DNA from: Thermoguttaceae bacterium | GTDB taxonomy: Bacteria; Planctomycetota; Planctomycetia; Pirellulales; Thermoguttaceae | Reading direction: 5' to 3' | NCBI GenBank assembly: GCA_017407125.1 | Contig: JAFQXE010000045.1 | Span: forward strand, 186,001 to 250,000 | DNA: 64,000 bases | Shown: positions 1 to 64,000 of the stretch, one piece after another | Layout: the number at the start of each line of letters is the position of its first letter | Numbering within the stretch: position 1 is the stretch's first letter | Translations under genes and position numbers: made by a program | Notes under the pieces: model-generated | What the model was told of the DNA's origin: nothing | Seen by the model: the letters and a program-made list of their open reading frames with translations, nothing else | Databases searched by the model: none

Positions 1-1595
1 GATGGAAGAATTTTTTGATTTGCGCTAGTTATAATCTTCCGCAGCGTTTTTTTCACGTTGGCTACAAATAACTTCCAATCGTCTATGATTTTTTCATCTG
101 GAGCTACAAGCAATTTGTTCTTATAAACCAATAGAATTTGATCTTTTGTCGTGTCATATCGCTGAGCACAATGTTCCATAAGGAACTCAAGCGCTTCCAG
201 AATGGTATTGCAGTCGGATCGTTCCGAAAGGTATTCCGCCCTCCATATTGGTTGTCCCGTTGCGAATGAAACTCCCTTTTGTCGGATTCGTCCAACAACA
301 GAACGTTTCCAATCTGTTATAGCGAACTCGCGTCCACGGCTTATTGGTTCAACATAAACCGAACATGCTTCAGAGCGCTTCCTTTTTTTGATATGTTTTT
401 TATTGTATTGCTCTATGTCCGGCTGAATGTTGTAGACAAGAGCTTCTGCTGAGCTTTCCCCATCCTGTTGTGATGTCGTCGGACTTTGTTCCGCTAGATC
501 ATGTTTCTGTGCAGGAGTGGAAACGGGCATAGAACTATTGTTTGCTGCTACACGCTTTTGCGAAGAATCTGATGTAGTATATTGAGCGCTGTTTTTGGGC
601 GCTAGGTTTGGGACTGTTGTACTTGCTACTTCAAATGGAGATTCTATTCTTGGGACTGGCGCATTTTTAACTACGGAACTCAATATTCCAACATTACCGT
701 CAAATGCCGGTAGAAGATTCAGTTCTCTATCGCTGCGCGTGCGCGGATCGACACCGGTTATTCCAAAATCAATCTTTGCAATATCCTCGTCTTTCCAAAT
801 TTCCAATATGGTGCAACGACAGTTCCACCCATTGGGTGGAAGATAGCGATTCCAAAAATTATCCTCTTTCGGCAATCGCACACCCTCAAGCAAACGATGC
901 TCCGGTCGTACCCGTTTGTCATGCGCGGTAACATACTCGAATCCCCATATATATGGCGCCGTTTCTGGGTCGTTTGCTTCGTTCAATCGACCGGCATTAT
1001 AAGCAACGGCGCTTTGTGTCCGGAATAACGTCTCCGCCAACCTCGGCGCGGCTGTGGGATCGATTCCTGCCCCTAACAGTATGTTTGTGATTTCCTTTTT
1101 ACCCCCCCGAACGTGAACTCCTTGTTCTTGCAAGTCTTCAATCGTTTTTTGAATTGTGTCAACAATCTCCTGAGTCAGTCCGTTGACAAGTTCGGCATTC
1201 TGTCGCTGGATAGCCGAATGCGCCGAGGTCGGGTCGATCCCACTAACACGCTGCAGATATTCGCTGGTGCCTTTTGCCTGCTCAATTCCCGAATCGCTTA
1301 AAGAAAAGCGAATAGGCATGATTTCTTTAACAGGCTCGTCTATAACCTTTTCAGCCGCCAACTGCCCGCGTCGCCCGCCCTTAAGAACGGCAACCTCCGT
1401 GTTGGCGTTCAAAAGAGCGAGCAGTTGATTTTGACATACCCTTTCTATCTCACCTGTATTGCCCGTTTTGATAGCTGTTAAGGTCAAATCCTGCAACAAC
1501 GAGATGAGCTTTTTTAATGGCAACTTGGTAGGCAACGCAATCGCCGTCAAGTCGCGCGTAACGGCTTTCTGGGCGGCTATTTTATCTTTTCGCAT
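1..1595 (-). CDS. Mu gpF-like minor head morphogenesis protein (3' end cut by window edge)
   Basis: I translated this open frame by hand; it starts at 1595 and runs off the left edge, so the C-terminus is missing. About residues 225-262 carry the hallmark of the SPP1 gp7/Mu gpF head morphogenesis family: RPEHRLLEG, then W, then PPNGWNCRC. Family members sit inside the capsid near the portal and act early in head assembly. The region before it is helical and contains RTQSAVAYNAGR, also typical of the family. The start overlaps the region just after the preceding gene's stop, with no clear ribosome binding site, so translation may be coupled. It lies some 13 kb from the portal gene, which is unusual. 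The C-terminal 250+ residues are unassigned. Confidence 0.8.
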   Translation of the reverse strand, partial: MRKDKIAAQKAVTRDLTAIALPTKLPLKKLISLLQDLTLTAIKTGNTGEIERVCQNQLLALLNANTEVAVLKGGRRGQLAAEKVIDEPVKEIMPIRFSLSDSGIEQAKGTSEYLQRVSGIDPTSAHSAIQRQNAELVNGLTQEIVDTIQKTIEDLQEQGVHVRGGKKEITNILLGAGIDPTAAPRLAETLFRTQSAVAYNAGRLNEANDPETAPYIWGFEYVTAHDKRVRPEHRLLEGVRLPKEDNFWNRYLPPNGWNCRCTILEIWKDEDIAKIDFGITGVDPRTRSDRELNLLPAFDGNVGILSSVVKNAPVPRIESPFEVASTTVPNLAPKNSAQYTTSDSSQKRVAANNSSMPVSTPAQKHDLAEQSPTTSQQDGESSAEALVYNIQPDIEQYNKKHIKKRKRSEACSVYVEPISRGREFAITDWKRSVVGRIRQKGVSFATGQPIWRAEYLSERSDCNTILEALEFLMEHCAQRYDTTKDQILLVYKNKLLVAPDEKIIDDWKLFVANVKKTLRKIITSANQKILP

Positions 1596-1604
1596 GATTA
1601 TAGG

Positions 1605-2087
1605 CTATGGGTGGAATCGCCCGTAGAACGGGTCGTCCTGCGAACAGAAAAACGGTCTCTGGCTGTTTTTACTGTTCGACGAATCTTCGTAAGGAACAAC
1701 GGTCGGAGCCGCCTGAGTACGCTCTCCTTTTAAGATGATTTCGCCACGACGAATCTTTCCAAGATATTCATCTACTTGTGTGCGAACCATTGACATTTTG
1801 TCCGCAGCAGAATCGCCGTCGATCATTTCTCGCGCATCATACAAATGCAGGGCTGCGATCTGCGCAATGAGTCTACGGATCGAGCTATCAATGATTACGT
1901 TATGATAGTTCCGTCCCCGCAATACTGTCTCAATATATGAAGATGCGGTCTGAATTGCAAAGTTGATTCTCTGTTGTATCTTGAAAGCGTCATCATCACC
2001 GTCCAAGTCCGCCCAGCGATTGATATTCGCTTTCCCAAATATCAACTCGAGCATATCTCGATTAACATAAATTCTTTCTTCGCTCAT
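1605..2087 (-). CDS. Mu gp36-like (DUF1320-type) head-tail connector candidate
   Basis: 160 residues. The middle part (about 45-115) has the pattern of DUF1320/Mu gp36-like proteins: helices with AIQTASSYIETVLRG, then IAALHLYDAR and a short charged C-terminal stretch. These proteins lie between head and tail genes and are probable neck or connector components. The gene overlaps the upstream gene by ATGA at 2084-2087 and directly precedes the gpF-like head gene, which supports a virion-assembly role. The assignment is by pattern, without an alignment. Confidence 0.5.
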   Translation of the reverse strand: MSEERIYVNRDMLELIFGKANINRWADLDGDDDAFKIQQRINFAIQTASSYIETVLRGRNYHNVIIDSSIRRLIAQIAALHLYDAREMIDGDSAADKMSMVRTQVDEYLGKIRRGEIILKGERTQAAPTVVPYEDSSNSKNSQRPFFCSQDDPFYGRFHP

Positions 2088-2485
2088 ATCGCTTTTACTT
2101 GAAATACCAAAGGAGAACAGATGTCGTTCAGATTACTGGCGACTGTAAATGTGATAATGACTTTATAAAAATGCCCCGCTGATTTAAACGGGCTTTCATC
2201 AACCGGCGGAATCCACTCAAAATTCCGGGTATATGTTTTCCCGGCATAAGTCTTTTCTGTAGGCTGAAACATTACAGAACGAACGGCAAGTGTCTTATTA
2301 TCATATCCTTCAACCTTCGACGCTTTTGCGCCGTTGAATTGACCGAGGTCATAAACGGTTACAGCAATCGCGGAAATGTCGTAGGGTGTAAAACTCGTAC
2401 CATCCAGTTTCCGCAAATTAGCAGTAAAAGCAGCTGTCGCTCCCGCCACAACTTGTCCTGTAGTAATGTTAGTTTGTGTACTCAT
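2084..2485 (-). CDS. Hypothetical structural protein, beta-rich
   Basis: 133 residues, rich in T, V and aromatic residues, with alternating hydrophobic strands and no signal peptide or membrane segment. The layout (lead segment, a strand-rich core with VTVYDLGQF, closing PLVFQVKAI) resembles small baseplate or neck accessory proteins, but I do not recognise a family. It is translationally coupled on both sides by 4-bp overlaps, inside the late structural block between fibre genes and gp36/gpF genes. Confidence 0.55.
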   Translation of the reverse strand: MSTQTNITTGQVVAGATAAFTANLRKLDGTSFTPYDISAIAVTVYDLGQFNGAKASKVEGYDNKTLAVRSVMFQPTEKTYAGKTYTRNFEWIPPVDESPFKSAGHFYKVIITFTVASNLNDICSPLVFQVKAI

Positions 2486-2565
2486 GAGAATATTAATGCT
2501 TGAGGGTCTAGTCCGGTTACAATGGACGCACTATGCGGATTTACAAATATATTTGAGTCGTTCAT
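2482..2565 (-). CDS. 27-residue micro-ORF coupled on both sides
   Basis: A tiny frame, ATG at 2565 to TGA at 2482-2484, encoding 27 residues starting MNDSNIFVNP. Its ATG overlaps the stop of the upstream gene (ATGA at 2562-2565) and its stop overlaps the ATG of the downstream gene (ATGA at 2482-2485). It fills the gap exactly, as real coupled genes do throughout this operon. The function is unknown; it may only carry ribosomes to the next gene. Confidence 0.55.
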   Translation of the reverse strand: MNDSNIFVNPHSASIVTGLDPQALIFS

Positions 2566-3014
2566 GGTCTGTTTGGTTCAATAATATCAGCAAGTATTGC
2601 TCCACCCGATCCGTTGGCGATCATTGCCGCCTGTTCTGGATCAATCGTTACCGTATCATGTTTTGGATCGAACGTACTGAAGCCGGTTGCCGTCTTCCAA
2701 TGCGCGTCTCCATACGCTTTCAGGGCTTCAAAATCAACAGTTGCCGTTCCACTTTGAATCTGCTCAGGCGACCATTGTTTCACGATAAGTTGCGCGCCCG
2801 GACACGTTATTTCAATCAATGCAAATTGGTCAACCTCCAACAACGTCTCTTCAACTGCGATTAAATAATATCCAGCCGAAAACTCTGTCGGAGTTGCATT
2901 GACAGTTACGAACTCGGCTCCGTCTTTACTGATTCTTACGGTTATGTTATCTGCCTGCTCCGTCAAAAACGTTCCATCGATTGACGAAAATAGCATAAAT
3001 GGAATCGCTTTCAT
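2562..3014 (-). CDS. Putative baseplate/fibre accessory protein
   Basis: 150 residues. The N-terminal half reads as a beta-sandwich (DNITVRISKDGAEF, then a GYYLIAVEE strand), like the short Ig-like or BppU-type N-terminal domains of receptor-binding accessory proteins. The C-terminal part has a trimer-like QSGTATVDFEALK segment. It overlaps the glycosyltransferase upstream by 4 bp. A structural role in the fibre cassette is inferred from context; no family is firmly recognised. Confidence 0.5.
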   Translation of the reverse strand: MKAIPFMLFSSIDGTFLTEQADNITVRISKDGAEFVTVNATPTEFSAGYYLIAVEETLLEVDQFALIEITCPGAQLIVKQWSPEQIQSGTATVDFEALKAYGDAHWKTATGFSTFDPKHDTVTIDPEQAAMIANGSGGAILADIIEPNRP

Positions 3015-4426
3015 TTTATTCTATCCTTTTTTGCGTTTAATGTTAGCCCAACCCAACTCTTCAACATAAGGTTATCCTGAGTATGGAGTGGATAAAAAAC
3101 TAAACTTTCTGGATTTGCATAGGAAGCCCATATCGAAAACGTCGAATTCGCAATGAACTTATACTTGCACTCCGCAAGTTTGTAAAAGTCGTTGACAGGG
3201 TCGCCAGTTACGATTTCTGCGTTCGGAAACAAAGCTTTTATATCCTCCGGAATTGTATCGTCATAAAAATCGGCGACAATCCGTATCGGCTTATTTAACA
3301 GTTTACACTTGCTGGCGACCTTATCGTAGTAATCTGTTTTACACAAGTCCCTCGCCCACGTCATATTTTCCCACTGCAAATAATCTCCACGGCGGAAATT
3401 AACGGCAATGATATCCTTTGTTTCTATCGGTCGAAATTTAATATATTTCCGCAGCGCTGGAAAGAAGCTGTTTCTATTTACGAAACCGCCTCCCAACGCT
3501 TGCATAAAAAATTCAGACTCACGTCGGCAAAAATGGTGCGTTCCGATTTCTTTTTGAATCAGGGTTTCTCCACACTCTTTTTCGGCGAAATCTCTCGTCG
3601 GCTGACCGTGAACAACCTTGTCGATGAAGTTTACCTTTACTCCCATTTCACGTAGCAAACGCCCGTAAGAAATAAAATAAAGATTGTTCCCTATGCCACC
3701 CTTGAGTGCAATATCAACTGTGAAGTCGCTCAAAGGTCGTTTAACATACTGAAGATAATCGGTCGGTTTTCCAATGACAATATTTCCGTGTAAGTCTTTA
3801 TAAGGAAATTCTGACGTGATTCCCCACCGGCGAATCTTATGCCGCAGGATATAAGAGTATCCTGAAAGCTGTCCTGCAAACATACCGACCGGCGAATACG
3901 CCGGATATTTTTTAAACAGCTTGGATATAACTTTGTCCCCGGCATCTTCCGACCACGGAATATCCTCTAGGATTTTCTTTACTTCCGGCACGACGGACGA
4001 ACGAATCAAAACACACTCATTTCCGAGTATTCCATACGTTCTCAATACGCCGGGTTTTATTTCTTCCGGTTGCCTGTAGTGGTATCCTCCGAAAAATATG
4101 AATCCCCAATCGTCTGGAACTCTATCCATAAATTGAGGGTACATTTCATCAAACAATGCGGAGAAGATAACATCGTCTTCCATAAGCAGCATATCGCTGT
4201 CTGGGGCAATTTCCATGTGATGCGCACAAAGTCGAATCTTACTTAAGTTGCATCTCCACGTCCCCTGTCGGCATTTTTTGTACACAGAGAATTGTGGTAT
4301 GGTTATTGGCTCGTTTCTCTCAACTCCGTAGAACACTTCCGGCTCCGGGAGACTGCTGGGATAACCAGCAATCTTCCCATTTTGCAGTCGGTTGCTCTCT
4401 TTGAGCGTTATTACATACGCTTTCAT
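3011..4426 (-). CDS. Two-domain glycosyltransferase: GT25-like + GT11 (alpha-1,2-fucosyltransferase-like)
   Basis: 471 residues. Residues 1 to about 230 look like glycosyltransferase family 25 (LPS-type): MKAYVITLKESNR at the start, a WRCNLSKIRLCAHH segment and an acidic LLMEDDV motif (EDD at 83-85) typical of the metal-binding site. From about 235 the protein matches family GT11: GGIGNNLYFISYGR, then VNFRRGDYLQW and a C-terminal ANSTFSIWASY, the three classical GT11 blocks. The gene lies inside the tail-fibre cassette, overlapping the next gene by 4 bp and following the fibre chaperone. It could glycosylate a virion protein or modify the host envelope. The fusion is seen directly; donor and acceptor sugars are unknown. 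Confidence 0.8.
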   Translation of the reverse strand: MKAYVITLKESNRLQNGKIAGYPSSLPEPEVFYGVERNEPITIPQFSVYKKCRQGTWRCNLSKIRLCAHHMEIAPDSDMLLMEDDVIFSALFDEMYPQFMDRVPDDWGFIFFGGYHYRQPEEIKPGVLRTYGILGNECVLIRSSVVPEVKKILEDIPWSEDAGDKVISKLFKKYPAYSPVGMFAGQLSGYSYILRHKIRRWGITSEFPYKDLHGNIVIGKPTDYLQYVKRPLSDFTVDIALKGGIGNNLYFISYGRLLREMGVKVNFIDKVVHGQPTRDFAEKECGETLIQKEIGTHHFCRRESEFFMQALGGGFVNRNSFFPALRKYIKFRPIETKDIIAVNFRRGDYLQWENMTWARDLCKTDYYDKVASKCKLLNKPIRIVADFYDDTIPEDIKALFPNAEIVTGDPVNDFYKLAECKYKFIANSTFSIWASYANPESLVFYPLHTQDNLMLKSWVGLTLNAKKDRIK

Positions 4427-4995
4427 TATGCGTCCTCTAACAATTTAATTTGAGCATTCAGTTCAGCAATGCGGCTGTTGACCTGACGAGTATATTCCGC
4501 AAACGTCATGGAAATTGTGGCGTATAACTGCAAAAATTCCTCATACGTAAACGACCGAGATGTCCCATCGTCCGAAGCAATATCGCACGGGAACATCTCT
4601 GTCATTTGATTCAGGTTAATCATCGCATTGTAAAATTCAAAAACCCAACGGGGGATATATCCCTTGCCGTCATACTGGACGGAGCCGTTGTTCTTGTAAT
4701 TGTCGCTATCGGCGTTCAATCGTGCAATTTCCTGTTTGCATTTTGCAATTATCATTCTCGGAGGGATATTCTGCACTTCCCATACGTCTTTAATGACACC
4801 ATTCTCAATGGTGTAACTATGTGAATATGTTTTGTTCTCATCCTCCAATGCCGGTGGCGACGATTCCTCGTATGGACAACCAATGCCAAGTTTGTCCAAC
4901 AGCTCATCTGACGGGTTGAAAACTGTTCGTCCTTCGACTTCTACTAAACGCACCGCTTCTTTTTGCTTCGTCTTCATGTTAAGAGTGTATCTCAT
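4426..4995 (-). CDS. Tail fibre assembly chaperone-like protein (DUF4376-like C-terminus)
   Basis: 189 residues. The N-terminal part describes a fibre-tip-like segment, and the C-terminal helical part (FTYEEFLQLYATISMTFAEY, then a coiled region ending QIKLLEDA) resembles the helical C-terminal domain found in many tail-fibre assembly proteins. It sits directly after the fibre gene ending at 5010 and shares a base with the glycosyltransferase start at 4426. Its role as a fibre chaperone is inferred from position and helix pattern. Confidence 0.5.
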   Translation of the reverse strand: MRYTLNMKTKQKEAVRLVEVEGRTVFNPSDELLDKLGIGCPYEESSPPALEDENKTYSHSYTIENGVIKDVWEVQNIPPRMIIAKCKQEIARLNADSDNYKNNGSVQYDGKGYIPRWVFEFYNAMINLNQMTEMFPCDIASDDGTSRSFTYEEFLQLYATISMTFAEYTRQVNSRIAELNAQIKLLEDA

Positions 4996-5009
4996 TTTCT
5001 CCTCCCAAT

Positions 5010-6365
5010 CTAACTCCCGTAACCATAACCATTGCCATAATAACCGTATCCGGAACCATAGCCATAATAACCGTATCCGGAACCATAGCCACCACTTTCA
5101 TTGTGTGGTTCTTCAACTCCTTTTCCTAGAATTGTGTACCGAACTCCCAATTGCACAAACTCCCAATCGTCGCGCATCCACATGCAAACGATTTTTCCGT
5201 TGTCATATCTTATATCTCCATTATAAAAAGGAGATCCCCAAACGCTCCCGCTTCCTTCCGTTACAAGATAGTCCATCAACGGTTGTCGTGCACATTTATA
5301 AGTTCCTGTATAACAGCTGTTTTTGCTCGCATACTGGATACATTGAATCTCCATCACCAAAGCCGTATATGCTCCAACTTTTATAATTTCGTATGATTGG
5401 TATGCTCTTGGTTTCCTGATGCAAATTCCTTTAAAACCTGTATGCCCAAATACCGGCTCGTCAGAATCGAGTAAAGTTTCTCCGTTGCCGTTCATCACAA
5501 CATTGTGAATCATCGCCTGCCCGATGTCGGAACTATATCCAGTACCTGCATAGACTCCGTATATTGGGTCGCCCTCTCTAGTTTGAGTTATTTTATCCCC
5601 GAAGATGTATGTCGATTCTCCTTCGGCGACGTTGTTCATTCCGAAAACGGCGCTAGTGTTCCCATTGATAGTATTGCCATAACCGAAGACCGCGCATCCA
5701 GATCCAATGCAAGTATTATTGCTTCCGGCTCCAAACGATTGTCCTCCGGATATCACATGAGAAGCGTCGTCTCTGTACATTTGCAAGTCAACCGCACCAT
5801 AACCTCTCGAACTTCCTTCAACGTATCCGGGATCAAGAGTAAATTCTGTCGAAGGTACAATGGCATTTCCTAACCTCTTTGTACCTGCATTTCCACTTCC
5901 ACCAGCTGCCGAAATGACTCCGGACTCGTTGATGTTAATAGTAGTTCCGTCAACCTTTACACTTCCCTGCTGGGTGGTTGACGCTTTTGGAACAGAAAGT
6001 AAACCAGTATTTGTTACTGACAGAGTTGCTCCGTCAACCATAACGCCACCAACCGTGCTGGTAGTTGCCTTTGGCAACGTGTACCCGTTTAGCACTTTCC
6101 ATTGCAGTATTGATCCGTTGCGCCCTCCATACGTTGCCTGCAAAAGCTGGTATGTATCGGTCGCAAAATATATCTTGTTGGTCAACGGGGTAATCAGATT
6201 AGTGATTTCTGAGTACGTTCCTGTAATCACATCTGACAGCTTGATTCGCTGCTGTCCCACGTCGACGTATGCATCTCCCGTGTCAGTCGTGACTATCAAA
6301 CTCCCGGCATCTACCGCCGGGAGGTTTGACTTCACGCTCATCTTGGGTTTTACTACTTCGCCCAT
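5010..6365 (-). CDS. Tail fibre / adhesin with beta-roll body and Gly-Tyr-rich tip
   Basis: 451 residues. The N-terminus (KMSVKSNLPAV) looks like a fibre attachment module. It is followed by repeated TTSTVGGVMVDG and STTQQGSVKVDG segments and a series of turns rich in G, N and S (GGQSFGAGSNNTCIGSG, FGYGNTINGN), resembling left-handed beta-roll adhesin heads. The last ~25 residues are almost only Gly, Tyr and Ser, formed by a 9-residue repeat. Glycine-rich tips are known receptor-binding loops in T-even gp38 adhesins; the parallel is an inference. This is the best host-recognition candidate in the window. Confidence 0.7.
   Translation of the reverse strand: MGEVVKPKMSVKSNLPAVDAGSLIVTTDTGDAYVDVGQQRIKLSDVITGTYSEITNLITPLTNKIYFATDTYQLLQATYGGRNGSILQWKVLNGYTLPKATTSTVGGVMVDGATLSVTNTGLLSVPKASTTQQGSVKVDGTTININESGVISAAGGSGNAGTKRLGNAIVPSTEFTLDPGYVEGSSRGYGAVDLQMYRDDASHVISGGQSFGAGSNNTCIGSGCAVFGYGNTINGNTSAVFGMNNVAEGESTYIFGDKITQTREGDPIYGVYAGTGYSSDIGQAMIHNVVMNGNGETLLDSDEPVFGHTGFKGICIRKPRAYQSYEIIKVGAYTALVMEIQCIQYASKNSCYTGTYKCARQPLMDYLVTEGSGSVWGSPFYNGDIRYDNGKIVCMWMRDDWEFVQLGVRYTILGKGVEEPHNESGGYGSGYGYYGYGSGYGYYGNGYGYGS
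5036..5092 (-). repeat. 27-bp tandem repeat coding the Gly-Tyr fibre tip
   Basis: The segment around TAACCGTATCCGGAACCATA occurs twice with a 27-bp period (start points 5041 and 5068), with a third degenerate piece toward the stop codon. It encodes nine residues (GSGYGYYGY type) in frame, so copy-number change would lengthen or shorten the fibre tip without a frameshift. Confidence 0.85.
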
Positions 6366-6426
6366 GATTTCGCCTTGTTTAAACTTTCGTATTCTGAATT
6401 ACATTCCAAATCTGTCCCGATTCCAA

Positions 6427-7224
6427 TTAGTCGCCGGATTCTCCAACGGACTCCCATTCCATCTTGTTCGTCAAGTCGTTGTAATCTCCAGTCGTCGCAA
6501 CCGTAGCCAGCGTCGCTGCGTCGGCTTTCGCCGCCAATGCGTTATAAATCGCTCCGCCGGTAACAGGGTTCGCTCCGTTTTCGGTAATTGCGTTGTCGAC
6601 AGTAACCGGGTTGACCGCCGCACTAATGCGAATCCAGTCAGTAACCGTACTATAGGTTCCATTCAGGATATAGCAGCCGTCGTTCGCGCCGTCGCCGTTG
6701 ACAATGGCGTAGTCGCCCTTTTCTGCAGTTGTCAAAGTTGTCAGTGCATTCTTGGTCGAAACCGTGCCAGCGTATTCCGTAATGGAAAGGGCAGGCATAA
6801 CGGAGTTGACAAGTTTTCCTCCACTGTCCAATACCGGGACATTGCCTTCGCTAGTACCGGTTTTCGGCAAAGCGTCGATTGCATCGTAGACGGCTTTGGC
6901 TGTCGGAACCTGACTATCTGTTGATGCATTCGACAATGCTGTTGTTACCGGCAATGCGATGGTTGCCCACGTCGAACCACTCCACGTTCGTGCCTCATAC
7001 GTCGCTGCTTTCACGTAGAGAGTCCCTTGTTCCTGATTCTGTTCAGGGAATTCTTCGACAACCTTAAACGGAGCGCCATAGACCTCTGCCGTATTGGTTC
7101 CGGTTGCTCGGTAAATCGTTCTGGAATCGCTGATGTAATACAGTGCTCCGGCGATTAAATTTCCACCAGCTTTTTTGACATCAAACTGGCTTTGAGTTCC
7201 TGTAAAAAATCTTACTGCTGCCAT
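6427..7224 (-). CDS. Tail fibre/collar structural protein
   Basis: 265 residues, starting MAAVRFFTGTQSQF, with a short domain (YYISDSRTIYRATGTN) common at the start of phage fibre proteins. It then has small repeats rich in A, T and V, including TDSQVPTAKAVYDAIDAL, the TAKAVYDAI module seen in many tail fibre stalks, which recurs in weaker form near the C-terminus (NPVTGGAIYNALAAKA). It lies between the coiled-coil fibre and the Gly-Tyr fibre, so these three probably form one appendage. Confidence 0.65.
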   Translation of the reverse strand: MAAVRFFTGTQSQFDVKKAGGNLIAGALYYISDSRTIYRATGTNTAEVYGAPFKVVEEFPEQNQEQGTLYVKAATYEARTWSGSTWATIALPVTTALSNASTDSQVPTAKAVYDAIDALPKTGTSEGNVPVLDSGGKLVNSVMPALSITEYAGTVSTKNALTTLTTAEKGDYAIVNGDGANDGCYILNGTYSTVTDWIRISAAVNPVTVDNAITENGANPVTGGAIYNALAAKADAATLATVATTGDYNDLTNKMEWESVGESGD

Positions 7225-7239
7225 TGGTAATTTTCCTCC

Positions 7240-8436
7240 TTATAAGCTTTCCCAATTTCCAACAATCGTATTATCACCATGCGTTTCACTCTGGTTGTCA
7301 GATGGAGTCGTGTTTCCGGTATCCCCCGTATTGCCATTTGCGCTGGCACTGAGGTGTTCCCAGTTCCCGATAGTATCTCCCCCCTGAGTTCCGCCAAAGA
7401 TTGACGCCACATCACTAATTATTTGCTCTGAGCGGTCAGCTCTGCTTTCTAAACTGGAAAGCCTGCCGTTGATTTCGGCATGTTCGTTTCCGGCGTTGGT
7501 AACCGCCACGTTGACCTTGTTTGTTATTTCTTCAGACATTTCTTCCTTTGCCTCTCCCACCGCCGTTTCGATAGCGGAGTTCATTGTTTCCGTGATATTT
7601 CCTATAGCCGTTTCTATGGCGGTATTGGTATGTTCCGTCATGGCTTCCTGCGATGCCGAAATAGCGTCCGATATGGCGGTTTCAATATTTGTGGCGCATT
7701 CACTCTTTGCCGCATCTATGGCTGCCGACATACTTTCGTTGCACTCTTCTTTCGCGCTTGAAATAGCTTCACTTATGGAGGTGTTGACCGTTTCCAGCAC
7801 TTCCGTTTTCGCCGTGCTGATTGCCGTATTGGTCTGCTCCGAGATTGTTTCCTTCGCCGCTTCAATGGCGTTGTTAACCGTGTTGCTGACGGTTTCCTGC
7901 TGTTGCTCAAGTATGGTTTCAATCCGGTTATCAACCGTTTCTTCAATCGACGCCCGCACTTCGCTCACGGCTCCGTTGACAGTTGTATTGATAGCGTCCT
8001 GCACGTCCACGATTGCCGTGTCGATTGCCTCGTCAATACGGGAACCTATGGCGTTGTTGACGGTTGTATTGATGCCTGACAATACTTCCTCTGTTACCTC
8101 CGACTTGGTCGTTTCCATTGCGGATTCGACAGCCGGTGCAACGGCAGCCTCCACGGCTGGCGCAAGTGATTCGTTCAGGGCGGAACTGACAGCGTCGTCA
8201 ATAGCGTCTCCAAACGCATCCTGAATGGCAGGCACCACCGCAGCATTGACTCGCTCTTCGATATTGGTTCCGATGACGTCATTGACAGCGGGAGCAACCG
8301 CAGCGAGTACAGCTTCGTTAACGACACTCTCTATTCCATCGAGCTTTCGCTTGTCCGCAGCGCTCATAAGTCCATCGCGATCCTGCGTTGCCGGATTAAT
8401 GATTTGTGTCGGTTTTGTTAGATCTGAGAATGCCAT
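7240..8436 (-). CDS. Long coiled-coil tail fibre shaft protein
   Basis: 398 residues. After a short N-terminal head (QIINPATQDRDGLMSAADKRKL, a motif frequent in phage fibres), residues ~40-330 form an almost uninterrupted Ala/Glu/Ile/Thr-rich coiled coil. In the second half the repeat alternates between 15 and 19 residues (NTAISTAK, NTSISEAI, SAAIDAAK, ETAISDAI, NTAIETAI, NSAIETAV), a pentadecad-like period rather than plain heptads. The C-terminal ~50 residues are Gly/Asn/Thr-rich with two short GNWE repeats. It probably forms a trimeric rod. Confidence 0.75.
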   Translation of the reverse strand: MAFSDLTKPTQIINPATQDRDGLMSAADKRKLDGIESVVNEAVLAAVAPAVNDVIGTNIEERVNAAVVPAIQDAFGDAIDDAVSSALNESLAPAVEAAVAPAVESAMETTKSEVTEEVLSGINTTVNNAIGSRIDEAIDTAIVDVQDAINTTVNGAVSEVRASIEETVDNRIETILEQQQETVSNTVNNAIEAAKETISEQTNTAISTAKTEVLETVNTSISEAISSAKEECNESMSAAIDAAKSECATNIETAISDAISASQEAMTEHTNTAIETAIGNITETMNSAIETAVGEAKEEMSEEITNKVNVAVTNAGNEHAEINGRLSSLESRADRSEQIISDVASIFGGTQGGDTIGNWEHLSASANGNTGDTGNTTPSDNQSETHGDNTIVGNWESL

Positions 8437-8647
8437 TTTTAGTTGATCCTGCCAGTTCTTTTATCTCGTCGTGAATGTCATCCGTTTTTTTTTCCAGTGA
8501 ATCAAGCTTCTTGTCAAACTTGACCAGAAAAAAGTAAACCACCACCGCAACGATTGTCAGCGGAGTTACGCTTTCAATCCAGCTATTTGATACCTGTGCG
8601 CACATGAAGCATACCAGCCCCGTTGCACCGACGATAGCATTATCCAT
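8396..8647 (-). CDS. Small membrane protein, holin candidate
   Basis: 83 residues. A hydrophobic segment at about 27-42 (LTIVAVVVYFFLV), and a weaker one before it, is followed by a charged helix (KFDKKLDSLEKKTDDIHDEIKEL), the usual plan of small phage holins. It overlaps the start of the fibre shaft gene by 41 bp and lies near the peptidase and secreted-protein genes. The lysis role is inferred from topology and context. Confidence 0.5.
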   Translation of the reverse strand: MDNAIVGATGLVCFMCAQVSNSWIESVTPLTIVAVVVYFFLVKFDKKLDSLEKKTDDIHDEIKELAGSTKNGILRSNKTDTNH

Positions 8648-8652
8648 TTGTG

Positions 8653-9423
8653 CTACCTCCTTGCATCCTTTAACCTAAGTTTGGCAATAGCAACGTAGTT
8701 CTCATTCAGCTCCATCCCTATAAAATGTCGCTTCGTTTCTGCGCATGCTACCGCAGTTGTCCCACTTCCCATAAAGGGGTCTAACACTATATCCCCTTCA
8801 TTTGTCCACGATAAAATATGGTCTCGCGCTAGGGCAATTGGGAACTGAGCGGGGTGGCTCGTTCTCTCCCGTTTATCAAAGAACGGGCTGACGTTCCAAA
8901 TATTGTAGCGCTTCCCAAACTCTTTTACTCGCTTGCGCACTTGGCGCACAGTCGTTCCATCTGCTTTTCTAAAGCTCCCACAAGTTCTATCTCCACAGCT
9001 CTTGTTTCGTCTGTCGCAAAGCAGATTTGTCGTTTTCGGCTTACCCTTGCTGAAGACAAACATATAGTCAAAGGAAGGTATGTATCGTGTCTTGCTGTTT
9101 CTGAAACCTCCGTTTTGCTTATTCCAAATCATTGTGTCGTGCAAATTGAAACCTACCTCTTTTGCGTATAACGCCTGCTTGAACGACGTGCCGGTTTCGC
9201 TTCCGTTGTCAGATGCGTCGTTGACAATCCAAACAACCACGCCCCCGTCTTTCGTTATGCGGTACAGTTGACGCAGGGCGTTTTGCCATTGCTCTTCGCC
9301 CCATTGCACTTTTCCCTCATACGTTCTCAAGTCGTCGTATGGCGGGCTTGTGATTGTTGCGTCTATACTGTTGTCGGAAATTGTCTGCATAAGTTCCAGA
9401 CAATCCCCACACATCAATTTCAT
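8653..9423 (-). CDS. DNA methyltransferase (SPPY class, probably N4-cytosine)
   Basis: 256 residues. The catalytic motif is TSPPYDD at residues 25-31; SPPY is typical of N4-cytosine (and some N6-adenine) amino-methyltransferases. Near the C-terminus is DPFMGSGTT, the SAM-binding motif, giving a beta-class order (catalytic motif before SAM motif). It shares 4 bp with the upstream peptidase gene, within the late operon. A stand-alone phage methylase of this kind usually protects virion DNA from host restriction. Its target sequence cannot be read from the gene. Confidence 0.85.
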   Translation of the reverse strand: MKLMCGDCLELMQTISDNSIDATITSPPYDDLRTYEGKVQWGEEQWQNALRQLYRITKDGGVVVWIVNDASDNGSETGTSFKQALYAKEVGFNLHDTMIWNKQNGGFRNSKTRYIPSFDYMFVFSKGKPKTTNLLCDRRNKSCGDRTCGSFRKADGTTVRQVRKRVKEFGKRYNIWNVSPFFDKRERTSHPAQFPIALARDHILSWTNEGDIVLDPFMGSGTTAVACAETKRHFIGMELNENYVAIAKLRLKDARR

Positions 9424-10430
9424 TCACGACCTCCATGCGGGTTCAGGTTAGTATCCTGTTCGTTGACCGGACGCTCCGTATATGTCAAAGGCATGATGTC
9501 GGAGAACCGCCCGGACAGGTATCGAACCAAACCTGACTTTGTGATGTACGCCCCAAAGCCCGGTATGTCGGTATTGGAACGATAAATCAGTCCATGACTG
9601 TTGACGATGTAAACATACTCGGTTTCGCCGACCTTGCGGTAGTCGATAGCCGACGTACAATGTCCGCCTCCCCAACCGCCGCCGACGTCGGTAATCGTCA
9701 TACCGTTGGAGTCTTGACGCGTGCCGTCCCGCAATGCAATATCGTTTCCGATAACAACCGGGTGTCCGGCGCGCAAGGACAGGATGATAATCTCTGCCAA
9801 TTCCTCTGCTCTACGATCCCCAACGTAGCAGAAACCTGTCTGGTTCTTTTCGGCTGTTGTTTGGGCGTTGATAATCGCAGTCGTAAAAGACGTGCCACCG
9901 TTGTATTCTCCGACCTCCGAAACGGGGAAGTTGCCAATCTCGCACGCCGCTTTTGCAATTGAGTAAATTGTACGCCCGTTGTCGGCGAAGCGACGCCCAG
10001 AAACCGGCGAATCACCGGAGCTAAACGCATAGATTCCCGTTGGGTTGTACGCCTCCACACGCCGCTCAGCGCCAAACCAGTATTGGTTCAGCGCCATTAC
10101 CTCCGCCGCACGGGTTGTACCCCACGCTGCGCAGTCGTTGCGCTGTTGGGTTGTCCCGCACAGTTGCGTGAACGTTTTACCACTACCGTTTTCGCAAATC
10201 TTCCACGGCTCTGGGAATTGGTTGATGTTCCGGAGGGCGTCTCTCGTTGCGGCTTCTTCTTTCAGCCAGTCAGTCCAGTCTTTCGACCACTCGATAATCC
10301 GGGGAGTATCATTGACGTTCCACGGAGCAATCAAGGATTCGATTACTTCCTCGTCCGATTTCAGACCGGCGGCTCTCGCCATTGCAGCCTGCTCATAGGA
10401 CGGTATGCAACCAAGTAAGCGTTCACTCAT
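9420..10430 (-). CDS. Papain-like (C1-fold) cysteine peptidase, lysis or virion enzyme candidate
   Basis: 336 residues. The expected papain-fold signatures are present in order: QRNDCAAW with Cys100 as nucleophile and the preceding Gln, GGGHCTSAIDY with His257, and VYIVNSHG with Asn277. Known members of this fold in phages include peptidases that cut structural proteins or peptidoglycan cross-links. It lacks a signal peptide and a recognisable cell-wall-binding domain. It sits between a secreted protein and the DNA methylase, near the holin candidate, so an endolysin role is possible but not shown. Confidence 0.6.
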   Translation of the reverse strand: MSERLLGCIPSYEQAAMARAAGLKSDEEVIESLIAPWNVNDTPRIIEWSKDWTDWLKEEAATRDALRNINQFPEPWKICENGSGKTFTQLCGTTQQRNDCAAWGTTRAAEVMALNQYWFGAERRVEAYNPTGIYAFSSGDSPVSGRRFADNGRTIYSIAKAACEIGNFPVSEVGEYNGGTSFTTAIINAQTTAEKNQTGFCYVGDRRAEELAEIIILSLRAGHPVVIGNDIALRDGTRQDSNGMTITDVGGGWGGGHCTSAIDYRKVGETEYVYIVNSHGLIYRSNTDIPGFGAYITKSGLVRYLSGRFSDIMPLTYTERPVNEQDTNLNPHGGRE

Positions 10431-10436
10431 GATTAT

Positions 10437-11297
10437 TTACCTCCAAAAAAATCCTCCACGTTGTATGACCTGTCCCGGCTGATTGGGACATTGACCGTTC
10501 GGACAGTTGTTCGTCGGTTTCGGCGTTTCCGCCGATTTTTCTTCGGCGGATTTTCCCGACTCGGTCGGCTCGTCGGCGCCGACACGCGCCACCGCATTGG
10601 CTTTGAGGGCTTCGGCAATTACGGCGTAGTCCCGCTTTATGGTTTCCAGACTGGTATTGTCGATACACGCCGAGAGTTCTTCAATCCACCCGCCCATCGT
10701 CTTTATGGCTTGCGGGTCAACTTCGGCAGCATTAGCAATCCAGATAGACCTGAATGTTTCACGCGCCGCAACGACAGTCGTTACCGTTCCCCGGTCAATA
10801 CCGCTTTTAACCGATGCAAAGGTTGCAGCTAACGCTTGAACGTTCTTTGCCGGGTAGACCGTCGCCTTTTCCAGTGCCAGTTCCAACGGGGTCTTTTCTG
10901 GCTCCGGTGGCGGAGTCGGTTTTGGCGGGTCGGGCGTCGGGGTAGGGTCGATAGGATCGGGCGTCGGCATTGGCAGTCCGTTGTACAAAACGTGCTGGCT
11001 CAATACCACTTTTCCTTCTTCAATGGTCGCTGCGATAATTGTAACCTCGCCTTTGACCGGGCTGGCAAACACACACGTCATACCTCCGTCGGCAACGTAT
11101 ATCGCCGTCTGGTATTGCACGGGGTATACCGTCCATGTGGCTTCCGTGTCGCTGTGGGCGACCGCCAACTGTCCGGCGTCGATGCACTTGGGGGCAGTGA
11201 TCGCGGCTTGCGCCAACGCCGATACGAGCGCCATGTAAATCGCTGTCGCAATCGCAACGAACAACACTCGTCTTAACAAGTCTTTACTGATGCGCAT
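10437..11297 (-). CDS. Secreted/periplasmic hypothetical protein with Pro-rich linker
   Basis: 286 residues. The N-terminus is a good signal peptide (charged RISKDLLRR, then VLFVAIATAIYMALVSALAQA with an AQA-type cleavage site near residue 32). A small beta-like domain follows, then a proline-threonine linker (residues ~112-134, PTPDP repeats) and a helical C-terminal domain. The start at 11297 has a CAGGAG site upstream. It lies in the lysis neighbourhood and might act in the periplasm, for example as a spanin-like or envelope factor, but no family is recognised. Confidence 0.6.
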   Translation of the reverse strand: MRISKDLLRRVLFVAIATAIYMALVSALAQAAITAPKCIDAGQLAVAHSDTEATWTVYPVQYQTAIYVADGGMTCVFASPVKGEVTIIAATIEEGKVVLSQHVLYNGLPMPTPDPIDPTPTPDPPKPTPPPEPEKTPLELALEKATVYPAKNVQALAATFASVKSGIDRGTVTTVVAARETFRSIWIANAAEVDPQAIKTMGGWIEELSACIDNTSLETIKRDYAVIAEALKANAVARVGADEPTESGKSAEEKSAETPKPTNNCPNGQCPNQPGQVIQRGGFFWR

Positions 11298-11346
11298 GAT
11301 CTACTCCTGTTCTTTGCTAAACTACCAACAATGCACTCATGTGATG

Positions 11347-11940
11347 TTAGTTTTCAAAAGTTCCAAACCATAATTTATAATTGTCACTTCCGGGCTGTAT
11401 GACTTTAACAATTTCTAACGCTTTGTCGCAGTAATTAGCAAACTTTCCTGAAAGTTGCTTAAACTGTCTTACATCACTCGGCGAAATGTGAGTAATCGCC
11501 ATCCACTGGTCTTCGACACTCTTTGGAGCAGTTGCGATTTTTTTAAGAACTCTGCCTGAAATATGAAAGCTTGATGTAACTGCTCCAAAACCCGTTCTTG
11601 GGGCTTTATAATATTGTTCTAATGAACTTGGAGCAGGGTTTCCTGTTTTCGCAACAGTTCTCAGTATTTTTATGACTTCCGAACCATTTTTAATGCCAAA
11701 ATCAATTGCTTTCGGCATAACGACAAATGATTCCCAGTCCCAGCCGCCCTGTATATAGGTTGTATTTCCATAGAAGTCAAACTGACGGTCGACGATTCTA
11801 TACCACGTATTATAAACAGGTTTTATCTGGTTACAAACGTTATAAAAGTCTTCCCAATACGGCAGGTATTTTTTCGCATTTGCCTGATATTCATTCTCGA
11901 ACCTCACATCAAAGTTTGGTTTTTCCAATGGAACCAACAT
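11347..11940 (-). CDS. Hypothetical protein with PLEKPNF leader (paralogue set)
   Basis: 197 residues from the ATG at 11940, which has GAGGAG upstream; a longer frame upstream is not supported. It opens MLVPLEKPNFDVRF, the short N-terminal signature shared with the products ending at 12479 and 13213. The rest is a helical domain with many aromatic residues and no family I recognise. Being part of a run of small genes between portal and lysis genes, it may be a virion-associated protein. Confidence 0.6.
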   Translation of the reverse strand: MLVPLEKPNFDVRFENEYQANAKKYLPYWEDFYNVCNQIKPVYNTWYRIVDRQFDFYGNTTYIQGGWDWESFVVMPKAIDFGIKNGSEVIKILRTVAKTGNPAPSSLEQYYKAPRTGFGAVTSSFHISGRVLKKIATAPKSVEDQWMAITHISPSDVRQFKQLSGKFANYCDKALEIVKVIQPGSDNYKLWFGTFEN

Positions 11941-12044
11941 AATCGATCTCCTCTCTCGCAACTGCAATTCCCAGCAGAATCGTGCGAGCGCTGTTGTCTG
12001 CTGGACTTTGCACTGTCTGTCCTGTCTATCCTTTCGACGCAATA

Positions 12045-12461
12045 TTATTTCTGGCTCTTCCACCAATCGTACAGAATCGGAATGATGATTTCCAGCAGTT
12101 CAATGATTTGCAACATCGACGGCATGGCGCAGGTGACCTGTTCACCGTCCGAAACGAAGTCCAGATTGTCAGCCAGATCTTTCAGTGTCGCTTCCGGGGC
12201 GGCTTTGCAAATCGACAGGTTGAACATGGCGTCGGCATACTTCCACGTCCAATCGAACATCTTTTTCAGGTTGTCGTCGGCGATCATACGCTCGACAATC
12301 GTGTATGCCCAATCGTCCACGCCAGTTTCGGTTGTCTGCACCTGTTCCTGCAACAGCGCGAGGAAACGGTCACGTGCGCCCTGTACGTTTTCAAACGTAA
12401 AGGTCTTCTGAGCAAATTCTTGAACTGCGCTCAGCAACAGTTTCTGAAGTAATGATTTCAT
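12045..12461 (-). CDS. Hypothetical helical protein with hydrophobic C-terminus
   Basis: 138 residues, start at 12461 with AAGGAG upstream. Mostly helical; the C-terminus IIELLEIIIPILYDWWKSQK is strongly hydrophobic and could be membrane-associated or an amphipathic helix. It does not carry the PLEKP leader of its neighbours. No family is recognised; a lysis accessory or virion role is possible from context only. Confidence 0.55.
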   Translation of the reverse strand: MKSLLQKLLLSAVQEFAQKTFTFENVQGARDRFLALLQEQVQTTETGVDDWAYTIVERMIADDNLKKMFDWTWKYADAMFNLSICKAAPEATLKDLADNLDFVSDGEQVTCAMPSMLQIIELLEIIIPILYDWWKSQK

Positions 12462-12478
12462 TTTTTTCTCCTTGTTAG

Positions 12479-12838
12479 TTATTTTTCCTCGATAGGATAT
12501 TTTGGGGCATACGTTGCCACAAGAAACACGAGGTCATGATTGCGATTGAAATAACAACGCATAAATTTAAATTGCTCGTACCCGTGAGCATTTAACTCCC
12601 TTTCCTGTCCGTATTTGTCGATGTAATAAGTATGAACTTCAACTTGGACGTGTCTATGATTAAATATGTCTGTTTCAAAGTTATGTCTACGAAGCCATTC
12701 TTCTCCAAATCTTCTCCATTCTCTTTCAGTCATATTGCGGTTCGACATTCGGAGTTGTCTATCAAGACCATTAGCGTTAAAGTCCACATTTGTCCCGAAG
12801 CGCAAGCTAAAGTCCGGCTTTTCTAACGGAAATAGCAT
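12479..12838 (-). CDS. Hypothetical protein with PLEKPDF leader (paralogue set)
   Basis: 119 residues, start at 12838 with AAAGGAGG upstream. It begins MLFPLEKPDFSLRFG, matching the leader at 11940 and 13740. The following domain is highly charged and aromatic (NMTEREWRRFGEEWLRRHNF) and unrelated in sequence to the other members, so only the leader is shared. This suggests the leader is a targeting or interaction tag. Confidence 0.6.
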   Translation of the reverse strand: MLFPLEKPDFSLRFGTNVDFNANGLDRQLRMSNRNMTEREWRRFGEEWLRRHNFETDIFNHRHVQVEVHTYYIDKYGQERELNAHGYEQFKFMRCYFNRNHDLVFLVATYAPKYPIEEK

Positions 12839-12849
12839 CTTTTCCTCCT

Positions 12850-13200
12850 TTATTCCAAATATTTGATGTTATCGCTATCGCTTTCCAAATATCTCACAAG
12901 CTGAATCAGCGCAGACCGCCAACCGTTGCAGTTGATTTTCTCGTTGCACAAGAAGTTATACGCTCTTTCGTCGTCACTCTTGTAGGCGTCCTTTTGACCT
13001 GCATCCGCAACCTTTTCTGCTCTTTCCGCCAGTCGTGCCATTTCCATTGCGCCTCGAACAACTCTTTGAATGTCCGATAACAATACTTGTCGTTTCTGCA
13101 AAAGCTGTTTTTTCATCGTTTCATACTCCGCCTGCGAATTGCTTGCAAACCGCACATCTTTGTTAAAATACCGTTTCGCGCTGTTCAGGTCAAACAACAT
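12850..13200 (-). CDS. Hypothetical helical protein with divergent leader
   Basis: 116 residues, start at 13200 with AGGAGG upstream. Its N-terminus (MLFDLNSAKRYFNKDVRF) ends in the same VRF element as the PLEKP leaders but is otherwise divergent. The rest is a long helical, probably coiled-coil, stretch (YETMKKQLLQKRQVLLSDIQ). It belongs to the same run of small genes after the portal. Function unknown. Confidence 0.55.
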   Translation of the reverse strand: MLFDLNSAKRYFNKDVRFASNSQAEYETMKKQLLQKRQVLLSDIQRVVRGAMEMARLAERAEKVADAGQKDAYKSDDERAYNFLCNEKINCNGWRSALIQLVRYLESDSDNIKYLE

Positions 13201-13212
13201 GGTTACCTCCTG

Positions 13213-13740
13213 TTATTGATTGCATACGGCTTCGTACTCTTTAACCAGTTTTGTCCGTTGGTCGTTATACGCACGTACAACCTTATCAGACAAGCTACGG
13301 CATTCTTGCATGAGTTTATACATGAAAGCCGTTGGTCTTTTCACTTTTCTCAGGAAACTTTCTATTGCATCAAAGACATCTAATATGCTCTCAAGTGCAT
13401 ACTCTGTCTCATTGAGATACATTCTAAAGTCGCCTTTCAGACGGGAAACATTATCGCCTTTGCTTGTCCGAATTGCTCCGATAATCTTCTCCGCCCGGTT
13501 AAAATTGTCTATCAGACTCTTATGGCTAGTATCAAAGCGTAGCCTCTTGAGTGTGAACATCAGTTCAGACACGTCCCTCCACGGTTCGTTGTCGATTTTC
13601 GAGTCCGGGAGATTGTATACACGATCGTTTTCCTTTTGCAGATTTTCAATCATGTTCTTCAGGATGTCGTATGTTCGATTGATGTCAGGCAAGCCACCGA
13701 AACGAATACCGAAATTTGGTTTCTCTAATGGCATGAGCAT
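13213..13740 (-). CDS. Hypothetical helical protein with PLEKPNF leader (paralogue set)
   Basis: 175 residues, start at 13740 with GGAGG upstream. It opens MLMPLEKPNFGIRFG, the best form of the shared leader, followed by a mostly helical domain rich in K, R, N and D (ILKNMIENLQKENDRVY). The domain differs from those of its siblings. The start overlaps the end of the NrdD-tail minigene, so the two are translationally coupled. Confidence 0.6.
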   Translation of the reverse strand: MLMPLEKPNFGIRFGGLPDINRTYDILKNMIENLQKENDRVYNLPDSKIDNEPWRDVSELMFTLKRLRFDTSHKSLIDNFNRAEKIIGAIRTSKGDNVSRLKGDFRMYLNETEYALESILDVFDAIESFLRKVKRPTAFMYKLMQECRSLSDKVVRAYNDQRTKLVKEYEAVCNQ

Positions 13741-13907
13741 GTTTTGTTTCCTCCTACATTAAACGTTTTCCTATCTTTGAATTCCTCCACTTTGCCCCTG
13801 TTCCAGTTCGCCACCGGTCTGAAGTAACCACAGACCCGGCTGTAAACTTCGCAATCGGCGCCACACGTATTTTCTGTTTCGTTTGTATGGATTCTAACGT
13901 CTGTCAT
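13725..13907 (-). CDS. Stand-alone glycyl-radical C-terminal domain of anaerobic ribonucleotide reductase (NrdD-like)
   Basis: 60 residues, start at 13907 with AAAGGAGA upstream. Residues 20-46 (EVYSRVCGYFRPVANWNRGK, then EEFKDR) match the C-terminal end of class III ribonucleotide reductases. RVCGY holds the glycine (Gly27) that carries the radical in NrdD. Cysteines at 15, 19, 26, 57 and 59 could form a metal site, as the NrdD tail has a zinc site. No catalytic NrdD body or NrdG activase is present. By analogy with GrcA/YfiD for pyruvate formate-lyase, it may replace an oxygen-damaged NrdD tail; that role is inference. The family match itself is strong. Confidence 0.8.
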   Translation of the reverse strand: MTDVRIHTNETENTCGADCEVYSRVCGYFRPVANWNRGKVEEFKDRKTFNVGGNKTCSCH

Positions 13908-13955
13908 GGATTCTCCTTTCGATTTAATACTCCGCCGTTACTTTCTAAAATCCGA

Positions 13956-14612
13956 TTAGTATTTGTCCGTGTTCTGTCTGACCTTGTCTAAATCTTTCCA
14001 CGTTTTAAAAGACAGGTCGTATGCCGCAACAAGGTTTTCCATAATTTTGTCTAACTTCGCAATAAGCTCTTTTGTGTATGGATTTGCTGCTTTGCGTCTT
14101 TGAAAAGCCTTCGCATTTTGAATTGCAACATCGTAAAGTTTTCGCACTTTAATTGATTCTGTTTCCGCAAAGCCTAGTGCTTGAGCTACTTTTTCAAGTT
14201 CGGGTTCGTTGCCGAATCTCACACCTCTGTAATGTTTCATGCTGTAGCGGATTCCGAAGCTTCTGCCGTTCATATATGCTGTCAGTGCTTCGTATGCGTC
14301 ATGCAGACATTTCGGATCACTTCCGAGGTATGCTGTTTTTGCATTCCTTTGCCATGCGTCCAAAGTCGGAGCGACCTGTGATAAGTAATGGCATACCTTC
14401 AGCATCTTGGCTGTCGGTTCTCCACGCCGTTTAGCTTCCTCCACCATCCGATACAGATCTCTTGGCATCGGCTCAAACCGGACTTGCCCGCCGGTCTGAA
14501 GACAACGCTTATATAAGTCCCGGTATGATTTAAATACCCGTTGGGCTTTTTCCACAAACTCTTCGTAGCCAAACCGAACGTTGCGGGAGTATGCTTTTCT
14601 AAGTTTTGACAT
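13956..14612 (-). CDS. Hypothetical helical protein with NVRFGYEE leader
   Basis: 218 residues, start at 14612 with a GAAAGGA site. The N-terminus (SKLRKAYSRNVRFGYEEF) shares the VRFG element of the leader set. A duplicate of this element occurs inside the protein (YRGVRFGNEPELEKVAQ, about residue 128), so the protein looks like two tandem units, each starting with VRFG followed by a helical domain. No family recognised; likely a virion-linked accessory protein. Confidence 0.6.
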   Translation of the reverse strand: MSKLRKAYSRNVRFGYEEFVEKAQRVFKSYRDLYKRCLQTGGQVRFEPMPRDLYRMVEEAKRRGEPTAKMLKVCHYLSQVAPTLDAWQRNAKTAYLGSDPKCLHDAYEALTAYMNGRSFGIRYSMKHYRGVRFGNEPELEKVAQALGFAETESIKVRKLYDVAIQNAKAFQRRKAANPYTKELIAKLDKIMENLVAAYDLSFKTWKDLDKVRQNTDKY

Positions 14613-14728
14613 GCTCTTTTCCTTTCACTTGTTGTTTGCACGTTGGGCTTACCCTGCCCTCCACGTTCCCATTCTCCTATAACCGTAGCGAGCGGGTGCG
14701 GCTTTGTGCGGGCAACGTCGGGGCTTGT

Positions 14729-15034
14729 TCACGCCCCTCTGCACCTTTTATTTGTTTTGGGAGTCAAACGATTACAACACTTTAACTCTTCCTTCATTCT
14801 CTCCATGCAGTTCTTTAACGTTTTATAGGCAACTGCCGCGCACGTTGGAACTTGTGCATTTCCCGTTGCCGACAGCCGTTTTCGGCGAAAGTCGCACTCT
14901 TCGATTATCCGGGGTATGCCCCGTTCTTCGACGTCCCACAACTGACCGGCAGCAATCGAGTCCAGCCAATCGGGAATCCCATCAACCACTCGACCCAGTC
15001 GGGATTTTTGATTCCGCGTCCTTCTTACACTCAC
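14729..15034 (-). pseudogene. C-terminal remnant of a C5-cytosine DNA methyltransferase
   Basis: An open frame of 101 residues that aligns by eye only with the C-terminal end of phage C5-cytosine methyltransferases: RLGRVVDGIPDWLD, then RRKRLSATGNAQVP, which corresponds to motif X. The catalytic Cys (PC motif), the ENV motif and the N-terminal SAM-binding motif are all absent. The best start is a GTG at 15034 with no ribosome binding site. I interpret it as the stub left after deletion of the N-terminal part, just after the portal gene. A functional small protein or split-enzyme half is a less likely alternative. Confidence 0.6.
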
Positions 15035-15048
15035 AGTGGGCGTTGTGT

Positions 15049-16569
15049 TTAATAATTCCCATACTCATCGGATTCCGACGTTTGAGAATTATATTCAGGA
15101 CGCTCCTCGGCTGCATACGGATATTGACTCCCCGTCTGCTCTCCTAAGCCTTCGGAGCGTGCGCCGTCCCCGGCTCCTTGCACTTCGTCCTGAATTTTGT
15201 TCATCACGGCTTCTTGTTTTTCGTTCTTTGGTATGGCGAGTAGCTGTTGTAACTGTTCCGTGTCTACTCCGCTGGCAACCACGTGTCCGACGTCGGAATT
15301 GTTTAATAAGCTCGTGTACAGTTCTTTGATGAACGCCTTATCATCTCTTGTGATTTCCGCAGGGACGAGTTTGACACAATCGCGATACTTTTCCCCAAAA
15401 TTCAAAGCAAGCAACTGTCGTTTGGTTTGTGCGTCCATATCTCGCACGATTCCTCGATAACGCATTTCCATGCCAGCAACCGCAGCTTCAGAGTGAGCAA
15501 CCGCTTCGGCTTTTGTGCCAAATTCACCTTCGAGGATCATTCTCTCCGGCAACATCATGGCACGCACTTTCAGTGTGTCATAATATCGCAGGGTATCGGC
15601 ATAGGATGCCGACGTCGCTCCGCTGTCCGATATGCTCTCTACCACCCACGACTGTGTCAGTCCATTTTCCTGTTGCCAGCGATATAATTCCAGATCTTGT
15701 GGTATGGAAATAGCGCCGTTCGCTTCAAGATTCTTGAGAAGCTCTTGGGCGATTTCAGCGTTGTCTTTCTCTACGCCGTTGCAGTTCGTTGTACCAACAG
15801 GATATTTTATGACCCAATGAGCGCCACCGATTTTCCGCATATAGCCTACTGCCATTTCTTCTATCTCGTACCACCGTTTGCTGGGAAGTATGGCGTTATC
15901 GAGAATACTGTTTCCATACCAGTTCGATCCACGCTGATCGAAGTTGAACAGTTGGATTTTATTCTGATCGAGATAAACGCGCCGCCCGGTTATGAGATTG
16001 TCTTGCATAATTCCGGCGAAGTCGCCGGTGTACGGGTTCGCTCGTAACCACGTGATTTCATGCAAGAGTTGTTTTTGTTTTTTCAGCTCACATATTCCAG
16101 AATCTTTATTATATTCGTATACATTCTCGAAAGCTGACCAACCAAAATCGATACAGCCTTCCAGAGCTAGTTTCAGCCACGTGTCTTTTCTATCGAGAAT
16201 TTGCTCTTGTATGAGTTCTTCCGCGCCCTCCGGAGCGTCCGGCTCTACTTGCAAAGTTATCGGAACAAGAGTAATCGGGGCAACCATTAAGCACCGGGCA
16301 AGGGCAATCGTCGGGTCACGCAGAAGCTTCAAGTATGTGTAAGAATCCAGCTTCTGCTCTAATGGCATAATCAGACCGTCCATTGACGTCGGTCTTGCCA
16401 ACGTCTGGGCGCCAGTCTTTTCGTTTGCATCTTCCGGCAGAGGATGGTAGCCCTGTGGAAAATATTGCGGAAGTCCCTCATACCGCTCATTAAAAATGCG
16501 GTAGTTGACGGCTGCTACGCCTTTGCGTTTTTTCTCACCACTTGAGGGCTGTAATTGTTCGATTGCCAT
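15049..16569 (-). CDS. Phage portal protein (Mu gp29/DUF935-like)
   Basis: 506 residues, the usual portal length. It lies directly after the large terminase with a 35-bp overlap. Family-like elements include RDPTIALARCLMVAPI in the N-terminal third, a wing-like region with GCIDFGWSAFENVYE, and a long C-terminal helix region ending in an acidic, Gln/Ser-rich tail. Portals form the dodecameric ring through which the terminase pumps DNA. The C-terminal ~50 residues are probably disordered. Confidence 0.8.
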   Translation of the reverse strand: MAIEQLQPSSGEKKRKGVAAVNYRIFNERYEGLPQYFPQGYHPLPEDANEKTGAQTLARPTSMDGLIMPLEQKLDSYTYLKLLRDPTIALARCLMVAPITLVPITLQVEPDAPEGAEELIQEQILDRKDTWLKLALEGCIDFGWSAFENVYEYNKDSGICELKKQKQLLHEITWLRANPYTGDFAGIMQDNLITGRRVYLDQNKIQLFNFDQRGSNWYGNSILDNAILPSKRWYEIEEMAVGYMRKIGGAHWVIKYPVGTTNCNGVEKDNAEIAQELLKNLEANGAISIPQDLELYRWQQENGLTQSWVVESISDSGATSASYADTLRYYDTLKVRAMMLPERMILEGEFGTKAEAVAHSEAAVAGMEMRYRGIVRDMDAQTKRQLLALNFGEKYRDCVKLVPAEITRDDKAFIKELYTSLLNNSDVGHVVASGVDTEQLQQLLAIPKNEKQEAVMNKIQDEVQGAGDGARSEGLGEQTGSQYPYAAEERPEYNSQTSESDEYGNY

Positions 16570-17866
16570 TGTTTTCGATATTCAACGGATACTTATAATG
16601 TATCAGGTATCCCAAAGCGTCGCTCATGTGAGTTCGGTCTGGGTCTGACTTGTCAATTTCATTACTGTTCTCCCTGAAGGATATGCCATCAAGGTCGGCA
16701 ATGAGTTCTTTGCACTTCGAGTTAATCATCAACCGTATCTTGCCTTGTGCGTTTCGCAAAAAAGCATTGACACTCGCAATGCGGTCAAAAATTGCGGGGT
16801 TTGACTTGGGGTAAAAAACGCGCACACGCCCGCTACGGTCGGCGAACCGTCTGTCTCGACTTATAATAATGTAGTCCGTCAAAGCCGCGTTTGTGTGCCG
16901 TTGCTTGCTTGCAGCATCCCCGTAAAACTCGAATCCTGATTTGTGATGTCCCCAACGTCGCCAAAGCTCGTCCAGAGTCTCCTGCGTGTTGGTATCCCGC
17001 ATGCTGATTTCATCTATGACGGTTATGCAGTCTTGGTTTCCCTGTGCAATGCACCACGACATCGGCGATACGTTGAAGTCAGAGCATACCAATAAGGGAC
17101 GGTGCGGATCGTACCGATCTCCACTGTAAACGTTATCATTGCGGTCGAACGCATGGTATGCCAACCCTGCGGACGTTTCCCAGTTCGCCAGCATCTGCTC
17201 CGAGTAATCCTTCTTGGACATCATCGCTTTCTGCGCCGCCATTTCTTCGGGGGTGTATATTTCTTCCGCTGACCAGTGAAAATGCTCAAACGTCGCAAAC
17301 GCTCCCATCGACCGGCTCATTTCCCTGCCGAGGTCGCCGATACATATATCCCGCCACAACAATGCCCCGCAACCTTTGCGTTTTGGCACGCCCAGCATCA
17401 TAAGCCAACCGTGAAACGCATTCAACGCCGGTAAAACCGAACGCTCTATTGTCCCCGGACGTATGTCGGACATCTCGTCAACGGCAATACCACAGTAATG
17501 CTCGCCCTCAAGTCTGTGTGGCTTGTCCATACCCATGACATATACCGTAACCGGGTGTTGCCGCAACGCAAATTCGATTCGCAACGCACTGCTGTTTACC
17601 CGAATCTTCAAACCGGCTTCGTTGTACTCGTTCTGTAAACGCAACCAAACGTTTCGCTCTGCTTGAGCGTATGTTGGCAAACAGTATGCGTAGACCGGGT
17701 GCTGACACATTGGGACGTGCTGACATGTCCGCAACGCAAACTTCGATATAGCGGTCGCCGACTTCCCAGAGGAACGACCTGCATCGGCAGCTATAATCAT
17801 CGCCTCCGATTTCCAAAATGCCTGCCGCTGTGGACAGTATCTCCACGGTCGACTCATATCAGGCAT
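16535..17866 (-). CDS. terL: Terminase large subunit
   Basis: 443 residues. The ATPase domain has a Walker A variant GRSSGKS (residues 30-36) and a Walker B GIAVDEMSD near residue 130. The nuclease domain has CSDFNVSP, FYGDAAS and the closing DRTHMSDALGYLI, the acidic residues that bind metal. It packages DNA with TerS (immediately upstream, sharing ATGCCTGA) and the portal (downstream, overlapping). Length and motif order are normal for the family. Confidence 0.92.
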   Translation of the reverse strand: MPDMSRPWRYCPQRQAFWKSEAMIIAADAGRSSGKSATAISKFALRTCQHVPMCQHPVYAYCLPTYAQAERNVWLRLQNEYNEAGLKIRVNSSALRIEFALRQHPVTVYVMGMDKPHRLEGEHYCGIAVDEMSDIRPGTIERSVLPALNAFHGWLMMLGVPKRKGCGALLWRDICIGDLGREMSRSMGAFATFEHFHWSAEEIYTPEEMAAQKAMMSKKDYSEQMLANWETSAGLAYHAFDRNDNVYSGDRYDPHRPLLVCSDFNVSPMSWCIAQGNQDCITVIDEISMRDTNTQETLDELWRRWGHHKSGFEFYGDAASKQRHTNAALTDYIIISRDRRFADRSGRVRVFYPKSNPAIFDRIASVNAFLRNAQGKIRLMINSKCKELIADLDGISFRENSNEIDKSDPDRTHMSDALGYLIHYKYPLNIENNGNRTITALKW

Positions 17867-18314
17867 CTTCCGACTCCTCCTCTAAATCCTCTTCTGGATT
17901 ACTGGGCGCAAGTATCGGCTCTTCCTCTTTTGTCTCTGCTTGCTCCCCAGATGTGAAGTAATCGTTGACTCGTTTCCAATGATTGTCGTTGCTCGAAATT
18001 GCCTCCGGCATACTTTCCGTTGAAACAGGATTGTCTGTCTGCCCCAACAAGTTCTTCCCCAAAAATATCGCCATCGACGCTGACTTCGACGCCAGCTCAA
18101 ACTGCGACCGCCGTAGGGCGATCTTACCAAGTGACCTTTTTTCCTGAAAAACTAGGGAGAAAGTCTTGCCGTATGTGCGTCTGCACCACCCGTTTAAAGT
18201 CTTTTCCGAGACTGAGAAGAAGTCGCATATTTCGTGCTTCGTACACTGCAATTTACACAGTTTCTCGAAATTAACCTTGTCTATCTCGGCAGGAGGTCTA
18301 CCCATTCGCGTCAT
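17859..18314 (-). CDS. terS: Terminase small subunit
   Basis: 151 residues. The N-terminal half is a helix-turn-helix (TKHEICDFFSVSEKTLNGWCRR) preceded by GRPPAEIDKVNFEKL, a common opening of small terminases; the C-terminus is acidic (EEDLEEESEDA). It overlaps the large terminase gene by 8 bp. It binds the packaging start site and stimulates TerL. The start at 18314 has only a weak ribosome binding site; an in-frame Met four codons on is an alternative. Confidence 0.85.
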   Translation of the reverse strand: MTRMGRPPAEIDKVNFEKLCKLQCTKHEICDFFSVSEKTLNGWCRRTYGKTFSLVFQEKRSLGKIALRRSQFELASKSASMAIFLGKNLLGQTDNPVSTESMPEAISSNDNHWKRVNDYFTSGEQAETKEEEPILAPSNPEEDLEEESEDA

Positions 18315-18338
18315 TTTCTCTGTCTTTTAATTTTCACA

Positions 18339-19562
18339 TCATTCTTCCGCGATTCGTTCTGCTTTTTTCCCTGTGAATTGTTCCCATCTATTGATGATAA
18401 CATCGCAGTAGTGCGGGTCGAGTTCTAACACACGGGCTTTTCGTTCAAGTTGTTCGCAGGCGATGATTGTTGTTCCACTTCCACCGAATGGGTCGAGGAC
18501 AATATCTCCGTTATGGCTTGAGTTGTGGATGAGTCGTGCGAACAGCTTCACAGGCTTCATTGTTGGGTGGAGGTCGTTTTTGGTTGGGCGATCTTCTTCG
18601 ATAACGGTTGTTTCTTTGCGTGAGTCTGTGAAGTAGTGCGAGGCGCCATCTTTCCAACCGTACAAACACGGCTCATGTCGCCATTGGTAGTCTTGCCGGG
18701 AGAGAACGAGGGAGTTCTTTGCCCATATTAACGTTTGGCGAATAGTCATTCCGGCAGCCATTGCTGCGGTTACGAATTCATAAGTTGTACAGGTTGCGTG
18801 CCAAATATAAAATGCTCCTCCGGGTAGTATGTGCGCCATAGCCAGCCCGAATGTATCTGTCAAAAACTGAACAAACTCCTTCGACCCCATGTTGTCGTTT
18901 TGGATTTTCAGTTTATCTTTTGTCCCGCCGGTATAATTGACATTATAGGGAGGGTCGGTACACATCATATTTGCCGACTCTCCCTTCATGAGTTTTTCGT
19001 AGTCTGTCGCGACTGTTGCGTCTCCACAAACGAGCAAATGTTCACCGAGTTTCCAAATATCACCGGGTTTACAGATGGATTCTACTTCTTCCTCGAAATC
19101 ATCATCTTCTTCGACTTCATCTACCGAGCTTTCAACTGTAGTATTGAAATCGTCTAGTAGGCTTGTATCAAATCCGAAATCATCGAGTTCTGGGATGTCC
19201 CAGCCTTCGATTAGTTTTGCATAATCCCAATCGCCGTATGACAAGTTGTCTTTGATTGTATATGCTCGGATTTTTTCTGCCGGGGTACTTTCGTCGAGAA
19301 CGTAGCATGGCAGTTGTTCGTAGTTGAGGTGTCTTGCTGCGTCAAATCGGCGGTTGCCTCCCACCACGATATACTTCCCATCTTGCGGGTATACGATGAG
19401 TGGTCGAGCTTCCAGCATTTCTGGAAGTTCCTTGAGCGACTTTATCATCGCCTCCATTTGCTCGTTCGTATAGGTTCGGGGGTTTTCCGGTACGTCTTTT
19501 ATCTGACCAGAGTTGCCTTCGATCAGATCTATTGCCAGTCTTTGTAGTTTCACTCTTTGCAT
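18339..19562 (-). CDS. ParB-like nuclease domain fused to DNA adenine methyltransferase
   Basis: 407 residues. Residues ~20-130 form a ParB/sulfiredoxin-like N-terminal domain (ARPLIVYPQDGKYIVVGGNRRF). An acidic linker (about 140-165) follows, then a beta-class amino-methyltransferase with TDPPYN (adenine-type catalytic motif) and a C-terminal DPFGGSGTTIIACEQ SAM site. Such fusions are common beside phage terminases and probably modify phage DNA near packaging. The start at 19562 has AAAGGAG upstream, and it follows the sigma-like gene in the same direction. Confidence 0.88.
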   Translation of the reverse strand: MQRVKLQRLAIDLIEGNSGQIKDVPENPRTYTNEQMEAMIKSLKELPEMLEARPLIVYPQDGKYIVVGGNRRFDAARHLNYEQLPCYVLDESTPAEKIRAYTIKDNLSYGDWDYAKLIEGWDIPELDDFGFDTSLLDDFNTTVESSVDEVEEDDDFEEEVESICKPGDIWKLGEHLLVCGDATVATDYEKLMKGESANMMCTDPPYNVNYTGGTKDKLKIQNDNMGSKEFVQFLTDTFGLAMAHILPGGAFYIWHATCTTYEFVTAAMAAGMTIRQTLIWAKNSLVLSRQDYQWRHEPCLYGWKDGASHYFTDSRKETTVIEEDRPTKNDLHPTMKPVKLFARLIHNSSHNGDIVLDPFGGSGTTIIACEQLERKARVLELDPHYCDVIINRWEQFTGKKAERIAEE

Positions 19563-19623
19563 TTTCTTACTCCTTTGTATTTAAACCTTCGTTTTTTGTA
19601 AAAGTTAATAGGTGAGAGCTTTT

Positions 19624-20157
19624 TTATGAAATTTTTTTGTATTTTGCACGTATTTGTTTAACAATATGGCAGATTCTCGCCCGTGAAAGATTCATAACCT
19701 CTGCGATGTCTTTTTGTGTTTTCCCAGTCAGCAGAAGAAGAAAGCACTCTTTTTGTCGCTCTGTGAGCAAGTCCAATAGAATATGTAAATTTTTTTGCTC
19801 TTTAGCTGTCAGATTGAAAGAATCGGGAAACATTGTGAAGTTAAGTGATTCTTCTTGACCTTCCACTTGTCTTTCCGGTGTGGGGTTTTTATCTCGGAGT
19901 TCAGGATGAATCCGCCGAAAACGATCATTGCGCTTAAGATGTTTTTTGAATACCATTGCTCGGTTGCGGCAGAAATGCAACGCTTCCCACATCATATCCT
20001 TTGTGTGCTTTACCGTTGTCGCCAATGATCGCATCAAGACAAACTGCTGATAATCAGCTAGTTCCTGTTCTGGTATCCCATATTTTCGTCCGGCTGCATA
20101 AATAAACCTTGGATTGTCGAGAAAATATTGCGTCCTTGCGTTTATTTTTTGTGGCAT
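19624..20157 (-). CDS. Sigma-70 region 4-like DNA-binding regulator
   Basis: 177 residues. The C-terminus (residues ~130-175) carries a region-4-type helix-turn-helix: TERQKECFLLLLTGKTQKDIAEVMNLSRARICHIVKQIR. The N-terminal part is helical and basic without an obvious region 2, so it may be a late-gene activator rather than a full sigma factor. It is the first gene of the packaging block, has a strong AAGGAG site and lies just downstream of a promoter region with divergent -10 boxes. It is a good candidate for turning on late genes. Confidence 0.7.
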   Translation of the reverse strand: MPQKINARTQYFLDNPRFIYAAGRKYGIPEQELADYQQFVLMRSLATTVKHTKDMMWEALHFCRNRAMVFKKHLKRNDRFRRIHPELRDKNPTPERQVEGQEESLNFTMFPDSFNLTAKEQKNLHILLDLLTERQKECFLLLLTGKTQKDIAEVMNLSRARICHIVKQIRAKYKKIS

Positions 20158-20158
20158 A

Positions 20159-20187
20159 TTGACTCCTTAGCGCGTTTGTGTTATAAT
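20159..20187 (+). promoter_or_regulatory. Sigma70-type promoter, possibly bidirectional
   Basis: On the plus strand TTGACT (20159-20164) is separated by 17 bp from TATAAT (20182-20187), a near-perfect promoter. On the minus strand TTGAGT and TATAAC lie 16 bp apart over the same stretch, and would drive the sigma-like gene starting at 20157. The minus promoter has an obvious job; the plus promoter would make a short RNA toward the hairpin at 20234-20265. Confidence 0.6.
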
Positions 20188-20233
20188 ATGCGTGATTCAA
20201 CACTCAACGTGCTAAGTCGTAAGGTTTAGAGTA

Positions 20234-20265
20234 GAAACCGCTGGTTCTCCTTAATCAGCGGTTTC
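20234..20265. terminator. 10-bp hairpin overlapping a stop codon
   Basis: GAAACCGCTG and CAGCGGTTTC form a perfect 10-bp stem around a 12-nt loop that contains the stop codon of the minus-strand gene ending at 20251. No strong T-run follows on either strand, so termination is uncertain. It could stop the short plus-strand transcript from 20159 and/or separate the two minus-strand regulator genes. Confidence 0.5.
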
Positions 20266-20649
20266 ATGCTTCTCTCGCGCTTCTGCTATAAGCTCAGCTA
20301 CGGTTTTGTCTGTCCAATGAATTGCACGATAGCCGTTTTGGTTTCTGATATGTTCTAACCTGTAAATGCAATCTGGAGTTAGCTCAAAACCATCATACAT
20401 GATTGCGCCAGACGGAGGCCCACCGCTTTGTTCTGCTTTATATTTCTCTTTTCGTTTACGAAGTTTCTCAATCAACGACGAATGAAATAACCACGAACAC
20501 TTTTTCACTCTCTTAACACAGTCACTTGCAATGACGCCATCTCGTACCATCTTATTCAAAGTGTACCGGTCGTACCCTGTTAAATCCGATAGTTCATACG
20601 CCGTTATCCATTCGCGTTCTGGCGGCATGTCAAGTTCTACGTTGTCCAT
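20251..20649 (-). CDS. Helix-turn-helix DNA-binding protein (excisionase/MerR-like)
   Basis: 132 residues. Residues 14-45 (WITAYELSDLTGYDRYTLNKMVRDGVI) read as a winged helix-turn-helix of the excisionase/MerR N-terminal type, followed by a basic linker and a C-terminal helix. It lies between the two sigma-like genes and ends inside the hairpin at 20234-20265. A regulatory role in the early-to-late switch is inferred from context. Confidence 0.6.
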   Translation of the reverse strand: MDNVELDMPPEREWITAYELSDLTGYDRYTLNKMVRDGVIASDCVKRVKKCSWLFHSSLIEKLRKRKEKYKAEQSGGPPSGAIMYDGFELTPDCIYRLEHIRNQNGYRAIHWTDKTVAELIAEAREKHETAD

Positions 20650-20651
20650 TA

Positions 20652-21320
20652 TTAGAAACTTCCATCTTTGTATTTGTATTTCAGGTATTTTTTTAAATGG
20701 TAAACAGCCTGTTTCCGCAACTGGTCGATTCTTTGCCTCGCCACGCCGTCGGTGTCGGCTATTTGCTGTGATGTTTGGGGAAACGTTCCAATCCCATAGT
20801 AACGCTTAATAATATCTTGGTATCTGTATGGCAGGGAAGCAATGGCTTCCAATACGATTTGTTTGCGCTCGTTCTGGCTGGCTTGATCATCTGGCTTTTC
20901 ACTCTCAACTGTCTCTATCTCAGATCCAAATTTTGCAGCCACTTTTATCTCGATTTCCTCGAATGTTGGGGGGACATATTCTCCCTTCTGTTTTTTGTAT
21001 CTATAAGTAAGAAAAGTATGCGGTAGAGAAATTATTTTTGCTTTTAACAATAATTTTGCAGAAATATGTGGAGCGCAATGCGCAAAATAACTCTTAAATG
21101 TGCCACGTTTCTTGATATAAGTCCTTATACAGCGGTCAAATACAAAATATAGCTCTTGCTGTACATCTTCTTTCGATAATTTTGGAAATTTTTTAACAGT
21201 TGCTTGAACCAAATAACAAAGTATTCTTTCGCATCTTGCGTATAGCTCTTCTTTTGCCTTTTGGTCACCTTTTTTGGCTTTTATCGCCAAATCATCTGCC
21301 GTTGTGTCTTTTCGCCTCAT
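20652..21320 (-). CDS. Sigma-70 family RNA polymerase sigma factor
   Basis: 222 residues from the ATG at 21320; a GTG further upstream lies inside a hairpin and is less likely. Region 2-like: DDLAIKAKKGDQKAKEELYARCERI, then SKEDVQQELYFVFDRCIRTY. Region 4-like: LPYRYQDIIKRYYGIG, followed by the helix-turn-helix TSQQIADTDGVARQRIDQLRKQAVYHL. Both DNA-binding regions are present, so it could direct polymerase to phage promoters. Nine copies of an unusual promoter-like motif occur elsewhere in the window; a link is untested. Confidence 0.8.
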   Translation of the reverse strand: MRRKDTTADDLAIKAKKGDQKAKEELYARCERILCYLVQATVKKFPKLSKEDVQQELYFVFDRCIRTYIKKRGTFKSYFAHCAPHISAKLLLKAKIISLPHTFLTYRYKKQKGEYVPPTFEEIEIKVAAKFGSEIETVESEKPDDQASQNERKQIVLEAIASLPYRYQDIIKRYYGIGTFPQTSQQIADTDGVARQRIDQLRKQAVYHLKKYLKYKYKDGSF

Positions 21321-21341
21321 GCTACTTGATATATGACAAAT

Positions 21342-21360
21342 GGGGAGCTTCACGCTCCCC
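21342..21360 (-). terminator. GC-rich hairpin upstream of the sigma factor gene
   Basis: GGGGAGC and GCTCCCC form a perfect 7-bp stem with a 5-nt loop between the gene ending at 21384 and the sigma factor start at 21320. On the minus strand it is followed by ATTTGTC, a weak U-tract. It may attenuate read-through into the sigma factor gene. Confidence 0.45.
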
Positions 21361-21383
21361 GTATTGTTACGAAGCTTCTTTGA

Positions 21384-21677
21384 CTATTCCTGCTTAGAGG
21401 TATCTGCGCTTGTATTGTTTTGTGTCTTGTTTGCGTACCGCTCTGCATCCGTGTAGAGACGACTCGGATTCTCATACCCTGAGAAATGTACTCTGGCGTT
21501 TTCCAGTAACGCCGGGCAATTTGTTAGGCGCTCGTAGATTCCGCGAACAAGCTCTCGACGAATCATATCTTCGATTACTTCGTCTTCATTGTCGCCACGA
21601 TACGTAAATTGAAGTTTCGCCAGTTGCCTGATGATGTGATAAAGCCCGTCGTCAATCTTCACAAGGAACTGTCTCAC
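21384..21677 (-). CDS. Hypothetical protein
   Basis: 97 residues from a GTG start at 21677 overlapping the upstream gene. A small helical protein (FLVKIDDGLYHIIRQLAKLQF, EDMIRRELVRGIYERL) that could be a ribbon-helix-helix-like or dimerising protein; no firm family. The C-terminal ~20 residues are polar and probably disordered. Confidence 0.55.
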   Translation of the reverse strand: MRQFLVKIDDGLYHIIRQLAKLQFTYRGDNEDEVIEDMIRRELVRGIYERLTNCPALLENARVHFSGYENPSRLYTDAERYANKTQNNTSADTSKQE

Positions 21678-22030
21678 TTTGTCGCCTCGCTTTCGGATTG
21701 GTTCAACCGTCGATTCGACAAAAACAAAATACAGTATCCGGCAATGTCGGCGATGGTGTCTTCGAGAGTCTCGTCAGCAACCATCGAATCGCGCCTGAGA
21801 ATATTTTGCAGTCGTGCAAACTTATCGGAAAGACGAGTAAGAATTGCCGATTCCGCCGTCGAGGTTGGGTTGAGAACGGGTGGAGAGAACACGTTGCTGC
21901 CATAATCATAGTTTTTGCGCAGAATCAAGTCAAAGAGGTAATTAAACACTCCTTCAATAGCGATAGTCTGCGGGTCGGTTCCTTTCACAGGTTTTAGTGT
22001 CGTTTTTTTGTTTGGCCTTGTTGCCGTCAT
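21674..22030 (-). CDS. DUF1599-like (nucleotide modification associated domain 1) protein
   Basis: 118 residues from the ATG at 22030, chosen because GAAAGGAG lies 11 nt upstream; the longer frame is not supported. The pattern NYDYGSNVFSPP, then RLSDKFARLQNIL and DETLEDTIADIAGYCIL matches the DUF1599 family, small helical proteins of phages linked to nucleotide modification or turnover. Here no base-modification pathway is otherwise seen. It overlaps the next gene by 4 bp. Confidence 0.7.
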   Translation of the reverse strand: MTATRPNKKTTLKPVKGTDPQTIAIEGVFNYLFDLILRKNYDYGSNVFSPPVLNPTSTAESAILTRLSDKFARLQNILRRDSMVADETLEDTIADIAGYCILFLSNRRLNQSESEATK

Positions 22031-22144
22031 GGTTTTTCGCTCCTTTCGTTGTTTTTTGGGGAAACGCACGCCAAGAACCTGTAGGCGCCCGGCGTGCGGA
22101 GGGAGGCTATGCGGGGCTTATTCCGCGCTTTCTGCCACCTTTGT

Positions 22145-22510
22145 CTAGGTTGGAATTTCAACAAGATTGTCCGGCTGGGCGATGATTTCCAGCTTCATGT
22201 CCTCGTCGCAAATGCCAAACGTGCTGTAGCACTCGACCGTCCGAGCCTGAATGTCAATGACGTAAAGGTACTCGATGTCGGTCTGAATTTCCTGAGCAAG
22301 CTCGTAGGGGAAATATTCGTTCGGCGGATATTCCATTCGCTCTCTGGTTTGGATAAGGTGCGTCGCCAAGTCCTCGCCGGTATAGAACGTTTCTTTTGCC
22401 AAAAGGTCGCGCAGTTCAACGCCAGCTCCTTCCGGGTAGCCGTCGCAATGACGGTATAAAATGCAATGCCAGCTTTTGTCTTTGATAATGATGTTACTAC
22501 GGGTTGACAC
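22145..22510 (-). CDS. Hypothetical phage protein with YRHxDGYPEGAG motif
   Basis: 121 residues from a GTG at 22510 with GGAGG seven bases upstream, set just after the stop of the previous gene. The central ILYRHCDGYPEGAG motif recurs in small phage proteins of unknown function. It has several Tyr, Glu and Asp residues in the second half and no membrane segment. No role can be assigned. Confidence 0.6.
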   Translation of the reverse strand: MSTRSNIIIKDKSWHCILYRHCDGYPEGAGVELRDLLAKETFYTGEDLATHLIQTRERMEYPPNEYFPYELAQEIQTDIEYLYVIDIQARTVECYSTFGICDEDMKLEIIAQPDNLVEIPT

Positions 22511-22511
22511 G

Positions 22512-23108
22512 TTAGTCCTCCTCTTCTTCGTCGTCTTGGGGGTTAAGGTTAGCATTTGTCCGTCTATACGGATTGATTCCACTTATTGATTTCACGTCGC
22601 TTTTTTCCGGCTCCAAAACACGACTCCAAAAACTGAAGTCGCCTTTGCGATTGTTCAACAGCTGCAGGTTGTTGTCAAAAACTGATTCGATTCTGTCAAA
22701 CTCGCTGTAAAACTCCGAATACAGATGATAGGAAATGTACAGGCAAATCATCTTGTACCACAGCTTTTCTTTTCGTTCCTCGCCTTTGTTGCCACACGTT
22801 TCAAAACGAATGTAGGCTTTCATTTCCCTCTTAAACCGTTTCATCATCTTTGCCTGCAATCGCCACAGACAGTCGATGTGATCCTCGCCGCTGGCTTGCC
22901 AGTACTCGTCCGAGAACGTCTGGACGCACAACCAACGGAAACGCTTCGCCAGATGGTCTTTGGGAATGCTCATTTCCGAGTCGGTTTTGTAAAATCCAAC
23001 TGATCGACTCCACTCGGAGTCCAGCACAATGTCGTCGCCTTCATCTCTGAAGATTCCAAGCCGGTCTACCAAAACCGGTCGCTTATCCTTTCCTTTGTGT
23101 TTTCTCAT
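22512..23108 (-). CDS. Hypothetical protein, paralogue of the product at 31807-32355
   Basis: 198 residues. It shares an order of blocks with the protein at 31807: an opening with GFYKTDSEMSIPKDHLAKRF against GFLEPERGFWRIPKDYLDKR, then RFKREMKAYIRF against HFNRELKSFSWL, and a helical stretch ending in FDRIE-type residues. The C-terminus is very acidic (DDEEEED) in both. Function unknown; duplication within the phage is evident. Confidence 0.6.
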   Translation of the reverse strand: MRKHKGKDKRPVLVDRLGIFRDEGDDIVLDSEWSRSVGFYKTDSEMSIPKDHLAKRFRWLCVQTFSDEYWQASGEDHIDCLWRLQAKMMKRFKREMKAYIRFETCGNKGEERKEKLWYKMICLYISYHLYSEFYSEFDRIESVFDNNLQLLNNRKGDFSFWSRVLEPEKSDVKSISGINPYRRTNANLNPQDDEEEED

Positions 23109-23136
23109 GTTGTCTCCTGTAAGTTTGTTAGGATGT

Positions 23137-23745
23137 TTACGGTCTATAAGACGAATAAACTAAAGGAATTGTGAATTCTTTTTTGAGGACTTTTGAAAAT
23201 AAACCTATTCGTTCCAACTGGTAACGCATGACCAACATCGACACCTGAAATGCGTCTGCCAACTGCATCCAGTCACAGCCTTCGTCAACCAACCGGACAA
23301 CGTCGTCCCTCGGCATAAGTATAGACGCCGCAAATTCATTTGCCTGCCACTCTTGCTTCTGCTCTTCTGTGTGGTATATCGCCCGGAAAAATACCGTGTC
23401 GGTAAAAATACTCCTATCCTGCCGATGCAGAAAGAAATGTCCGAGTTCATGCGCAATAACAAAACGCTGGCGCCGTTCCACATATTTTTTGTTGACATAC
23501 ATCGACCATCGGCTATCACAACTGCTCAGTATTCCTGCTATGTCCATCCCGTCGCGCTGACAAAGCGTCTGATACGTCACCGATATGCCAGCCTTGTCGC
23601 ACAGCGCAACAACATCCAACGGCATGGTGTTTATACCGTTCCGTTTGGCGTATAGTAACAGCCACGACGGGGTTTTGATTAAATCAATATTATCCAAATC
23701 AATGCCACCACCATCGTAGCGGAGAATCCTATTCTTGAACGCCAC
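23137..23745 (-). CDS. ImmA/IrrE-family metallo-endopeptidase
   Basis: 202 residues. Residues 94-108 give RFVIAHELGHFFLHR, with the zinc HExxH site at His99-Glu100-His103, and a downstream EWQANEFAASILMP, the usual second half of the ImmA/IrrE signature. In mobile elements these enzymes cut an XRE-type repressor and induce the element. No XRE repressor gene lies next to it, so the substrate is unknown. It shares its first base with the neighbouring zinc-ribbon gene. Confidence 0.85.
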   Translation of the reverse strand: MAFKNRILRYDGGGIDLDNIDLIKTPSWLLLYAKRNGINTMPLDVVALCDKAGISVTYQTLCQRDGMDIAGILSSCDSRWSMYVNKKYVERRQRFVIAHELGHFFLHRQDRSIFTDTVFFRAIYHTEEQKQEWQANEFAASILMPRDDVVRLVDEGCDWMQLADAFQVSMLVMRYQLERIGLFSKVLKKEFTIPLVYSSYRP

Positions 23746-24062
23746 TAGTATGTTTCCTTTCCCGCGATTCGTCTTAATAAAATTGTTGTCAGGGCTTCCA
23801 GCTCACACGCCGTTTTCGTCGTCTGCTCCAACCGTTTCTTCAAGCGTTCGAGGAAATAGACCAACGTCGGAGTGTCCTGTATGCTGTCCATCAGGGAATA
23901 CCGGTCGTTCCACAAGTCCAGCAACGTGCCTTTGTCCGTATTTTCCATACGGCAACCACACTTTGCGCATAGTATACACCACCCGCCATCGCTGGCGGAT
24001 AATTCAACCTTTGAGCCACAGAACGGGCAAGGTATGAGTTCAACTGTCTGTTCGTTTTCCAT
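23745..24062 (-). CDS. Lar-like zinc-ribbon protein
   Basis: 105 residues. It opens ELIPCPFCGSK, then CAKCGCR and LWNDRYS, the CPFCG...CxxC...W-N-R plan of Lar-type restriction alleviation proteins; a helical tail follows. Lar from the Rac prophage modulates EcoKI restriction and modification. That function is inferred here, since only the zinc ribbon is conserved. It overlaps the next gene by 23 bp. Confidence 0.7.
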   Translation of the reverse strand: MENEQTVELIPCPFCGSKVELSASDGGWCILCAKCGCRMENTDKGTLLDLWNDRYSLMDSIQDTPTLVYFLERLKKRLEQTTKTACELEALTTILLRRIAGKETY

Positions 24063-24453
24063 GATAAGCCTCGCAGTTCAGCTTCCAGTTCATCTTCGCG
24101 TCCGTTTCTGTCCGCCCGTATGATACGGCAGTGAATTCGCAGTCAGAATTCTTGCAGGAAATAATCATCCATTTATGGAATTCTTCGTTCGGACAATGCT
24201 CCAAAACCGGCAGCTGCCCGCACTTCGGACACGGCAACAACTCAATTTGTTTCGCAACTTCGCACATTTCATTCCATTGGTCAATCATATCTTCCCAACG
24301 CTCGTGTCCGTCCGTTGCCAGAAGTCGGCACGTGATTGTTCCACAATAAGCCCGGTATGGTTTTCCATCGTGAAACTGGCGCGTATGTACCATTACCGGC
24401 TTGCGACCGCAGTAGGGACACGGTTCTATTTTTCTGTCTGAAGATTCCTTCAC
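24040..24453 (-). CDS. Tandem Lar-like zinc-ribbon protein (two copies)
   Basis: 137 residues with two zinc ribbons in tandem: EPCPYCGRK...W-E-D-M and LLPCPKCGQ...KNSDCEFT. Each has the CxxC pair near the N-terminus and a Trp near the end of the unit. The duplication occurs within one gene, as also at 37811-38272. Anti-restriction or another DNA/RNA-binding job is inferred from family resemblance. Confidence 0.65.
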   Translation of the reverse strand: MKESSDRKIEPCPYCGRKPVMVHTRQFHDGKPYRAYCGTITCRLLATDGHERWEDMIDQWNEMCEVAKQIELLPCPKCGQLPVLEHCPNEEFHKWMIISCKNSDCEFTAVSYGRTETDAKMNWKLNCEAYHGKRTDS

Positions 24454-24812
24454 TTTTTCGACTCCGTCTTAAACTTTTCATGCTCTCGCCGCTCGATTGC
24501 CTGAACAACGTCCTCCAGAAACTTGCCGATACCGAGAACGTACACCCCACTGTCGCTACGAATGCCGTCGTTCGGCGTGATACAAACGGTCATACAGGTC
24601 AATCTCCTCGCCTGCAAATAGTCGCGATTGTTTTTCAGCCACACTTTCTTGAACTTGCTCTCCACCTCCGAATAAAACTCCGGCGGCAAATATCCAATCC
24701 AGTAGTCTTCCAAGTACAGTCGGTCAACTCCACAGTCCGAGTATTTCCACACAACTTGCAGCAAGTTCTCGCACGCTCCTTTTCGCTTCTCAAATTTTAC
24801 CCATTTTTTCAT
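24450..24812 (-). CDS. Hypothetical protein
   Basis: 120 residues from the ATG at 24812, which has AAGGAGTGG upstream. Mixed alpha/beta, with single Cys residues and no clear zinc site. A hydrophobic-aromatic middle (LYLEDYWIGYLPPEFY) is its most distinctive part. It is coupled to the tandem zinc-ribbon gene by 4 bp. Function unknown. Confidence 0.55.
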   Translation of the reverse strand: MKKWVKFEKRKGACENLLQVVWKYSDCGVDRLYLEDYWIGYLPPEFYSEVESKFKKVWLKNNRDYLQARRLTCMTVCITPNDGIRSDSGVYVLGIGKFLEDVVQAIERREHEKFKTESKK

Positions 24813-24856
24813 CGTTCCACTCCTTCTTGTCTTTGTCTTGAATTTTCTGCACATCA

Positions 24857-25333
24857 TCACACATACCGGCGCGTACTTTCTTCACTCCACGAAACCATGT
24901 CTGGGTTATCGTGAATGTTTCCGAGAACTTCCACCGCTCCGCTGGCTCCGGTCAGATAGGAGACCGCATTCAGTCTATATCCATTCACATCAAAAGCCGG
25001 GCATCCCTCGGCGTCGGTATGAAGAAGTATAAACCTCCCCTTTTCATAGACCACCACCAGTTCGCAACTCAGTTTTTTGTCCCGGCGAGACAGTCGAATT
25101 ATATCGTGTTCAAATATGTTTACGTCTTCCCCGTTTGAGTTCTTGATCCGGCACACATACTGACCGAGGGTTTTGGGGTCGACATACACATATAACCGGA
25201 CGCCAGAGTCAACTTCAACCACTCCGTTGATGTAATGCTTGTTACGAAACTCCATCGCCCCGCCATATATCCATTGCCCGGCATTGCTGCACTCCTCTTG
25301 AATGCGCCCCCTGTACAAAATTGGTCGATTCAT
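24857..25333 (-). CDS. YopX-domain protein
   Basis: 158 residues from the ATG at 25333 (GAAAGGAG upstream). The layout matches the phage YopX family: RPILYRGRIQEECSNAGQWIYGG at the start, a TLGQYVCRIKNSNGEDVNIFEHD core (usually xGLxDxNGxxIYEGD), and a VLGNIHDN end. Four genes of this window have this domain. YopX proteins are small and uncharacterised, often lying in early regions of prophages. Confidence 0.75.
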   Translation of the reverse strand: MNRPILYRGRIQEECSNAGQWIYGGAMEFRNKHYINGVVEVDSGVRLYVYVDPKTLGQYVCRIKNSNGEDVNIFEHDIIRLSRRDKKLSCELVVVYEKGRFILLHTDAEGCPAFDVNGYRLNAVSYLTGASGAVEVLGNIHDNPDMVSWSEESTRRYV

Positions 25334-25417
25334 CAATTCTCCTTTCTATTTTGGGGCTTCTACCCCAATACGAGGGGCAACAAGGGGCTTTGCTGCCCGC
25401 GCCCGCGCTCCTGCCAC

Positions 25418-25789
25418 CTACACCTCGACTTCGTCCGGGGGGCGACAGTTCCAACGCGCCGCCGCCTCAAACAAATCACAGTCCGAAATCGACAACTCGC
25501 GCTCCGCCCGACAATGAACATTCGAGCATTGAATTTTCACCCGCACACGTTCTTCGTCGTCCTGCCAACTCACCTCTGCGGGTGCCCCGCAGAACGGACA
25601 CGGCATCAACTGCGGCTCCGCGCATTTTATCACCTGTAGCGTTGTCTGGTCAACATCCGGCTTGTCAAGTATCCATTTTTTAATGAAAACACCATGCACA
25701 ACACTTTCCGCTGCGTCGCTCGGTTTTTCTGCTATGACCGCAAAACGCACGGGGCGTTTCTCCACGCCTTCCACGTCGTATTGTTTCAT
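25418..25789 (-). CDS. Lar-like zinc-ribbon protein with N-terminal extension
   Basis: 123 residues. The first ~60 residues form a domain of unknown type. The zinc ribbon follows (LMPCPFCGAPAEVSW, then CSNVHCRAEREL and an AAARWNCR end). The spacing of CPFCG, CxxxxC and W-N matches the other Lar-like genes. It overlaps the next gene by 4 bp. Confidence 0.65.
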   Translation of the reverse strand: MKQYDVEGVEKRPVRFAVIAEKPSDAAESVVHGVFIKKWILDKPDVDQTTLQVIKCAEPQLMPCPFCGAPAEVSWQDDEERVRVKIQCSNVHCRAERELSISDCDLFEAAARWNCRPPDEVEV

Positions 25790-26151
25790 TTTTTCTCCTC
25801 AAACGGAATATCCCGAAACCGCTTATACTTATCCAGCAACTCTGCCAACCTCTCGTTTTTCGCACTGAGTTCAATTAACAGATTGCGTATTTCTATCTCG
25901 GATTCACGGGCTTCGTTGACCGAGCGATTCCACATATCCAAGAGCGTATACAAGCAGTCCAAGCACAACTCGGCGTCCTTTGACTTCTCTTCGTCGTGTT
26001 CCGTCGTCGATATTGCCAACGCAATATAGAACTTTCGCCCACTATCCAAGTCGCAATGGGAATGCAACCGGTTATAGGAGCGTTCCCCCTGCGGTATGAC
26101 CTTGCCACAAAGCTGGCACTTCTTTTCAGTCGGTTTCTTCTTTCCACTCAT
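25786..26151 (-). CDS. Small zinc-binding protein with helical tail
   Basis: 121 residues. Two CxxC pairs (QLCGKVIPQG and ELCLDCLY) probably bind zinc; unlike the Lar-like set it lacks the CPFCG opening and the final W-N-R. The C-terminal half is a long charged helix. It follows the same overlap pattern as its neighbours. No family assignment. Confidence 0.55.
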   Translation of the reverse strand: MSGKKKPTEKKCQLCGKVIPQGERSYNRLHSHCDLDSGRKFYIALAISTTEHDEEKSKDAELCLDCLYTLLDMWNRSVNEARESEIEIRNLLIELSAKNERLAELLDKYKRFRDIPFEEKK

Positions 26152-26764
26152 TCCAGTTCTTAATCAGGTTGCCACTTCCAAGTTCGGCTTCCACAAAATG
26201 ACCACACTTAACACACTTCAATACCAGCGTCGCCGGTTTGACAATTCTTATAGAAAAATCCGATTCTGTGAGGTTACAGCCACATTTCGGACACGGATGT
26301 ATTGGCTGATAAACGGCGTCCTCCGGAACCGGCTCTTCGATTTCCCGGAGGTCATGTGGCAAAGCTCCGGCTCCGCGCTCCACAAACGCAATCAGTTCGT
26401 TGACTGCGTCCATGACGTGCATCCCAAACGACGTGATTGAAATGGTTTTGCCACTCGGACACTCAAATTCACACCGCATTTCCTCAAACCGCGAAGGTAT
26501 GACGGTTTCATCGTAGTAACACCGTTTGGCGACCACAAATATCGGATGCCCCTTGTACAAAAACCGCTTCGATTTCCGAAACTCCACCGAGCACAGCTTT
26601 CCAGATTCGTCCCGGCTAGTATCCCAGATATCCATTTCATACCCGTCGTCTGTTTTGTCGGACACAACTCTGTGGATTGTTCGGTCAAAAAATGCCGTCC
26701 CGTCCAACTGTTTCAGACCTTCCCACGTAATCATCGGGCTCTGTTTTTCATTTTCTGCTTCCAT
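26126..26764 (-). CDS. Protein with C-terminal Lar-like zinc ribbon, paralogue of 36666-37667
   Basis: 212 residues. Residues 1-140 form a unique domain that recurs at 36666-37667 (ECxSxxGKxIxI block, then a hydrophobic helix and GALP/GLPE). The C-terminal 70 residues are a zinc ribbon (HPCPKCGCNLTES and CVKCGHFVE, ending WNEWKEETD). The same two-part plan in two distant genes indicates duplication and fusion within this phage. Confidence 0.6.
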   Translation of the reverse strand: MEAENEKQSPMITWEGLKQLDGTAFFDRTIHRVVSDKTDDGYEMDIWDTSRDESGKLCSVEFRKSKRFLYKGHPIFVVAKRCYYDETVIPSRFEEMRCEFECPSGKTISITSFGMHVMDAVNELIAFVERGAGALPHDLREIEEPVPEDAVYQPIHPCPKCGCNLTESDFSIRIVKPATLVLKCVKCGHFVEAELGSGNLIKNWNEWKEETD

Positions 26765-26972
26765 CGTCTATCTCCACAAGATAATCTTTCAAAGCATGCA
26801 CTCCTTCGACTGCACGTTCCAGCTTTACGATTATGAACTTCAGATTTGATATGTATTCCGCCACTTTCTCGTGAGCGACCAGAAACCGAAGTGTACATAA
26901 AGCGTCGTTTATGTTGTTCAGAGTCCCAAATACATGATTATTAATTTCTTCTTTCTGCTCGATTGTTGGCAT
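26748..26972 (-). CDS. Hypothetical helical protein
   Basis: 74 residues, almost all helical with regular hydrophobic spacing (ALCTLRFLVAHEKVAEYI). It overlaps both neighbours. No family recognised; likely a small dimer. Confidence 0.5.
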   Translation of the reverse strand: MPTIEQKEEINNHVFGTLNNINDALCTLRFLVAHEKVAEYISNLKFIIVKLERAVEGVHALKDYLVEIDDGSRK

Positions 26973-27183
26973 TGAATACCTCCGGTTTGTAGTATTGCTC
27001 GTAGCGAATCAAAAACTCCTTCAGGGTCTTTATAATCGTCTGCAACTTCTTTCTGCTATCACATACGGCAACCGCACGAGCCGCAACTATGACGGGATCA
27101 AAATCTTTGTATTCAACTCCGCATTGCACCATGTGGCTTCGTATGTGTTCTATCTCGTTGTGAACGTCGCTGTAATCAATCAT
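26941..27183 (-). CDS. Hypothetical helical protein
   Basis: 80 residues, predicted helical, with KKLQTIIKTLKEFLIRYEQYY near the C-terminus. It shares 4 bp with the following zinc-ribbon gene and 32 bp with the preceding one. Function unknown. Confidence 0.5.
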   Translation of the reverse strand: MIDYSDVHNEIEHIRSHMVQCGVEYKDFDPVIVAARAVAVCDSRKKLQTIIKTLKEFLIRYEQYYKPEVFNANNRAERRN

Positions 27184-27422
27184 TCTATCTCCTTAAATTC
27201 CAATCCTGTGTCGGTTTCTACGGCAATAAAAGCGTCTTCGGCAGCGTCCGCGCTTCTGTTGTTCCAGAAGTTAACGGCATTTCCCAATCTGTCATATTGT
27301 CGTTGTGTTTTGATACACCCGTTTTTGCATGTTATCCAGTACGAATATGACCATGCTCCAAGAACGATTACCTCCGCCTTGCCACCACAAAACGGACATC
27401 GTTTTAGTTTAATCGTTTTCAC
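27180..27422 (-). CDS. Lar-like zinc-ribbon protein (typical form)
   Basis: 80 residues from a GTG at 27422, chosen because AAGGAGGA lies just upstream. It is one of the clearest Lar-type proteins in the window: KRCPFCGGKAEV, then a strand with WITCKNGC, then AVNFWNNRS. It keeps all of the CPFCG, CxxxC and W-N-N-R landmarks in a minimal single domain. Confidence 0.75.
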   Translation of the reverse strand: MKTIKLKRCPFCGGKAEVIVLGAWSYSYWITCKNGCIKTQRQYDRLGNAVNFWNNRSADAAEDAFIAVETDTGLEFKEIE

Positions 27423-27597
27423 TCTGTTCCTCCTTTGCTTCAATCTCCATCAGGTATTTCTTGAGCTTTCTCACGTCGCGTTTTATCGTTTCTGCAAGCC
27501 CTCAAATGTAAGGGGCTCTCAGCTTGCACGTATCAGCGGTATTAAGAATCTTTGCAATCCGTTTTGTAATCCATTGTTTCTGTTCTAGTGTATACAT
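27409..27597 (-). pseudogene. Small gene interrupted by an in-frame TGA
   Basis: ATG at 27597 with a good AGGAGGAC site opens a frame that would give 62 residues, but codon 32 is TGA (27502-27504). Both halves are in the same frame and protein-like (MYTLEQKQWITKRIAK and TIKRDVRKLKKYLMEI), and the second half overlaps the start of the following gene. TGA is used as a normal stop elsewhere, so I read this as a nonsense mutation, sequencing error or read-through site. The TGA sits in the loop region of a hairpin with arms GCAAGC/GCTTGC. Confidence 0.5.
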
Positions 27598-27894
27598 TTA
27601 GTCCTCCTGCTCGTCATCTGGATTGTAGTCCCATTCTGGAAGTTCACATGGGGTATCGTAACAAGTTCTTATTTCCTCTATCTGATTATTTTTGTTTAGA
27701 ATCCAGTCTCGCTCGCCGGGAATTTTGGGGTCAAGTTTTATACTCGGTCTACTTTCCCCCGCTTCCTTCAATTTTCGTCTGATCGTTTCTTCACTACAAT
27801 TCCAAAACCATGCAAGGTCTTCAATAGTTCCTCCACGTCTGTATTGTCGTATAAGCTTTTTAAGGTCTATATTAACCTCGTTCCAACGTTCCAT
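27598..27894 (-). CDS. Hypothetical protein with HTH-like N-terminus and IPGER/CYD module
   Basis: 98 residues from the ATG at 27894, next to the stop of the upstream gene. The first half has a helix-turn-helix pattern (TIEDLAWFWNCSEETIRRKLKEAG). The second half (KIPGERDWI, then EEIRTCYDTPCELP and an acidic end) is shared with the protein at 45074-45403. The two proteins therefore share a module joined to different partners. Confidence 0.6.
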   Translation of the reverse strand: MERWNEVNIDLKKLIRQYRRGGTIEDLAWFWNCSEETIRRKLKEAGESRPSIKLDPKIPGERDWILNKNNQIEEIRTCYDTPCELPEWDYNPDDEQED

Positions 27895-27895
27895 T

Positions 27896-28294
27896 TCAGT
27901 CCTCGTCAAATCGGTTTCCCGTTACTTTCATCGACCAGCCGTTCTGTTCAACCTGTCGGACAATATCCTCGAATGGCATTGTTACAAAACTCAACCGAAT
28001 TCTAAACGCCAGCCGCCCATTGTCGAACCAGACGAATGACTTATGTTCGACTTTTCCTCGCGGATTCCAAACGGTCAAAAAGTCATTCTCATAAATTAAA
28101 TGTCCGTCTGAATCCTTCACGCCCGTTGATAGACAAATTGTCTGTTCGTCGATATTTGCAAGGGCTGATTGACGCTCGTTATTTCGTTGCCAGACCGCCC
28201 CGACGTTGGCTCCGTCAATCTTTTCCAGCGAACCGTATAACCAGTATCCCGACGTACTTTTCGCTTTCCATTTTGCTCTTTGATTGTCAATCAT
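27896..28294 (-). CDS. YopX-like protein
   Basis: 132 residues. The core ICLSTGVKDSDGHLIYENDFL is the YopX signature (GLKDxNGxxIYEGD type), preceded by a GYWLYGSLEKIDG strand and followed by a domain ending VTGNRFDED. It is most like the protein at 45406-45786, which also ends in xGNRxDD. It overlaps the next gene by 4 bp. Confidence 0.75.
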   Translation of the reverse strand: MIDNQRAKWKAKSTSGYWLYGSLEKIDGANVGAVWQRNNERQSALANIDEQTICLSTGVKDSDGHLIYENDFLTVWNPRGKVEHKSFVWFDNGRLAFRIRLSFVTMPFEDIVRQVEQNGWSMKVTGNRFDED

Positions 28295-28674
28295 TCTGCG
28301 CTCTCTCTTTTTTCTTGTTCTGTTTTTTCTTTATCACGTTTTTCTTTTTTCTCCGCCAGTCTTTTCATTCCCGGTTCAACCTTTGCTCGAAGTCGCAACT
28401 GCCATATCAAAGGGCGAAGTGTCTTTCGGATATACTTCACTAGATTTTCGTCACCGTAAAGGGTCGAAAAAATATCAATATCCCGGAGCATCTCAAACAT
28501 AACCGGCGCTTCTTTAATCAGGCGCATGTTCGCGTTCATGGCTTCGCCATAATCTTTATCTTCAATCGTTGCGTGTACATCTGCGATAATACCGCTTCCA
28601 CATCTCACGCGACACATCTGCTCGTCCGTTTCCCAATCCGCTCCATTTGAAAACAGGTCTTTATTGTCATTCAT
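28291..28674 (-). CDS. Hypothetical protein with ANxRLI-AAP motif
   Basis: 127 residues from the ATG at 28674. MNANMRLIKEAPVMFEMLRDI is a recognisable element of small phage proteins (usually ANARLIAAAPEMLEALK). The same element occurs at 35976-36488 (MANLRLITAAPTMFELLK). The role is unknown. The C-terminus is highly charged. Confidence 0.6.
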   Translation of the reverse strand: MNDNKDLFSNGADWETDEQMCRVRCGSGIIADVHATIEDKDYGEAMNANMRLIKEAPVMFEMLRDIDIFSTLYGDENLVKYIRKTLRPLIWQLRLRAKVEPGMKRLAEKKEKRDKEKTEQEKRESAE

Positions 28675-28915
28675 CAAGTTCCCCCCTTTTTAGTTCGTAG
28701 TGGCAATATAACGTTTTATTCTCTTTGGCAATCAGGTCTGAAAGCTCATCAATCCTTGAGCCGTCGTTTGCATAATAAGCCCCGGTATTGAGAATTCTGT
28801 TTGTAATTTTCGCAAGCTGTTCAGAATAATCCCGAATCTTTTTCAGAATTTCTTCTTGTTTGTAACCGTCCAAAAGAAATTCGTCTTCATTCGTTATAGG
28901 TTCGTCTTCAATCAT
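28667..28915 (-). CDS. Hypothetical helical protein
   Basis: 82 residues, acidic start and a long helix (EEILKKIRDYSEQLAKITNRIL). Start at 28915; it overlaps the next gene by 8 bp. No family recognised. Confidence 0.5.
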   Translation of the reverse strand: MIEDEPITNEDEFLLDGYKQEEILKKIRDYSEQLAKITNRILNTGAYYANDGSRIDELSDLIAKENKTLYCHYELKRGELDE

Positions 28916-29131
28916 TCACTTTTCCTTTCTCTTTATCATGTTGACAGTTAAAATAACGGCATCAATCATTTCAGCAAACGCTCTTATGTTCTCTGAATCG
29001 CCTTCATTTTCGCATTTGCGATAGACTTCAATAAGGCGAATAAAGTTCTCTATATCCTCATTTGCTATCAGGTTCTTTGTTGTAATTCTGCAATTCAATT
29101 TCCCCATAAAGCATAATAATTGTTCCATCAT
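28916..29131 (-). CDS. Hypothetical protein, stand-alone version of a module fused at 36666-37667
   Basis: 71 residues. LIANEDIENFIRLIEVYRKC, then FAEMIDAVILTVNMI, matches the C-terminal region of the larger zinc-ribbon protein at 36666 (LIVNKDMIHFLRLVALYRYA, then FGTMIDLLVLDVNRI). It is thus a free-standing copy of that module. Function unknown. Confidence 0.6.
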   Translation of the reverse strand: MMEQLLCFMGKLNCRITTKNLIANEDIENFIRLIEVYRKCENEGDSENIRAFAEMIDAVILTVNMIKRKEK

Positions 29132-29418
29132 TTTGCATTTTCCTTTACTGGTTCAATGCTCTCAAATTCAAAAGTTCCGAACGTCAGTTCTTTAACGCCA
29201 CGCAACACCTCACAATCGCGAGCTTCACTTTCAAATAGTTCCCGCGCTTCCTTTTCGACCTTCGCGGCAATTTCCTGAATCGTTTGCCTTTTAATTGTTA
29301 CCCGGTAAATATCTCTCAGCATCTCGTCGATTTCTTTTATTAAATCCGTCAGAATGACGAAACATAAAAGGTTTGCAATTGCCATCAGCGCAACTGAAAT
29401 CAAAGCTATTTCGTACAT
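29128..29418 (-). CDS. Small single-pass membrane protein
   Basis: 96 residues from the ATG at 29418 (AGGAGG upstream). The N-terminal segment IALISVALMAIANLLCFVIL is a membrane helix, followed by a charged helical cytoplasmic part. It overlaps its neighbours. Similar membrane-anchored small proteins lie at 35678, 36442 and 42327. Confidence 0.6.
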   Translation of the reverse strand: MYEIALISVALMAIANLLCFVILTDLIKEIDEMLRDIYRVTIKRQTIQEIAAKVEKEARELFESEARDCEVLRGVKELTFGTFEFESIEPVKENAK

Positions 29419-29636
29419 TTTCCCTCCTGTACCATTTTCAAAATCCAAGCCAGCGTTGTACACGGGTCTTTCTTTGCCAGTCGAAAAACCTCAATAAGAG
29501 CGCATCCGACGTTAAACTCCAAAAAACTTTTAATGTCTTCATAGTCAATATTGGCTTCTCCGCTTTCCAGTTTTTCAACCATTGTCATTGAGGTTTTCAA
29601 ATGCTCTTTCAGGCTTCTGAATCGTTTGTCGGGCAT
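29406..29636 (-). CDS. Hypothetical helical protein
   Basis: 76 residues from the ATG at 29636, with GAAAGGAG upstream. Helical, with SLKEHLKTSMTMVEKLESGE at the start and a C-terminal helix of mixed charge. No family recognised. Confidence 0.5.
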   Translation of the reverse strand: MPDKRFRSLKEHLKTSMTMVEKLESGEANIDYEDIKSFLEFNVGCALIEVFRLAKKDPCTTLAWILKMVQEGKCTK

Positions 29637-29662
29637 TCGTTTCTCTCTCCTTTCTGTTGTTG

Positions 29663-30217
29663 TTATTCCGTTGTTGCAAGCATTGCCTTGAATGGCTCGC
29701 GAATTCGTTTTTTCATCTGGTCGACGTAAACATTCCAAAGTTTATTCAAATCAACGTCGTCATTACGAATCGTCTTTTGGATTTCTAACCAAACCGCCCT
29801 TTCTGTTCGTTCAATGTAGTATGACGTTTTAATTTCGCAACCGTCAACTCTTTCGCATGTCTTGTAAATCATAAACGGCTCCGGGTGTATGATGTTTCTA
29901 ATCGCTCTTTGATAATCGCATACGTCGAATTTATGCCCTCGCCAATTCCAAGTTACTTGGTCAGGACACAAGCCCCAATTTTCAAGCCGGTTCGCAATAT
30001 CACTCCAGATAAAATTAAACTCTTTGATTTCCAGCGGGCTTGAAATTTCATAAGTCTTCTCCTCGAACATTCTTCCGCGCCAGATTCCTCGTTCTTTGTC
30101 GAATGTAAACCAGCCGTAAAGTTCTGTATTGACTTGAAAATGGAATACCTTCTCGCTAACCGGATTCCATTCGTCCGGGTTGAAGCTGTCGATGGTATCA
30201 AATTGTTGTTCTTTCAT
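29663..30217 (-). CDS. Hypothetical protein
   Basis: 184 residues with many Trp and Tyr, mixed alpha/beta (HFQVNTELYGWFTFDKERG, WNWRGHKFDVCDY). No known motif, signal peptide or membrane segment. Its size and composition suggest a folded enzyme or binding protein, but I cannot place it. Confidence 0.55.
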   Translation of the reverse strand: MKEQQFDTIDSFNPDEWNPVSEKVFHFQVNTELYGWFTFDKERGIWRGRMFEEKTYEISSPLEIKEFNFIWSDIANRLENWGLCPDQVTWNWRGHKFDVCDYQRAIRNIIHPEPFMIYKTCERVDGCEIKTSYYIERTERAVWLEIQKTIRNDDVDLNKLWNVYVDQMKKRIREPFKAMLATTE

Positions 30218-30285
30218 TTTATCTCTTAATTGCCAATCGTGAATCGCTCAATCGTAATAGTGTTGTTTGTAACAGCGTATTGCAA

Positions 30286-30516
30286 TCAATTCTTCTTTTC
30301 ATTTTTTCTCTCGTCATACGTTTGCCGCCGAAGTGTATTTCCATCTGCTCCGATCGCTTTCGCCGTCTTAACAATCAACTCAAAAAATGACCGCGTCCCG
30401 TCATTGCATTGCATAAGACTATGCGTACTTTCTGCCAATCTCAAAGCGTTGAGATGCATGTTGTCGAGCAAATCTTGAACAACAAAATCAACTTCATAAC
30501 GTTCTTCGTCTTTCAT
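30286..30516 (-). CDS. Hypothetical protein
   Basis: 76 residues from the ATG at 30516. Helical, with LLDNMHLNALRLAESTHSLM and a strongly basic C-terminus. It overlaps the next gene by 4 bp. No family recognised. Confidence 0.5.
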   Translation of the reverse strand: MKDEERYEVDFVVQDLLDNMHLNALRLAESTHSLMQCNDGTRSFFELIVKTAKAIGADGNTLRRQTYDERKNEKKN

Positions 30517-31067
30517 TTTTTCTCCTTTTCGTCCCATGCTTTCAAAAACTCCTGCAAAACGACGTCAACTGTTCCTACTTGTGTGTGGTATCCACAATCA
30601 CACCGGATTTGCCATTCAGAATACGAGTTCATTCCAAAGATGCAAATGTCGTCCCTTTTCCCACACTTCGGACAGAACAACTGATAGTTTATGTTGCCTA
30701 CAATTATATCGCGCTCATTTTCCTTTGCCCGACACAGTTTTGCTAGACGCAACTCGGTTTCACAAATACGATTCAAACGGTCTTGAAAGGATACGATGTC
30801 GCCTTGTGTCCAAATAGGCTTCTCGTTATATCGCGAGTTCCACATAGCGACCGCCTCCTCCTTTGTCGGAGATCGGTAGTCAGAGGACATGATGCAGTCT
30901 TCGTTGACGCAAGCCACATGATACCTGTTTGTTCTCGGATTACGCATTAACAACGGGGGGTTCCCGCAAAATGGACACGGACGCATAGTCGGCTCGGTTT
31001 CGCATATTTCTCTGGTATCGTCTGGCAGCAACTCGTCTTCGAGTTCGTCAGTTATTTCCTTGCTCAT
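30513..31067 (-). CDS. Double zinc-ribbon (Lar-like) protein
   Basis: 184 residues from the ATG at 31067 (AAGGAG upstream). Two zinc ribbons: MRPCPFCGNPPLLM with CVNEDC and AVAMWNSRYN, and near the C-terminus FCPKCGKRDDICIF with RCDCGYH and KAWDE. A coiled linker joins them. The first is a classical Lar-type unit, the second more divergent. It overlaps the YopX gene upstream. Confidence 0.7.
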   Translation of the reverse strand: MSKEITDELEDELLPDDTREICETEPTMRPCPFCGNPPLLMRNPRTNRYHVACVNEDCIMSSDYRSPTKEEAVAMWNSRYNEKPIWTQGDIVSFQDRLNRICETELRLAKLCRAKENERDIIVGNINYQLFCPKCGKRDDICIFGMNSYSEWQIRCDCGYHTQVGTVDVVLQEFLKAWDEKEKK

Positions 31068-31449
31068 TTTCTGGCTCCTTATCCCATGTGTTGCCGACAA
31101 CTTCCCATTTGATGCCCCTCTCGATATAGAATTTCACAAACGGGAGAGGAAATAACGCAGTTTTTCCGTCCGCCTCATAGCTCATATCGCGCTCGTTGTA
31201 TTTCACCACAAACTCGGCTGTCTTACCTTCTTCGTCTGTGGTTCTGATAATATCATTTTCATAAATTCGCCTGCCGTTTGAGTCGCGAAGCCCCGTGCAT
31301 TGACACAGAGTTTCGGCTCTGGCGGTTGCGTATTCCATCTGTGGGTGTGTGCGCAGTTCGCTCAAACATTCTTTCCACTCGCTCACCATAAAACCGAGCC
31401 ACCATCCCTGCTCACTTTTGACTTTATAACAAAACCTATCAAAGTTCAT
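31048..31449 (-). CDS. YopX-like protein
   Basis: 133 residues from the ATG at 31449. TLCQCTGLRDSNGRRIYENDII is a near-perfect YopX core, followed by a strand-rich part and a VVGNTWD end. The N-terminal segment (VKSEQGWWLGF) is the usual opening. It overlaps zinc-ribbon genes on both sides. Confidence 0.78.
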   Translation of the reverse strand: MNFDRFCYKVKSEQGWWLGFMVSEWKECLSELRTHPQMEYATARAETLCQCTGLRDSNGRRIYENDIIRTTDEEGKTAEFVVKYNERDMSYEADGKTALFPLPFVKFYIERGIKWEVVGNTWDKEPENEQGNN

Positions 31450-31810
31450 CTTCGCCTGCCCTCCGATTCCACAACTCTTCCGGTTCGCCACCGTGATACC
31501 CTCGGTCTTGGTTTGAAATTTGTGCGCCACAACCGAAACACACTATCATGTGTCTGACTCCATTGTCAATTATTTTTGGGGAACTGCCACAGAACGGACA
31601 CGGTTTTAACGGCACGTCCGGCTCCTGCGGAATGTTCGGATGTTCACTAAATTGTATTTTCGTTGTCCACGTTTCCGCCTCGTTTTGTTTTACCGCCACC
31701 GGGCGCCGTTTTTCTTCCGACTCCTGACGAGAGGTGGTAAAGTATTTCACAACTACGGCGATTAAAACAATGGCGCATTGTACCAAAAGGATTATCGCAA
31801 TATCACTCAC
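31439..31810 (-). CDS. Membrane-anchored Lar-like zinc-ribbon protein
   Basis: 123 residues from the GTG at 31810, which overlaps the previous stop as GTGA. The N-terminus (IAIILLVQCAIVLIAVVVKY, residues 4-23) is a membrane helix. After a basic linker comes a zinc ribbon (KPCPFCGSSPKII, then CFGCGAQIS and ELWNRRA). The joining of a membrane anchor to a Lar-like ribbon is unusual in this set and would place the ribbon at the inner membrane. Confidence 0.65.
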   Translation of the reverse strand: MSDIAIILLVQCAIVLIAVVVKYFTTSRQESEEKRRPVAVKQNEAETWTTKIQFSEHPNIPQEPDVPLKPCPFCGSSPKIIDNGVRHMIVCFGCGAQISNQDRGYHGGEPEELWNRRAGEDEL

Positions 31811-32355
31811 GCCTCTTCCTCCTGTTCGGTTTCCGGGGTTGGCTCCGGCTCTGCATCTTCGCCGAAACATTCGGAACGATGCTCGCCGTTTTCGATTTTG
31901 CGAATCACAACTTCCCATTGCTCCGGGGTTGGGATGGGCGTTACGTCGGTCAACTCTTCGATGAGTCCGGCGATTCGCGCCTCCTCCAAAAGCATCTGGC
32001 TCCGCAGGGTCGCTCCGACAAAATGTGTAATCAGCATGTTCCAGCACTCGTTTCGCTTGGATTTACTGCCGTGCGACATCAGCCACGAGAAGGATTTAAG
32101 TTCTCGGTTAAAATGTCTTTGCAGCTTTGCCTCAATTTGGTCGATGAAAGTGGAGCTGTCGCTGTCTTCGTTCCATTCGATGCCGGGTCGCAAAGCCCGC
32201 AGCACCGCCCAGCGAATTCGCTTGTCGAGATAGTCTTTGGGTATGCGCCAGAAACCGCGCTCCGGTTCAAGAAATCCGATTTTACTGGCGAAGGAAATCT
32301 CCATTTCGATGTAATCGTCCGTTTCTGTGAACGGCACCGGGTAATAGTGGTGCAT
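31807..32355 (-). CDS. Hypothetical protein, paralogue of the product at 22512-23108
   Basis: 182 residues. It shares the block order of the protein at 22512 (an IGFLEPERGF start, RIPKDYLDKRIRW, QIEAKLQRHFNRELKSF) and ends in a Glu/Pro-rich tail. The stop overlaps the start of the membrane zinc-ribbon gene as GTGA. Function unknown. Confidence 0.6.
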   Translation of the reverse strand: MHHYYPVPFTETDDYIEMEISFASKIGFLEPERGFWRIPKDYLDKRIRWAVLRALRPGIEWNEDSDSSTFIDQIEAKLQRHFNRELKSFSWLMSHGSKSKRNECWNMLITHFVGATLRSQMLLEEARIAGLIEELTDVTPIPTPEQWEVVIRKIENGEHRSECFGEDAEPEPTPETEQEEEA

Positions 32356-32741
32356 TACGTTTCCTCCTTTTTGGGTTTTTGGGTTTCAGAGTATTGCTCA
32401 ATCAACGCATCTGTAATGCGTTTCACAAGCGGCAACGTGTCGTCGATTTGCGATTTCGCATTTTCGGCGTTTGAACTTAACCGTAACAGGTAAAAATACA
32501 GGATTTCCATCTTGTATTTGAAGTCCTTTAAGTCATTTTTATCCAAGCTGGTGTATCGGGTATTCCAACGGTCAACAGCGCCTTCCAGCGTTTCCGACCA
32601 GCAACTACATTCCTGCGCCGGACAGTCGTGATTCGAGCAATGCACATAATACGGCTGCTCTTTATCCTCGTCCAGACTGATGTCAACTTCGGGCATCGCG
32701 CCGCAAAACGGACACGGCTTGACGTTTTGGTCTTTAATCAT
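32355..32741 (-). CDS. Lar-like zinc-ribbon protein
   Basis: 128 residues from the ATG at 32741 with AAGGAG upstream. The ribbon (VKPCPFCGAMPEV, CSNHDCPAQECSCW, AVDRWNTRYT) is followed by a helical tail. Extra Cys residues in the second half could extend the metal site. Confidence 0.7.
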   Translation of the reverse strand: MIKDQNVKPCPFCGAMPEVDISLDEDKEQPYYVHCSNHDCPAQECSCWSETLEGAVDRWNTRYTSLDKNDLKDFKYKMEILYFYLLRLSSNAENAKSQIDDTLPLVKRITDALIEQYSETQKPKKEET

Positions 32742-32958
32742 TGTCGGATTGCTCCTTTTTCTTGCTTTTCTTGGTTTTCTTTTCCGGCACTTCCTTGACG
32801 TATTCGTAGCCATAGCTCACTCGACTGTCGTTGAAGTCGGAGTCCTTCAACTCCATCGTTTTCATCCACGCTTTATCTTGGGCGTCGTTTATGTTTTTGG
32901 CGTTAAATCTTACCTTCCGCTTCTTCTTGCGGATGAGCATCGCTTCATATCTCGGCAT
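32734..32958 (-). CDS. Small basic hypothetical protein
   Basis: 74 residues, very rich in Lys and Arg at both ends (IRKKKRKVRF and KKTKKSKKKEQ), suggesting nucleic-acid binding. It overlaps its neighbours by 8 and 14 bp. No family recognised. Confidence 0.5.
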   Translation of the reverse strand: MPRYEAMLIRKKKRKVRFNAKNINDAQDKAWMKTMELKDSDFNDSRVSYGYEYVKEVPEKKTKKSKKKEQSDND

Positions 32959-33256
32959 CGTTCTTTTCTCCTCTCTGTCGTAATAGTATCTCTTCGATTT
33001 TACGTAACGCCGCCAGCGCTTCTCGCCGTCCGGGCGCCACCTTCAGATGAACCTTCATGAACAGTTCGGAGCCGGTATCGTTCCCGCTGGAAACCTTATA
33101 AAAATGCGCCAGCGCATCGCAGATGTAATAATGCAGCGCCTTGCCGACGATCTGTCGTTCTTCCCAGTCGTCCCAGTTTATTAGCTTCGTGATTTCTTCG
33201 GCAATGGTCAGCGACCGCTGTATCTGTTCGGGGTCGCTCTTCGGGCTTTTGCTCAT
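32945..33256 (-). CDS. Hypothetical helical protein
   Basis: 103 residues from the ATG at 33256 (GGAGGAG upstream). Helical, with ALHYYICDALAHFYKV and a basic C-terminal part. No family recognised. A short stretch (33257-33354) with no supported gene separates it from the next gene. Confidence 0.5.
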   Translation of the reverse strand: MSKSPKSDPEQIQRSLTIAEEITKLINWDDWEERQIVGKALHYYICDALAHFYKVSSGNDTGSELFMKVHLKVAPGRREALAALRKIEEILLRQRGEKNDAEI

Positions 33257-33354
33257 CGTCGTCTCCTCCAAAATAGTATTGTAACTGTTTCTCATAACTG
33301 TCCGGAAACAACTCGACACCTACGTCGTTGTTGTCTCTGTTTCAAGAGTGTTGT

Positions 33355-33726
33355 TCAATTTGAACATCGTCTCTGCGACTGCGGACAATTTCCACCACGG
33401 ATCACCATTAACTGTTTGGAACGGGAACGATTGTTTACACTTTGCACAGTTTTTTTCTTTACACATCGTGATTGCACCTTCTTGATTTGGATTTTGGGGA
33501 TTTTCGGGTCATGCAACTGATTAATTGCTGACGCCGACGTGTTCCATGCATGGATTGCACTGAGCAAATAATACGAGGAAATGGGCGTATCATCCTCACA
33601 ATGGTCGGAACAACAAATTTTGTATGGCGTGATCACTTTGCTGGTTGCCGTTACTACAATTTCTGGTTCCGCGCCACAAAAAGGGCAGGGCGCCAGCTCT
33701 AAGTCGGTCATTCTAAATTTTGTCAT
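33355..33726 (-). CDS. Lar-like zinc-ribbon protein with basic tail
   Basis: 123 residues from the ATG at 33726, overlapping the methylase gene. The ribbon is LAPCPFCGAEPEI, then CCSDHC and AIHAWNTSA. The tail is unusually basic (KKVQSRCVKKKTVQ) and ends in a Cys. It is coupled to a DNA methylase, a suggestive pairing if Lar-like proteins act on restriction. Confidence 0.65.
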   Translation of the reverse strand: MTKFRMTDLELAPCPFCGAEPEIVVTATSKVITPYKICCSDHCEDDTPISSYYLLSAIHAWNTSASAINQLHDPKIPKIQIKKVQSRCVKKKTVQSVNNRSRSKQLMVIRGGNCPQSQRRCSN

Positions 33727-34471
33727 TGTTTGTCTCGCTTGAGTTCTCTGGATGGTCTGTGAAATCAAAAACCATGTTGACTTCTTTGTCGCGTTTTTCA
33801 TTCGCAATTCGACTTTCTGCGATTCGATAATAACTCTCGTTTATCTCAATTCCGATAAAGTTTCGTCCTTCTTTGACACATGCCACTCCGGTCGTGCCAC
33901 TCCCCATAAAGCAATCCAAGATGGTGTCTCCTTGTTGGCTTGACACTCGTATGAACCGCTGGACGAGTTCTATCGGTTTTTCCGCTGGGTGTATTCCCTT
34001 TTTACATCTCGTAAGATAAAACTTACGGTAGTCATCCATGCATTTGTGTTTTGAGAAATACGTCCCCCTCTCTCTCATCATGACGATATATTCCAAATCG
34101 CTTAAATGGTGGTTATTATATGCCGGAATCGGATTATGCTTTGCCATTACCAAAATGTCGTACTGATAGTTGCGTTCTTTCGCAAATCGGATATATTCGT
34201 CAACCAATGACTTATTGCAGAAAAAGTATCCATAAAACTTTTTCATTTTTGCTTGTACACTTTCGAGAAATAGCCTCGGCTCAAACTCGCAACACTTTAT
34301 TTGTTTCAGGGAGTCGAGATACTGTCGGCGTGTAGATTCGTTTCGGGCATAGAAACCTCCGCCTTGATTCTCGAATTTGTACGGGGGATCTGTCACGATT
34401 AAATCAATACAACAGTCTGGCACTTCCTTGATGATTTCCATGCAGTCTCCAAGCCTTAATTCAACAGTCAC
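33713..34471 (-). CDS. DNA adenine methyltransferase (DPPY class)
   Basis: 252 residues from a GTG at 34471 with CGAGGAG upstream. Catalytic motif TDPPYKF at residues 27-33 and SAM motif DCFMGSGTTGVACV near residue 200, in beta-class order. The body is ~90 residues longer than a minimal methylase between the motifs, giving room for a target-recognition domain. It is followed, with overlap, by a Lar-like gene. Confidence 0.85.
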   Translation of the reverse strand: MTVELRLGDCMEIIKEVPDCCIDLIVTDPPYKFENQGGGFYARNESTRRQYLDSLKQIKCCEFEPRLFLESVQAKMKKFYGYFFCNKSLVDEYIRFAKERNYQYDILVMAKHNPIPAYNNHHLSDLEYIVMMRERGTYFSKHKCMDDYRKFYLTRCKKGIHPAEKPIELVQRFIRVSSQQGDTILDCFMGSGTTGVACVKEGRNFIGIEINESYYRIAESRIANEKRDKEVNMVFDFTDHPENSSETNNDKI

Positions 34472-34668
34472 TGTTTCTCCTCGTTTTGCGAGTTTTCTTT
34501 CAGCGCAATGTACGTAGCCCATTTTGCAATGGGGTCTGCAACTCTTTTTTGTAATTCTTGTTCCAGTCCGGGGTGTTCGCCGATTTTGAAAAATACTTCC
34601 ACGATCGACAACGCAGCTATCAGCGATGATTGAATGTCTCTCAAAGCTCGTTCTTCTTTTTCTCTCAT
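34468..34668 (-). CDS. Small helical hypothetical protein
   Basis: 66 residues, highly charged start and a helical hydrophobic middle (SSLIAALSIVEVFFKIG). It overlaps the methylase gene start by 4 bp. No family recognised. Confidence 0.5.
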   Translation of the reverse strand: MREKEERALRDIQSSLIAALSIVEVFFKIGEHPGLEQELQKRVADPIAKWATYIALKENSQNEEKQ

Positions 34669-34677
34669 CTGTTGCTC

Positions 34678-35268
34678 CTATGGCTCAATTGGTTTAAAAC
34701 GTTCTTCCTTTTTGAGTTCTTCCAAGCGCTTTTCCCATGCCAGAGACGCTCGTTTGCCCCAATAAGGTATTCCGTCCGCCATTGTCAGAATGAACGTAAC
34801 CGCCTCTTTGTTTGCCGGGATGCGAATGCCGTATTTCGAGGATTGGTCAATGAACAACAGAAACTCGGCGTACAAGCCCGTGTAGTGTTCCTGTTTAACT
34901 TTTTCCAGCGGCAACGGCATTGCGGATTTAACGTGAACCATGTCTTCATCGTAGTCTGTCAGGAAGTCTCGCTCCGCCAACCACGCATAAAACGAATCGG
35001 AAATGTCAATTGCCGTTTGAAGGTCGAGTTTTTCCGGCGGAACCGGAGCCTCCGCGCTGTCATTCTCTTTCTGTTTGTGTAAAAGTCCGATGCACTCATT
35101 CACCAGCTTTCCACTCTCGTAAATGTACTCCACGTCCTTGTCTCCGGCAAGCAACATGTAGTTAAGCTGAAATGCAACTTCGTTTAATTTTTTGAGAATG
35201 TTGTCGTTTGTTTGGTCGTGCCGGCTTTCGGTCGCCGGGTCGGTTTGCTCGTTGTGTTCTTCGCTCAT
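34678..35268 (-). CDS. Hypothetical protein
   Basis: 196 residues, mostly helical, with an acidic N-terminal region and a GIRIPANKEAVTFILTMADG segment. No known motif. It stands alone with a 9-bp gap to the next gene and directly follows the gene ending at 35269. Confidence 0.5.
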   Translation of the reverse strand: MSEEHNEQTDPATESRHDQTNDNILKKLNEVAFQLNYMLLAGDKDVEYIYESGKLVNECIGLLHKQKENDSAEAPVPPEKLDLQTAIDISDSFYAWLAERDFLTDYDEDMVHVKSAMPLPLEKVKQEHYTGLYAEFLLFIDQSSKYGIRIPANKEAVTFILTMADGIPYWGKRASLAWEKRLEELKKEERFKPIEP

Positions 35269-35703
35269 TTATTTTCCTTCCGCTTCGAGTTTTCTGTAAT
35301 GCGCATCGACGAGTTCATGAAACGCCTCCTGCGCTTCTTCAATTGTCAACATCCCTTCGGCATGATAAAGGATGTCGTAGTATTTGGTATTTGTTGTCTT
35401 GCCGGGGAATTTTACATAGCCTCGGTATATCTGCCGGAAACCGTCTCGGTAGTAGTATCGGTTTATATACAACCGGCTAATACGTTTGTCGTTCCAATAG
35501 AAAATTGGTCGCACTTCGTTCTCGTACCAAAAGTACCGACCGAGATTAATATCCACTCCGGTTCTGTTATATCCGAGGGGGTAGCCGTCTGATGTTACAA
35601 CACACGACCGCCGTAGCAAGTCGTCGCCTCCGGTGATGTCGAATATTGTAAACATCAGGGTTTGGTCGGGCAAAACGTTATGAGTCAGTTTTTCCAGTGC
35701 CAT
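35269..35703 (-). CDS. Hypothetical protein rich in Tyr and Arg
   Basis: 144 residues. Strand-rich first half (QTLMFTIFDITGG, RSCVVTSDGYPLGY) and a region of many Tyr and Arg residues (ISRLYINRYYYRDGFRQIYR), followed by a C-terminal helix. No family recognised. It overlaps the membrane-protein gene by 26 bp. Confidence 0.5.
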   Translation of the reverse strand: MALEKLTHNVLPDQTLMFTIFDITGGDDLLRRSCVVTSDGYPLGYNRTGVDINLGRYFWYENEVRPIFYWNDKRISRLYINRYYYRDGFRQIYRGYVKFPGKTTNTKYYDILYHAEGMLTIEEAQEAFHELVDAHYRKLEAEGK

Positions 35704-35983
35704 TGTTCAGTTCAGCTTTTGTTGTGAAGGTCATCTCGTTTTCGCCAAGTTTCGTCTCCGAGGCACGTCTCAGTCCCTCGTCAATGGCTTTCAGCCGTTG
35801 CAAAGCTTCAATTGCCGCCCGCAAGGACGTCATTGCTCCCTTCAGGTCTTTCTGGTACGCCTTGATGTTGTGAAAGTTCTCTTGCACCTTGTTCAGGTAG
35901 CTTTCGATTCCTGAAAGCCAATTGACGATGTAGACAAGGGATAGCCCGTAGACTACCAAAAGTACAATGATAAAATTATTCAC
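35678..35983 (-). CDS. Small single-pass membrane protein
   Basis: 101 residues from the GTG at 35983. A membrane helix (NFIIVLLVVYGLSLVYIV, residues 3-20) is followed by a long charged helix (SYLNKVQENFHNIKAYQKDL). Topology resembles the membrane proteins at 29128 and 36442. It overlaps both neighbours. Function unknown. Confidence 0.6.
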   Translation of the reverse strand: MNNFIIVLLVVYGLSLVYIVNWLSGIESYLNKVQENFHNIKAYQKDLKGAMTSLRAAIEALQRLKAIDEGLRRASETKLGENEMTFTTKAELNNGTGKTDS

Positions 35984-36488
35984 AGTCCGGTTCCTCACTA
36001 TAGTCATGGGGATCGCTGTAGTCTTTCAGTTGGTTTTTCCTGATGAGGGTAACCAGTGTCGTTTTGACCGCCTCGCGCTCTTCATTGGTCATTTTTTTGA
36101 ATCCGGATTCGAGCCGTTCCAGATATGTGGTTTCGTCCTGTTGCTTTTTCTGCAACGCCACTTCAGCCTCTTCTAATTTGGCGCGGAGTTCGTTGACTGT
36201 TTCCTGAAGGTCGTCTCGTTCCGTTACGTTCAGCCCGTTGATGAATTCGTTGATTTGCCGAACAAGCTCTTCGGTCAAGGACGGTGTTTTAGTCAAAACG
36301 GTAACCGTGCACTTTAAAAGCTCGAACATCGTCGGCGCTGCCGTAATCAGACGGAGGTTTGCCATCTGTCGTTCTTCACGGGGTGTGGTTTCAAAGCAAC
36401 CGAGAACGGTGGCTACTTTGTTGCCGTTGCTGTCGTAAACTTCAGTCTTGTCGTTCTTCCACGGAGCCATCGAAATTTTCTCTTTCAT
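35976..36488 (-). CDS. Hypothetical protein with ANLRLITAAP motif
   Basis: 170 residues, start at 36488 (AGGAGG upstream). MANLRLITAAPTMFELLK is the motif shared with 28291-28674. A long helical, coiled-coil-like part follows (DLQETVNELRAKLEEAEVAL), then a charged end. The role is not known. Confidence 0.6.
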   Translation of the reverse strand: MKEKISMAPWKNDKTEVYDSNGNKVATVLGCFETTPREERQMANLRLITAAPTMFELLKCTVTVLTKTPSLTEELVRQINEFINGLNVTERDDLQETVNELRAKLEEAEVALQKKQQDETTYLERLESGFKKMTNEEREAVKTTLVTLIRKNQLKDYSDPHDYSEEPDCE

Positions 36489-36666
36489 GTGATTCCTCCT
36501 GATTCTGTTTAAGTGTTTCCATTCGTCTCCGAAATCTTTGGTTGGAGAGAATTTCTTTCAAAACGCAGTCAATTCTGTGCAGTTCACTTTGGATGAACCT
36601 GTCTCGCGCCCACAGCAAGACGAGAATGGCAAGCGTCTGCACACTGACAATAATTGTAATTTCCAT
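36442..36666 (-). CDS. Small single-pass membrane protein
   Basis: 74 residues. The N-terminal EITIIVSVQTLAILVLLWA is a membrane helix; the rest is a charged helix. It shares one base with the preceding gene and 47 bp with the next. Membrane topology of this kind also fits a holin or spanin, but its early-region context argues against lysis. Confidence 0.6.
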   Translation of the reverse strand: MEITIIVSVQTLAILVLLWARDRFIQSELHRIDCVLKEILSNQRFRRRMETLKQNQEESHERENFDGSVEERQD

Positions 36667-37667
36667 TATGGTTTCTGTTCCTTCTCCTGTTTTTTCTTTT
36701 CCACAAGGATTCGGTTAACATCGAGAACAAGCAGATCAATCATCGTGCCAAAGACCTGAGCGTCTTTTTCGATGTTATGGTCTACGGCGTAACGGTACAG
36801 CGCAACCAGCCTCAAGAAGTGAATCATGTCTTTGTTTACGATCAGGTTGGCAGTCGTTACAGAACAATCTATGGTGTAATTTTCTATTTCTTTTTCCCAT
36901 TCGTCTTTCGCTGTTGCGACACTAGGAGCCATTACTGAGTGTCCGCAATTGACACAGATCAGTTTCCTGAATGCGTTGCCACTTTCGTCTTTGACGAACT
37001 TCATTCTTGCAATGCGCTTCCCACAGTTCGGGCATGGCATCAACTTGGTTGCGTATGACTCAGGGAATGCTTCGGGAAGCCCTTCCATTCCGTACTTCAA
37101 CAGGTTGATGATTTCTACGGTCAAGCGTGTGAGGTTCGATTTTCGGTTTTCCTCAATGACGATATTCTTCCCCCCCGGACTGAGGCACTCACATCTGGCT
37201 CGGTCGTAAATGACTCCGTCTGGCATATAGGAGCGTCCGATGCATGCAAGGACTCCGATTCCATTAAACAGAAATCGGATGGTGCGTCCAAAGTCGATCT
37301 CGACAATCTGACCGTTAGGCGCCTTTCTCACCCCGGCAAGGAACAATGCATAGCCGTCCGCCGTTCTGTCGCAAGGGAATTCTTTTGTCAGCGCTTCGAT
37401 TCGGCTGTCTCCATCATCGTATCCCTTGATGTGAACCGACAGAGCCGCCGAGACCGCTTTCGCATAGTCTTGCATGGATGTGCTAAATGCGTTGCATCCA
37501 TTTTTGTTGAGGAATTCAGATAACTCTTCAAATGTGTGCATCGGAGGATAGTTTCTCGCCAGTTTTTCCTCGACGGAAACATAGTCTGGTTCGTCGTCAA
37601 TGCTGGGCAGGTCGCGCAGACACATGCACATTCGATCTGCCTCGTTTTTTAATTGTTCGTCGTTCAT
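36666..37667 (-). CDS. Large multi-module protein with internal Lar-like zinc ribbon
   Basis: 333 residues. Residues ~80-215 resemble the N-terminal domain of 26126-26764; a zinc ribbon follows (LMPCPNCGKRIARMK, then CVNCGHSVM and DEWEKE). The last ~75 residues match the stand-alone protein at 28916-29131. So it is a fusion of two modules that are separate genes elsewhere. It is preceded by a copy of the phage promoter-like motif at 37723-37757 and is the first gene of a long operon. Confidence 0.65.
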   Translation of the reverse strand: MNDEQLKNEADRMCMCLRDLPSIDDEPDYVSVEEKLARNYPPMHTFEELSEFLNKNGCNAFSTSMQDYAKAVSAALSVHIKGYDDGDSRIEALTKEFPCDRTADGYALFLAGVRKAPNGQIVEIDFGRTIRFLFNGIGVLACIGRSYMPDGVIYDRARCECLSPGGKNIVIEENRKSNLTRLTVEIINLLKYGMEGLPEAFPESYATKLMPCPNCGKRIARMKFVKDESGNAFRKLICVNCGHSVMAPSVATAKDEWEKEIENYTIDCSVTTANLIVNKDMIHFLRLVALYRYAVDHNIEKDAQVFGTMIDLLVLDVNRILVEKKKQEKEQKP

Positions 37668-37722
37668 TTTTGTCCTTTCTTTGTTTTTGGTTTAGGTTGT
37701 TTGCGTTCCACACGCTTTCCGC

Positions 37723-37757
37723 CAGTACATTACGCTTTTCTTTCGGAAACCGACACC
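37723..37757 (-). promoter_or_regulatory. Phage promoter-like motif
   Basis: On the minus strand GTGTCGG, then about 11 nt, then AGCGTAATGTACTGG, matching the shared GTCAGA...AATCCGTTATACA motif of eight other intergenic gaps. It lies about 60 bp upstream of the operon headed by the gene at 37667. Its leader contains AACAAAGAAAGG, close to the A-rich leaders at the right end. Confidence 0.5.
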
Positions 37758-37810
37758 TTTTTTTTGCTCTTTTTTTCATAATACCGCATAATACTTTTAG
37801 TCCCCAGCAT

Positions 37811-38272
37811 CTATCTCTCTCGTGAGTTCCATTGCTGGAAAAGCAGCGGAATATCTGTCTCTCGATATGTGCGAATGAAACAATTGGGATTTGAACAGCG
37901 AATGTATGATTCGACAATGCCGGTGTTGCGATTCTTTTCCGATATGGTTTCCGCCTCGCTGCCACAAAAGGGACAGTTTTTCAGCCAGCTGCTGGATGTA
38001 TGCTCCTGTTCCACTCTGTTGTTCCACATATTAACGGCAGCATCAATGGTCGGAGCCGGCGCAGTAACGGCAAAGCAGTTGTGCGACCAGTCATGGCTGT
38101 CATTGTTGCACTCCACGGTGTATGTGGTCGTCCACTTGCCGTTTTCAACGGGGTCTTCACGTCGGACGAGAGTTGCAGCGCAACCGCAGAACGGACACGG
38201 CTTGAGGATAATACTTGCGTTATCATCCAAGTAGGATATGCGGGGATACCGCTTTTCATTCTTCGTCGTCAT
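37811..38272 (-). CDS. Tandem Lar-like zinc-ribbon protein (two copies)
   Basis: 153 residues with two complete Lar-like units: LKPCPFCGCAATLV...CNNDSHDWSHNCF...MWNNR and LKNCPFCGSEAET...CSNPNCFI...QWNSR. Both keep CPFCG, CxxxxC and W-N-x-R. Along with 24040 and 30513 it is the third double form. It ends the operon before the promoter-like site at 37723. Confidence 0.75.
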   Translation of the reverse strand: MTTKNEKRYPRISYLDDNASIILKPCPFCGCAATLVRREDPVENGKWTTTYTVECNNDSHDWSHNCFAVTAPAPTIDAAVNMWNNRVEQEHTSSSWLKNCPFCGSEAETISEKNRNTGIVESYIRCSNPNCFIRTYRETDIPLLFQQWNSRER

Positions 38273-38597
38273 GTTGTCGTCTTTGTTTGGCTTTGAGTAT
38301 GACTGTGTTGACCAAGTTGTCGATGTCGGCTTTCAAGTTGAAAATCACGTCTGGCGGGCTGAGCTTTCCAAAAATCTGTTTGATAAGTTCATCATTGTCG
38401 TGATGTACCAGCCGGACAGATTCAATGATCGTCGCGCCGGTATCCTCGAATACGCAGAGTGGCAGCCGGCGGGCAATAATGGCGCCCAGCTTTTCGGCGT
38501 CGTCGTAGTTGGCAGCCTCCACGTGAATGGATGTTTCAAACGGGCGGGATATGGTTACCACCCATTCGTTGAGTTTTGTGTTGTCTTGTTCTTCCAT
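38256..38597 (-). CDS. Hypothetical protein with small alpha/beta domain
   Basis: 113 residues. WVVTISRPFETSIHVEAANYDDAEKLGAIIARRL has the strand-strand-helix feel of the RFRV-type paralogues at 44887 and 49001, though less similar. The C-terminal half is helical and basic. Function unknown. Confidence 0.5.
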   Translation of the reverse strand: MEEQDNTKLNEWVVTISRPFETSIHVEAANYDDAEKLGAIIARRLPLCVFEDTGATIIESVRLVHHDNDELIKQIFGKLSPPDVIFNLKADIDNLVNTVILKAKQRRQHDDEE

Positions 38598-38715
38598 GTT
38601 TCTTTGACTTTCTTTGACTTTCTCTGAGTCGAGTTTTTTGTAACGCCTTATATTTTTCAGCGTTACGTATTTTTGATTAAATTCTTACTTTGAATTCTTA
38701 CTTAGACTTGCTCTG
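38598..38715. repeat. Short direct repeats and a hairpin between operons
   Basis: On the minus strand AAAGTCAAAG occurs twice with an extra AAAGTCAGAG (plus TTTGACTTT on the other strand), and TAAGAATT occurs twice. Between them GTAACGC and GCGTTAC form a 7-bp stem. The segment lies between the helicase loader and the next gene and could be a regulatory or initiator-binding site. No gene is seen here. Confidence 0.5.
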
Positions 38716-38722
38716 ACTTTTG

Positions 38723-39409
38723 TTAAAATGCGTCCTTTGGGACGGTTCTGTAGTTTTTGTTTCCGCCAAGATAGACTGGCATGTACATTTCGGCGATCCT
38801 GTCAGCCACCCTCACTCCATATCTTTGGGCGAAGTCTTCCAATCCGCGCTGGCTGAGCGCCAAGTTGCTGGTGGCGATTATCAGTCGAGTTCCGTTTTTC
38901 CAGCTTTCGTAGATTCGTTGCAGGAGTTGCGGAAACTCTGGCGAGTTGCCGTATTTTGTGCGGAGTGGTTCGGCGCCGAGGTCGTCAATAACGATGTCCG
39001 CGCTATTGGAAAGGATGCGAACCTTATCGTAGTACATGGCGTCTTCCATGTTGTTGGCGAAATTGTCGAGTTCGTCCGCCGTAAAGAACGGCAACATAAA
39101 CTTCTGGTGGAGTAGCTTTGCCAGCATGGTTTTTCCACGACCGCAAGGCCCGCAAAGCATGATGCACTGTTTTGGTCGATCACACAGGTTTGGGTCAGTT
39201 CGGTTGAAGGCAAACGCCGCCACCCACATGGCAAACTTGTCGAGTTCGTCCCGCTGGAATACGTCGGGACAGAATTCTATTTCTGGGAACCACTTTTCTA
39301 GCAGGACGTTCTTCGCAAAGTCCAGCATGTCTCTGTTGACCGGCTTTCGGCGTCGGGGAGAGTGCGTTCCGTTGACTAATCTGTCAAGCACTTGTTTTAT
39401 TTCTGGCAT
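38723..39409 (-). CDS. DnaC-like helicase loader ATPase
   Basis: 228 residues. Walker A GPCGRGKT at 87-94, Walker B IVIDDLGAE near residue 140, sensor-1 ATSNLALS and an arginine-finger-like RVADRIAEM near the C-terminus, the AAA+ plan of DnaC/DnaI proteins. It loads the replicative helicase onto the origin. It shares a base with the replication initiator gene, a classical pairing in phages. Confidence 0.85.
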   Translation of the reverse strand: MPEIKQVLDRLVNGTHSPRRRKPVNRDMLDFAKNVLLEKWFPEIEFCPDVFQRDELDKFAMWVAAFAFNRTDPNLCDRPKQCIMLCGPCGRGKTMLAKLLHQKFMLPFFTADELDNFANNMEDAMYYDKVRILSNSADIVIDDLGAEPLRTKYGNSPEFPQLLQRIYESWKNGTRLIIATSNLALSQRGLEDFAQRYGVRVADRIAEMYMPVYLGGNKNYRTVPKDAF

Positions 39410-40587
39410 TAGTTGTAGTATCCTTGTTTTTGCAAATCGTCAAAAGAGGTCTGGTCTTCTGGTTCAGCTCGTCCTCGTTTTTTACGGTAAACGGTGTCAT
39501 AATCGCCGTTGATGAGTTTAATAAAAATGTCGTACCGCAAAAAGCGTGTGGGCGACATGGTAACCAGCTTTTTTTTAATAGCTTCTGCTGTATTTAATTT
39601 TTTCAAACCATCTCGGACAACGGTGATCCCGTCTACCACTCCGGGACGGTGAACTTCCCGTAAAAGGGATTCTAACTGCCGTGCGTACATCCTTCCGTCG
39701 AGTTGGTTGAATTTCGCCGCTATTTCGTCGAGGAGGGCAAGAAACTCTGGGGAGTATTCTGTTTCGGAATAACGCCAACTCTCGAAAATGGGGGCAACCT
39801 CGCGCGAATTTGAGGGGGATTCGTCAGACAAGCCTTTTTCGTCTGTCGTTTCGACATCAGTTTGGTCGTTTATTGGGTCAATTATTGTTCTTTCATCTGC
39901 CGCCGTCGCTGTCATTTCTTCGCGCGCGCGAGGTACTATTAATTCAGCAACGACAGCAGTAGTTTTATTTACTTTACTTTTATTTACTTTACTTTGTGGC
40001 GTTTCGGCGGAGTTATGGCACGCCGAAACAACGCCAGAATCGGCTAGACTTGGATTTTTATCAGAAAAATTCGCATCAAGAAGCCGAATTTTGTCAACTT
40101 TGTTGTCATCTTGAAGCTCATTATTGAGTTCATCCGAGGTTTCGGCAGAGTTATGGCACGCCATAACTACGCCGCCTCCACCTGTTCTGGCAGTGTTTAG
40201 CCAGTGTTTCAACTCGCCTGCTCCACTCTGTCTTTTACGCACTCTATTCTTGTAAACTTCAAAGAAGCGACTTTGAATCCCATGACTTGTTAATATCCGC
40301 TCAGAGTCAAAAAGCCCTTTGTCAAAAAATCCCCATTCAACCAGCCGTTCGATGATATGGTTTAATTCATCTTCCTTCAACTCTGGAATCTGACGCAACA
40401 ATCCAAACAATACCACATCCGACCAGCGAATAAAGTAACCATTACGGTAAATAAGACAAAGTAGCTTAATAACCGCTAGGACTCCCAAACTGCCAAACTC
40501 TCCCTCGACAGCAGAAATCTTCTCGTCGATAAAAAAGTCAACATCAAATGGGAAATAGTCCATGCCCAATTTTTGCGGTCTTGCCAT
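39409..40587 (-). CDS. Replication initiator/organiser (DUF4373-like) protein
   Basis: 392 residues from the ATG at 40587 (AAAGGTG upstream). The N-terminal domain (MARPQKLGMDYFPFDVDFF, then GVLAVIKLLCLIYRNGYF) is of the DUF4373/Lin1244-type found in phage replication proteins. The middle is low-complexity and contains a duplicated segment (VVMACHNSAET and VVSACHNSAET). The C-terminal part has a helical YARQLESLLREV region. It sits directly before the helicase loader. The repeats inside the gene may mark the origin. Confidence 0.7.
   Translation of the reverse strand: MARPQKLGMDYFPFDVDFFIDEKISAVEGEFGSLGVLAVIKLLCLIYRNGYFIRWSDVVLFGLLRQIPELKEDELNHIIERLVEWGFFDKGLFDSERILTSHGIQSRFFEVYKNRVRKRQSGAGELKHWLNTARTGGGGVVMACHNSAETSDELNNELQDDNKVDKIRLLDANFSDKNPSLADSGVVSACHNSAETPQSKVNKSKVNKTTAVVAELIVPRAREEMTATAADERTIIDPINDQTDVETTDEKGLSDESPSNSREVAPIFESWRYSETEYSPEFLALLDEIAAKFNQLDGRMYARQLESLLREVHRPGVVDGITVVRDGLKKLNTAEAIKKKLVTMSPTRFLRYDIFIKLINGDYDTVYRKKRGRAEPEDQTSFDDLQKQGYYN
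39957..40176. other. Candidate replication origin inside the initiator gene
   Basis: Two related copies of a ~35-bp element share CGGCGGAGTTATGGCACGCC / CGGCAGAGTTATGGCACGCC (40000-40036 and 40138-40174). The second contains the palindrome GTTATGGC-AC-GCCATAAC. Next to them is a run of TTTATTTACTTTAC repeats (about 39963-39995), an AT-rich stretch. Iterons plus AT-rich DNA inside the initiator gene is the lambda-O arrangement. Coding duplication alone could also explain the copies. Confidence 0.4.
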
Positions 40588-40609
40588 TTTACACCTTTCA
40601 GGTTTATGT

Positions 40610-40795
40610 TCAGTTAAACAGCTTCTGCTGAGGATAAAAAATGTCCTGAATCGTATTGTCAACATCGCGCTCTAGCTTCTTGGATTTCTCCAGCGCAGCC
40701 TTTGTACGCGTTGAAAAATAATCTTTCTGCGAAGTTCGCATTTGTTGAACCAACAGCACAAATCGCTCAACTTCCTCTTTATTTAACTCTTTCAT
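40610..40795 (-). CDS. Small hypothetical protein
   Basis: 61 residues, helical and charged (ELNKEEVERFVLLVQQMRTS). Small proteins of this kind occur next to replication genes in gut phages. It lies just upstream of the initiator. No family recognised. Confidence 0.5.
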   Translation of the reverse strand: MKELNKEEVERFVLLVQQMRTSQKDYFSTRTKAALEKSKKLERDVDNTIQDIFYPQQKLFN

Positions 40796-40845
40796 GTTTC
40801 ATCTCCCTCTAAAACAAAAGTAAAATATCTGCTTGGTAATACCTG

Positions 40846-41202
40846 TCAAATCTCCTCTTTGGAATCCTCAGTGTTTGCAGCATCGGCTGTTAATTGCTTA
40901 AATATAGGAATCAACGCACTTACCAGACAATTTGTATCATCTGCATTTACCATAAGTGACCAGCACGTTTTGCTTTCCTTTTCCAAATATCCAGTCATTT
41001 CTTCAAGCATAGCAACCGCACGTCTTGCATGATCTAGTCGGTTGTCTTCCGTGCGCCGATTCCAGCTCTTTTCCAGCATTTCCAAGTTGTAGTCATACAT
41101 GTTGGCTCCACAGTCGGGACAGACAACCGATGACCACCCACTCTCATTCGTCTCCAGTTTCGGCGTTCCGCCACAGAACGGGCAAGGTCGCAGTTTACTC
41201 AT
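40846..41202 (-). CDS. Lar-like zinc-ribbon protein with helical tail
   Basis: 118 residues from the ATG at 41202 (an ATG at 41205 is equally possible). The ribbon LRPCPFCGGTPKLE, then VCPDCGAN and KSWNRR, is a textbook Lar plan. The helical tail has LEEMTGYLEK and several acidic residues. It overlaps the GNAT-like gene. Confidence 0.7.
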   Translation of the reverse strand: MSKLRPCPFCGGTPKLETNESGWSSVVCPDCGANMYDYNLEMLEKSWNRRTEDNRLDHARRAVAMLEEMTGYLEKESKTCWSLMVNADDTNCLVSALIPIFKQLTADAANTEDSKEEI

Positions 41203-41884
41203 CATCGTCCCCCGCAAAAGCCGACAAATCAAACGAGTCTATCGTTTCATTGCAATCTCGAATCAGGATGTCCTCGCCAACATCATGGAACCCCAGCAGA
41301 CGGAAATTCTCTTTAGCCTCATTCAGACGTTGCACATTGTCGTTCTCGGCGCAAACTTGCATAATGACAAACGAGTTGGAATGAGCGTATGCCCCCTCCC
41401 AAATTCGCAACGCCTCCAGCATGTACCCTTTCTTCACGTATTCCGGCGGCATTTCGGCGTCGTAAAACACGTGAATGTCGCTGTAGTCCGGATCTCGGTC
41501 AAGCTTCAATCCGACACTCTCCGTCCAATGAACCGTTTTATCATCCGCCCCGTCATCCGTCTGTGATTCCACACCGTCAAACGGCAACCCACTATCGTCG
41601 AACAGTCCGGTCAAGTTCGGGAACGTTCTGTCCATTAACCAGAACAACCGTTCGTCAACCTCAGTCCGGCGCGTATAAGTGGCGGTCGCAACATAAAAGG
41701 AGCCGATCTCCTTCATAAAACCATCGCCCCATAAATTGCCGTTCTCGTCGACCTGAAACGATTTGATGAGAATGTCCACACGAGAGAACATCCAAATGCT
41801 GTCATCGTCGTCCTTGTCGTCTCTCGGAGCGCAAACCGGATATTCCTGATATGCTCTTATCTGTAAAAATTCAGTTTTCATCAT
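41195..41884 (-). CDS. GNAT-like protein, paralogue of 42821-43495
   Basis: 229 residues from the ATG at 41884 (AAAGGAG upstream). The last third resembles a GNAT acetyltransferase: MPPEYVKKGYMLEALRIWE, equivalent to the acetyl-CoA loop, then a strand with SFVIMQ and a final GFHDVGEDILIRD. It shares block order with the protein at 42821. A much longer open frame upstream runs through the degenerate repeat array and is not a real extension. Confidence 0.55.
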   Translation of the reverse strand: MMKTEFLQIRAYQEYPVCAPRDDKDDDDSIWMFSRVDILIKSFQVDENGNLWGDGFMKEIGSFYVATATYTRRTEVDERLFWLMDRTFPNLTGLFDDSGLPFDGVESQTDDGADDKTVHWTESVGLKLDRDPDYSDIHVFYDAEMPPEYVKKGYMLEALRIWEGAYAHSNSFVIMQVCAENDNVQRLNEAKENFRLLGFHDVGEDILIRDCNETIDSFDLSAFAGDDDE

Positions 41885-41892
41885 TACTCCTT

Positions 41893-42311
41893 TCTGTAAA
41901 AATATTCCGGGCCTAACCAAGCCAAGCCCTGCCATGCCATGTCGGGCCACGTTCCGCGCCTTGCCCGACCGCGCCTTGCCCGACCGCGCCATGCCGAGAC
42001 TTGCCAATCCTCGCCAAGTTCCTCGCACACAGTCGACGTCTAACGACTCCCCAGCCGCCAAACAACCTATAGCCCGCAAGCCGCCGGGAGGGCAGAAAAC
42101 GGCAAATGTGCAAAAACCGCGCCCCGCCTCGCCTCGCCTAGCCGTGCCGTACCACGTTCCTCGCCATGCCTCACCGTGCCTCGCCACGCCTTGACTTGCC
42201 AAGCCCGTCCTCGCCGCACCTTGCCTCGCCATTCCATGTTCCTCGCCATGCCAAACCTCGCCTAGCCCCGCCGTGCCCGTCCAGACCTTGCCAAGCCCCG
42301 CCTTGCCCGGT
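41893..42311. repeat. Degenerate 5-bp GCCNN repeat array A
   Basis: Plus strand reads as a long run of GCC every five bases with variable spacer dinucleotides (for example CCTTGCCCGACCGCGCC, ACGCCTTGACTTGCC). The array is interrupted near 42030-42110 by a module with CCTATAG and CGCAAGCCGCCGG. Because the period is five, all frames stay open and give false Gly/Arg/Ala-rich proteins. No gene is supported in this 440-bp gap. Confidence 0.85.
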
Positions 42312-42326
42312 TCCACGGGAGCTTTC

Positions 42327-42818
42327 TTAAAAAAGCTGTTGGATGAGTTCGTTCAGCTTCTCGCCGTTCTCTTTGCCAAACTTGCGGATATTGAATTCGG
42401 CAACCGACTCTTCATCATCCATGCCGTTCAAACCGCACCACTCGATATATTTGGAAATGTCAAACTGAATACGACTTAATCCAATCGACAAATTCCAGTC
42501 CATAAAAGCGTTGAGTTTCAAGCCCGTATATTCGTTGAAACGCTTCGCCATTTTGACGTACTCTTTCGGCTGTCGCATCCGTTCCTCCCGCAAAACAGAA
42601 AGTTCTTCCACATCTTCAATTGTTTTATCGAGCCTTTTCTCGTTGCCCGCAACCCGCTGACGCAACCTCTCGTGTTCATCATCCTGCCAGTTCTGATGGG
42701 TGCGTATCGAATTGATTTCTTTGTCTTGCTGTTCGCACACGCCACACAAAAACCAAGCAAAAATTATCATGCTGGTCATAATGATGCTGAACAATCCGAT
42801 AACTAATCCGGTTTCCAT
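42327..42818 (-). CDS. Membrane-anchored hypothetical protein with coiled coil
   Basis: 163 residues. The N-terminus LVIGLFSIIMTSMIIFAWFL is a membrane helix, followed by a charged coiled coil (RQRVAGNEKRLDKTIEDVEE) and a small C-terminal domain. No family recognised. It sits directly next to array A. Confidence 0.6.
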   Translation of the reverse strand: METGLVIGLFSIIMTSMIIFAWFLCGVCEQQDKEINSIRTHQNWQDDEHERLRQRVAGNEKRLDKTIEDVEELSVLREERMRQPKEYVKMAKRFNEYTGLKLNAFMDWNLSIGLSRIQFDISKYIEWCGLNGMDDEESVAEFNIRKFGKENGEKLNELIQQLF

Positions 42819-42820
42819 AA

Positions 42821-43495
42821 TTACACATCCTCCAAACGAGCCTGTGCCTCCGGCTCTGTGGGAAACATCGTCAGCCCGTGTCGCACAAGAAAGTTCTCGC
42901 CGGTTCGGTAGTATCCGATTTCGCCGAAATACTGCTCCAGCCTTTTTCTGCCGTCGGGAATTACCATGCGCTCAAAAGGTATGATGATATACGAATCCAC
43001 ATCGGTAAAAGCGCTCTCGAATATACGCAAAGCGTCACGCATATAACCACGCCGCTGGAAAGCCGGCGCAATCCCCATGTCTTTCACAATGAAAATATCA
43101 CTGTTTGGACTATAAGCCAGTTCTTGCTCGTTCGACCGAGTTTTGTATTTCTCGGAAAATACGACCTCGGACGGAAACTCTTTGTCCGGTACAAACATTC
43201 CTTCAAGTTCGGGAAAGTTTGCTGCCACGTCTTTGCACAAATCGTAGTGTGTCTCAAAGCGCCACTTCCACCCGGAGTGCCAAACGTTAAACTTTCCAAG
43301 CTCTATAGCCGGTATGCCGGAGTTGTGAACCCGCAACAATACGTTGACACGCATTTGTAGCCAATGCCGGTTTCGGGGAAAGCCGGGGATGTTCGGCTCG
43401 GCTTGATTGGATACCCCGCCACGATAAATGTGGCAGGGGCTTGCCACGGAGATGAATACCTCCTGAACTCTATCTTTTTTATCTTTCTCGTTCAT
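42821..43495 (-). CDS. GNAT-family acetyltransferase-like protein
   Basis: 224 residues. MGIAPAFQRRGYMRDALRIFE is a good GNAT motif A (R-R-G-Y in place of Q/R-x-x-G-x-G/A), followed by SYIIIPFERM and GYYRTGENFLV. The N-terminal third is strand-rich. Acetyl transfer to an unknown amine is the inferred reaction. It overlaps the dUTPase gene by 4 bp and is paralogous to 41195-41884. Confidence 0.6.
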   Translation of the reverse strand: MNEKDKKDRVQEVFISVASPCHIYRGGVSNQAEPNIPGFPRNRHWLQMRVNVLLRVHNSGIPAIELGKFNVWHSGWKWRFETHYDLCKDVAANFPELEGMFVPDKEFPSEVVFSEKYKTRSNEQELAYSPNSDIFIVKDMGIAPAFQRRGYMRDALRIFESAFTDVDSYIIIPFERMVIPDGRKRLEQYFGEIGYYRTGENFLVRHGLTMFPTEPEAQARLEDV

Positions 43496-44064
43496 TTGCC
43501 CGTGCTGCCAAAACCGCCTCCACGGTCGTAAGAGTCGCCGAAGTCAGAAACTTCATCAAAGTCCAAGTCCACGCCGTTCTCAACCATTTCAAATTGAGCC
43601 AGCGCTACGCCTTCTTCGCAAGCCTTCTTGAAGAATTCGCAGTCCTGCGTACTCCAATTGAACGGCAGAACAAGCAACTTCCACTCGTTCAAGTATCCGT
43701 TGTCGATGATTGCCGTGCAGTTCGCCAGTGTTGCGCAATATCGCAACGGCATGGAGGAACGAGGATATATTTTCACGTGATACCCCCTCGGCACTTCAAT
43801 CGCCAGTCCTGTCGGTATGACAATCGGTTCTTTCTGTCCGAACGACACTTCGATTTTTGTTCCCGCCGGGCAGGACAGGTCGTAACAGGCGGCATAAGGG
43901 TCTCCCTTCGTCGGCTCTAATGCGTTTGGATTCAGGCGAACGTAGCGCAACCGCATCCTCGGACGCTCATATACCAGCTTTGATTGAATCAGCCGGTCTT
44001 GTTCCGTCTTTCGTTCCAGCAACGTTTTTCGTCTTTCAATATCAGACGGATTAAAGTTTGTCAT
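43492..44064 (-). CDS. dut: dUTPase (trimeric deoxyuridine triphosphatase)
   Basis: 190 residues from the ATG at 44064 (TGGAGG upstream). The five trimeric dUTPase motifs are present in order: AACYDLSCP, YPRSSMPLR (motif II), TAIIDNGYLNEW (III), VALAQFEMV (IV) and RGGGFGSTGK (V) at the C-terminus. It hydrolyses dUTP to dUMP, keeping uracil out of DNA. An ~55-residue N-terminal helical extension is longer than in most dUTPases. Confidence 0.9.
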   Translation of the reverse strand: MTNFNPSDIERRKTLLERKTEQDRLIQSKLVYERPRMRLRYVRLNPNALEPTKGDPYAACYDLSCPAGTKIEVSFGQKEPIVIPTGLAIEVPRGYHVKIYPRSSMPLRYCATLANCTAIIDNGYLNEWKLLVLPFNWSTQDCEFFKKACEEGVALAQFEMVENGVDLDFDEVSDFGDSYDRGGGFGSTGK

Positions 44065-44287
44065 GGTATTCCTCCATTTTACATTCGTCAAGGTATCCTT
44101 TTATAAACTCCCCAATAGTATCGGCAATTCTCCGATGTAACACCGACTCGTCCGACAGATATTCGACAACCGCGCTCTCAAGCAGTTTTTCGGCGTCGAC
44201 ATCCTCGCCGGTGTTTGCAGCCAAATAAAGCAATGCCTCCCACAACGGAGCAGACAGCTTAACGTTTTTTTTGTTCGATTTTTTCAT
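44051..44287 (-). CDS. Small hypothetical protein
   Basis: 78 residues, basic start (KKSNKKNVKLSAPLWEALLYL) then acidic helices. The opening resembles a ribbon-helix-helix strand followed by helices. It overlaps the dUTPase gene by 14 bp. Function unknown. Confidence 0.5.
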   Translation of the reverse strand: MKKSNKKNVKLSAPLWEALLYLAANTGEDVDAEKLLESAVVEYLSDESVLHRRIADTIGEFIKGYLDECKMEEYHDKL

Positions 44288-44489
44288 TTTGTGCGTTGTT
44301 GACAGCTTTGAGTGTCTTCCGCAGACATCTGCGTATATTCGTCAGTTCGGAATCAAGTTCGCGCAACTCTTCCTCTGAAACGCTTCCGCGCATCTTGATG
44401 CCAGTCAAAACCATAAACTGTGACCACAGCAAGTTCATTGATCGATTCAGGTTGGATTTAATAAACTCGTTGAAGTCTACTTGTTTCAT
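44259..44489 (-). CDS. Small hypothetical helical protein
   Basis: 76 residues from the ATG at 44489 (AGAGGAGC upstream). Helical, with SEEELRELDSELTNIRRCLRKT. No family recognised. Confidence 0.5.
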   Translation of the reverse strand: MKQVDFNEFIKSNLNRSMNLLWSQFMVLTGIKMRGSVSEEELRELDSELTNIRRCLRKTLKAVNNAQNEKIEQKKR

Positions 44490-44884
44490 GTCTCCGGCTC
44501 CTCTTCCGTTTTCCATTTTTGTAACAAAAGTGGTTCTGACGTAACATCAAGGTTTTTATATCGGTGAAAGTCCAAATCGCCCATCGTCTGTCCGAGCGAT
44601 ATTGCCACCTGTTTTGCCTGCCGGACATTGCCGCCTTTGACGGTAACGTCCACGCTCATAACGCGGTAAAGAGTGAGATGGTATTCACGGCACGTATCGT
44701 ATATGCTCAACGGCGCCCGGTCTTGCGGAACAACCTTGTAGCGTTTGGCGTCAATAAGGTCAGGATGTTCCTCGTACAAAAGCGTTCGAGCCATTTCCCA
44801 GTCGGTCGAAACAACGTCGATAACCGACGAGCCGACGTGATGGAGTATCTCGATAAAAAAGCGGAATTTGTAAAAAGTCGGCAT
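44486..44884 (-). CDS. Hypothetical protein
   Basis: 132 residues, start at 44884 (GAGGTG upstream). FYKFRFFIEILHHVGSSVIDVV opens a strand-rich domain; a later LTLYRVMSVDVTVKGGNV repeats a similar strand pattern, so it may be two copies of the small alpha/beta fold seen at 44887 and 49001. Function unknown. Confidence 0.5.
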   Translation of the reverse strand: MPTFYKFRFFIEILHHVGSSVIDVVSTDWEMARTLLYEEHPDLIDAKRYKVVPQDRAPLSIYDTCREYHLTLYRVMSVDVTVKGGNVRQAKQVAISLGQTMGDLDFHRYKNLDVTSEPLLLQKWKTEEEPET

Positions 44885-44886
44885 AA

Positions 44887-45114
44887 TTACACCTCGACGT
44901 CCGCCATTGGTCGTACCTGAATATTCGGCATAATGTTTATGCCGTTGTAGTCGTCAAAGGACAGCTTGTCAAAAAGCTTGTCTGCCATTTCTTCCGCCTG
45001 CGCTTGGTTTTCTGCCAGCAACACGTCTGTGTGATAAATCTCCACAGCCAGTCGCACCCGGAACCGGCGTTTTTTACTTTCTTTTGCGTCGCCGGAATTC
45101 TCTGTCTCGTTCAT
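44887..45114 (-). CDS. RFRV-type small alpha/beta protein, paralogue of 49001-49237
   Basis: 75 residues. RRFRVRLAVEIYHTDVLLAE and QAEEMADKLFDKLSFDDYNG, ending with IQVRPM, match the protein at 49001-49237 position by position (RFRVYIRSVISHTEEFDA and ARLYADVLADELSYDKYK, ending VAVTKV). This is a duplicated small domain of unknown function. Confidence 0.6.
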   Translation of the reverse strand: MNETENSGDAKESKKRRFRVRLAVEIYHTDVLLAENQAQAEEMADKLFDKLSFDDYNGINIMPNIQVRPMADVEV

Positions 45115-45403
45115 CTTGAATCTCCTTTAAAAGCCGTTTGCGTTTTTCTTCCTGCTCATCAAGTTGCTGGCGATGCCACGTAGCGGTATCGCTTGCCAAC
45201 TGAGCCAATTGTTTTTTAGTCATGGAGCGCAAACTTTGGCAGTCGGACAAATCTTCATCGTCCTCATTATCGTCGTACTTCGGTAAAAAACGCGGTTTGT
45301 CATAGCAAGTTCTGACCTCCTCGTATTCGTAGTCCGGGTCGTGACTTCGCACCACAATGCGCTCGCCGGGTATCTTTTTCCCAAGTTTTTTTATGCGTCC
45401 CAT
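45074..45403 (-). CDS. Hypothetical protein with IPGER/CYD module
   Basis: 109 residues. The first half (KKIPGERIVV, then EEVRTCYDKPRFLP) is shared with the C-terminal half of the protein at 27598-27894. The second half is a charged coiled coil. So the same module is at the start here and at the end there. Confidence 0.6.
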   Translation of the reverse strand: MGRIKKLGKKIPGERIVVRSHDPDYEYEEVRTCYDKPRFLPKYDDNEDDEDLSDCQSLRSMTKKQLAQLASDTATWHRQQLDEQEEKRKRLLKEIQDERDREFRRRKRK

Positions 45404-45405
45404 GA

Positions 45406-45786
45406 TTAACAGTCGATATCGTCCAGTCGGTTTCCCTGTACGACAACCGTTTTTCCATCTCGCATCAGCAGTTCAAAGAGCGTTGTCGATCCCATTCCGT
45501 ATGGAAAGTGAACGACATAAGCGCTTTTCTCGAACCACACCGAAACTCCGTAAATCTCGCTGCCGGTTTCGTCGTCCGTAACTTTCAAAAGGTCGCCGAC
45601 GTAAATATCTGCACCATTTGAATCACGTAACCCGGTCGCAACACAGATTGTGTTCGGATTAATCCGGGCAAACGGCTCGTCGCCATTTTGACCATGCCAC
45701 ATGATGCCGTAGTTGTCGTTGCCGTCATTTGACAGTTCGGCAGTCAACCAGTATCCGCTATCGTGTTTTGCTTTGAATTTTACCAT
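45406..45786 (-). CDS. YopX-like protein
   Basis: 126 residues. NTICVATGLRDSNGADIYVGDLL is a strong YopX core, preceded by SGYWLTAELSNDG and closed by VVQGNRLDDIDC. Closest in-window relative is 27896-28294 in opening and closing motifs. Function unknown. Confidence 0.78.
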   Translation of the reverse strand: MVKFKAKHDSGYWLTAELSNDGNDNYGIMWHGQNGDEPFARINPNTICVATGLRDSNGADIYVGDLLKVTDDETGSEIYGVSVWFEKSAYVVHFPYGMGSTTLFELLMRDGKTVVVQGNRLDDIDC

Positions 45787-45806
45787 TGGGGTATTCCTCT
45801 CTGACG

Positions 45807-46286
45807 TTACTCTTTTTCATTCAGCCACACTCGCTGATAGTCGTCCATCTCGCCATCGTATTCGTAACAGTCGATGGATGTGGTTTCAAGATCGTCTGTA
45901 CTTTCGCCGTTGTCAAATCGTCGTTTGAATTCTTTGTGCCATTCTGTTTGACGTCGCATCTCTTCTACCACTTCGTTGCCAAAGAGGACAAGAGCATCGT
46001 CCGTCAGGATAATACGCAAGATTCCGCCACCGGCACTCGTTTTTCTCACCTTGTAGCCGCCGTCCTCTTTCTCGCAAGGGAGAAGAACGGGAACGATCAT
46101 GTCGGCGCAACCAGCGTCGTCGCATCCCAAGACGTAATAGTCAGCGTGTTTCACGCTAGTGCCAAAATATACCTTGAGCGTCGGTTTGCCTTTGTTGTCG
46201 GAATAAACCTCAACCTCAATAGCAGAGGGGTCTTTTGCAGGTACGTAGTCGCGAGTAAAGCGATTCTGAATAGTTTTAATCATCAT
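45807..46286 (-). CDS. Hypothetical protein
   Basis: 159 residues. Strand-rich first two-thirds (AIEVEVYSDNKGKPTLKVYF, GCADMIVPVLLP) and an acidic C-terminus. It is preceded by a TACAAGGT leader before ATGATG, like the gene at 47192. It is the first gene after array B. No family recognised. Confidence 0.5.
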   Translation of the reverse strand: MMIKTIQNRFTRDYVPAKDPSAIEVEVYSDNKGKPTLKVYFGTSVKHADYYVLGCDDAGCADMIVPVLLPCEKEDGGYKVRKTSAGGGILRIILTDDALVLFGNEVVEEMRRQTEWHKEFKRRFDNGESTDDLETTSIDCYEYDGEMDDYQRVWLNEKE

Positions 46287-46317
46287 GTTGAACCTTGTAA
46301 ATGTTAATGTTGTTGGT

Positions 46318-46740
46318 TAAATGTTGTCCTCGCCCAGCCCGTCCACGCCTTGCCTTGCCACCCCACGCCGGGCTATGCCGTGTTCCGAGCCTGACCATAC
46401 CTTACCAAACCACGCCAAGTCAAACCTTGTCCCTTGCCGTGCCTCGCCTTGCCACGCCCAACCGAGCCCATCCAAGCCCGTCCAAGCCCGTCCAAGCCCG
46501 TCCTCGTTCCAAACCATGCCGAACCGTGCCAAACCGTACCTTGCCGCACCAAACCAAGCCCCGCCGTGCCTCGCCCAGCCCCACCGGGTTCCGCGCCACA
46601 TTTGCCTCGTGTGCTGGCGACACGCGCGCTCCCGACCTATAGGTCGCAAGCCGCCGGTGGGTGGCATAAAAGGAAAGTCCGAGTCCTGTCTTACCACGCC
46701 TTACCTCGCCATGCCGCACCTCTCCATGCCGCACCTCGCA
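46318..46740. repeat. Degenerate 5-bp GCCNN repeat array B
   Basis: A second long array with GCC spaced by five bases on the plus strand, including a perfect CAAGCCCGTC triplet near 46470-46500. It has an internal module with CCTATAGGTCGCAAGCCGCC near 46637, closely matching the module of array A. Both arrays sit in gaps of about 440-460 bp upstream of small genes. No real gene is present in it. Confidence 0.85.
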
Positions 46741-46745
46741 ATGTT

Positions 46746-47192
46746 TTATAAAAGCCGGGGTACAATCTTCTCTTTGCTACCGGCAAGCAACAGCCCCGAA
46801 TTCAGACGCGTGTTGCAGTCGTATACCAAGCGCTCTCTTTCGTCCAACTTCGTGACGTCAACGGTCTTCAGCAGAACGGTCGCCTGTTGAGCGTGTCTGA
46901 GCGCGCGGTCGTTGCTCTTGTTCGCCTCTTGCAGTCGGCGTGAATTGTCGGCAACCTGAAGTCCAACTTTCGGAATCGCCACCAGTTTGATAAGATGTTC
47001 CTTCAGCAACTTACGGCGCCAGCGGTTCAAAACGGCTTTGAACTGCACCGAGTCTCGCTTGAGTTTCGTAACTCCCTCAAACGTTGAGTATTCAATCACT
47101 CGACCCTCGGTCATCGATTCAAGCGGGAAAGCCTCGCAAAGTGCGACAAACTGCGCACCGAGTACGGTTGTAACTTTGGCGTTCATATACAT
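46746..47192 (-). CDS. Hypothetical protein
   Basis: 148 residues. Mixed helical, basic middle (VQFKAVLNRWRRKLLKEHL) suggesting DNA or RNA binding. The leader AACAAGGT precedes the ATG. The downstream side is array B. No family recognised. Confidence 0.5.
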   Translation of the reverse strand: MYMNAKVTTVLGAQFVALCEAFPLESMTEGRVIEYSTFEGVTKLKRDSVQFKAVLNRWRRKLLKEHLIKLVAIPKVGLQVADNSRRLQEANKSNDRALRHAQQATVLLKTVDVTKLDERERLVYDCNTRLNSGLLLAGSKEKIVPRLL

Positions 47193-47351
47193 TGTATTTT
47201 ACCTTGTTAGAATTGATATTCAGTTTCGTTCGTCGCCTAGCTGGGACGGTTTCCGCCCCGGCGTTTTGACATCAGTCCCAGTTCCCTGCCACGTGACTAT
47301 AAGAGTATGCACCTAGCCTAGCCATGCCCCGATTTCCAGAGTCATGTTTTG

Positions 47352-48035
47352 CTATTTCAGCTTTTTGATTTTCGTCTCAAACAGCCCGTAGTATCCGCCC
47401 TTCGGCGAACCGGGACGCCAGTCGCCAACTCCGATGAGCCGACCAGCCTGATAAAAGATGCGCTCAAGGTTGTCCGGTGTCAGACACGACGTTTCCTCGT
47501 CAAAGACGGTAATCGTGCCGACCGCCCGCCAATGGTCAAACCGGGGACGAACACGAACGTGCTTTGCCATACCGATTTTGGCGCGTTTGACGAACAACTC
47601 GAAGCCAAGCTCCTCAGCCGCCAGCAGGTGATGTTCAAAGTCGTTGTCTGTGAGCAACGGCTCCAAATCTGCCATGTGAAGCTGTCGGTCAAGGTTTTCT
47701 CCGAAGAACAGGTCAAATTGCACTTGGTCGCAGGTCAGCCCGTTACAAGCGTATTTCTTAAACGTCTCCTTTGACTTGCCGGGGAACGGAACTTTCGCCC
47801 CGCCCTCGCGTAGCATGGTCATGATGTTGTCGGCGCTGATGCCGACGTTTTTGAAGTCATGGTACAAGTATCCGATCCAAGACCATGCCGGGGTACGGTC
47901 GTCTCCGGCGATACTAATCGCCTTGTTTTCAGGAATCTTCAGCCACGCCTTGACGTTCTTTTCGGTAAACGCCAAGTTGTCGGCATGCATGATGAGGGGG
48001 CTTGCACCGATCATAGTGATTTCGTAACGTTTCAT
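47352..48035 (-). CDS. Hypothetical protein, ferredoxin-like/RAMP-like candidate
   Basis: 227 residues from the ATG at 48035 (GGAAGGAG upstream). It opens with a strand KRYEITMIGASPLIMHAD, contains MAKHVRVRPRFDHWRAVG and ends GVGDWRPGSPKGGYYGLF, a Gly-rich closing loop. Phage proteins of this shape exist but are uncharacterised, and the outline recalls RAMP-fold nucleic-acid-binding proteins. A single-stranded nucleic acid role would fit its place near recombination genes, but this is speculative. Confidence 0.45.
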   Translation of the reverse strand: MKRYEITMIGASPLIMHADNLAFTEKNVKAWLKIPENKAISIAGDDRTPAWSWIGYLYHDFKNVGISADNIMTMLREGGAKVPFPGKSKETFKKYACNGLTCDQVQFDLFFGENLDRQLHMADLEPLLTDNDFEHHLLAAEELGFELFVKRAKIGMAKHVRVRPRFDHWRAVGTITVFDEETSCLTPDNLERIFYQAGRLIGVGDWRPGSPKGGYYGLFETKIKKLK

Positions 48036-48082
48036 TGTAAGGTTCTCCTTCCCGTCTGGAAATAAAGTGTGAAAAAACAATC

Positions 48083-48298
48083 TTATAGTGAATTCGGTCT
48101 GGCGTTCCATGCCGGAACGATTTTTTCCAATTCGCCCGTGATAAACACCCGTATTTTGCAGTCCTTGTTTCGGCAGGCAATGATGCAGTCGGCATCAAGC
48201 CCGGAGCCGGTCATGCGTACTTTAACCGACATTCCGCAAAACGGACATGGTTTCAATGAGACATCTTTGGGATAATCCATGTCGTAGCGCTTATTCAT
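48083..48298 (-). CDS. Lar-like zinc-ribbon protein (minimal form)
   Basis: 71 residues. LKPCPFCGMSVKV, then CRNKDCKIRV and PAWNARP, a complete single ribbon. It overlaps the next Lar-like gene by 8 bp. Confidence 0.75.
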   Translation of the reverse strand: MNKRYDMDYPKDVSLKPCPFCGMSVKVRMTGSGLDADCIIACRNKDCKIRVFITGELEKIVPAWNARPNSL

Positions 48299-48614
48299 TT
48301 TCTGCCTCCGATTCTAGGACTTCGATAATTTTGAGTATCACACGTTCCATTCCGGACGTAGTTTCCAGCAGGTCTTGCAACAGGGAAATGGCGGGTTTGG
48401 CATCCTGTAGAGAGAGGTTCGGTTCTTCGTCACCCACTCTGCTGTTCCAATTCTCAATAGCCCACGCCTCGTTTTGGTCATGCCGGCGCAGTCCGCATTG
48501 ACTGCACTCGACCAAAGCGATGCCGTGTTCTTTCGTGACAAACAGGGTCGCCGCTCCGCCACACAAAGGGCATTCTTTTAACCTTGGGTCTAGTTTTGCT
48601 TCGTCGTCGTTCAT
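48291..48614 (-). CDS. Lar-like zinc-ribbon protein with helical tail
   Basis: 107 residues from the ATG at 48614. LKECPLCGGAATLF, then ECSQCGLRRH and AIENWNSRVG, followed by a helical tail. It is coupled to the shorter Lar-like gene, so two unlike Lar forms are made side by side. Confidence 0.72.
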   Translation of the reverse strand: MNDDEAKLDPRLKECPLCGGAATLFVTKEHGIALVECSQCGLRRHDQNEAWAIENWNSRVGDEEPNLSLQDAKPAISLLQDLLETTSGMERVILKIIEVLESEAENE

Positions 48615-48615
48615 T

Positions 48616-49014
48616 TCAGTCCTCGTCTTCAAAGTACCGGACGCAACTCGCAGCAATGTCGATTGAGTCTTCACGGCTAAACTGTTCTGTCGTAGTTTGC
48701 AGACCGTCAAGCACCGCAAGCATTGATGCAAATTCCTCATTCGGAGCAGCGACAAACTTGTAGCACTCAAGGGTACGACGCAATCGAACTTTATATTCTC
48801 GTCCCTCAGCGCCGGCGTCGAACGGTCGAACGTCGCCCTGATAGTATCGGCGCCCCTTAACGGCTGGATAAAACCGTCTCAGCATCACGCTTGCCAAGTC
48901 CCAACTCCATGCCAGAACCTCAAACTCATCGTATTCTGTTTCGCTCCCGGCTTTCATAACTTTGAAAGTGTAGATTTTGACCAGTCCCTGCATTGAGGGG
49001 TCAGTTTGTTCCAT
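48616..49014 (-). CDS. Hypothetical protein
   Basis: 132 residues from the ATG at 49014; an ATG seven codons further on is an alternative. Strand-rich opening (KIYTFKVMKAGSETEYDEFE) and a helical C-terminus. It may carry the same small alpha/beta fold as its neighbours. Function unknown. Confidence 0.5.
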   Translation of the reverse strand: MEQTDPSMQGLVKIYTFKVMKAGSETEYDEFEVLAWSWDLASVMLRRFYPAVKGRRYYQGDVRPFDAGAEGREYKVRLRRTLECYKFVAAPNEEFASMLAVLDGLQTTTEQFSREDSIDIAASCVRYFEDED

Positions 49015-49237
49015 TGTTTTTTTGCTCCACTTCTGCGTTTGTTTTGAATCTCCGAACCTTAGTGACGGCAACGGTCGGATGTGCGTCTCGATGTTTGTAT
49101 TTGTCGTAGCTCAATTCATCTGCCAACACGTCTGCGTACAGTCGTGCCGCATTTTCGTCATCCGCATCAAATTCTTCGGTGTGAGATATTACCGAACGAA
49201 TGTAAACTCGGAATCTTTGCTTTTGATTACTTGCCAT
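49001..49237 (-). CDS. RFRV-type small alpha/beta protein, paralogue of 44887-45114
   Basis: 78 residues from the ATG at 49237 (GAAAGGA upstream). RFRVYIRSVISHTEEFDADD and ARLYADVLADELSYDKYK match 44887-45114 closely. The C-terminus is polar. Function unknown. Confidence 0.6.
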   Translation of the reverse strand: MASNQKQRFRVYIRSVISHTEEFDADDENAARLYADVLADELSYDKYKHRDAHPTVAVTKVRRFKTNAEVEQKNNGTN

Positions 49238-49325
49238 GTTTTTCCTTTCGTTTGCCCTGTGTTGCCACAGGAAAGGGGGGTGTGTTGGTTTACCTATAGC
49301 GCGAACGCGGCGTGGGCGGGCGTTA

Positions 49326-49685
49326 TCAGTGCGATTTCTGCCAAGACAGCTCGTGATAGCGGATGGTATTTCCCTCTTGGTAAGGCCAGACAAACGTGCA
49401 GTCTTTCACGGCGCTGGTCAGGAGAACACCGGCTTTATCAACGTAACGCACTTCCCACGACATTCGATCAATCGCCAAGTCAAAATATAAAACTTTGCCG
49501 TGTACGTTTCGCTTCTTGTCAAACGCTCTCAGAGGCGCGCCAGTTGCCAACACGTAGCGCATTTGCTTGACGAGTGGATAATCGTCGGTCATGCTGCCGT
49601 CGATGTTATCTCTGCGATTCATATCGAGCGAGTCGTATATTTCGCCTCGGTATTCGGCTATCGCCGTTTTTTCTGGAGATGGCAT
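49326..49685 (-). CDS. Hypothetical protein
   Basis: 119 residues from the ATG at 49685 (GCAGGAGC upstream). Contains RRDNIDGSMTDDYPLVKQMR and a strand-rich C-terminal half (WEVRYVDKAGVLLT, CTFVWPYQEG). No family recognised. Confidence 0.5.
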   Translation of the reverse strand: MPSPEKTAIAEYRGEIYDSLDMNRRDNIDGSMTDDYPLVKQMRYVLATGAPLRAFDKKRNVHGKVLYFDLAIDRMSWEVRYVDKAGVLLTSAVKDCTFVWPYQEGNTIRYHELSWQKSH

Positions 49686-49742
49686 TTTTGCTCCTGCGAG
49701 TGAGGGCTTCGTCTTTAACAAAGCCCTCAATGTTGAGTGTTA

Positions 49743-50828
49743 CTATAAACTGATTCCGTTCTTCTTGGCGACTTCGGAAACGACCTGTTTTGCGTCTTCA
49801 AGCCACTCGTCCTTGAGCTTTCCTTCGTTGACAAAGTTTCCGAGCATCTGAATGGCAGACAGGTAATCATCTTTGATTTCACACCCTTCTTCCACCCACT
49901 TCTTGATTTCGTTCATCTTTGCATTGAATTCCGTTTCTTCTGCTTCGGGCTGGTCATTCTTGGCTGACACCTTCTTGGTCGCTCGAAGCGCCTTTGCCTG
50001 CAGTGTTGCCGCCGCTTTTTCAATCGCGGTTTGTTTAGCATTGGATTCGGTTTCGATTTCGGGGAAAGCCTCGTCAATTGTAACCTCTCCATCTTTAATG
50101 GCGGTTCGCAATCCAGTCAGTCTGAACAGGTGGTTGTCCGTTAAATCGTCAGCACCCTGCACACCAAGGGCAAACCAGACTCGTTCTTCGGGGATTCCCA
50201 ATGTATGCACCCACTGCACAGCGCGCGCACGACGCTTAACAAGGGGTTCTGCGTCACCGACAAGCATCGACCTAACAGCCTGCTCGACTGGCTTTGCAAG
50301 AGCCTTCGGAACGACCTGAAATATCGCATCTCGTCGCGCTTTAGCCAACGCCGCCTTCGCAATGACGATACGCATTCGTTCGTCGTATGGTTGTCCGTTT
50401 TTGGTAATGGTAGCCTCGACAACCTCGGAGGTACTCATAAAGTTCGTCTCCAAGTCGTGAGCCATTCCCTGCACCACAACTCGGCGTGGGGTCTGTTCGA
50501 CGATGCGGGCGCCAACTCGCAAGTTGCCGTAACAACTCGCTACAATCTCCGCCATACGGACAGACATGCCTTCTGCGTACTGTTGGCGTCCAGATTTATC
50601 CTTGCCGACAGGTCTCTGGAAGATGCAGGAATGCGCAGTCTCTTCGTCAAAACAGGCGATGCTGATTGCTCTCTCTTTGAACGTTGTCAAAGAACGAGGG
50701 TACTGGTGCGCCGTTGCAATCTGAATGTCGATGCTGGCACGTTCGAGGGTGTCGAGGGTTCCGGTTCCACTGACAACAACTTCAGCGGGAACCATCGTAC
50801 TGTTGATTGTTTGAATGTCTGTTGACAT
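49743..50828 (-). CDS. Probable single-strand DNA annealing/recombination partner protein
   Basis: 361 residues, start at 50828. The body (ERASIDIQIATAHQYPRSL, DEETAHSCIFQRPVG, MSVRMAEIVASCYGNLRVGA, then a basic region ending AIKDGEVTIDEAFPE) is a widespread phage family that nearly always accompanies a YqaJ-type exonuclease. That neighbour lies directly upstream (50855-51760). Annealing of single strands in the RecT/Erf style is the likely role, by context rather than by a known fold. The C-terminal ~80 residues are Lys/Glu-rich. Confidence 0.6.
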   Translation of the reverse strand: MSTDIQTINSTMVPAEVVVSGTGTLDTLERASIDIQIATAHQYPRSLTTFKERAISIACFDEETAHSCIFQRPVGKDKSGRQQYAEGMSVRMAEIVASCYGNLRVGARIVEQTPRRVVVQGMAHDLETNFMSTSEVVEATITKNGQPYDERMRIVIAKAALAKARRDAIFQVVPKALAKPVEQAVRSMLVGDAEPLVKRRARAVQWVHTLGIPEERVWFALGVQGADDLTDNHLFRLTGLRTAIKDGEVTIDEAFPEIETESNAKQTAIEKAAATLQAKALRATKKVSAKNDQPEAEETEFNAKMNEIKKWVEEGCEIKDDYLSAIQMLGNFVNEGKLKDEWLEDAKQVVSEVAKKNGISL

Positions 50829-50854
50829 AAAAGGGGTTCCTTTCTCTGGAAAAA

Positions 50855-51760
50855 CTATTTAACTAAAAACGGTCGGGAGGGGTTCCCTGTCGTTCGGTAC
50901 TGCTCGTAAAGAGAGGGATTGTCTGTCTTGAAGCGCTTCGTGTCGAATGTTTCACGGGGTTTTGTGGTTTTCCATGTGACTAACGTTCGACCAGAGGCGT
51001 CAAGCCCAGTGGCGTTCTCGCCAAGCTCCCTCTTAATTTCAAATTCGAGGGTCGAGAGAGTCTGCTCCTGTTCGGCAATTGACGCTCGAATTGCTTTGAT
51101 TTTGTCAAGCGCCTGAATTGCGCTGTCTGATAGTGTGACAGATGTTTCTTGACTGACTCGATACGCCTGATTGACATCTTCCAAGTTTGTCAATTCTGGT
51201 GGAGTGAGGGACTGCACACACCGCCAGAACTCTTCGTAAATCGGGAGGATGTCTTTCCACAAATCGTCTTGTCGTTCAATGGTGTAAATGCGAAATACCT
51301 GTCCGTGGAACAGAACGGCAATGTCGGCAAGCTCTTTATTGTGCAACCTCATGTAATGTTGTACCTGAAAGAAATAGTCGACGGGAATTTCGCCCCATTC
51401 GTAGCCAGAGTTCTTAATTTCCAAGACACGGTCATCACACAGTCCATCGACATCGCCAACAATGAACGGGTACTCTTCGTCCACTTTGAAACCGGGGTCG
51501 TAGACGGTTCTTCCCGTTTCGTTCGAGTACATCTCTCGAATTGACTTTTCCAGAATCGTTCCGGTTCTCATTGCTTCGTTCGGTTCCGTTGGTTCTGCCT
51601 GACCTGTTTTGTCAAGCCACACCTGATAGGCTGTACGCCACTTGCTGACGCCAAGCACCGCTGCTGATTCGCTACCTCCGATGCCGGTCTTCCGTCGTGC
51701 ATGCCAAACAGGGCTGTGGTCGATTTTGTTCGGCATTGATAAAATCTGCATTCCTCTCAT
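50855..51760 (-). CDS. YqaJ-like viral recombinase (exonuclease)
   Basis: 301 residues from the ATG at 51760 (AAAGGAG upstream). The RARRKTGIGGSES-type opening (WHARRKTGIGGSESAAVLGV), RTGTILEKSIREMY, IVGDVDGL and LEIKNSGYEWG hold the expected acidic and Lys residues of a lambda-exonuclease-like nuclease; VQHYMRLH follows. It resects DNA ends 5' to 3'. It is followed by the annealing candidate and is preceded by a promoter-like motif at 51809-51845. Confidence 0.88.
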   Translation of the reverse strand: MRGMQILSMPNKIDHSPVWHARRKTGIGGSESAAVLGVSKWRTAYQVWLDKTGQAEPTEPNEAMRTGTILEKSIREMYSNETGRTVYDPGFKVDEEYPFIVGDVDGLCDDRVLEIKNSGYEWGEIPVDYFFQVQHYMRLHNKELADIAVLFHGQVFRIYTIERQDDLWKDILPIYEEFWRCVQSLTPPELTNLEDVNQAYRVSQETSVTLSDSAIQALDKIKAIRASIAEQEQTLSTLEFEIKRELGENATGLDASGRTLVTWKTTKPRETFDTKRFKTDNPSLYEQYRTTGNPSRPFLVK

Positions 51761-51808
51761 GTTAAGTCTCCTTTGTTTTGTTGCCACGTTTGTGGTTGTG
51801 GTTTGTTT

Positions 51809-51845
51809 GTCGTACATTACTACGACATGTGGCTCGTTCTGACCC
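51809..51845 (-). promoter_or_regulatory. Phage promoter-like motif
   Basis: Minus strand GGGTCAGA, 10 nt, then ATGTCGTAGTAATGTACGAC. It shares the GTCAGA box and the CGTAATGTA core with eight other gaps, about 50 bp upstream of the exonuclease gene. An AT-rich TTTTTTCAAAATAAC block lies just upstream, as in the copy at 60431. Confidence 0.6.
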
Positions 51846-51876
51846 TAAAATTTCGAGTTATTTTGAAAAAATCCTA

Positions 51877-52449
51877 CTATTTTTTCCGTTTCTTTTCATT
51901 CGGTTTTTCTGATATTTTTAGCTCGCCCCAGACGGTCAACAAAAGGGCTTCGGCTCGGTCAGAGTCCTTCTTTCGCGCCAACGAATTAGAAGCTTGGGGA
52001 AATAACTCAATGGCTTTTAGTCTCGCCTTTTCTTTTTTCTGCTGATACGTCAGCTTGGAATCGGTCAGACCCAACTTTCGTTTCCAATTGCCGGGGCGTG
52101 GAACGTATGTGATTTCCAAACCGGCTGCGACAATAGCCGTTTCCAATATGCCAAAGCCTCGTCCTTTCTCAAATGCGGTCTTTGGTCTGTCGTGATATGA
52201 TCCACGAGTTGCGGTTGGAGTGTACGCCATTCCTTGCGAACCTTCGATAACTATCGTAACCTTTTCGATTCCAGCCAGTTTCTTCAAGCCAATAAAATGT
52301 TGCAGAATGGCGTTGATATCGTAGTCACGCTTGCCATCTCGATTGACTTTGGTTGGCGTATCGGCAAAGCTAATGCGGTATTGTCCTTCGTCGTCAATAT
52401 ATGTAGCAACGATGGCGCCTTCTTTGCCCGGATCAATTCCGATGATCAT
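51877..52449 (-). CDS. RuvC-like Holliday junction resolvase
   Basis: 190 residues from the ATG at 52449. GIDPGKEGA at residues 4-12 gives the first catalytic Asp, VIEGSQG near residue 80 the second acid, and KKDSDRAEALLL near residue 170 the last pair, as in RuvC-type nucleases. A phage-type resolvase may trim branched intermediates before packaging. It overlaps a small acidic gene. Confidence 0.85.
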   Translation of the reverse strand: MIIGIDPGKEGAIVATYIDDEGQYRISFADTPTKVNRDGKRDYDINAILQHFIGLKKLAGIEKVTIVIEGSQGMAYTPTATRGSYHDRPKTAFEKGRGFGILETAIVAAGLEITYVPRPGNWKRKLGLTDSKLTYQQKKEKARLKAIELFPQASNSLARKKDSDRAEALLLTVWGELKISEKPNEKKRKK

Positions 52450-52606
52450 TGTCGTCTTCCTCGTAGATTCCCATTGATTCTCTAACGGCGCGGTCAAGCA
52501 TTTTATCAAGAGCCTCGTCAAAGCTATCTCCGCCTTGTTCTCGGTTTTCGGCTGGCACGTCGACCATTCCATCCATGACATTGTAATCGTCGTTGGTCTG
52601 TGACAT
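52433..52606 (-). CDS. Small acidic hypothetical protein
   Basis: 57 residues from the ATG at 52606 (AAAGGAG upstream). Rich in D, E and N (DSFDEALDKMLDRAVRESMG). It overlaps the resolvase gene by 17 bp. Possibly a regulator of the resolvase; no family recognised. Confidence 0.55.
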   Translation of the reverse strand: MSQTNDDYNVMDGMVDVPAENREQGGDSFDEALDKMLDRAVRESMGIYEEDDNDHRN

Positions 52607-52682
52607 TGTTTCTCCTTTAGAGTAGAGGAATAGAGATGTCCCTTCTGTTCGCCGGGACGGTTCTCTGGAAATTATCGTATCG

Positions 52683-52988
52683 TTAAAGGTATTTAATACC
52701 TGCCGCAGCATCCTCTTCTGCGTATTTCTGTCTATTCTGACGTGTAAGTTCTGTTAGTTCATAACGTTTAATATCAGGAAAGACAGGCGCGGAATAGTTC
52801 AGGATACGCTTAACTGCGTCTCTTCTTATTCGAACCTGACCGCCTTTCGTCAGCCGAATGACGTCCTCCGGCGTTATTCGCTCCTGTCTTATCATTGTTC
52901 GCACGGTATTGGGCGAACAGGCGAGTATCAAGGCGACTTCTCGTATCGTTAGCAGTTCCGATTCGGGCTTGGTGTGGCAATTCATCAT
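52683..52988 (-). CDS. Excisionase/MerR-like helix-turn-helix protein
   Basis: 101 residues from the ATG at 52988. The longer frame upstream reads into tRNA-like DNA and gives the false RWKPGSIPGGA peptide. LTIREVALILACSPNTVRTMIRQERI is a classic winged helix-turn-helix, followed by a wing strand (GGQVRIRRDAVKRIL). Such proteins regulate or excise mobile elements. It lies right next to the tRNA-like fragment, which fits a site-specific recombination context. Confidence 0.75.
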   Translation of the reverse strand: MMNCHTKPESELLTIREVALILACSPNTVRTMIRQERITPEDVIRLTKGGQVRIRRDAVKRILNYSAPVFPDIKRYELTELTRQNRQKYAEEDAAAGIKYL

Positions 52989-52999
52989 TAAGTCGCCTA

Positions 53000-53030
53000 T
53001 TGCCCCGCCCGGAATTGAACCGGGCTTCCA
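53000..53030 (-). other. tRNA 3'-end-like fragment, possible attachment site
   Basis: Minus strand GCCCGGTTCAATTCCGGGC followed by GGGGCA is a complete T-arm (CCCGG/CCGGG stem, TTCAATT loop) and the 3' side of an acceptor stem. The matching 5' acceptor (TGCCCCG) and D-arm are absent upstream, so it is not a whole tRNA. Phages that integrate into tRNA genes carry such a 3' fragment at attP. No integrase is seen in the window, so this is a candidate only. Confidence 0.5.
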
Positions 53031-53066
53031 GCGCATCAGCGGGGTGGAGTTAGTGGTATATTTGTT

Positions 53067-53357
53067 TTAGATTTTCGCTTCTTCCCATGCTTTACGCATT
53101 TCGGTTGCTACGTCTCTGTATTCGCTTGCCCATTCTCTAATCTGTTCAATCGAATATGGCATTGGCGGCTTCTTGTCGTCGAGACAATGTTGCGCATTGC
53201 GAAAATTGCCAAAAATAAAAACAACGTAATCTACCAATTCCGACAGACTCAGCGCCATTTCGTCGTTGCGAAGTTCTCTCAATTGATGCGTGAGTTTCAG
53301 CGCCATCAATTCGGCAATTGATAAATAAATTTCTTTTGCAATCTGTGCTTCTGACAT
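53067..53357 (-). CDS. Hypothetical protein
   Basis: 96 residues from the ATG at 53357. Helical (IAKEIYLSIAELMALKLTHQ). The ATG follows a strong hairpin-plus-T8 terminator by only a few bases and has no ribosome binding site in between, so its expression may depend on read-through of that terminator. No family recognised. Confidence 0.5.
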   Translation of the reverse strand: MSEAQIAKEIYLSIAELMALKLTHQLRELRNDEMALSLSELVDYVVFIFGNFRNAQHCLDDKKPPMPYSIEQIREWASEYRDVATEMRKAWEEAKI

Positions 53358-53362
53358 TTCAT

Positions 53363-53457
53363 AAAAAAAACGGGATTCCGCAGTTGTGTTCGATTGCAAG
53401 CCGACCAGTCGGAATCCCGCGAAGGGCATTTGTTTTGTCTTATCTGGTTGGCTTGCG
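53363..53457 (-). ncRNA. Short terminated leader RNA or attenuator, minus strand
   Basis: A TATAAT box (53464-53469, minus strand) would start a transcript near 53457. The RNA ends in a stem CGGGATTCC/GGAATCCCG (53371-53379 and 53411-53419) followed by eight Us, a strong intrinsic terminator. Near its 5' end GCAAGCCAACC can pair with GGTCGGCTTGC inside the terminator loop, with one mismatch, so two structures compete. No good -35 is seen. It is either a small RNA or an attenuator for the gene at 53357. Confidence 0.5.
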
Positions 53458-53509
53458 GGGTTCATTATACACTCAACGCCATTCTTGAATCATTCTGTTG
53501 CGGAATGTT

Positions 53510-53995
53510 TTAAGAAGGTTTTATTTTCACGATTCGATAAACGCCTTTTTTGACAATCTCTGCAAAAAAACCGTATCGATTCAAAGTCTGGTTGATTTCG
53601 TAAATGGCTTTTCGGACGCCATTGACGGGGTCAGCGCCGCCAAAGAATCGAGACAGTTCAAATGTTGTGCCTGCGCCATTTTTGAGGATGTGAGCAGCGA
53701 CAAGCGTTGCCTTGCGTCCCATCACAATCTCCGTAACCACTTCGTCGCCACTCGCGTTCGTGGAACTCACAAAAATCGAACCGTCAAGCTCCCAGATTCC
53801 CATGTTTTCCTCATTCTTTGCTACAAGCGCAGCCGTATAGAGCGACTTAATGGCATCGTATTCAAGTTCGCATTTGCCACTCTCCACATCCTCGCACTGG
53901 AAAGAGGACATCAGATTTACCCAGACTTGGAGCGGAATTTTCAGAGTCTCCGGCGAAGAATGAGCGATAGAGGTCGATGGCTGTGATAAAGGCAT
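53510..53995 (-). CDS. Hypothetical protein with winged-helix-like C-terminus
   Basis: 161 residues, start at 53995 (AAAGGAG upstream). The last third (ATLVAAHILKNGAGTTFELSRF, AIYEINQTLNRYGFFAEIV, KGVYRIVKI) reads as a winged helix. The N-terminal part is strand-rich. Possible transcription regulator. It is preceded by the divergent plus-strand small RNA promoter at 54017. Confidence 0.5.
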   Translation of the reverse strand: MPLSQPSTSIAHSSPETLKIPLQVWVNLMSSFQCEDVESGKCELEYDAIKSLYTAALVAKNEENMGIWELDGSIFVSSTNASGDEVVTEIVMGRKATLVAAHILKNGAGTTFELSRFFGGADPVNGVRKAIYEINQTLNRYGFFAEIVKKGVYRIVKIKPS

Positions 53996-54016
53996 AGTAT
54001 TTCTCCTTTTCTCATC

Positions 54017-54045
54017 TTGACAGCCTGCTCTTTATTTGCTAGAAT
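54017..54045 (+). promoter_or_regulatory. Consensus-like sigma70 promoter on the plus strand
   Basis: TTGACA (54017-54022), 17-bp spacer, TAGAAT (54040-54045). An inverted repeat CTTGACAG...CTGTCAAG (54016-54023 and 54047-54054) encloses it, with one arm over the -35, as a repressor site could. It points away from all neighbouring genes, toward the terminator at 54073-54119. Confidence 0.7.
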
Positions 54046-54051
54046 TCTGTC

Positions 54052-54120
54052 AAGATTCTGTTAAAGGGTCTCGCACGGTGGCAAGAGAGGTCTCAATTCT
54101 GCAAGCCGCCGTGCTTTTTG
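54052..54120 (+). ncRNA. Small RNA candidate, about 70 nt
   Basis: The region downstream of the plus-strand promoter at 54017 ends in an intrinsic terminator: GCACGGTGGC (54073-54082) pairs with GCCGCCGTGC (54105-54114), one G-U pair, followed by TTTTTG. The loop is 22 nt. There is no ORF of useful size in the unit. It would be transcribed against the direction of nearly all phage genes. It contains the word GCAAGCCGCCG that recurs in other gaps. Confidence 0.55.
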
Positions 54121-54146
54121 TCATCTCATTCAGATTATAATCGTCA

Positions 54147-54368
54147 TTAAGGATTCTCGCTGTTCCAAGCTTCGATTGCTAAATCTTGCACCATCTTTCG
54201 TGTTTCGTCCGCCTGTTTACGTGCAAGCCTAGCTAAACGTACACTCGTTTTGTCCGCTGGTTTGCCCGTGTTCCCGCAACGTCGGCACACAACTCTGGTA
54301 TATCCAGAGGCGTCGGTGATAATGTCGATGATGTTGCCACCACATTCTCTGCATGCATTAGCTCTCAT
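54147..54368 (-). CDS. Lar-like zinc-ribbon protein
   Basis: 73 residues. CRECGGNIIDIIT, then CRRCGNTGK and AIEAWNSENP, a divergent ribbon with CRECG for CPFCG. A basic helix lies between. Likely related to the other Lar-like genes, but more diverged. Confidence 0.6.
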   Translation of the reverse strand: MRANACRECGGNIIDIITDASGYTRVVCRRCGNTGKPADKTSVRLARLARKQADETRKMVQDLAIEAWNSENP

Positions 54369-54386
54369 TATTGGTCTCCTTGTTGG

Positions 54387-54596
54387 TTATGCGGTCTTTG
54401 CTTCGCCTTCTTTAGTTTGACTTAACAGCAAAGCATGGAGATGTGTGCGCGTAAACATCGTTGGCACACCATTAATATTAACCATGAAGCGGTTGCTCCC
54501 AACGTGATATTTGATGTGGCAAAGTTGCCCGTCGATTTCGATTTCTCGAATTTTTCGTCTGGTAACTTTCTGCAAAACGTCTTGAATTTTATCCAT
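54387..54596 (-). CDS. Small hypothetical protein
   Basis: 69 residues from the ATG at 54596 (AGGAG upstream). It contains two short strands with GQLCHIKYHVGSNRFMVNING. A longer frame upstream overlaps the neighbouring gene and is not supported. Function unknown. Confidence 0.5.
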   Translation of the reverse strand: MDKIQDVLQKVTRRKIREIEIDGQLCHIKYHVGSNRFMVNINGVPTMFTRTHLHALLLSQTKEGEAKTA

Positions 54597-54610
54597 TTCT
54601 CGTCTCCTGA

Positions 54611-54823
54611 TTAAAAAAGGGTTTCTTGGTAATTTTCTGGCGCCTCTGGCGGATTCTCCCAGAGACAACGTTTGCATCGCGCAAAACCATCGTCCGTCTT
54701 GTCAACGAGCGAGGCGTAAACAGCGCAAAACCAACCGTAGCTGGCATGAATCAACTGTTGACACCCGGCGCAATTGTTGCCATCGTATTCGATTTCGATT
54801 GTGATTTGCTTGCTTGTTTTCAT
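54611..54823 (-). CDS. Small zinc-binding protein
   Basis: 70 residues. NCAGCQQL with CKRCLWENPP, plus an isolated WFC, give a probable four-Cys zinc site. Not a Lar-like ribbon. It is preceded by a phage promoter-like motif at 54848-54880. Function unknown. Confidence 0.55.
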   Translation of the reverse strand: MKTSKQITIEIEYDGNNCAGCQQLIHASYGWFCAVYASLVDKTDDGFARCKRCLWENPPEAPENYQETLF

Positions 54824-54847
54824 TGTTCCTTGCTGTTTGCTTGACGT

Positions 54848-54880
54848 TAGTATAAACGATTTACATCTGCATTCTGACGC
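54848..54880 (-). promoter_or_regulatory. Phage promoter-like motif
   Basis: Minus strand GCGTCAGA, 8 nt, then TAAATCGTTTATAC, about 25 bp upstream of the gene at 54823. Upstream is an AT-rich AAAAATAGTTTAAAAT box, found also at 58005. One of the best matches to the nine-site consensus. Confidence 0.65.
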
Positions 54881-54963
54881 TATAAATTCCTTGTTATTTT
54901 AAACTATTTTTGGGGCGCGAATCCACCCCGGCAAAGTCGCCGGGACGGACGAACTCCTCTGAA

Positions 54964-55887
54964 CTAAAGTGTTGTCAGAAACTCAAGCGCCTGTTTGTAC
55001 ATCGCGCCTTCTTGCGACAGAATCGTCGACAGAATTCGTTGACGGTTTCGTCCGGCAAAATGAGTCTCGTAGTCCGAGATTGCATTGATGATACCCCAAG
55101 CAGTGCCTTTAAATTGAGTCAGGTCGGGTGCGTTCAGACAGCGTTCAAAGATGTCGATTCGGCTTTGGCGATATTTGATGTGGCGTTCGCCACACTCAGG
55201 ACGCTCTGGGAACAGCTTCTCGACAAGCGCTTCAACCTCGGCAGGGCTAACGTGTTTTTCCGCTGCACGAGCGCCGAACTCTCCGAAGAGCGCCATATAC
55301 TCATGCGTTTTACGCAATGCCGCAGTTGCGTATGCCACCCGTTCTTCCATTGTTGAATAGTGAGGCACTGCGTAATGAGCCTGCGCTCTCGACAAAGCCA
55401 CCTGAATAGTATTCCAGCAAGCCACCCTAACCGGTGTGATTGCCATGTGTACTGCCGAGCGCCCGTTGTGCGTATTTGACAACAACAGGTATGTTTTGAA
55501 GGGATCGCCCACAACTTTCATCTCGTTGCCAAACTCGCATGTCAGAAACACTTTCTTTCCATTGAAGAGGGAGCCAGCCGTTTCGTAGTGAACTTCCTCG
55601 TCGGCGATGCGGATGATTTCGTCGGCAATTTTGAATGCGGTTTTGTTTTGGAGAACATTGTAAGATGGACTGACGATTTCGTAAAACTCGTTATCCGTAC
55701 TGCGACAAAGTGCAACTTTGTGCTTGAGCGGTTCTCCGTCGACGCAGACTTCACGTTTCTCGACTTCCCAATCCAGACCGGCGCGCTCGATAGCTTCTTG
55801 AGCCGATTGCGTATCAAGGACGACTGTTCCAATGCCGTGCCACGGGGTTGTGCGATTTTCAAATGTTGGTTGTTGAATTGTTGTCAT
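54964..55887 (-). CDS. DUF932 phage/plasmid protein
   Basis: 307 residues, start at 55887. It matches the DUF932 family: TTPWHGIGTVV near the N-terminus, then DWEVEKREVCVDGEP, EIVSPSYNVLQN, and SNTHNGRSAVHMAITPVRVAC in the middle. These proteins are common in plasmids and phages, often next to recombination genes; their function is not known. A GC-rich hairpin CCCGGC/GCCGGG (54927-54944) lies just after the stop. Confidence 0.8.
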   Translation of the reverse strand: MTTIQQPTFENRTTPWHGIGTVVLDTQSAQEAIERAGLDWEVEKREVCVDGEPLKHKVALCRSTDNEFYEIVSPSYNVLQNKTAFKIADEIIRIADEEVHYETAGSLFNGKKVFLTCEFGNEMKVVGDPFKTYLLLSNTHNGRSAVHMAITPVRVACWNTIQVALSRAQAHYAVPHYSTMEERVAYATAALRKTHEYMALFGEFGARAAEKHVSPAEVEALVEKLFPERPECGERHIKYRQSRIDIFERCLNAPDLTQFKGTAWGIINAISDYETHFAGRNRQRILSTILSQEGAMYKQALEFLTTL

Positions 55888-55929
55888 AGGATGTTTCCTT
55901 CGGAAAAAAGTAAATGGATTCTGGAATCT

Positions 55930-55992
55930 GCCTAACTGTTAGGCGCTATTCCCCCGTCCGCCTCTGATGACGGAAACCAACGGGGGCGTTTT
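55930..55992 (+). terminator. Hairpin pair between genes
   Basis: GCCTAACTGTTAGGC (55930-55944) is a 7-bp hairpin; next CCCCCGT (55951-55957) pairs with ACGGGGG (55980-55986) followed by CGTTTT, a terminator-like end on the plus strand. On the minus strand it lies in the leader of the DUF932 gene and could attenuate it. Direction of action is uncertain. Confidence 0.45.
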
Positions 55993-55999
55993 GGAGTGT

Positions 56000-56203
56000 T
56001 CAGTCAATTATTTTACGGTACTCACTACATCTATTTTTCAGGTCTAATATAAACCTCTTAATGGCGTGTGCAGTCTCTTTTGAATTTGATGTTCCTTCTG
56101 CCATTCGCCACTCGGCAAGCAAGCGCCTGCCTTCTGCGGAGCAAAGTAGCAAAGACTTTGTTGTTTCCGCGCCAAGTATTCTTTTTAACTCGCTCAATGT
56201 CAT
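56000..56203 (-). CDS. Small hypothetical protein
   Basis: 67 residues, start at 56203. LSELKRILGAETTKSLLLCS has the feel of a short helix-loop-helix. No zinc site or membrane segment. Function unknown. Confidence 0.5.
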   Translation of the reverse strand: MTLSELKRILGAETTKSLLLCSAEGRRLLAEWRMAEGTSNSKETAHAIKRFILDLKNRCSEYRKIID

Positions 56204-56217
56204 GTTTGTCTCCTATT

Positions 56218-56454
56218 CTAATTCTCGACCTGTCCTGTCAGCTTGTTGTAAATCTCATAGGCATTCTCTTCGTAACATCCGAAGTAGATGTCAGACAATA
56301 AATAGTCAATTATCGCCTTGTGAGCCAACTCGCAAGTCCGAAACTCGTCGATTGGAATTCCCGTTTGTCGGTCGCGTGTTACAAATGGTTTCTGACTTTC
56401 CGCACAGGAAATCGTCCACGCTTTACTGCATAGCTCGGCGTTCGCAAAAGACAT
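56218..56454 (-). CDS. Small hypothetical protein
   Basis: 78 residues, start at 56454 (GAAAGGAG upstream). It contains QTGIPIDEFRTCELAHKAII and Asp/Tyr-rich strands. Function unknown. Confidence 0.5.
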   Translation of the reverse strand: MSFANAELCSKAWTISCAESQKPFVTRDRQTGIPIDEFRTCELAHKAIIDYLLSDIYFGCYEENAYEIYNKLTGQVEN

Positions 56455-56467
56455 GGCATTCTCCTTT

Positions 56468-57280
56468 CTATTCGATGTTTGCTCCGCGCAGAGTAACTGT
56501 CACGTAACTCAGAGCGTTTGCGTTTGTCCGGTCTGCAGCATCGTCAAGCGCCTTTTGCGCCACACGTCGGCTCATTGAAATTGTACCATCAGGGTTTTCT
56601 GTGACTTTTTCCGCTTTGACAAAAGCCAACTCGCAGCGGAACTTCTGGACGGTCGCCTCAACGAATCCGGTTGTCGCAAGCCAGAATACGCCGTTCTTAC
56701 ATTTGCCAAACGTACCAGCCGGAAAAGTAACTGGCGCATTATCTACGTCGCGCCCAAGAATCGAGACGGCTGTCAGGTCGGCAACAAACACCGATGTGTT
56801 CATTCGATTCTCTATCCACTCCTTTGCACTGGCGATGGAATTGGCAACTCTGCGTATTTGGCTTTCGATTGCCTGTCGTAAATTCGGCTCATTCGCAATC
56901 AGCGCCGCTTTTATCTTTTCCGCTTCCGCTTCTCTCCATGCGATTGAATCCGGGTCGTTTTCTGGGCGTTCGGCGTAGAGTCTTTTGTCAAGAATGGTCA
57001 ATGTCTGGTCTATTGTTTCTTTTGGTTGGCGATCCAACCATGTAAAAAAGGTTTCACGTATTTCTGTCGCCCAAGCAACTTGCTTTTCTGTGCCTTCCAG
57101 TTGGATTCGTCCAGCTTTCTCTGCTGCCTCTCTTGCCATTGCTTGTTCCTGAGCGCGTTTGCAAGCTGTACATGGCTGTGTTTCAAGCCACTCAATGGTT
57201 TCGAACCGTTTTTTGACTTTTCCGAACAGGTTGACGGTTTCGGTGTGTCCGCAAGTTCGATGTGTTTCGTACTGTGCCAT
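56468..57280 (-). CDS. Conserved hypothetical protein of phages/plasmids
   Basis: 270 residues. The start QYETHRTCGHTETVNLFG with TCGH and, further on, PCTACKRAQ suggests a metal site; a helical part follows with LEGTEKQVAWATEIRETF, a motif of a widespread mobile-element family of unknown role, and a C-terminal domain with a DAADRTNANALSY end. Preceded by a promoter-like motif. Confidence 0.6.
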   Translation of the reverse strand: MAQYETHRTCGHTETVNLFGKVKKRFETIEWLETQPCTACKRAQEQAMAREAAEKAGRIQLEGTEKQVAWATEIRETFFTWLDRQPKETIDQTLTILDKRLYAERPENDPDSIAWREAEAEKIKAALIANEPNLRQAIESQIRRVANSIASAKEWIENRMNTSVFVADLTAVSILGRDVDNAPVTFPAGTFGKCKNGVFWLATTGFVEATVQKFRCELAFVKAEKVTENPDGTISMSRRVAQKALDDAADRTNANALSYVTVTLRGANIE

Positions 57281-57340
57281 TTGTGTCTCTTTTCTGCTAA
57301 GGGCTATTTTCTTGCGTGGTCTTCACGTTTGTTTTGTTAC

Positions 57341-57374
57341 AGTGTATAACGGAATCATGCGCGAATCTGACGCT
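57341..57374 (-). promoter_or_regulatory. Phage promoter-like motif
   Basis: Minus strand AGCGTCAGA, 9 nt, then ATGATTCCGTTATACACT, about 60 bp upstream of the gene at 57280. AT-rich DNA (AAAACTATAATTCAG) lies upstream. Strong match to the consensus. Confidence 0.65.
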
Positions 57375-57432
57375 AAAAAACTCTTCTTTTTTGGAAAAAT
57401 CTGAATTATAGTTTTCCAAGAAAATCCCAGTG

Positions 57433-57831
57433 TTAAAATGCTGGAACCGGTATATATGAATTCGAAATCCATTCGCGAACCATGTCGCAAGCCGCCGTAA
57501 AAATCTTGTAGCCAATTGCCGAATAATAGATGTTAGCGTAATCCAAGCTGGCGAAGATTTCATTTTTCATACAGCCGTATTCGTCAATGTCCTCTGTTTC
57601 GTCGTAGTTTGCAAGAGTGTCGAAGCTGGCAAGCAAAATGCCCCCGCCGTCGACAAGTTGACTGCCGTGCGGAGTTTTTACTCTGCATTGGTAATCAAGA
57701 TAGAGATCTCCGTTTTCCCAAGTAAAAAGGTAGTCTTTTTCTCCAAAGAAGATGTCGCCATTTTTCAATTCCGAGTCATTAACCACTTCAAAATGCTCGT
57801 TGACTCCTGTGATTCTAATGCTCTGATGCAT
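57433..57831 (-). CDS. Hypothetical protein
   Basis: 132 residues. Acidic, strand-rich (HFEVVNDSELKNGDIFFGEK, LFTWENGDLYLDY) and a helical C-terminus. No motif recognised. AGAGGAA precedes the ATG, and a promoter-like motif lies at 57936-57975. Confidence 0.5.
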   Translation of the reverse strand: MHQSIRITGVNEHFEVVNDSELKNGDIFFGEKDYLFTWENGDLYLDYQCRVKTPHGSQLVDGGGILLASFDTLANYDETEDIDEYGCMKNEIFASLDYANIYYSAIGYKIFTAACDMVREWISNSYIPVPAF

Positions 57832-57935
57832 TGCTATTTCCTCTGCCGCGTAGGCGCTGTGAACGGTTGCCCGTTCGGTTCTTGATTCTGGAACACCCGG
57901 TTTTGGGCTGGTTGCGTGCTTTTCGTTTCCGCAAT

Positions 57936-57975
57936 CGTGTATACATTACGATTCACGTTCAAAAACGTTGCAAAA
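57936..57975 (-). promoter_or_regulatory. Phage promoter-like motif
   Basis: Minus strand TGAACGTGAATCGTAATGTATACACG. The core (GAATCGTAATGTATACAC) matches the consensus. The GTCAGA box is weak here. It also contains AACGTTTTTGAACGTG, an inverted repeat. Upstream is the AAACTATTTTTGG AT-rich box. Confidence 0.5.
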
Positions 57976-58212
57976 ATAACTGGAAAATCTAGCAAAATTT
58001 CCAAAAATAGTTTAAAACTTTGTTTCGCTAAAATATTTGTACATAGCCACTTACTTTGGACACTGTGGGGAGTCGTTGCCAACGAACCTATAGGTCGCAG
58101 AATGGCGGAATCTGCCAACAAGTGGCAATCACGGGAAGAAGAGGAGCGTGTACGAGTCCGTTGCAAACAGACGCTGTCCCAGAAAAAATCCGGAAAAATA
58201 AACAAAAAGGAC

Positions 58213-58241
58213 TTGACAGCAATGACACTTTTAATTATGAT
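58213..58241 (+). promoter_or_regulatory. Sigma70-type promoter for the plus-strand Sel1 gene
   Basis: TTGACA (58213-58218), 17-bp spacer, TATGAT (58236-58241). The transcript would start near 58248 and carry a ~118-nt leader with a hairpin GCCTGTTACC/GGTAGCAGGC (58300-58327). It differs entirely from the phage promoter-like motif upstream of the minus-strand genes. Confidence 0.75.
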
Positions 58242-58364
58242 AGAAGCGTTCCGTGCAGTCAGCGAGTCTTCCAAAACCTCAGCTGGAGTTCTCGAACATG
58301 CCTGTTACCGTTGCCGCGGTAGCAGGCATTAGATTTCCATTATTCAGAGTTCAGCAATAATAAC

Positions 58365-58973
58365 ATGACTATTAAAAAAACTACACTGAAAAAAAGAACG
58401 ACAAAAACACGCCGTTCCCCAAATAACCGCATATTGCTGTTGGGAATTCTCTTTGTTGTCTGTTGCTTTTTTTGCGTTTCATTCTCGTCATTTGTAGGCA
58501 GTCCTGAGTACGAAGCTCAAGTTTTATTCGAGCAAGGTGATGAATATTTTAAAGATGAAAAGTTTGATAAAGCATTGGAATGCTGGAAACAAGCTGCCGA
58601 AAAAGGATATGCCGAAGCCAATGCCGCAATAGGAATGCTTTATACGGAACGAATATTTTTAGGAAAAGTCGATTATAAAACGGCTTTCGAGTGGTATCGT
58701 AAAGGCGCGGAGCTTGGGGATGTAAAAGCATACGGGCTGATTTCCGGTTGCTATCAACAAGGACATGGCGTACCCCAAAATGAGAAAGAAGCCTTGAAAT
58801 GGCGAATTAAAGCGGCAGAAAAAGGCGATGTAATATCTCAGTATATTTTAGGAGCATGGTATGAAACGGGACAAATTGTTCCAAAAGATAAGAGCAAAGC
58901 AAGAGAATGGTATCAAAAAGCAGCGGAAAAAGGAGATGAAGCTGCCCAAGAACGATTAAAAGAGTTGCAATAA
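58365..58973 (+). CDS. Sel1-repeat (TPR-like) envelope protein, plus strand
   Basis: 202 residues, the only clear plus-strand gene. After a basic start (KKTTLKKRTTKTRRSPNN), a hydrophobic segment (ILLLGILFVVCCFFCVSF) serves as signal anchor. The rest is a row of Sel1 repeats: EQGDEYFKDEKFDKALECWK, KAAEKGYAEANAAIGMLY, KGAELGDVKAYGLISGCY and two more. It is AT-richer than its neighbours, has its own sigma70-like promoter and no clear ribosome binding site. It looks like a moron: a gene expressed from the prophage and acting at the host envelope. Confidence 0.85.
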   Translation: MTIKKTTLKKRTTKTRRSPNNRILLLGILFVVCCFFCVSFSSFVGSPEYEAQVLFEQGDEYFKDEKFDKALECWKQAAEKGYAEANAAIGMLYTERIFLGKVDYKTAFEWYRKGAELGDVKAYGLISGCYQQGHGVPQNEKEALKWRIKAAEKGDVISQYILGAWYETGQIVPKDKSKAREWYQKAAEKGDEAAQERLKELQ

Positions 58974-59045
58974 TGCAACAGATCCGAAGGTGGAGTTTCG
59001 GCGTAGCAAAGTCAACTCTACGATATAAGTCTTCAACAGGTATGT

Positions 59046-59068
59046 CCGGCGCCTAACAACGGCGCCGG
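59046..59068. terminator. GC-rich hairpin between convergent genes
   Basis: CCGGCGCC (59046-59053) pairs with GGCGCCGG (59061-59068), 8 bp, loop TAACAAC, between the plus-strand Sel1 gene and the minus-strand gene ending at 59082. It may terminate both. The tail is GGCGTTTC on the plus strand, a weak U-run. A similar core is found at 59790 and 60760. Confidence 0.5.
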
Positions 59069-59081
59069 GGCGTTTCAAGTG

Positions 59082-59414
59082 TCATTCTTCATCAATGCCG
59101 TATGCTTTGCAGAGTTCGTTGAATTCGTCCTCATCCGCCAACCAGCCGGGGAAATAGTAAACCGTTCCAAGTCCGAGGTTATCGCGTCGAACGGAACCGA
59201 ACATTTCGGCAAGGGCGTATGCGTCAATCTCTTCGCTTTCTCTAATTTCGATGAACAGCTTGGCTGCAATTTGACCGAGGTCGCCGTCGCCGTCAATACT
59301 GAAACATTGGGCGCCATACATGAAGCGTCCGGAGTAAGTGTTGGTCAGGTTCCAGCCGTTGTCAGTGGCAATTTCAAAAATCGCTTCGAGGTTTTCTTTC
59401 TGAATCGTGTGCAT
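59082..59414 (-). CDS. Hypothetical protein
   Basis: 110 residues, start at 59414 (AAAGGAG upstream). Acidic, strand-rich (GRFMYGAQCFSIDGDGDLG, GTVYYFPGWLADEDE). It is preceded by a promoter-like motif at 59475. No family recognised. Confidence 0.5.
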   Translation of the reverse strand: MHTIQKENLEAIFEIATDNGWNLTNTYSGRFMYGAQCFSIDGDGDLGQIAAKLFIEIRESEEIDAYALAEMFGSVRRDNLGLGTVYYFPGWLADEDEFNELCKAYGIDEE

Positions 59415-59474
59415 TTAGGCTCTCCTTTGAAAAAGGGTTGTGGTTTCTACTGGCTTTCCATTTTCCCCGCGCTC

Positions 59475-59510
59475 GTACTATATAACGGATTAAACGCCTG
59501 AATAGGCGCA
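59475..59510 (-). promoter_or_regulatory. Phage promoter-like motif
   Basis: Minus strand TTTAATCCGTTATATAGTACG, with an upstream GCGCCTATTCAGGCG palindrome in place of the GTCAGA box. About 60 bp upstream of the gene at 59414. An AT-rich block lies upstream. Confidence 0.55.
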
Positions 59511-59584
59511 AACAATTTCAGAAGTTTCAAAAGAATTTTGAAAATAATTCTGATTTCTTTTTGTTACAAAAAAGGGATTTTAAT

Positions 59585-59648
59585 AAAAGAAAAAAGGCAC
59601 GTTGCCGTTGTGTCGTTGGGCGTGTTGCCCCGTAAACCGGCGTCCACA
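59585..59648 (-). terminator. Minus-strand terminator
   Basis: GGCAACGTGCC-type hairpin followed on the minus strand by TTTTTTCTTTTATTA. It is the second of two terminators in the gap between 59415 and 59833. Confidence 0.55.
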
Positions 59649-59688
59649 CCCACAAACACCTATAGGCGGCATCACAGTGGCGGGGCGT

Positions 59689-59726
59689 AAAAAAGCCCTC
59701 TGTCGCCGTGTCAGCAACAGTGGGCT
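59689..59726 (-). terminator. Minus-strand intrinsic terminator
   Basis: AGCCCACTGTTGC pairs with GGCGACAGAGGGCT and is followed by TTTTTT on the minus strand, a strong rho-independent terminator after the gene ending at 59834. Between it and the next terminator lies a CCTATAG element (59658). Confidence 0.65.
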
Positions 59727-59833
59727 GTATTTTTCCCCTTCCTGCATGGGAATTATGGGAAGGTGAAACTTTTGGGGAGGTTTGCGAAAGGGCGTTTGCC
59801 CGGCGCCGTGTGGGGCGCCGGAACGCCCACCGG

Positions 59834-60358
59834 TCATTCTTCTTCCTCGGTATCGTAATCGTCCTCGTCTTCGTCGTAGGAGCCGAACCGTTCGCGCTCC
59901 CATTCGTCGTAGTCGAAATCGTCTTCTTCCTCGTCTCGGTCAACGTCCTCTTTGGGGTCGGCGTAATCATGCATATCGCCGACAAAGTTTTTTTCCGCGC
60001 CGAGGTTGAATGTCTCAATAGTTTCCATTCCGCTTTCGACAAGGCGTTCAATGAGAGCCTCGTATTGGTCGTCGTTTGTGGCGTAGGGTTGGAGGTCGTA
60101 AATTTCGTCGACTGCAGTTTTGAATTCGGCAGTTGCCGGAACGCCGTGATGCAGAATGTGATGAAGAAAGCGGACGGCGGGGTTGACCGTTTCTCTGCCG
60201 TAGCCCTCCCACGCTTTATCGCCGTCGTTGAAAAACCTGTAACCGATTCGGTTAATGGCGCGGAGAACTTCGCCTCCGAGCGTATCGGCTTTGCCTGTGC
60301 CGGGGACGAGTTGGTCAAACATTTTTTCGTTCTGTTCTTGAAGGGTTGCGTTAATCAT
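59834..60358 (-). CDS. Hypothetical protein with acidic tail
   Basis: 174 residues. Helical N-terminal two-thirds (ALIERLVESGMETIETFNL) and a very acidic tail (DEEEDDFDYDEWE). Such proteins occur in phages and plasmids, function unknown. Its leader has no Shine-Dalgarno; it reads GGGCAGAAAGAAACCAAA before the ATG. Downstream is a GC-rich hairpin (about 59784-59826). Confidence 0.55.
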   Translation of the reverse strand: MINATLQEQNEKMFDQLVPGTGKADTLGGEVLRAINRIGYRFFNDGDKAWEGYGRETVNPAVRFLHHILHHGVPATAEFKTAVDEIYDLQPYATNDDQYEALIERLVESGMETIETFNLGAEKNFVGDMHDYADPKEDVDRDEEEDDFDYDEWERERFGSYDEDEDDYDTEEEE

Positions 60359-60430
60359 TTTGGTTTCTTTCTGCCCTCTTGGGCTGTTTGGGTGTTTGGT
60401 ACTGTTTTGCGGGTTTCTTTTTCCCGCTTG

Positions 60431-60462
60431 CTTTATTATGTATAACGGATTTCTCGGCAGAA
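60431..60462 (-). promoter_or_regulatory. Phage promoter-like motif
   Basis: Minus strand ATTCTGCCGAGAAATCCGTTATACATAA, with the -10-like TTATAC. About 75 bp upstream of the gene at 60358. The AT-rich TTTTTTTCAAAATAACGCC block lies upstream, as at 51880. Confidence 0.6.
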
Positions 60463-60644
60463 TTGTTGCTAAAAAAAGGCGTTATTTTGAAAAAAAGTGG
60501 AAAATAGTTCAGATTTATTTACGTTGTAATTACTTGATATTAAAGACCTTACAATTTACGCATCTGAGCCAACACGGTTTGTCGTCGCCCCTTTGTCTGC
60601 GCGGTACACACCACTTGAAACCTATAGTTCGTTGGGGTTGGGAC

Positions 60645-60696
60645 GGGAAAAACAAAGCCCACCACCGCCCTTGTGGAGAACGTTGGTGGGGTTTGT
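60645..60696 (-). terminator. Minus-strand terminator
   Basis: ACAAACCCCACC pairs with GGTGGGCTTTGT (one mismatch) on the minus strand, followed by TTTTCCC. It lies about 95 bp after the stop of the gene ending at 60790, next to a CCTATAG element at 60620. A second small hairpin, ATCGGA/TCCGAT, is at 60715-60733. Confidence 0.55.
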
Positions 60697-60789
60697 TGTC
60701 GAGGACAGTCTTATCGGAATTTAAATCCGATGACAAGGCGGATCGGTTGGGCGTTTGCCCGGCGTGAAAACCGGGCGGCGCCCGGTGGG

Positions 60790-61167
60790 CTAGTGGGTTC
60801 CTGCTTCCATTTCGGCACGCGAGCATTCCCAGAAGGAAGGCGAAATGAAAAGGATGGGGAAGGAACCGTCGTCGTTGCCGTCGATGTTGTTCAAGCCGTG
60901 GAAGTTGTCGACTGTTTGCCCGTCTTTGCAGCCGACCAAAGGCTGGAAGTCGAGGAATTCGGTGGGGTGTTCGTCGTCGACTGAAAATGGGGGTTCAAAG
61001 GTCGTGAATTGGGCAAGGACGAAGGTGCCGGGTTGAGTTTTGGAAAGCTCCTTTGTCAGCGTGAGGACAGTGGTGAAGTTTTCGGCTGTTGTTGTGTGGG
61101 CAATTCCGTCGAGCGTGTTTCCGAAAAAACGGAAAATAACGAGGGCGTTGTTTGTTGCGTTAAACAT
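60790..61167 (-). CDS. Hypothetical protein
   Basis: 125 residues, start at 61167. Mixed, with FNATNNALVIFRFFGNT and FVLAQFTTFEPPF; the C-terminus has DGSFPILFISPSF. No family recognised. The leader ends CAAAGAAAGAAAACC directly before the ATG without a ribosome binding site. Followed by a GC-rich hairpin at about 60745-60790. Confidence 0.5.
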   Translation of the reverse strand: MFNATNNALVIFRFFGNTLDGIAHTTTAENFTTVLTLTKELSKTQPGTFVLAQFTTFEPPFSVDDEHPTEFLDFQPLVGCKDGQTVDNFHGLNNIDGNDDGSFPILFISPSFWECSRAEMEAGTH

Positions 61168-61240
61168 GGTTTTCTTTCTTTGCCCCTTTGGGCGGTTAAG
61201 GTTTTGTTTGGTACTGTTTGCGCTTGGCTTTTCCTTGCGC

Positions 61241-61280
61241 TTGTGCTTATAATTACGGAATTTAGCTCCGCTCTGACACT
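61241..61280 (-). promoter_or_regulatory. Phage promoter-like motif
   Basis: Minus strand GTGTCAGA, 7 nt, then TAAATTCCGTAATTATAAGC. About 80 bp upstream of the gene at 61167. Same order of boxes as at 57341 and 62725. Confidence 0.65.
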
Positions 61281-61495
61281 TGATTTTTGCGATTATTTCA
61301 AAAAAAGTTTAGAATGTTTTTTAGTCGAAATCTATTGATAAACGATCCGAAAGCTGCCACTCGATGGCGTTTTGTTTGCACACGTCAAAATGTGTCGCCC
61401 ATCCTCGGCGGCAAGCAACCTATAAGTTTCCTTTCCCCGCAACCGGGGAATTTTGCCGGATATTGACGCTCTCGTGGCGTTGTTATCCTTTATTA

Positions 61496-61605
61496 ATCTA
61501 CAGAGTTGCTGGCGTTAAAGAATTGAGAACCGTTGACTACGGAATCCCCGGCAGAAACGCCACAGAAAGCCCAGTTTCGGCGAGTTGTTTTGGTTGGCTG
61601 TAGAT
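61496..61605. other. Structured element with long-range stem
   Basis: ATCTACAG (61496-61503) can pair with CTGTAGAT (61598-61605), enclosing an inner stem GGCGT/ACGCC and a small hairpin CCGT-TGACT-ACGG. On the plus strand a TTGACG with a TATCCT 15 bp later lies just upstream (weak promoter). Nothing protein-coding is supported in this 580-bp gap (61168-61748). A structured RNA is possible; no known family is recognised. Confidence 0.35.
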
Positions 61606-61652
61606 TCGGCAGCTCGACTGGCAAACGGCAGAGCGCCAACAGGAAAGCACCG

Positions 61653-61698
61653 AACAAGAAATAAAGGAAGCCCGGAGGCTTGCACCGCCCGGACTTCC
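61653..61698 (-). terminator. Minus-strand intrinsic terminator
   Basis: GGAAGTCCGG pairs with CCGGGCTTCC on the minus strand, followed by TTTATTTCTTGTT. It closes the transcript of the glutamine amidotransferase-like gene about 50 bp after the stop. A further hairpin AAAGAAA/TTTCTTT is at 61705-61725. Confidence 0.7.
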
Positions 61699-61748
61699 CT
61701 ACAGAAAGAAAACCAATTTCTTTCAGTACCAAACATTATTAATATCGG

Positions 61749-62309
61749 TTAAATCCAATAAAGGTTTGAATAATAAACGCCCTTTCTTTTGAAAAATTCG
61801 CCAATCAGGTAAAAGTATTCGGTATCGACCAGAACCATCTTGCTCTGGATTTCGTCCAAAATGACCACCCGATTCTCCTCGTCATCGTAAAAATGGGGGT
61901 CGGCTTTGTAGCGGCTGAGCAGGGTTTCGGCGATGTAAGTTGCCGTATCGGACAGCCCCGGCTGGGGAATGGTCGGAATGATTCCGTTGTGAACCACCGC
62001 CACCGGTGTTCGAATTTCCGAAGCGGTCAAATCTTCTTTTTCCGCGCTGATTGGGAACGGATGGGTCATGCCGGGGTTAATGCCCCCGCTTGTTGATATG
62101 CGGAAATGGAGGACGGCATTGGTTTCCGTTAGGTTGATGCTGGACAGGTAATCAAGGAATTCGTCGAGATTCATGAATCCTTTTTTGATTTGAACGGCAT
62201 CGCCATCCATAAAAGCGATCCCGGCGCCGTGTGGGTTTTTTGCCCAGCATTTTCTGATGGTGTCAATGGAGATTTGAACTCCTGCAGGTTTAACAACGAT
62301 TACGCACAT
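61749..62309 (-). CDS. Class-II glutamine amidotransferase-like (Ntn hydrolase) protein
   Basis: 186 residues. It begins MCVIVVKPAGV, so the second residue is the Cys that becomes the N-terminal nucleophile in class-II amidotransferases. NPHGAGIAFMDGD, AVLHFRISTSGG and VAVVHNGII are the following expected elements. It would release ammonia from glutamine, or act as a related amidohydrolase. It lies near an amidoligase (63136-63999), which suggests a shared pathway. The leader is rich in AACCAAAC repeats. Confidence 0.75.
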   Translation of the reverse strand: MCVIVVKPAGVQISIDTIRKCWAKNPHGAGIAFMDGDAVQIKKGFMNLDEFLDYLSSINLTETNAVLHFRISTSGGINPGMTHPFPISAEKEDLTASEIRTPVAVVHNGIIPTIPQPGLSDTATYIAETLLSRYKADPHFYDDEENRVVILDEIQSKMVLVDTEYFYLIGEFFKRKGVYYSNLYWI

Positions 62310-62413
62310 TTTCGATTTCCTTTCTGATTTTGGTTGAGTTTGGTTTGGTTTCTATTGGTTGATGGTGGGGCGTTTGTCAAGCTGACCGCCGCCCCGTCGT
62401 TTCGGAGTTTGGT

Positions 62414-62650
62414 TTATCCGAGATTGATGTCTCCCTCTTTTCGAATCATTCGGAAACGCATAGTTTTTCCGTCGTCGCTGATTTTTTGAAGAACGGCGCC
62501 TCCAAGTGCGCCATCTTTCATTGCACGGTCGATGATGCGATTTGCTTGTTCTTCGGTTTCGCACTCGAATCCATAATGGTCGGGTTTGAATTTGCCTTCG
62601 CTAAATTCCTGCGTTGGCTTGGCGTGAATGAATGCGGTGTAGGGTTTCAT
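62414..62650 (-). CDS. Hypothetical protein
   Basis: 78 residues, start at 62650. YTAFIHAKPTQEFSEGKFKP then TEEQANRIIDRAMKDGALGG, a small alpha/beta protein. It lies between the amidotransferase-like and amidoligase genes. The leader has CAAAGAAAGAAAACC before the ATG, nearly identical to that at 61167. Confidence 0.5.
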   Translation of the reverse strand: MKPYTAFIHAKPTQEFSEGKFKPDHYGFECETEEQANRIIDRAMKDGALGGAVLQKISDDGKTMRFRMIRKEGDINLG

Positions 62651-62724
62651 GTTGGTTTTCTTTCTTTGCCACGAAAGGGCGGTTAAGGTTTTGTTTTCGA
62701 TTGGCGCTTGTTTTCCCCGACGCC

Positions 62725-62762
62725 TGTGCTTATAATTACGATTTAGAATCGCTTTCTGCCAC
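62725..62762 (-). promoter_or_regulatory. Phage promoter-like motif
   Basis: Minus strand GTGGCAGA, 9 nt, then TAAATCGTAATTATAAGC, matching the copy at 61241 nearly base for base. About 75 bp upstream of the gene at 62650. Confidence 0.65.
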
Positions 62763-62941
62763 TCTTTTTTGCAAAGTGAAGGGAAAAATCAAATAATTTT
62801 TTGTTTGCTCCGTTTGGCGTGACGTTGCCGTCGTTCCACCAGCGAAACGACACCAATATATAGGTTTACCCCATTTCCAATCGCGTCAACAAACGGCAAT
62901 GTTGGCGTTACATGCGCCGTTGGTTGGCTTTTTACCCCCGC

Positions 62942-62969
62942 TTGACAGAGAGGTTCTTTCTTTTATAAT
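62942..62969 (+). promoter_or_regulatory. Consensus sigma70 promoter on the plus strand
   Basis: TTGACA (62942-62947), 16-bp spacer, TATAAT (62964-62969): both boxes perfect. It lies in the gap between the genes at 62650 and 63136 and points to a terminator 30 bp further on. Confidence 0.8.
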
Positions 62970-62975
62970 CAGGCT

Positions 62976-63036
62976 GTTCTGATTTTGGAACAACCGCCCA
63001 CCCCTGCTTTTCGATTTTTTCGGGGTGGGTTTTTAT
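62976..63036 (+). ncRNA. Small RNA candidate, about 60 nt
   Basis: Transcription from the promoter at 62942 would start near 62976 and end at an intrinsic terminator: CCCACCCC (62997-63004) pairs with GGGGTGGG (63022-63029), followed by TTTTTATTT. The single-stranded 5' part is about 20 nt. There is no ORF. A perfect promoter and a strong terminator 30-60 bp apart leave little room for any other reading than a small RNA. Confidence 0.65.
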
Positions 63037-63135
63037 TTGGTTTTTCTGACCCGCAACGTTCGCACACGTTGCCCTGCGTGGCACAGGAAGGGCGTCCCCT
63101 AGGGGAAACCCTCCCGCCTCGTTCACGCCCGTTTA

Positions 63136-63999
63136 TCAGGCGTTTTCGCCTTCGTATTTGTTAATCAGTCTCGTGAACTCGTGAATAATCTCCTCGCGCG
63201 GGATTGGGGAACCGTCGATTAAGCCGTTGCTCTTGCCCTTCTTAATCTGGAAAGGATACCAGCCGAGGTATCGGCGAAGTGTGAAAAGCGCGTAGGTCGA
63301 TTCTTGGTTTTGAAACGCCCGTGCCGTGAATTCGGGATTCTTCTTCCTGTCCCACTTTGCTCGGCGAACGCCATTCTTGGCTTTTTGAACCAGCCCCACG
63401 CAGACCTGAATCCAGCCGATGATTTTGACCGGGTTAAGGGAGCCGGAAAAAGCTCGGAATTCGACCCGGTCTTCGCCGCTCGACAAATTTGTCAGGTTGA
63501 GGAGATGGTATCGGCATCCGAACAGACCGTTGCGAGCGTTTGAAACGTTCTGGTATTGTTTGACCGAATTGCACCAGCGTCCAGTCTCCCGGTTGTGCGT
63601 CCCGGTAATTGCATAAATGGCGTCTTCGATGTAGGAAACTCCCGTAATCAGGCGAGCCATCGCTTCGCTGGAGGTTTGCCGTCCCCAATCGACGCTGACG
63701 TGAACGCCGGTGGATTCGTTGACCTTGAAGCCCTTCGCTTGGAGCGTTTTGCAAACCTGATAAACTTGGTTCAGACCATCGGCACCCTTGAGGATGGGGC
63801 TGACAATCTCGCACGCTCTGTATCCCCGGCGCGTTTCGATGCTACCGTCGTGTCCTGCTTTCCATCCGGCTGGCAGGAAGTCAACCGCTATTGGACAATG
63901 GTAGGAACCGATGTTCATGTGCAGTGTGTTGGGGGCGATGGTTTCGATTTCAACTCCGAATCGAATGTCGTTGGCGGTCAATGTTCTTTGTTGTGTCAT
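63136..63999 (-). CDS. Amidoligase-family protein (COOH-NH2 ligase)
   Basis: 287 residues, start at 63999. RFGVEIETIAPN (residues 13-24) holds the Glu-x-Glu of the first metal site; EIVSPILKG and STGVHVSVDWG follow, and RVEFRAFSGSL lies near residue 200, as in amidoligases of the glutamine-synthetase fold. These form amide or peptide bonds at the cost of ATP. With the amidotransferase-like gene it may tag a peptide, the cell wall or another molecule; the substrate is unknown. The upstream leader lies outside the window. Confidence 0.8.
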   Translation of the reverse strand: MTQQRTLTANDIRFGVEIETIAPNTLHMNIGSYHCPIAVDFLPAGWKAGHDGSIETRRGYRACEIVSPILKGADGLNQVYQVCKTLQAKGFKVNESTGVHVSVDWGRQTSSEAMARLITGVSYIEDAIYAITGTHNRETGRWCNSVKQYQNVSNARNGLFGCRYHLLNLTNLSSGEDRVEFRAFSGSLNPVKIIGWIQVCVGLVQKAKNGVRRAKWDRKKNPEFTARAFQNQESTYALFTLRRYLGWYPFQIKKGKSNGLIDGSPIPREEIIHEFTRLINKYEGENA

Positions 64000-64000
64000 G

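Follow-up and report, generated by a model that had tools for sequence, protein, structure and literature searches.

A GT25-GT11-like fusion gene in a conserved fibre-linked slot of a planctomycete prophage, with a predicted role in fibre glycosylation

INTRODUCTION

What would a phage do with an enzyme that joins two glycosyltransferase-like domains in one chain and is encoded beside a fibre gene? The question is raised by a gene in the window analysed here, a stretch of 64,000 nucleotides that covers bases 186001-250000 of a 453-kb contig from the 4.44-Mb genome of a Thermoguttaceae bacterium (Planctomycetota, Pirellulales). To our knowledge, there are very few phages whose own enzymes have been shown to glycosylate the virion.

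The open reading frames of the contig, judged by eye, are of ordinary chromosomal types to the left of about 163.5 kb and to the right of about 251 kb. Since chromosomal-type genes stand on both flanks, the region is, on its gene content, a prophage of roughly 85-90 kb integrated in the Thermoguttaceae genome.

RESULTS

A fusion gene within a structural operon

The gene and the features that bear on it are as follows.

3011..4426, minus strand (start 4426, stop 3011): GT25-GT11 fusion gene, a single open reading frame of 471 aa
3741..4426, minus strand: GT25-like GT-A domain, about residues 1-225/228, from homology to 10 slot relatives, PDB profile matches and fold
3014..3742, minus strand: GT11-like GT-B domain, about residues 226/229-471, from PF01531, a GT-B model and residue comparison
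5010..6365, minus strand: fibre protein of 451 aa, proposed acceptor, from alignment with slot fibres and a family search
5010..5091, minus strand: low-complexity fibre tail GYGSGYGYYGYGSGYGYYGNGYGYGS, proposed glycosylation site with a putative acceptor role
4426..4995, minus strand: 189-aa protein between fibre and enzyme, no Pfam and no significant PHROG match
2562..3014, minus strand: 150-aa protein downstream of the enzyme, short local similarity to post-enzyme genes elsewhere
1605..2087, minus strand: Mu gp36-like head-tail adaptor, PF07030 at 28.5 bits and PHROG head-tail adaptor
9420..10430, minus strand: gene upstream of the cassette, with homologs on the upstream side of the enzyme in five of the other loci compared

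The fusion gene is one uninterrupted frame without internal stops. At its 5' end the start codon shares bases with the stop codon of the gene before it (TAATG), and at its 3' end the stop codon does so with the start codon of the gene after it (ATGA). Since the gene overlaps both neighbours, it is very probably translated together with the rest of the structural operon, and the Mu gp36-like adaptor likewise places the cassette within a virion operon. No Rfam families were found at window positions 1-20000.

The flanking genes had been called a fibre chaperone and a fibre accessory gene in the initial annotation, names for which we found no basis, as both lack a Pfam match and a PHROG match beyond chance. 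Homologs of the 189-aa protein were absent from the related cassettes compared, and the similarity of the 150-aa protein to genes elsewhere amounts to 58% over 31 aa with locus L034 and 64% over 22 aa with L039. Further upstream, the window genes at 9420-10430 and 10437-11297 have homologs that likewise stand upstream in several related loci, which indicates that these loci belong to one phage group. The related cassettes come from metagenome-assembled genomes of Thermoguttaceae, Planctomycetia or uncultured planctomycetes, several of them from goat colon or water-deer rectum.

The same annotation spoke of a tail-fibre cassette. That it is a fibre cassette stands, whereas the word tail does not follow from the surrounding genes, which are of head and head-tail connector types. 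The window cassette is followed by Mu gp36-like and Mu F-like genes; the L033 cassette has a head decoration protein on one side and connector or tail genes on the other; and the window fibre itself resembles a head-and-packaging family, if weakly (E 0.013). With this gene order a tail fibre is not established, and a head fibre appears as likely as a tail fibre.

The N-terminal half is GT25-like by relatives and fold

The proposed two-domain architecture is borne out by the single frame, by a Pfam match of the GT11 half and by the relatives and fold of the GT25 half. A phmmer search of the PDB with the full fusion protein gave no match, and single-protein queries of IMG/VR and of genome contigs returned no relatives of it, so that an alignment-based search was needed. 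The two domains were modelled separately, as single-domain predictions.

Against PF01755, the N-terminal domain alone scored 12.4 bits, under the curated cut-off of 24, and for this reason we name it GT25-like. Its closest relative (L004/L031b, blastp E 5.5e-33) itself scores 25.9 bits against the same family, over the cut-off, and PF01755 is matched at E <= 0.1 by 10 of the 11 relatives. When a profile of these relatives was searched against the PDB, it retrieved COLGALT1 and mimivirus R655; the model of the domain (pLDDT 88) resembles the same two proteins, with Z 17.6 for COLGALT1 and Z 16.1 for R655, the closest viral fold. The LMEDD motif is intact, with an invariant EDD at residues 83-85, and W107, D164 and Q186 are retained, so that the domain has both the acidic metal-binding EDD motif and the predicted GT25 fold. 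Taken by its relatives and its modelled fold, this is a GT25-like domain that Pfam alone misses. It sits on a long branch in the tree.

The C-terminal half is a divergent GT11-like domain

PF01531 (Glyco_transf_11) matches the C-terminal half at 37.6 bits (cut-off 23.9, E 2e-9, residues 335-438). A profile search with each domain, which had been suggested as a check on the annotation, thus recognised the GT11 half and fell below threshold for GT25. An AlphaFold2 model of the C-terminal domain (pLDDT 81) has the GT-B fold of GDP-fucose-using enzymes, with POFUT1 (Z 10.7) and NodZ (Z 10.1) ahead and heptosyltransferases just behind (Z 9.4-9.8); the nearest viral models are phage Fut1/Fut2-like proteins.

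Residues were compared in an alignment with 46 viral GT11s, using domain numbering. GGxGN, R117, R118, GDY, DD at 161-162, NSxFSxW and P218 are retained, while Q23 is replaced by F, Q89 by N, Y93 by F, S160 by Y and W204 by I. The family motif HxRRGDY reads NFRRGDY, an asparagine standing for the histidine with RRGDY kept, and this replacement led us to the name GT11-like. The domain is shortened and is without the WF motif and the QSEKYF segment, yet its nucleotide-side core is preserved despite the lost family positions. This half is a genuine GT11-like domain, though a divergent one. The statement that both active-site signatures are intact therefore survives for the LMEDD of the GT25 half and fails for the GT11 half, where the motif histidine and several near-invariant positions are gone. 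The long branch and low Pfam score of the first domain, together with the positions lost from the second, make it possible that the activity of the enzyme is reduced or altered. One locus initially counted as a GT11 relative, L122 (G002), was dropped as its GT11 match proved spurious.

A fucosylated product had also been suggested. GDP-mannose 4,6-dehydratase is present in the host, but no GDP-fucose synthase ortholog was found in four genomes of the host genus; one is present in another genus of the family. The search used the E. coli protein as its probe, and good matches in relatives show that this probe works. Nor was a fucose salvage enzyme found in the host genome, which is 87% complete. 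With no GDP-fucose synthase detected in the genus, fucose appears doubtful as the sugar of the GT11-like domain, and a fucosylated glycan is not supported. In L033, a MobA-like nucleotidyltransferase gene (9550-10176) lies directly behind the GT25 gene and possibly makes a donor sugar nucleotide.

The enzyme occupies a conserved slot beside one fibre family

To place the gene among its relatives, we ran two profiles, one for the GT25 domain and one for the fibre at 5010-6365, against 119 genomes of the family. The 11 strongest GT25 matches (E < 1e-70) coincide in place with fibre matches, and in these genomes the fibre family was found only beside glycosyltransferase genes. GT25 lies directly downstream of the fibre in 10 of 11 cases, the window having one extra gene between the two. 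The eleventh fibre, in L114 (G056:C107), is short, and the gene in its slot (7395-7991) is like GT29 (sialyltransferase), at 33.7 bits over a cut-off of 23. The same fibre-enzyme cassette is present on an IMG/VR contig, L061. In the tree, the slot GT25s form one clade (support 99/94), to which the GT25-sulfotransferase fusions found repeatedly in Pirellulales genomes do not belong.

Second domains vary between slot enzymes: GT11 in the window, another in L029 and none in most. L029, a sister phage in the same host genus, has GT25 fused to a second domain (10691-11428) with no Pfam match and no PDB sequence match; a DVDN stretch in it may represent a DxD motif. In L031 two GT25 genes stand in tandem, and the window domain is sister to the second of them (97/95).

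The exact GT25-GT11 fusion was seen nowhere else: no match spanning both domains was found in the 119 family genomes or in 396 genomes of the order, and no second fusion was found in 80 viral GT11 loci. In 10 of these 80 loci a GT11 gene and a GT25 gene stand next to each other, overlapping or abutting but never fused, a count in which some of the GT25s were in the profile used, although five also match an independent slot profile at about 1e-13 or better. In two viral contigs, single proteins carry GT2, GT11 and GT10 domains in a row (L171, 4158-6626; L180, 3924-6335).

The fibres end in biased, variable tails

Past the last conserved motif, the fibres end in a variable low-complexity tail. 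In the window this tail consists of GYGSGYGYYG repeats that arise from a 27-bp tandem repeat at 5027-5091, and elsewhere it takes the form of twelve serines (L029), SYNSGSYSGSYYGS (L033) or SSESAPYYSSSSSDYSS (L036). Counted over the final 15 residues, the share of serine, tyrosine, glycine and asparagine reaches 60% or more in 8 of 10 core fibres and in 2 of 271 other genes, a comparison in which the residue set was picked after the tails had been seen, the fibre bodies themselves are 33-45% in these residues, and L040/L041 and L038/L061 are near-duplicate cassettes of close relatives. The two weaker tails are those of L034 (47%) and L041 (53%). By the same measure, the fibre tail is the richest of all same-strand genes in all ten core cassettes.

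In L118 (G054:C7), a fibre-like gene (8244-9002) that stands beside a divergent slot GT25 has a Cys-rich tail, SDDGTCCNPCCS, in place of a Ser/Tyr one. The theme of a Ser-rich tail beside a glycosyltransferase gene recurs in an unrelated phage from this host genus, L030 (G001:C242; 7256-11523), which has matches to tape-measure and neck proteins; there, a tail-region gene with a Ser-rich end, PSSSSGSSSSSSESHHSSHTESSSSDSSSGS, is followed by a Stealth-domain gene and then by a GT25-sulfotransferase fusion.

DISCUSSION

We lean, if only slightly, towards the reading that this is a late enzyme of a temperate phage, bifunctional and cytosolic, which glycosylates the phage's own fibre. Action on the fibre, which the initial annotation had raised, is the best-supported reading, given the slot in 10 of 11 related fibre loci and the Ser/Tyr-rich fibre tails; the enzyme is encoded in the virion operon beside its proposed acceptor. 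The coupled enzyme would add sugars to the tail of the newly made fibre while it is still in the cytoplasm, and assembly of the particle would follow with the fibres already sugared. The GT25-like domain would add the first sugar, from a UDP-hexose donor, to a Ser or Tyr of the fibre, with the exposed, low-complexity C-terminal end of the protein at 5010-6365 as the likeliest site. We assign it the first step since it is the constant part of the slot and its nearest folds act on protein side chains. The GT11-like domain, as the exchangeable part of the slot enzyme, would extend this first sugar by a second, with a GDP-sugar or another NDP-sugar as donor and fucose not required. Because in related phages GT25 stands on its own or is joined to a different partner, the sugars added would vary between phages. 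We offer more tentatively the wider idea that a group of planctomycete prophages has a dedicated slot in which a constant GT25-like domain primes Ser/Tyr in a disordered tail and an exchangeable second enzyme (GT11, the L029 domain and, once, a GT29-like protein in place of the whole unit) sets the glycan, with domain swapping as the source of varied surface sugars among phages.

The same gene could instead serve to alter a glycan of the host cell surface, late in infection or in the lysogen, in the style of serotype conversion, and so block superinfection or stop new virions from sticking to debris. Enzymes of LPS and O-antigen synthesis do occur in both the GT25 and the GT11 families, and a related architecture, the GT25-sulfotransferase fusion, is common across Pirellulales genomes. 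A review statement in PMC12619734 also has it that temperate phages change host serotypes by means of glycosyltransferases. We nevertheless consider a host-surface target unlikely, as the gene lies inside a late virion operon with overlapping neighbours rather than in a separate lysogenic-conversion locus, its slot is bound to one fibre family, and among the ten proteins scanned at 1605-9423 there is no GtrA/GtrB-type membrane partner (flippase, bactoprenol transferase) as in a gtrABC cluster. Less probable again is an acceptor that is neither virion nor cell surface: viral glycosyltransferases do hypermodify DNA (Pyle 2024, as cited in PMC12619734) and DNA methyltransferase genes lie within the window, but the conserved place beside a structural gene, away from DNA-metabolism genes, and closest solved folds that act on proteins or glycans make phage DNA or another small acceptor a very remote prospect.

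A further question is whether both domains work. The GT25 domain alone might be active, with the GT11-like part a decayed or non-catalytic add-on such as a binding module or dimerisation part. The lost histidine, Q23, W204, WF motif and QSEKYF segment, the shortening, the absence of a second domain in most relatives and the missing GDP-fucose synthase in the four genomes of the genus would all fit with this. However, GGxGN, RRGDY, DD, NSxFSxW and P218 have all been kept, although at this divergence their loss would be expected from a dead domain, and the reading frame is intact, so we regard an inactive second domain as improbable.

Acting on the fibre, the fusion enzyme would work like known cases of viral self-glycosylation, and we claim no membership for it in the mycobacteriophage, PBCV-1 or mimivirus systems. 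In mycobacteriophages, phage-encoded glycosyltransferases and glycans at the C-termini of structural proteins offer a close likeness (Freeman et al. 2023, as described in PMC12619734); there the acceptors are capsid and tail-tube proteins, the hosts belong to an unrelated phylum and the glycan has been shown, where ours is predicted, and the account consulted describes neither a GT25-GT11 fusion nor a fibre slot. The multidomain A111/114R of chlorovirus PBCV-1 likewise combines several glycosyltransferase domains, among them galactosyl- and fucosyltransferase-like ones, and has a virion-protein target (PMC7826918). Compared here by description only, it differs in that it belongs to a eukaryotic virus, has three domains and acts on the N-glycan of the major capsid protein. 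Mimivirus R655/R699 are also virus-encoded enzymes tied to fibrous viral proteins (PMC9546862), with collagen acceptors and a lysyl hydroxylation partner by way of difference; the activity of R655 was not measured in that work. Nearer to the host, the Pirellulales GT25-sulfotransferase fusions share an N-terminal GT25 domain joined to a second enzyme domain, and some lie in phage loci, but they form a separate GT25 clade, have another partner and are mostly outside the fibre slot. The GT2-GT11-GT10 proteins of L171 and L180 similarly place GT11 within a multidomain phage glycosyltransferase, with other partner domains and in other phages.

Two things are new here, the fusion of GT25 with GT11 and, in planctomycete phages, a conserved fibre-enzyme slot whose domains are exchangeable; the function proposed for them is a prediction. 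If that prediction holds, the fibre-plus-enzyme slot would provide a sequence rule by which to predict glycosylated phage fibres, together with a named acceptor segment, and viral self-glycosylation, as seen in giant viruses and mycobacteriophages, would extend to phages of gut planctomycetes.

Other features of the window

Elsewhere in the window, a DNA methyltransferase gene (Pfam N6_N4_Mtase) lies at 8653-9423, and open reading frames at 18339-19562 and 33713-34522 look by eye like DNA methyltransferases, one of them with a ParB-like N-terminus. Between 24040 and 48770 there are many small open reading frames with a zinc-ribbon-like PCPFCGG motif, which by eye have the look of Lar-type restriction-alleviation proteins. 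Short tandem-repeat arrays with units of 10-32 bp, of the CCGCGCCTTGCCCGA type, stand at 41954-42309 and 46465-46743.
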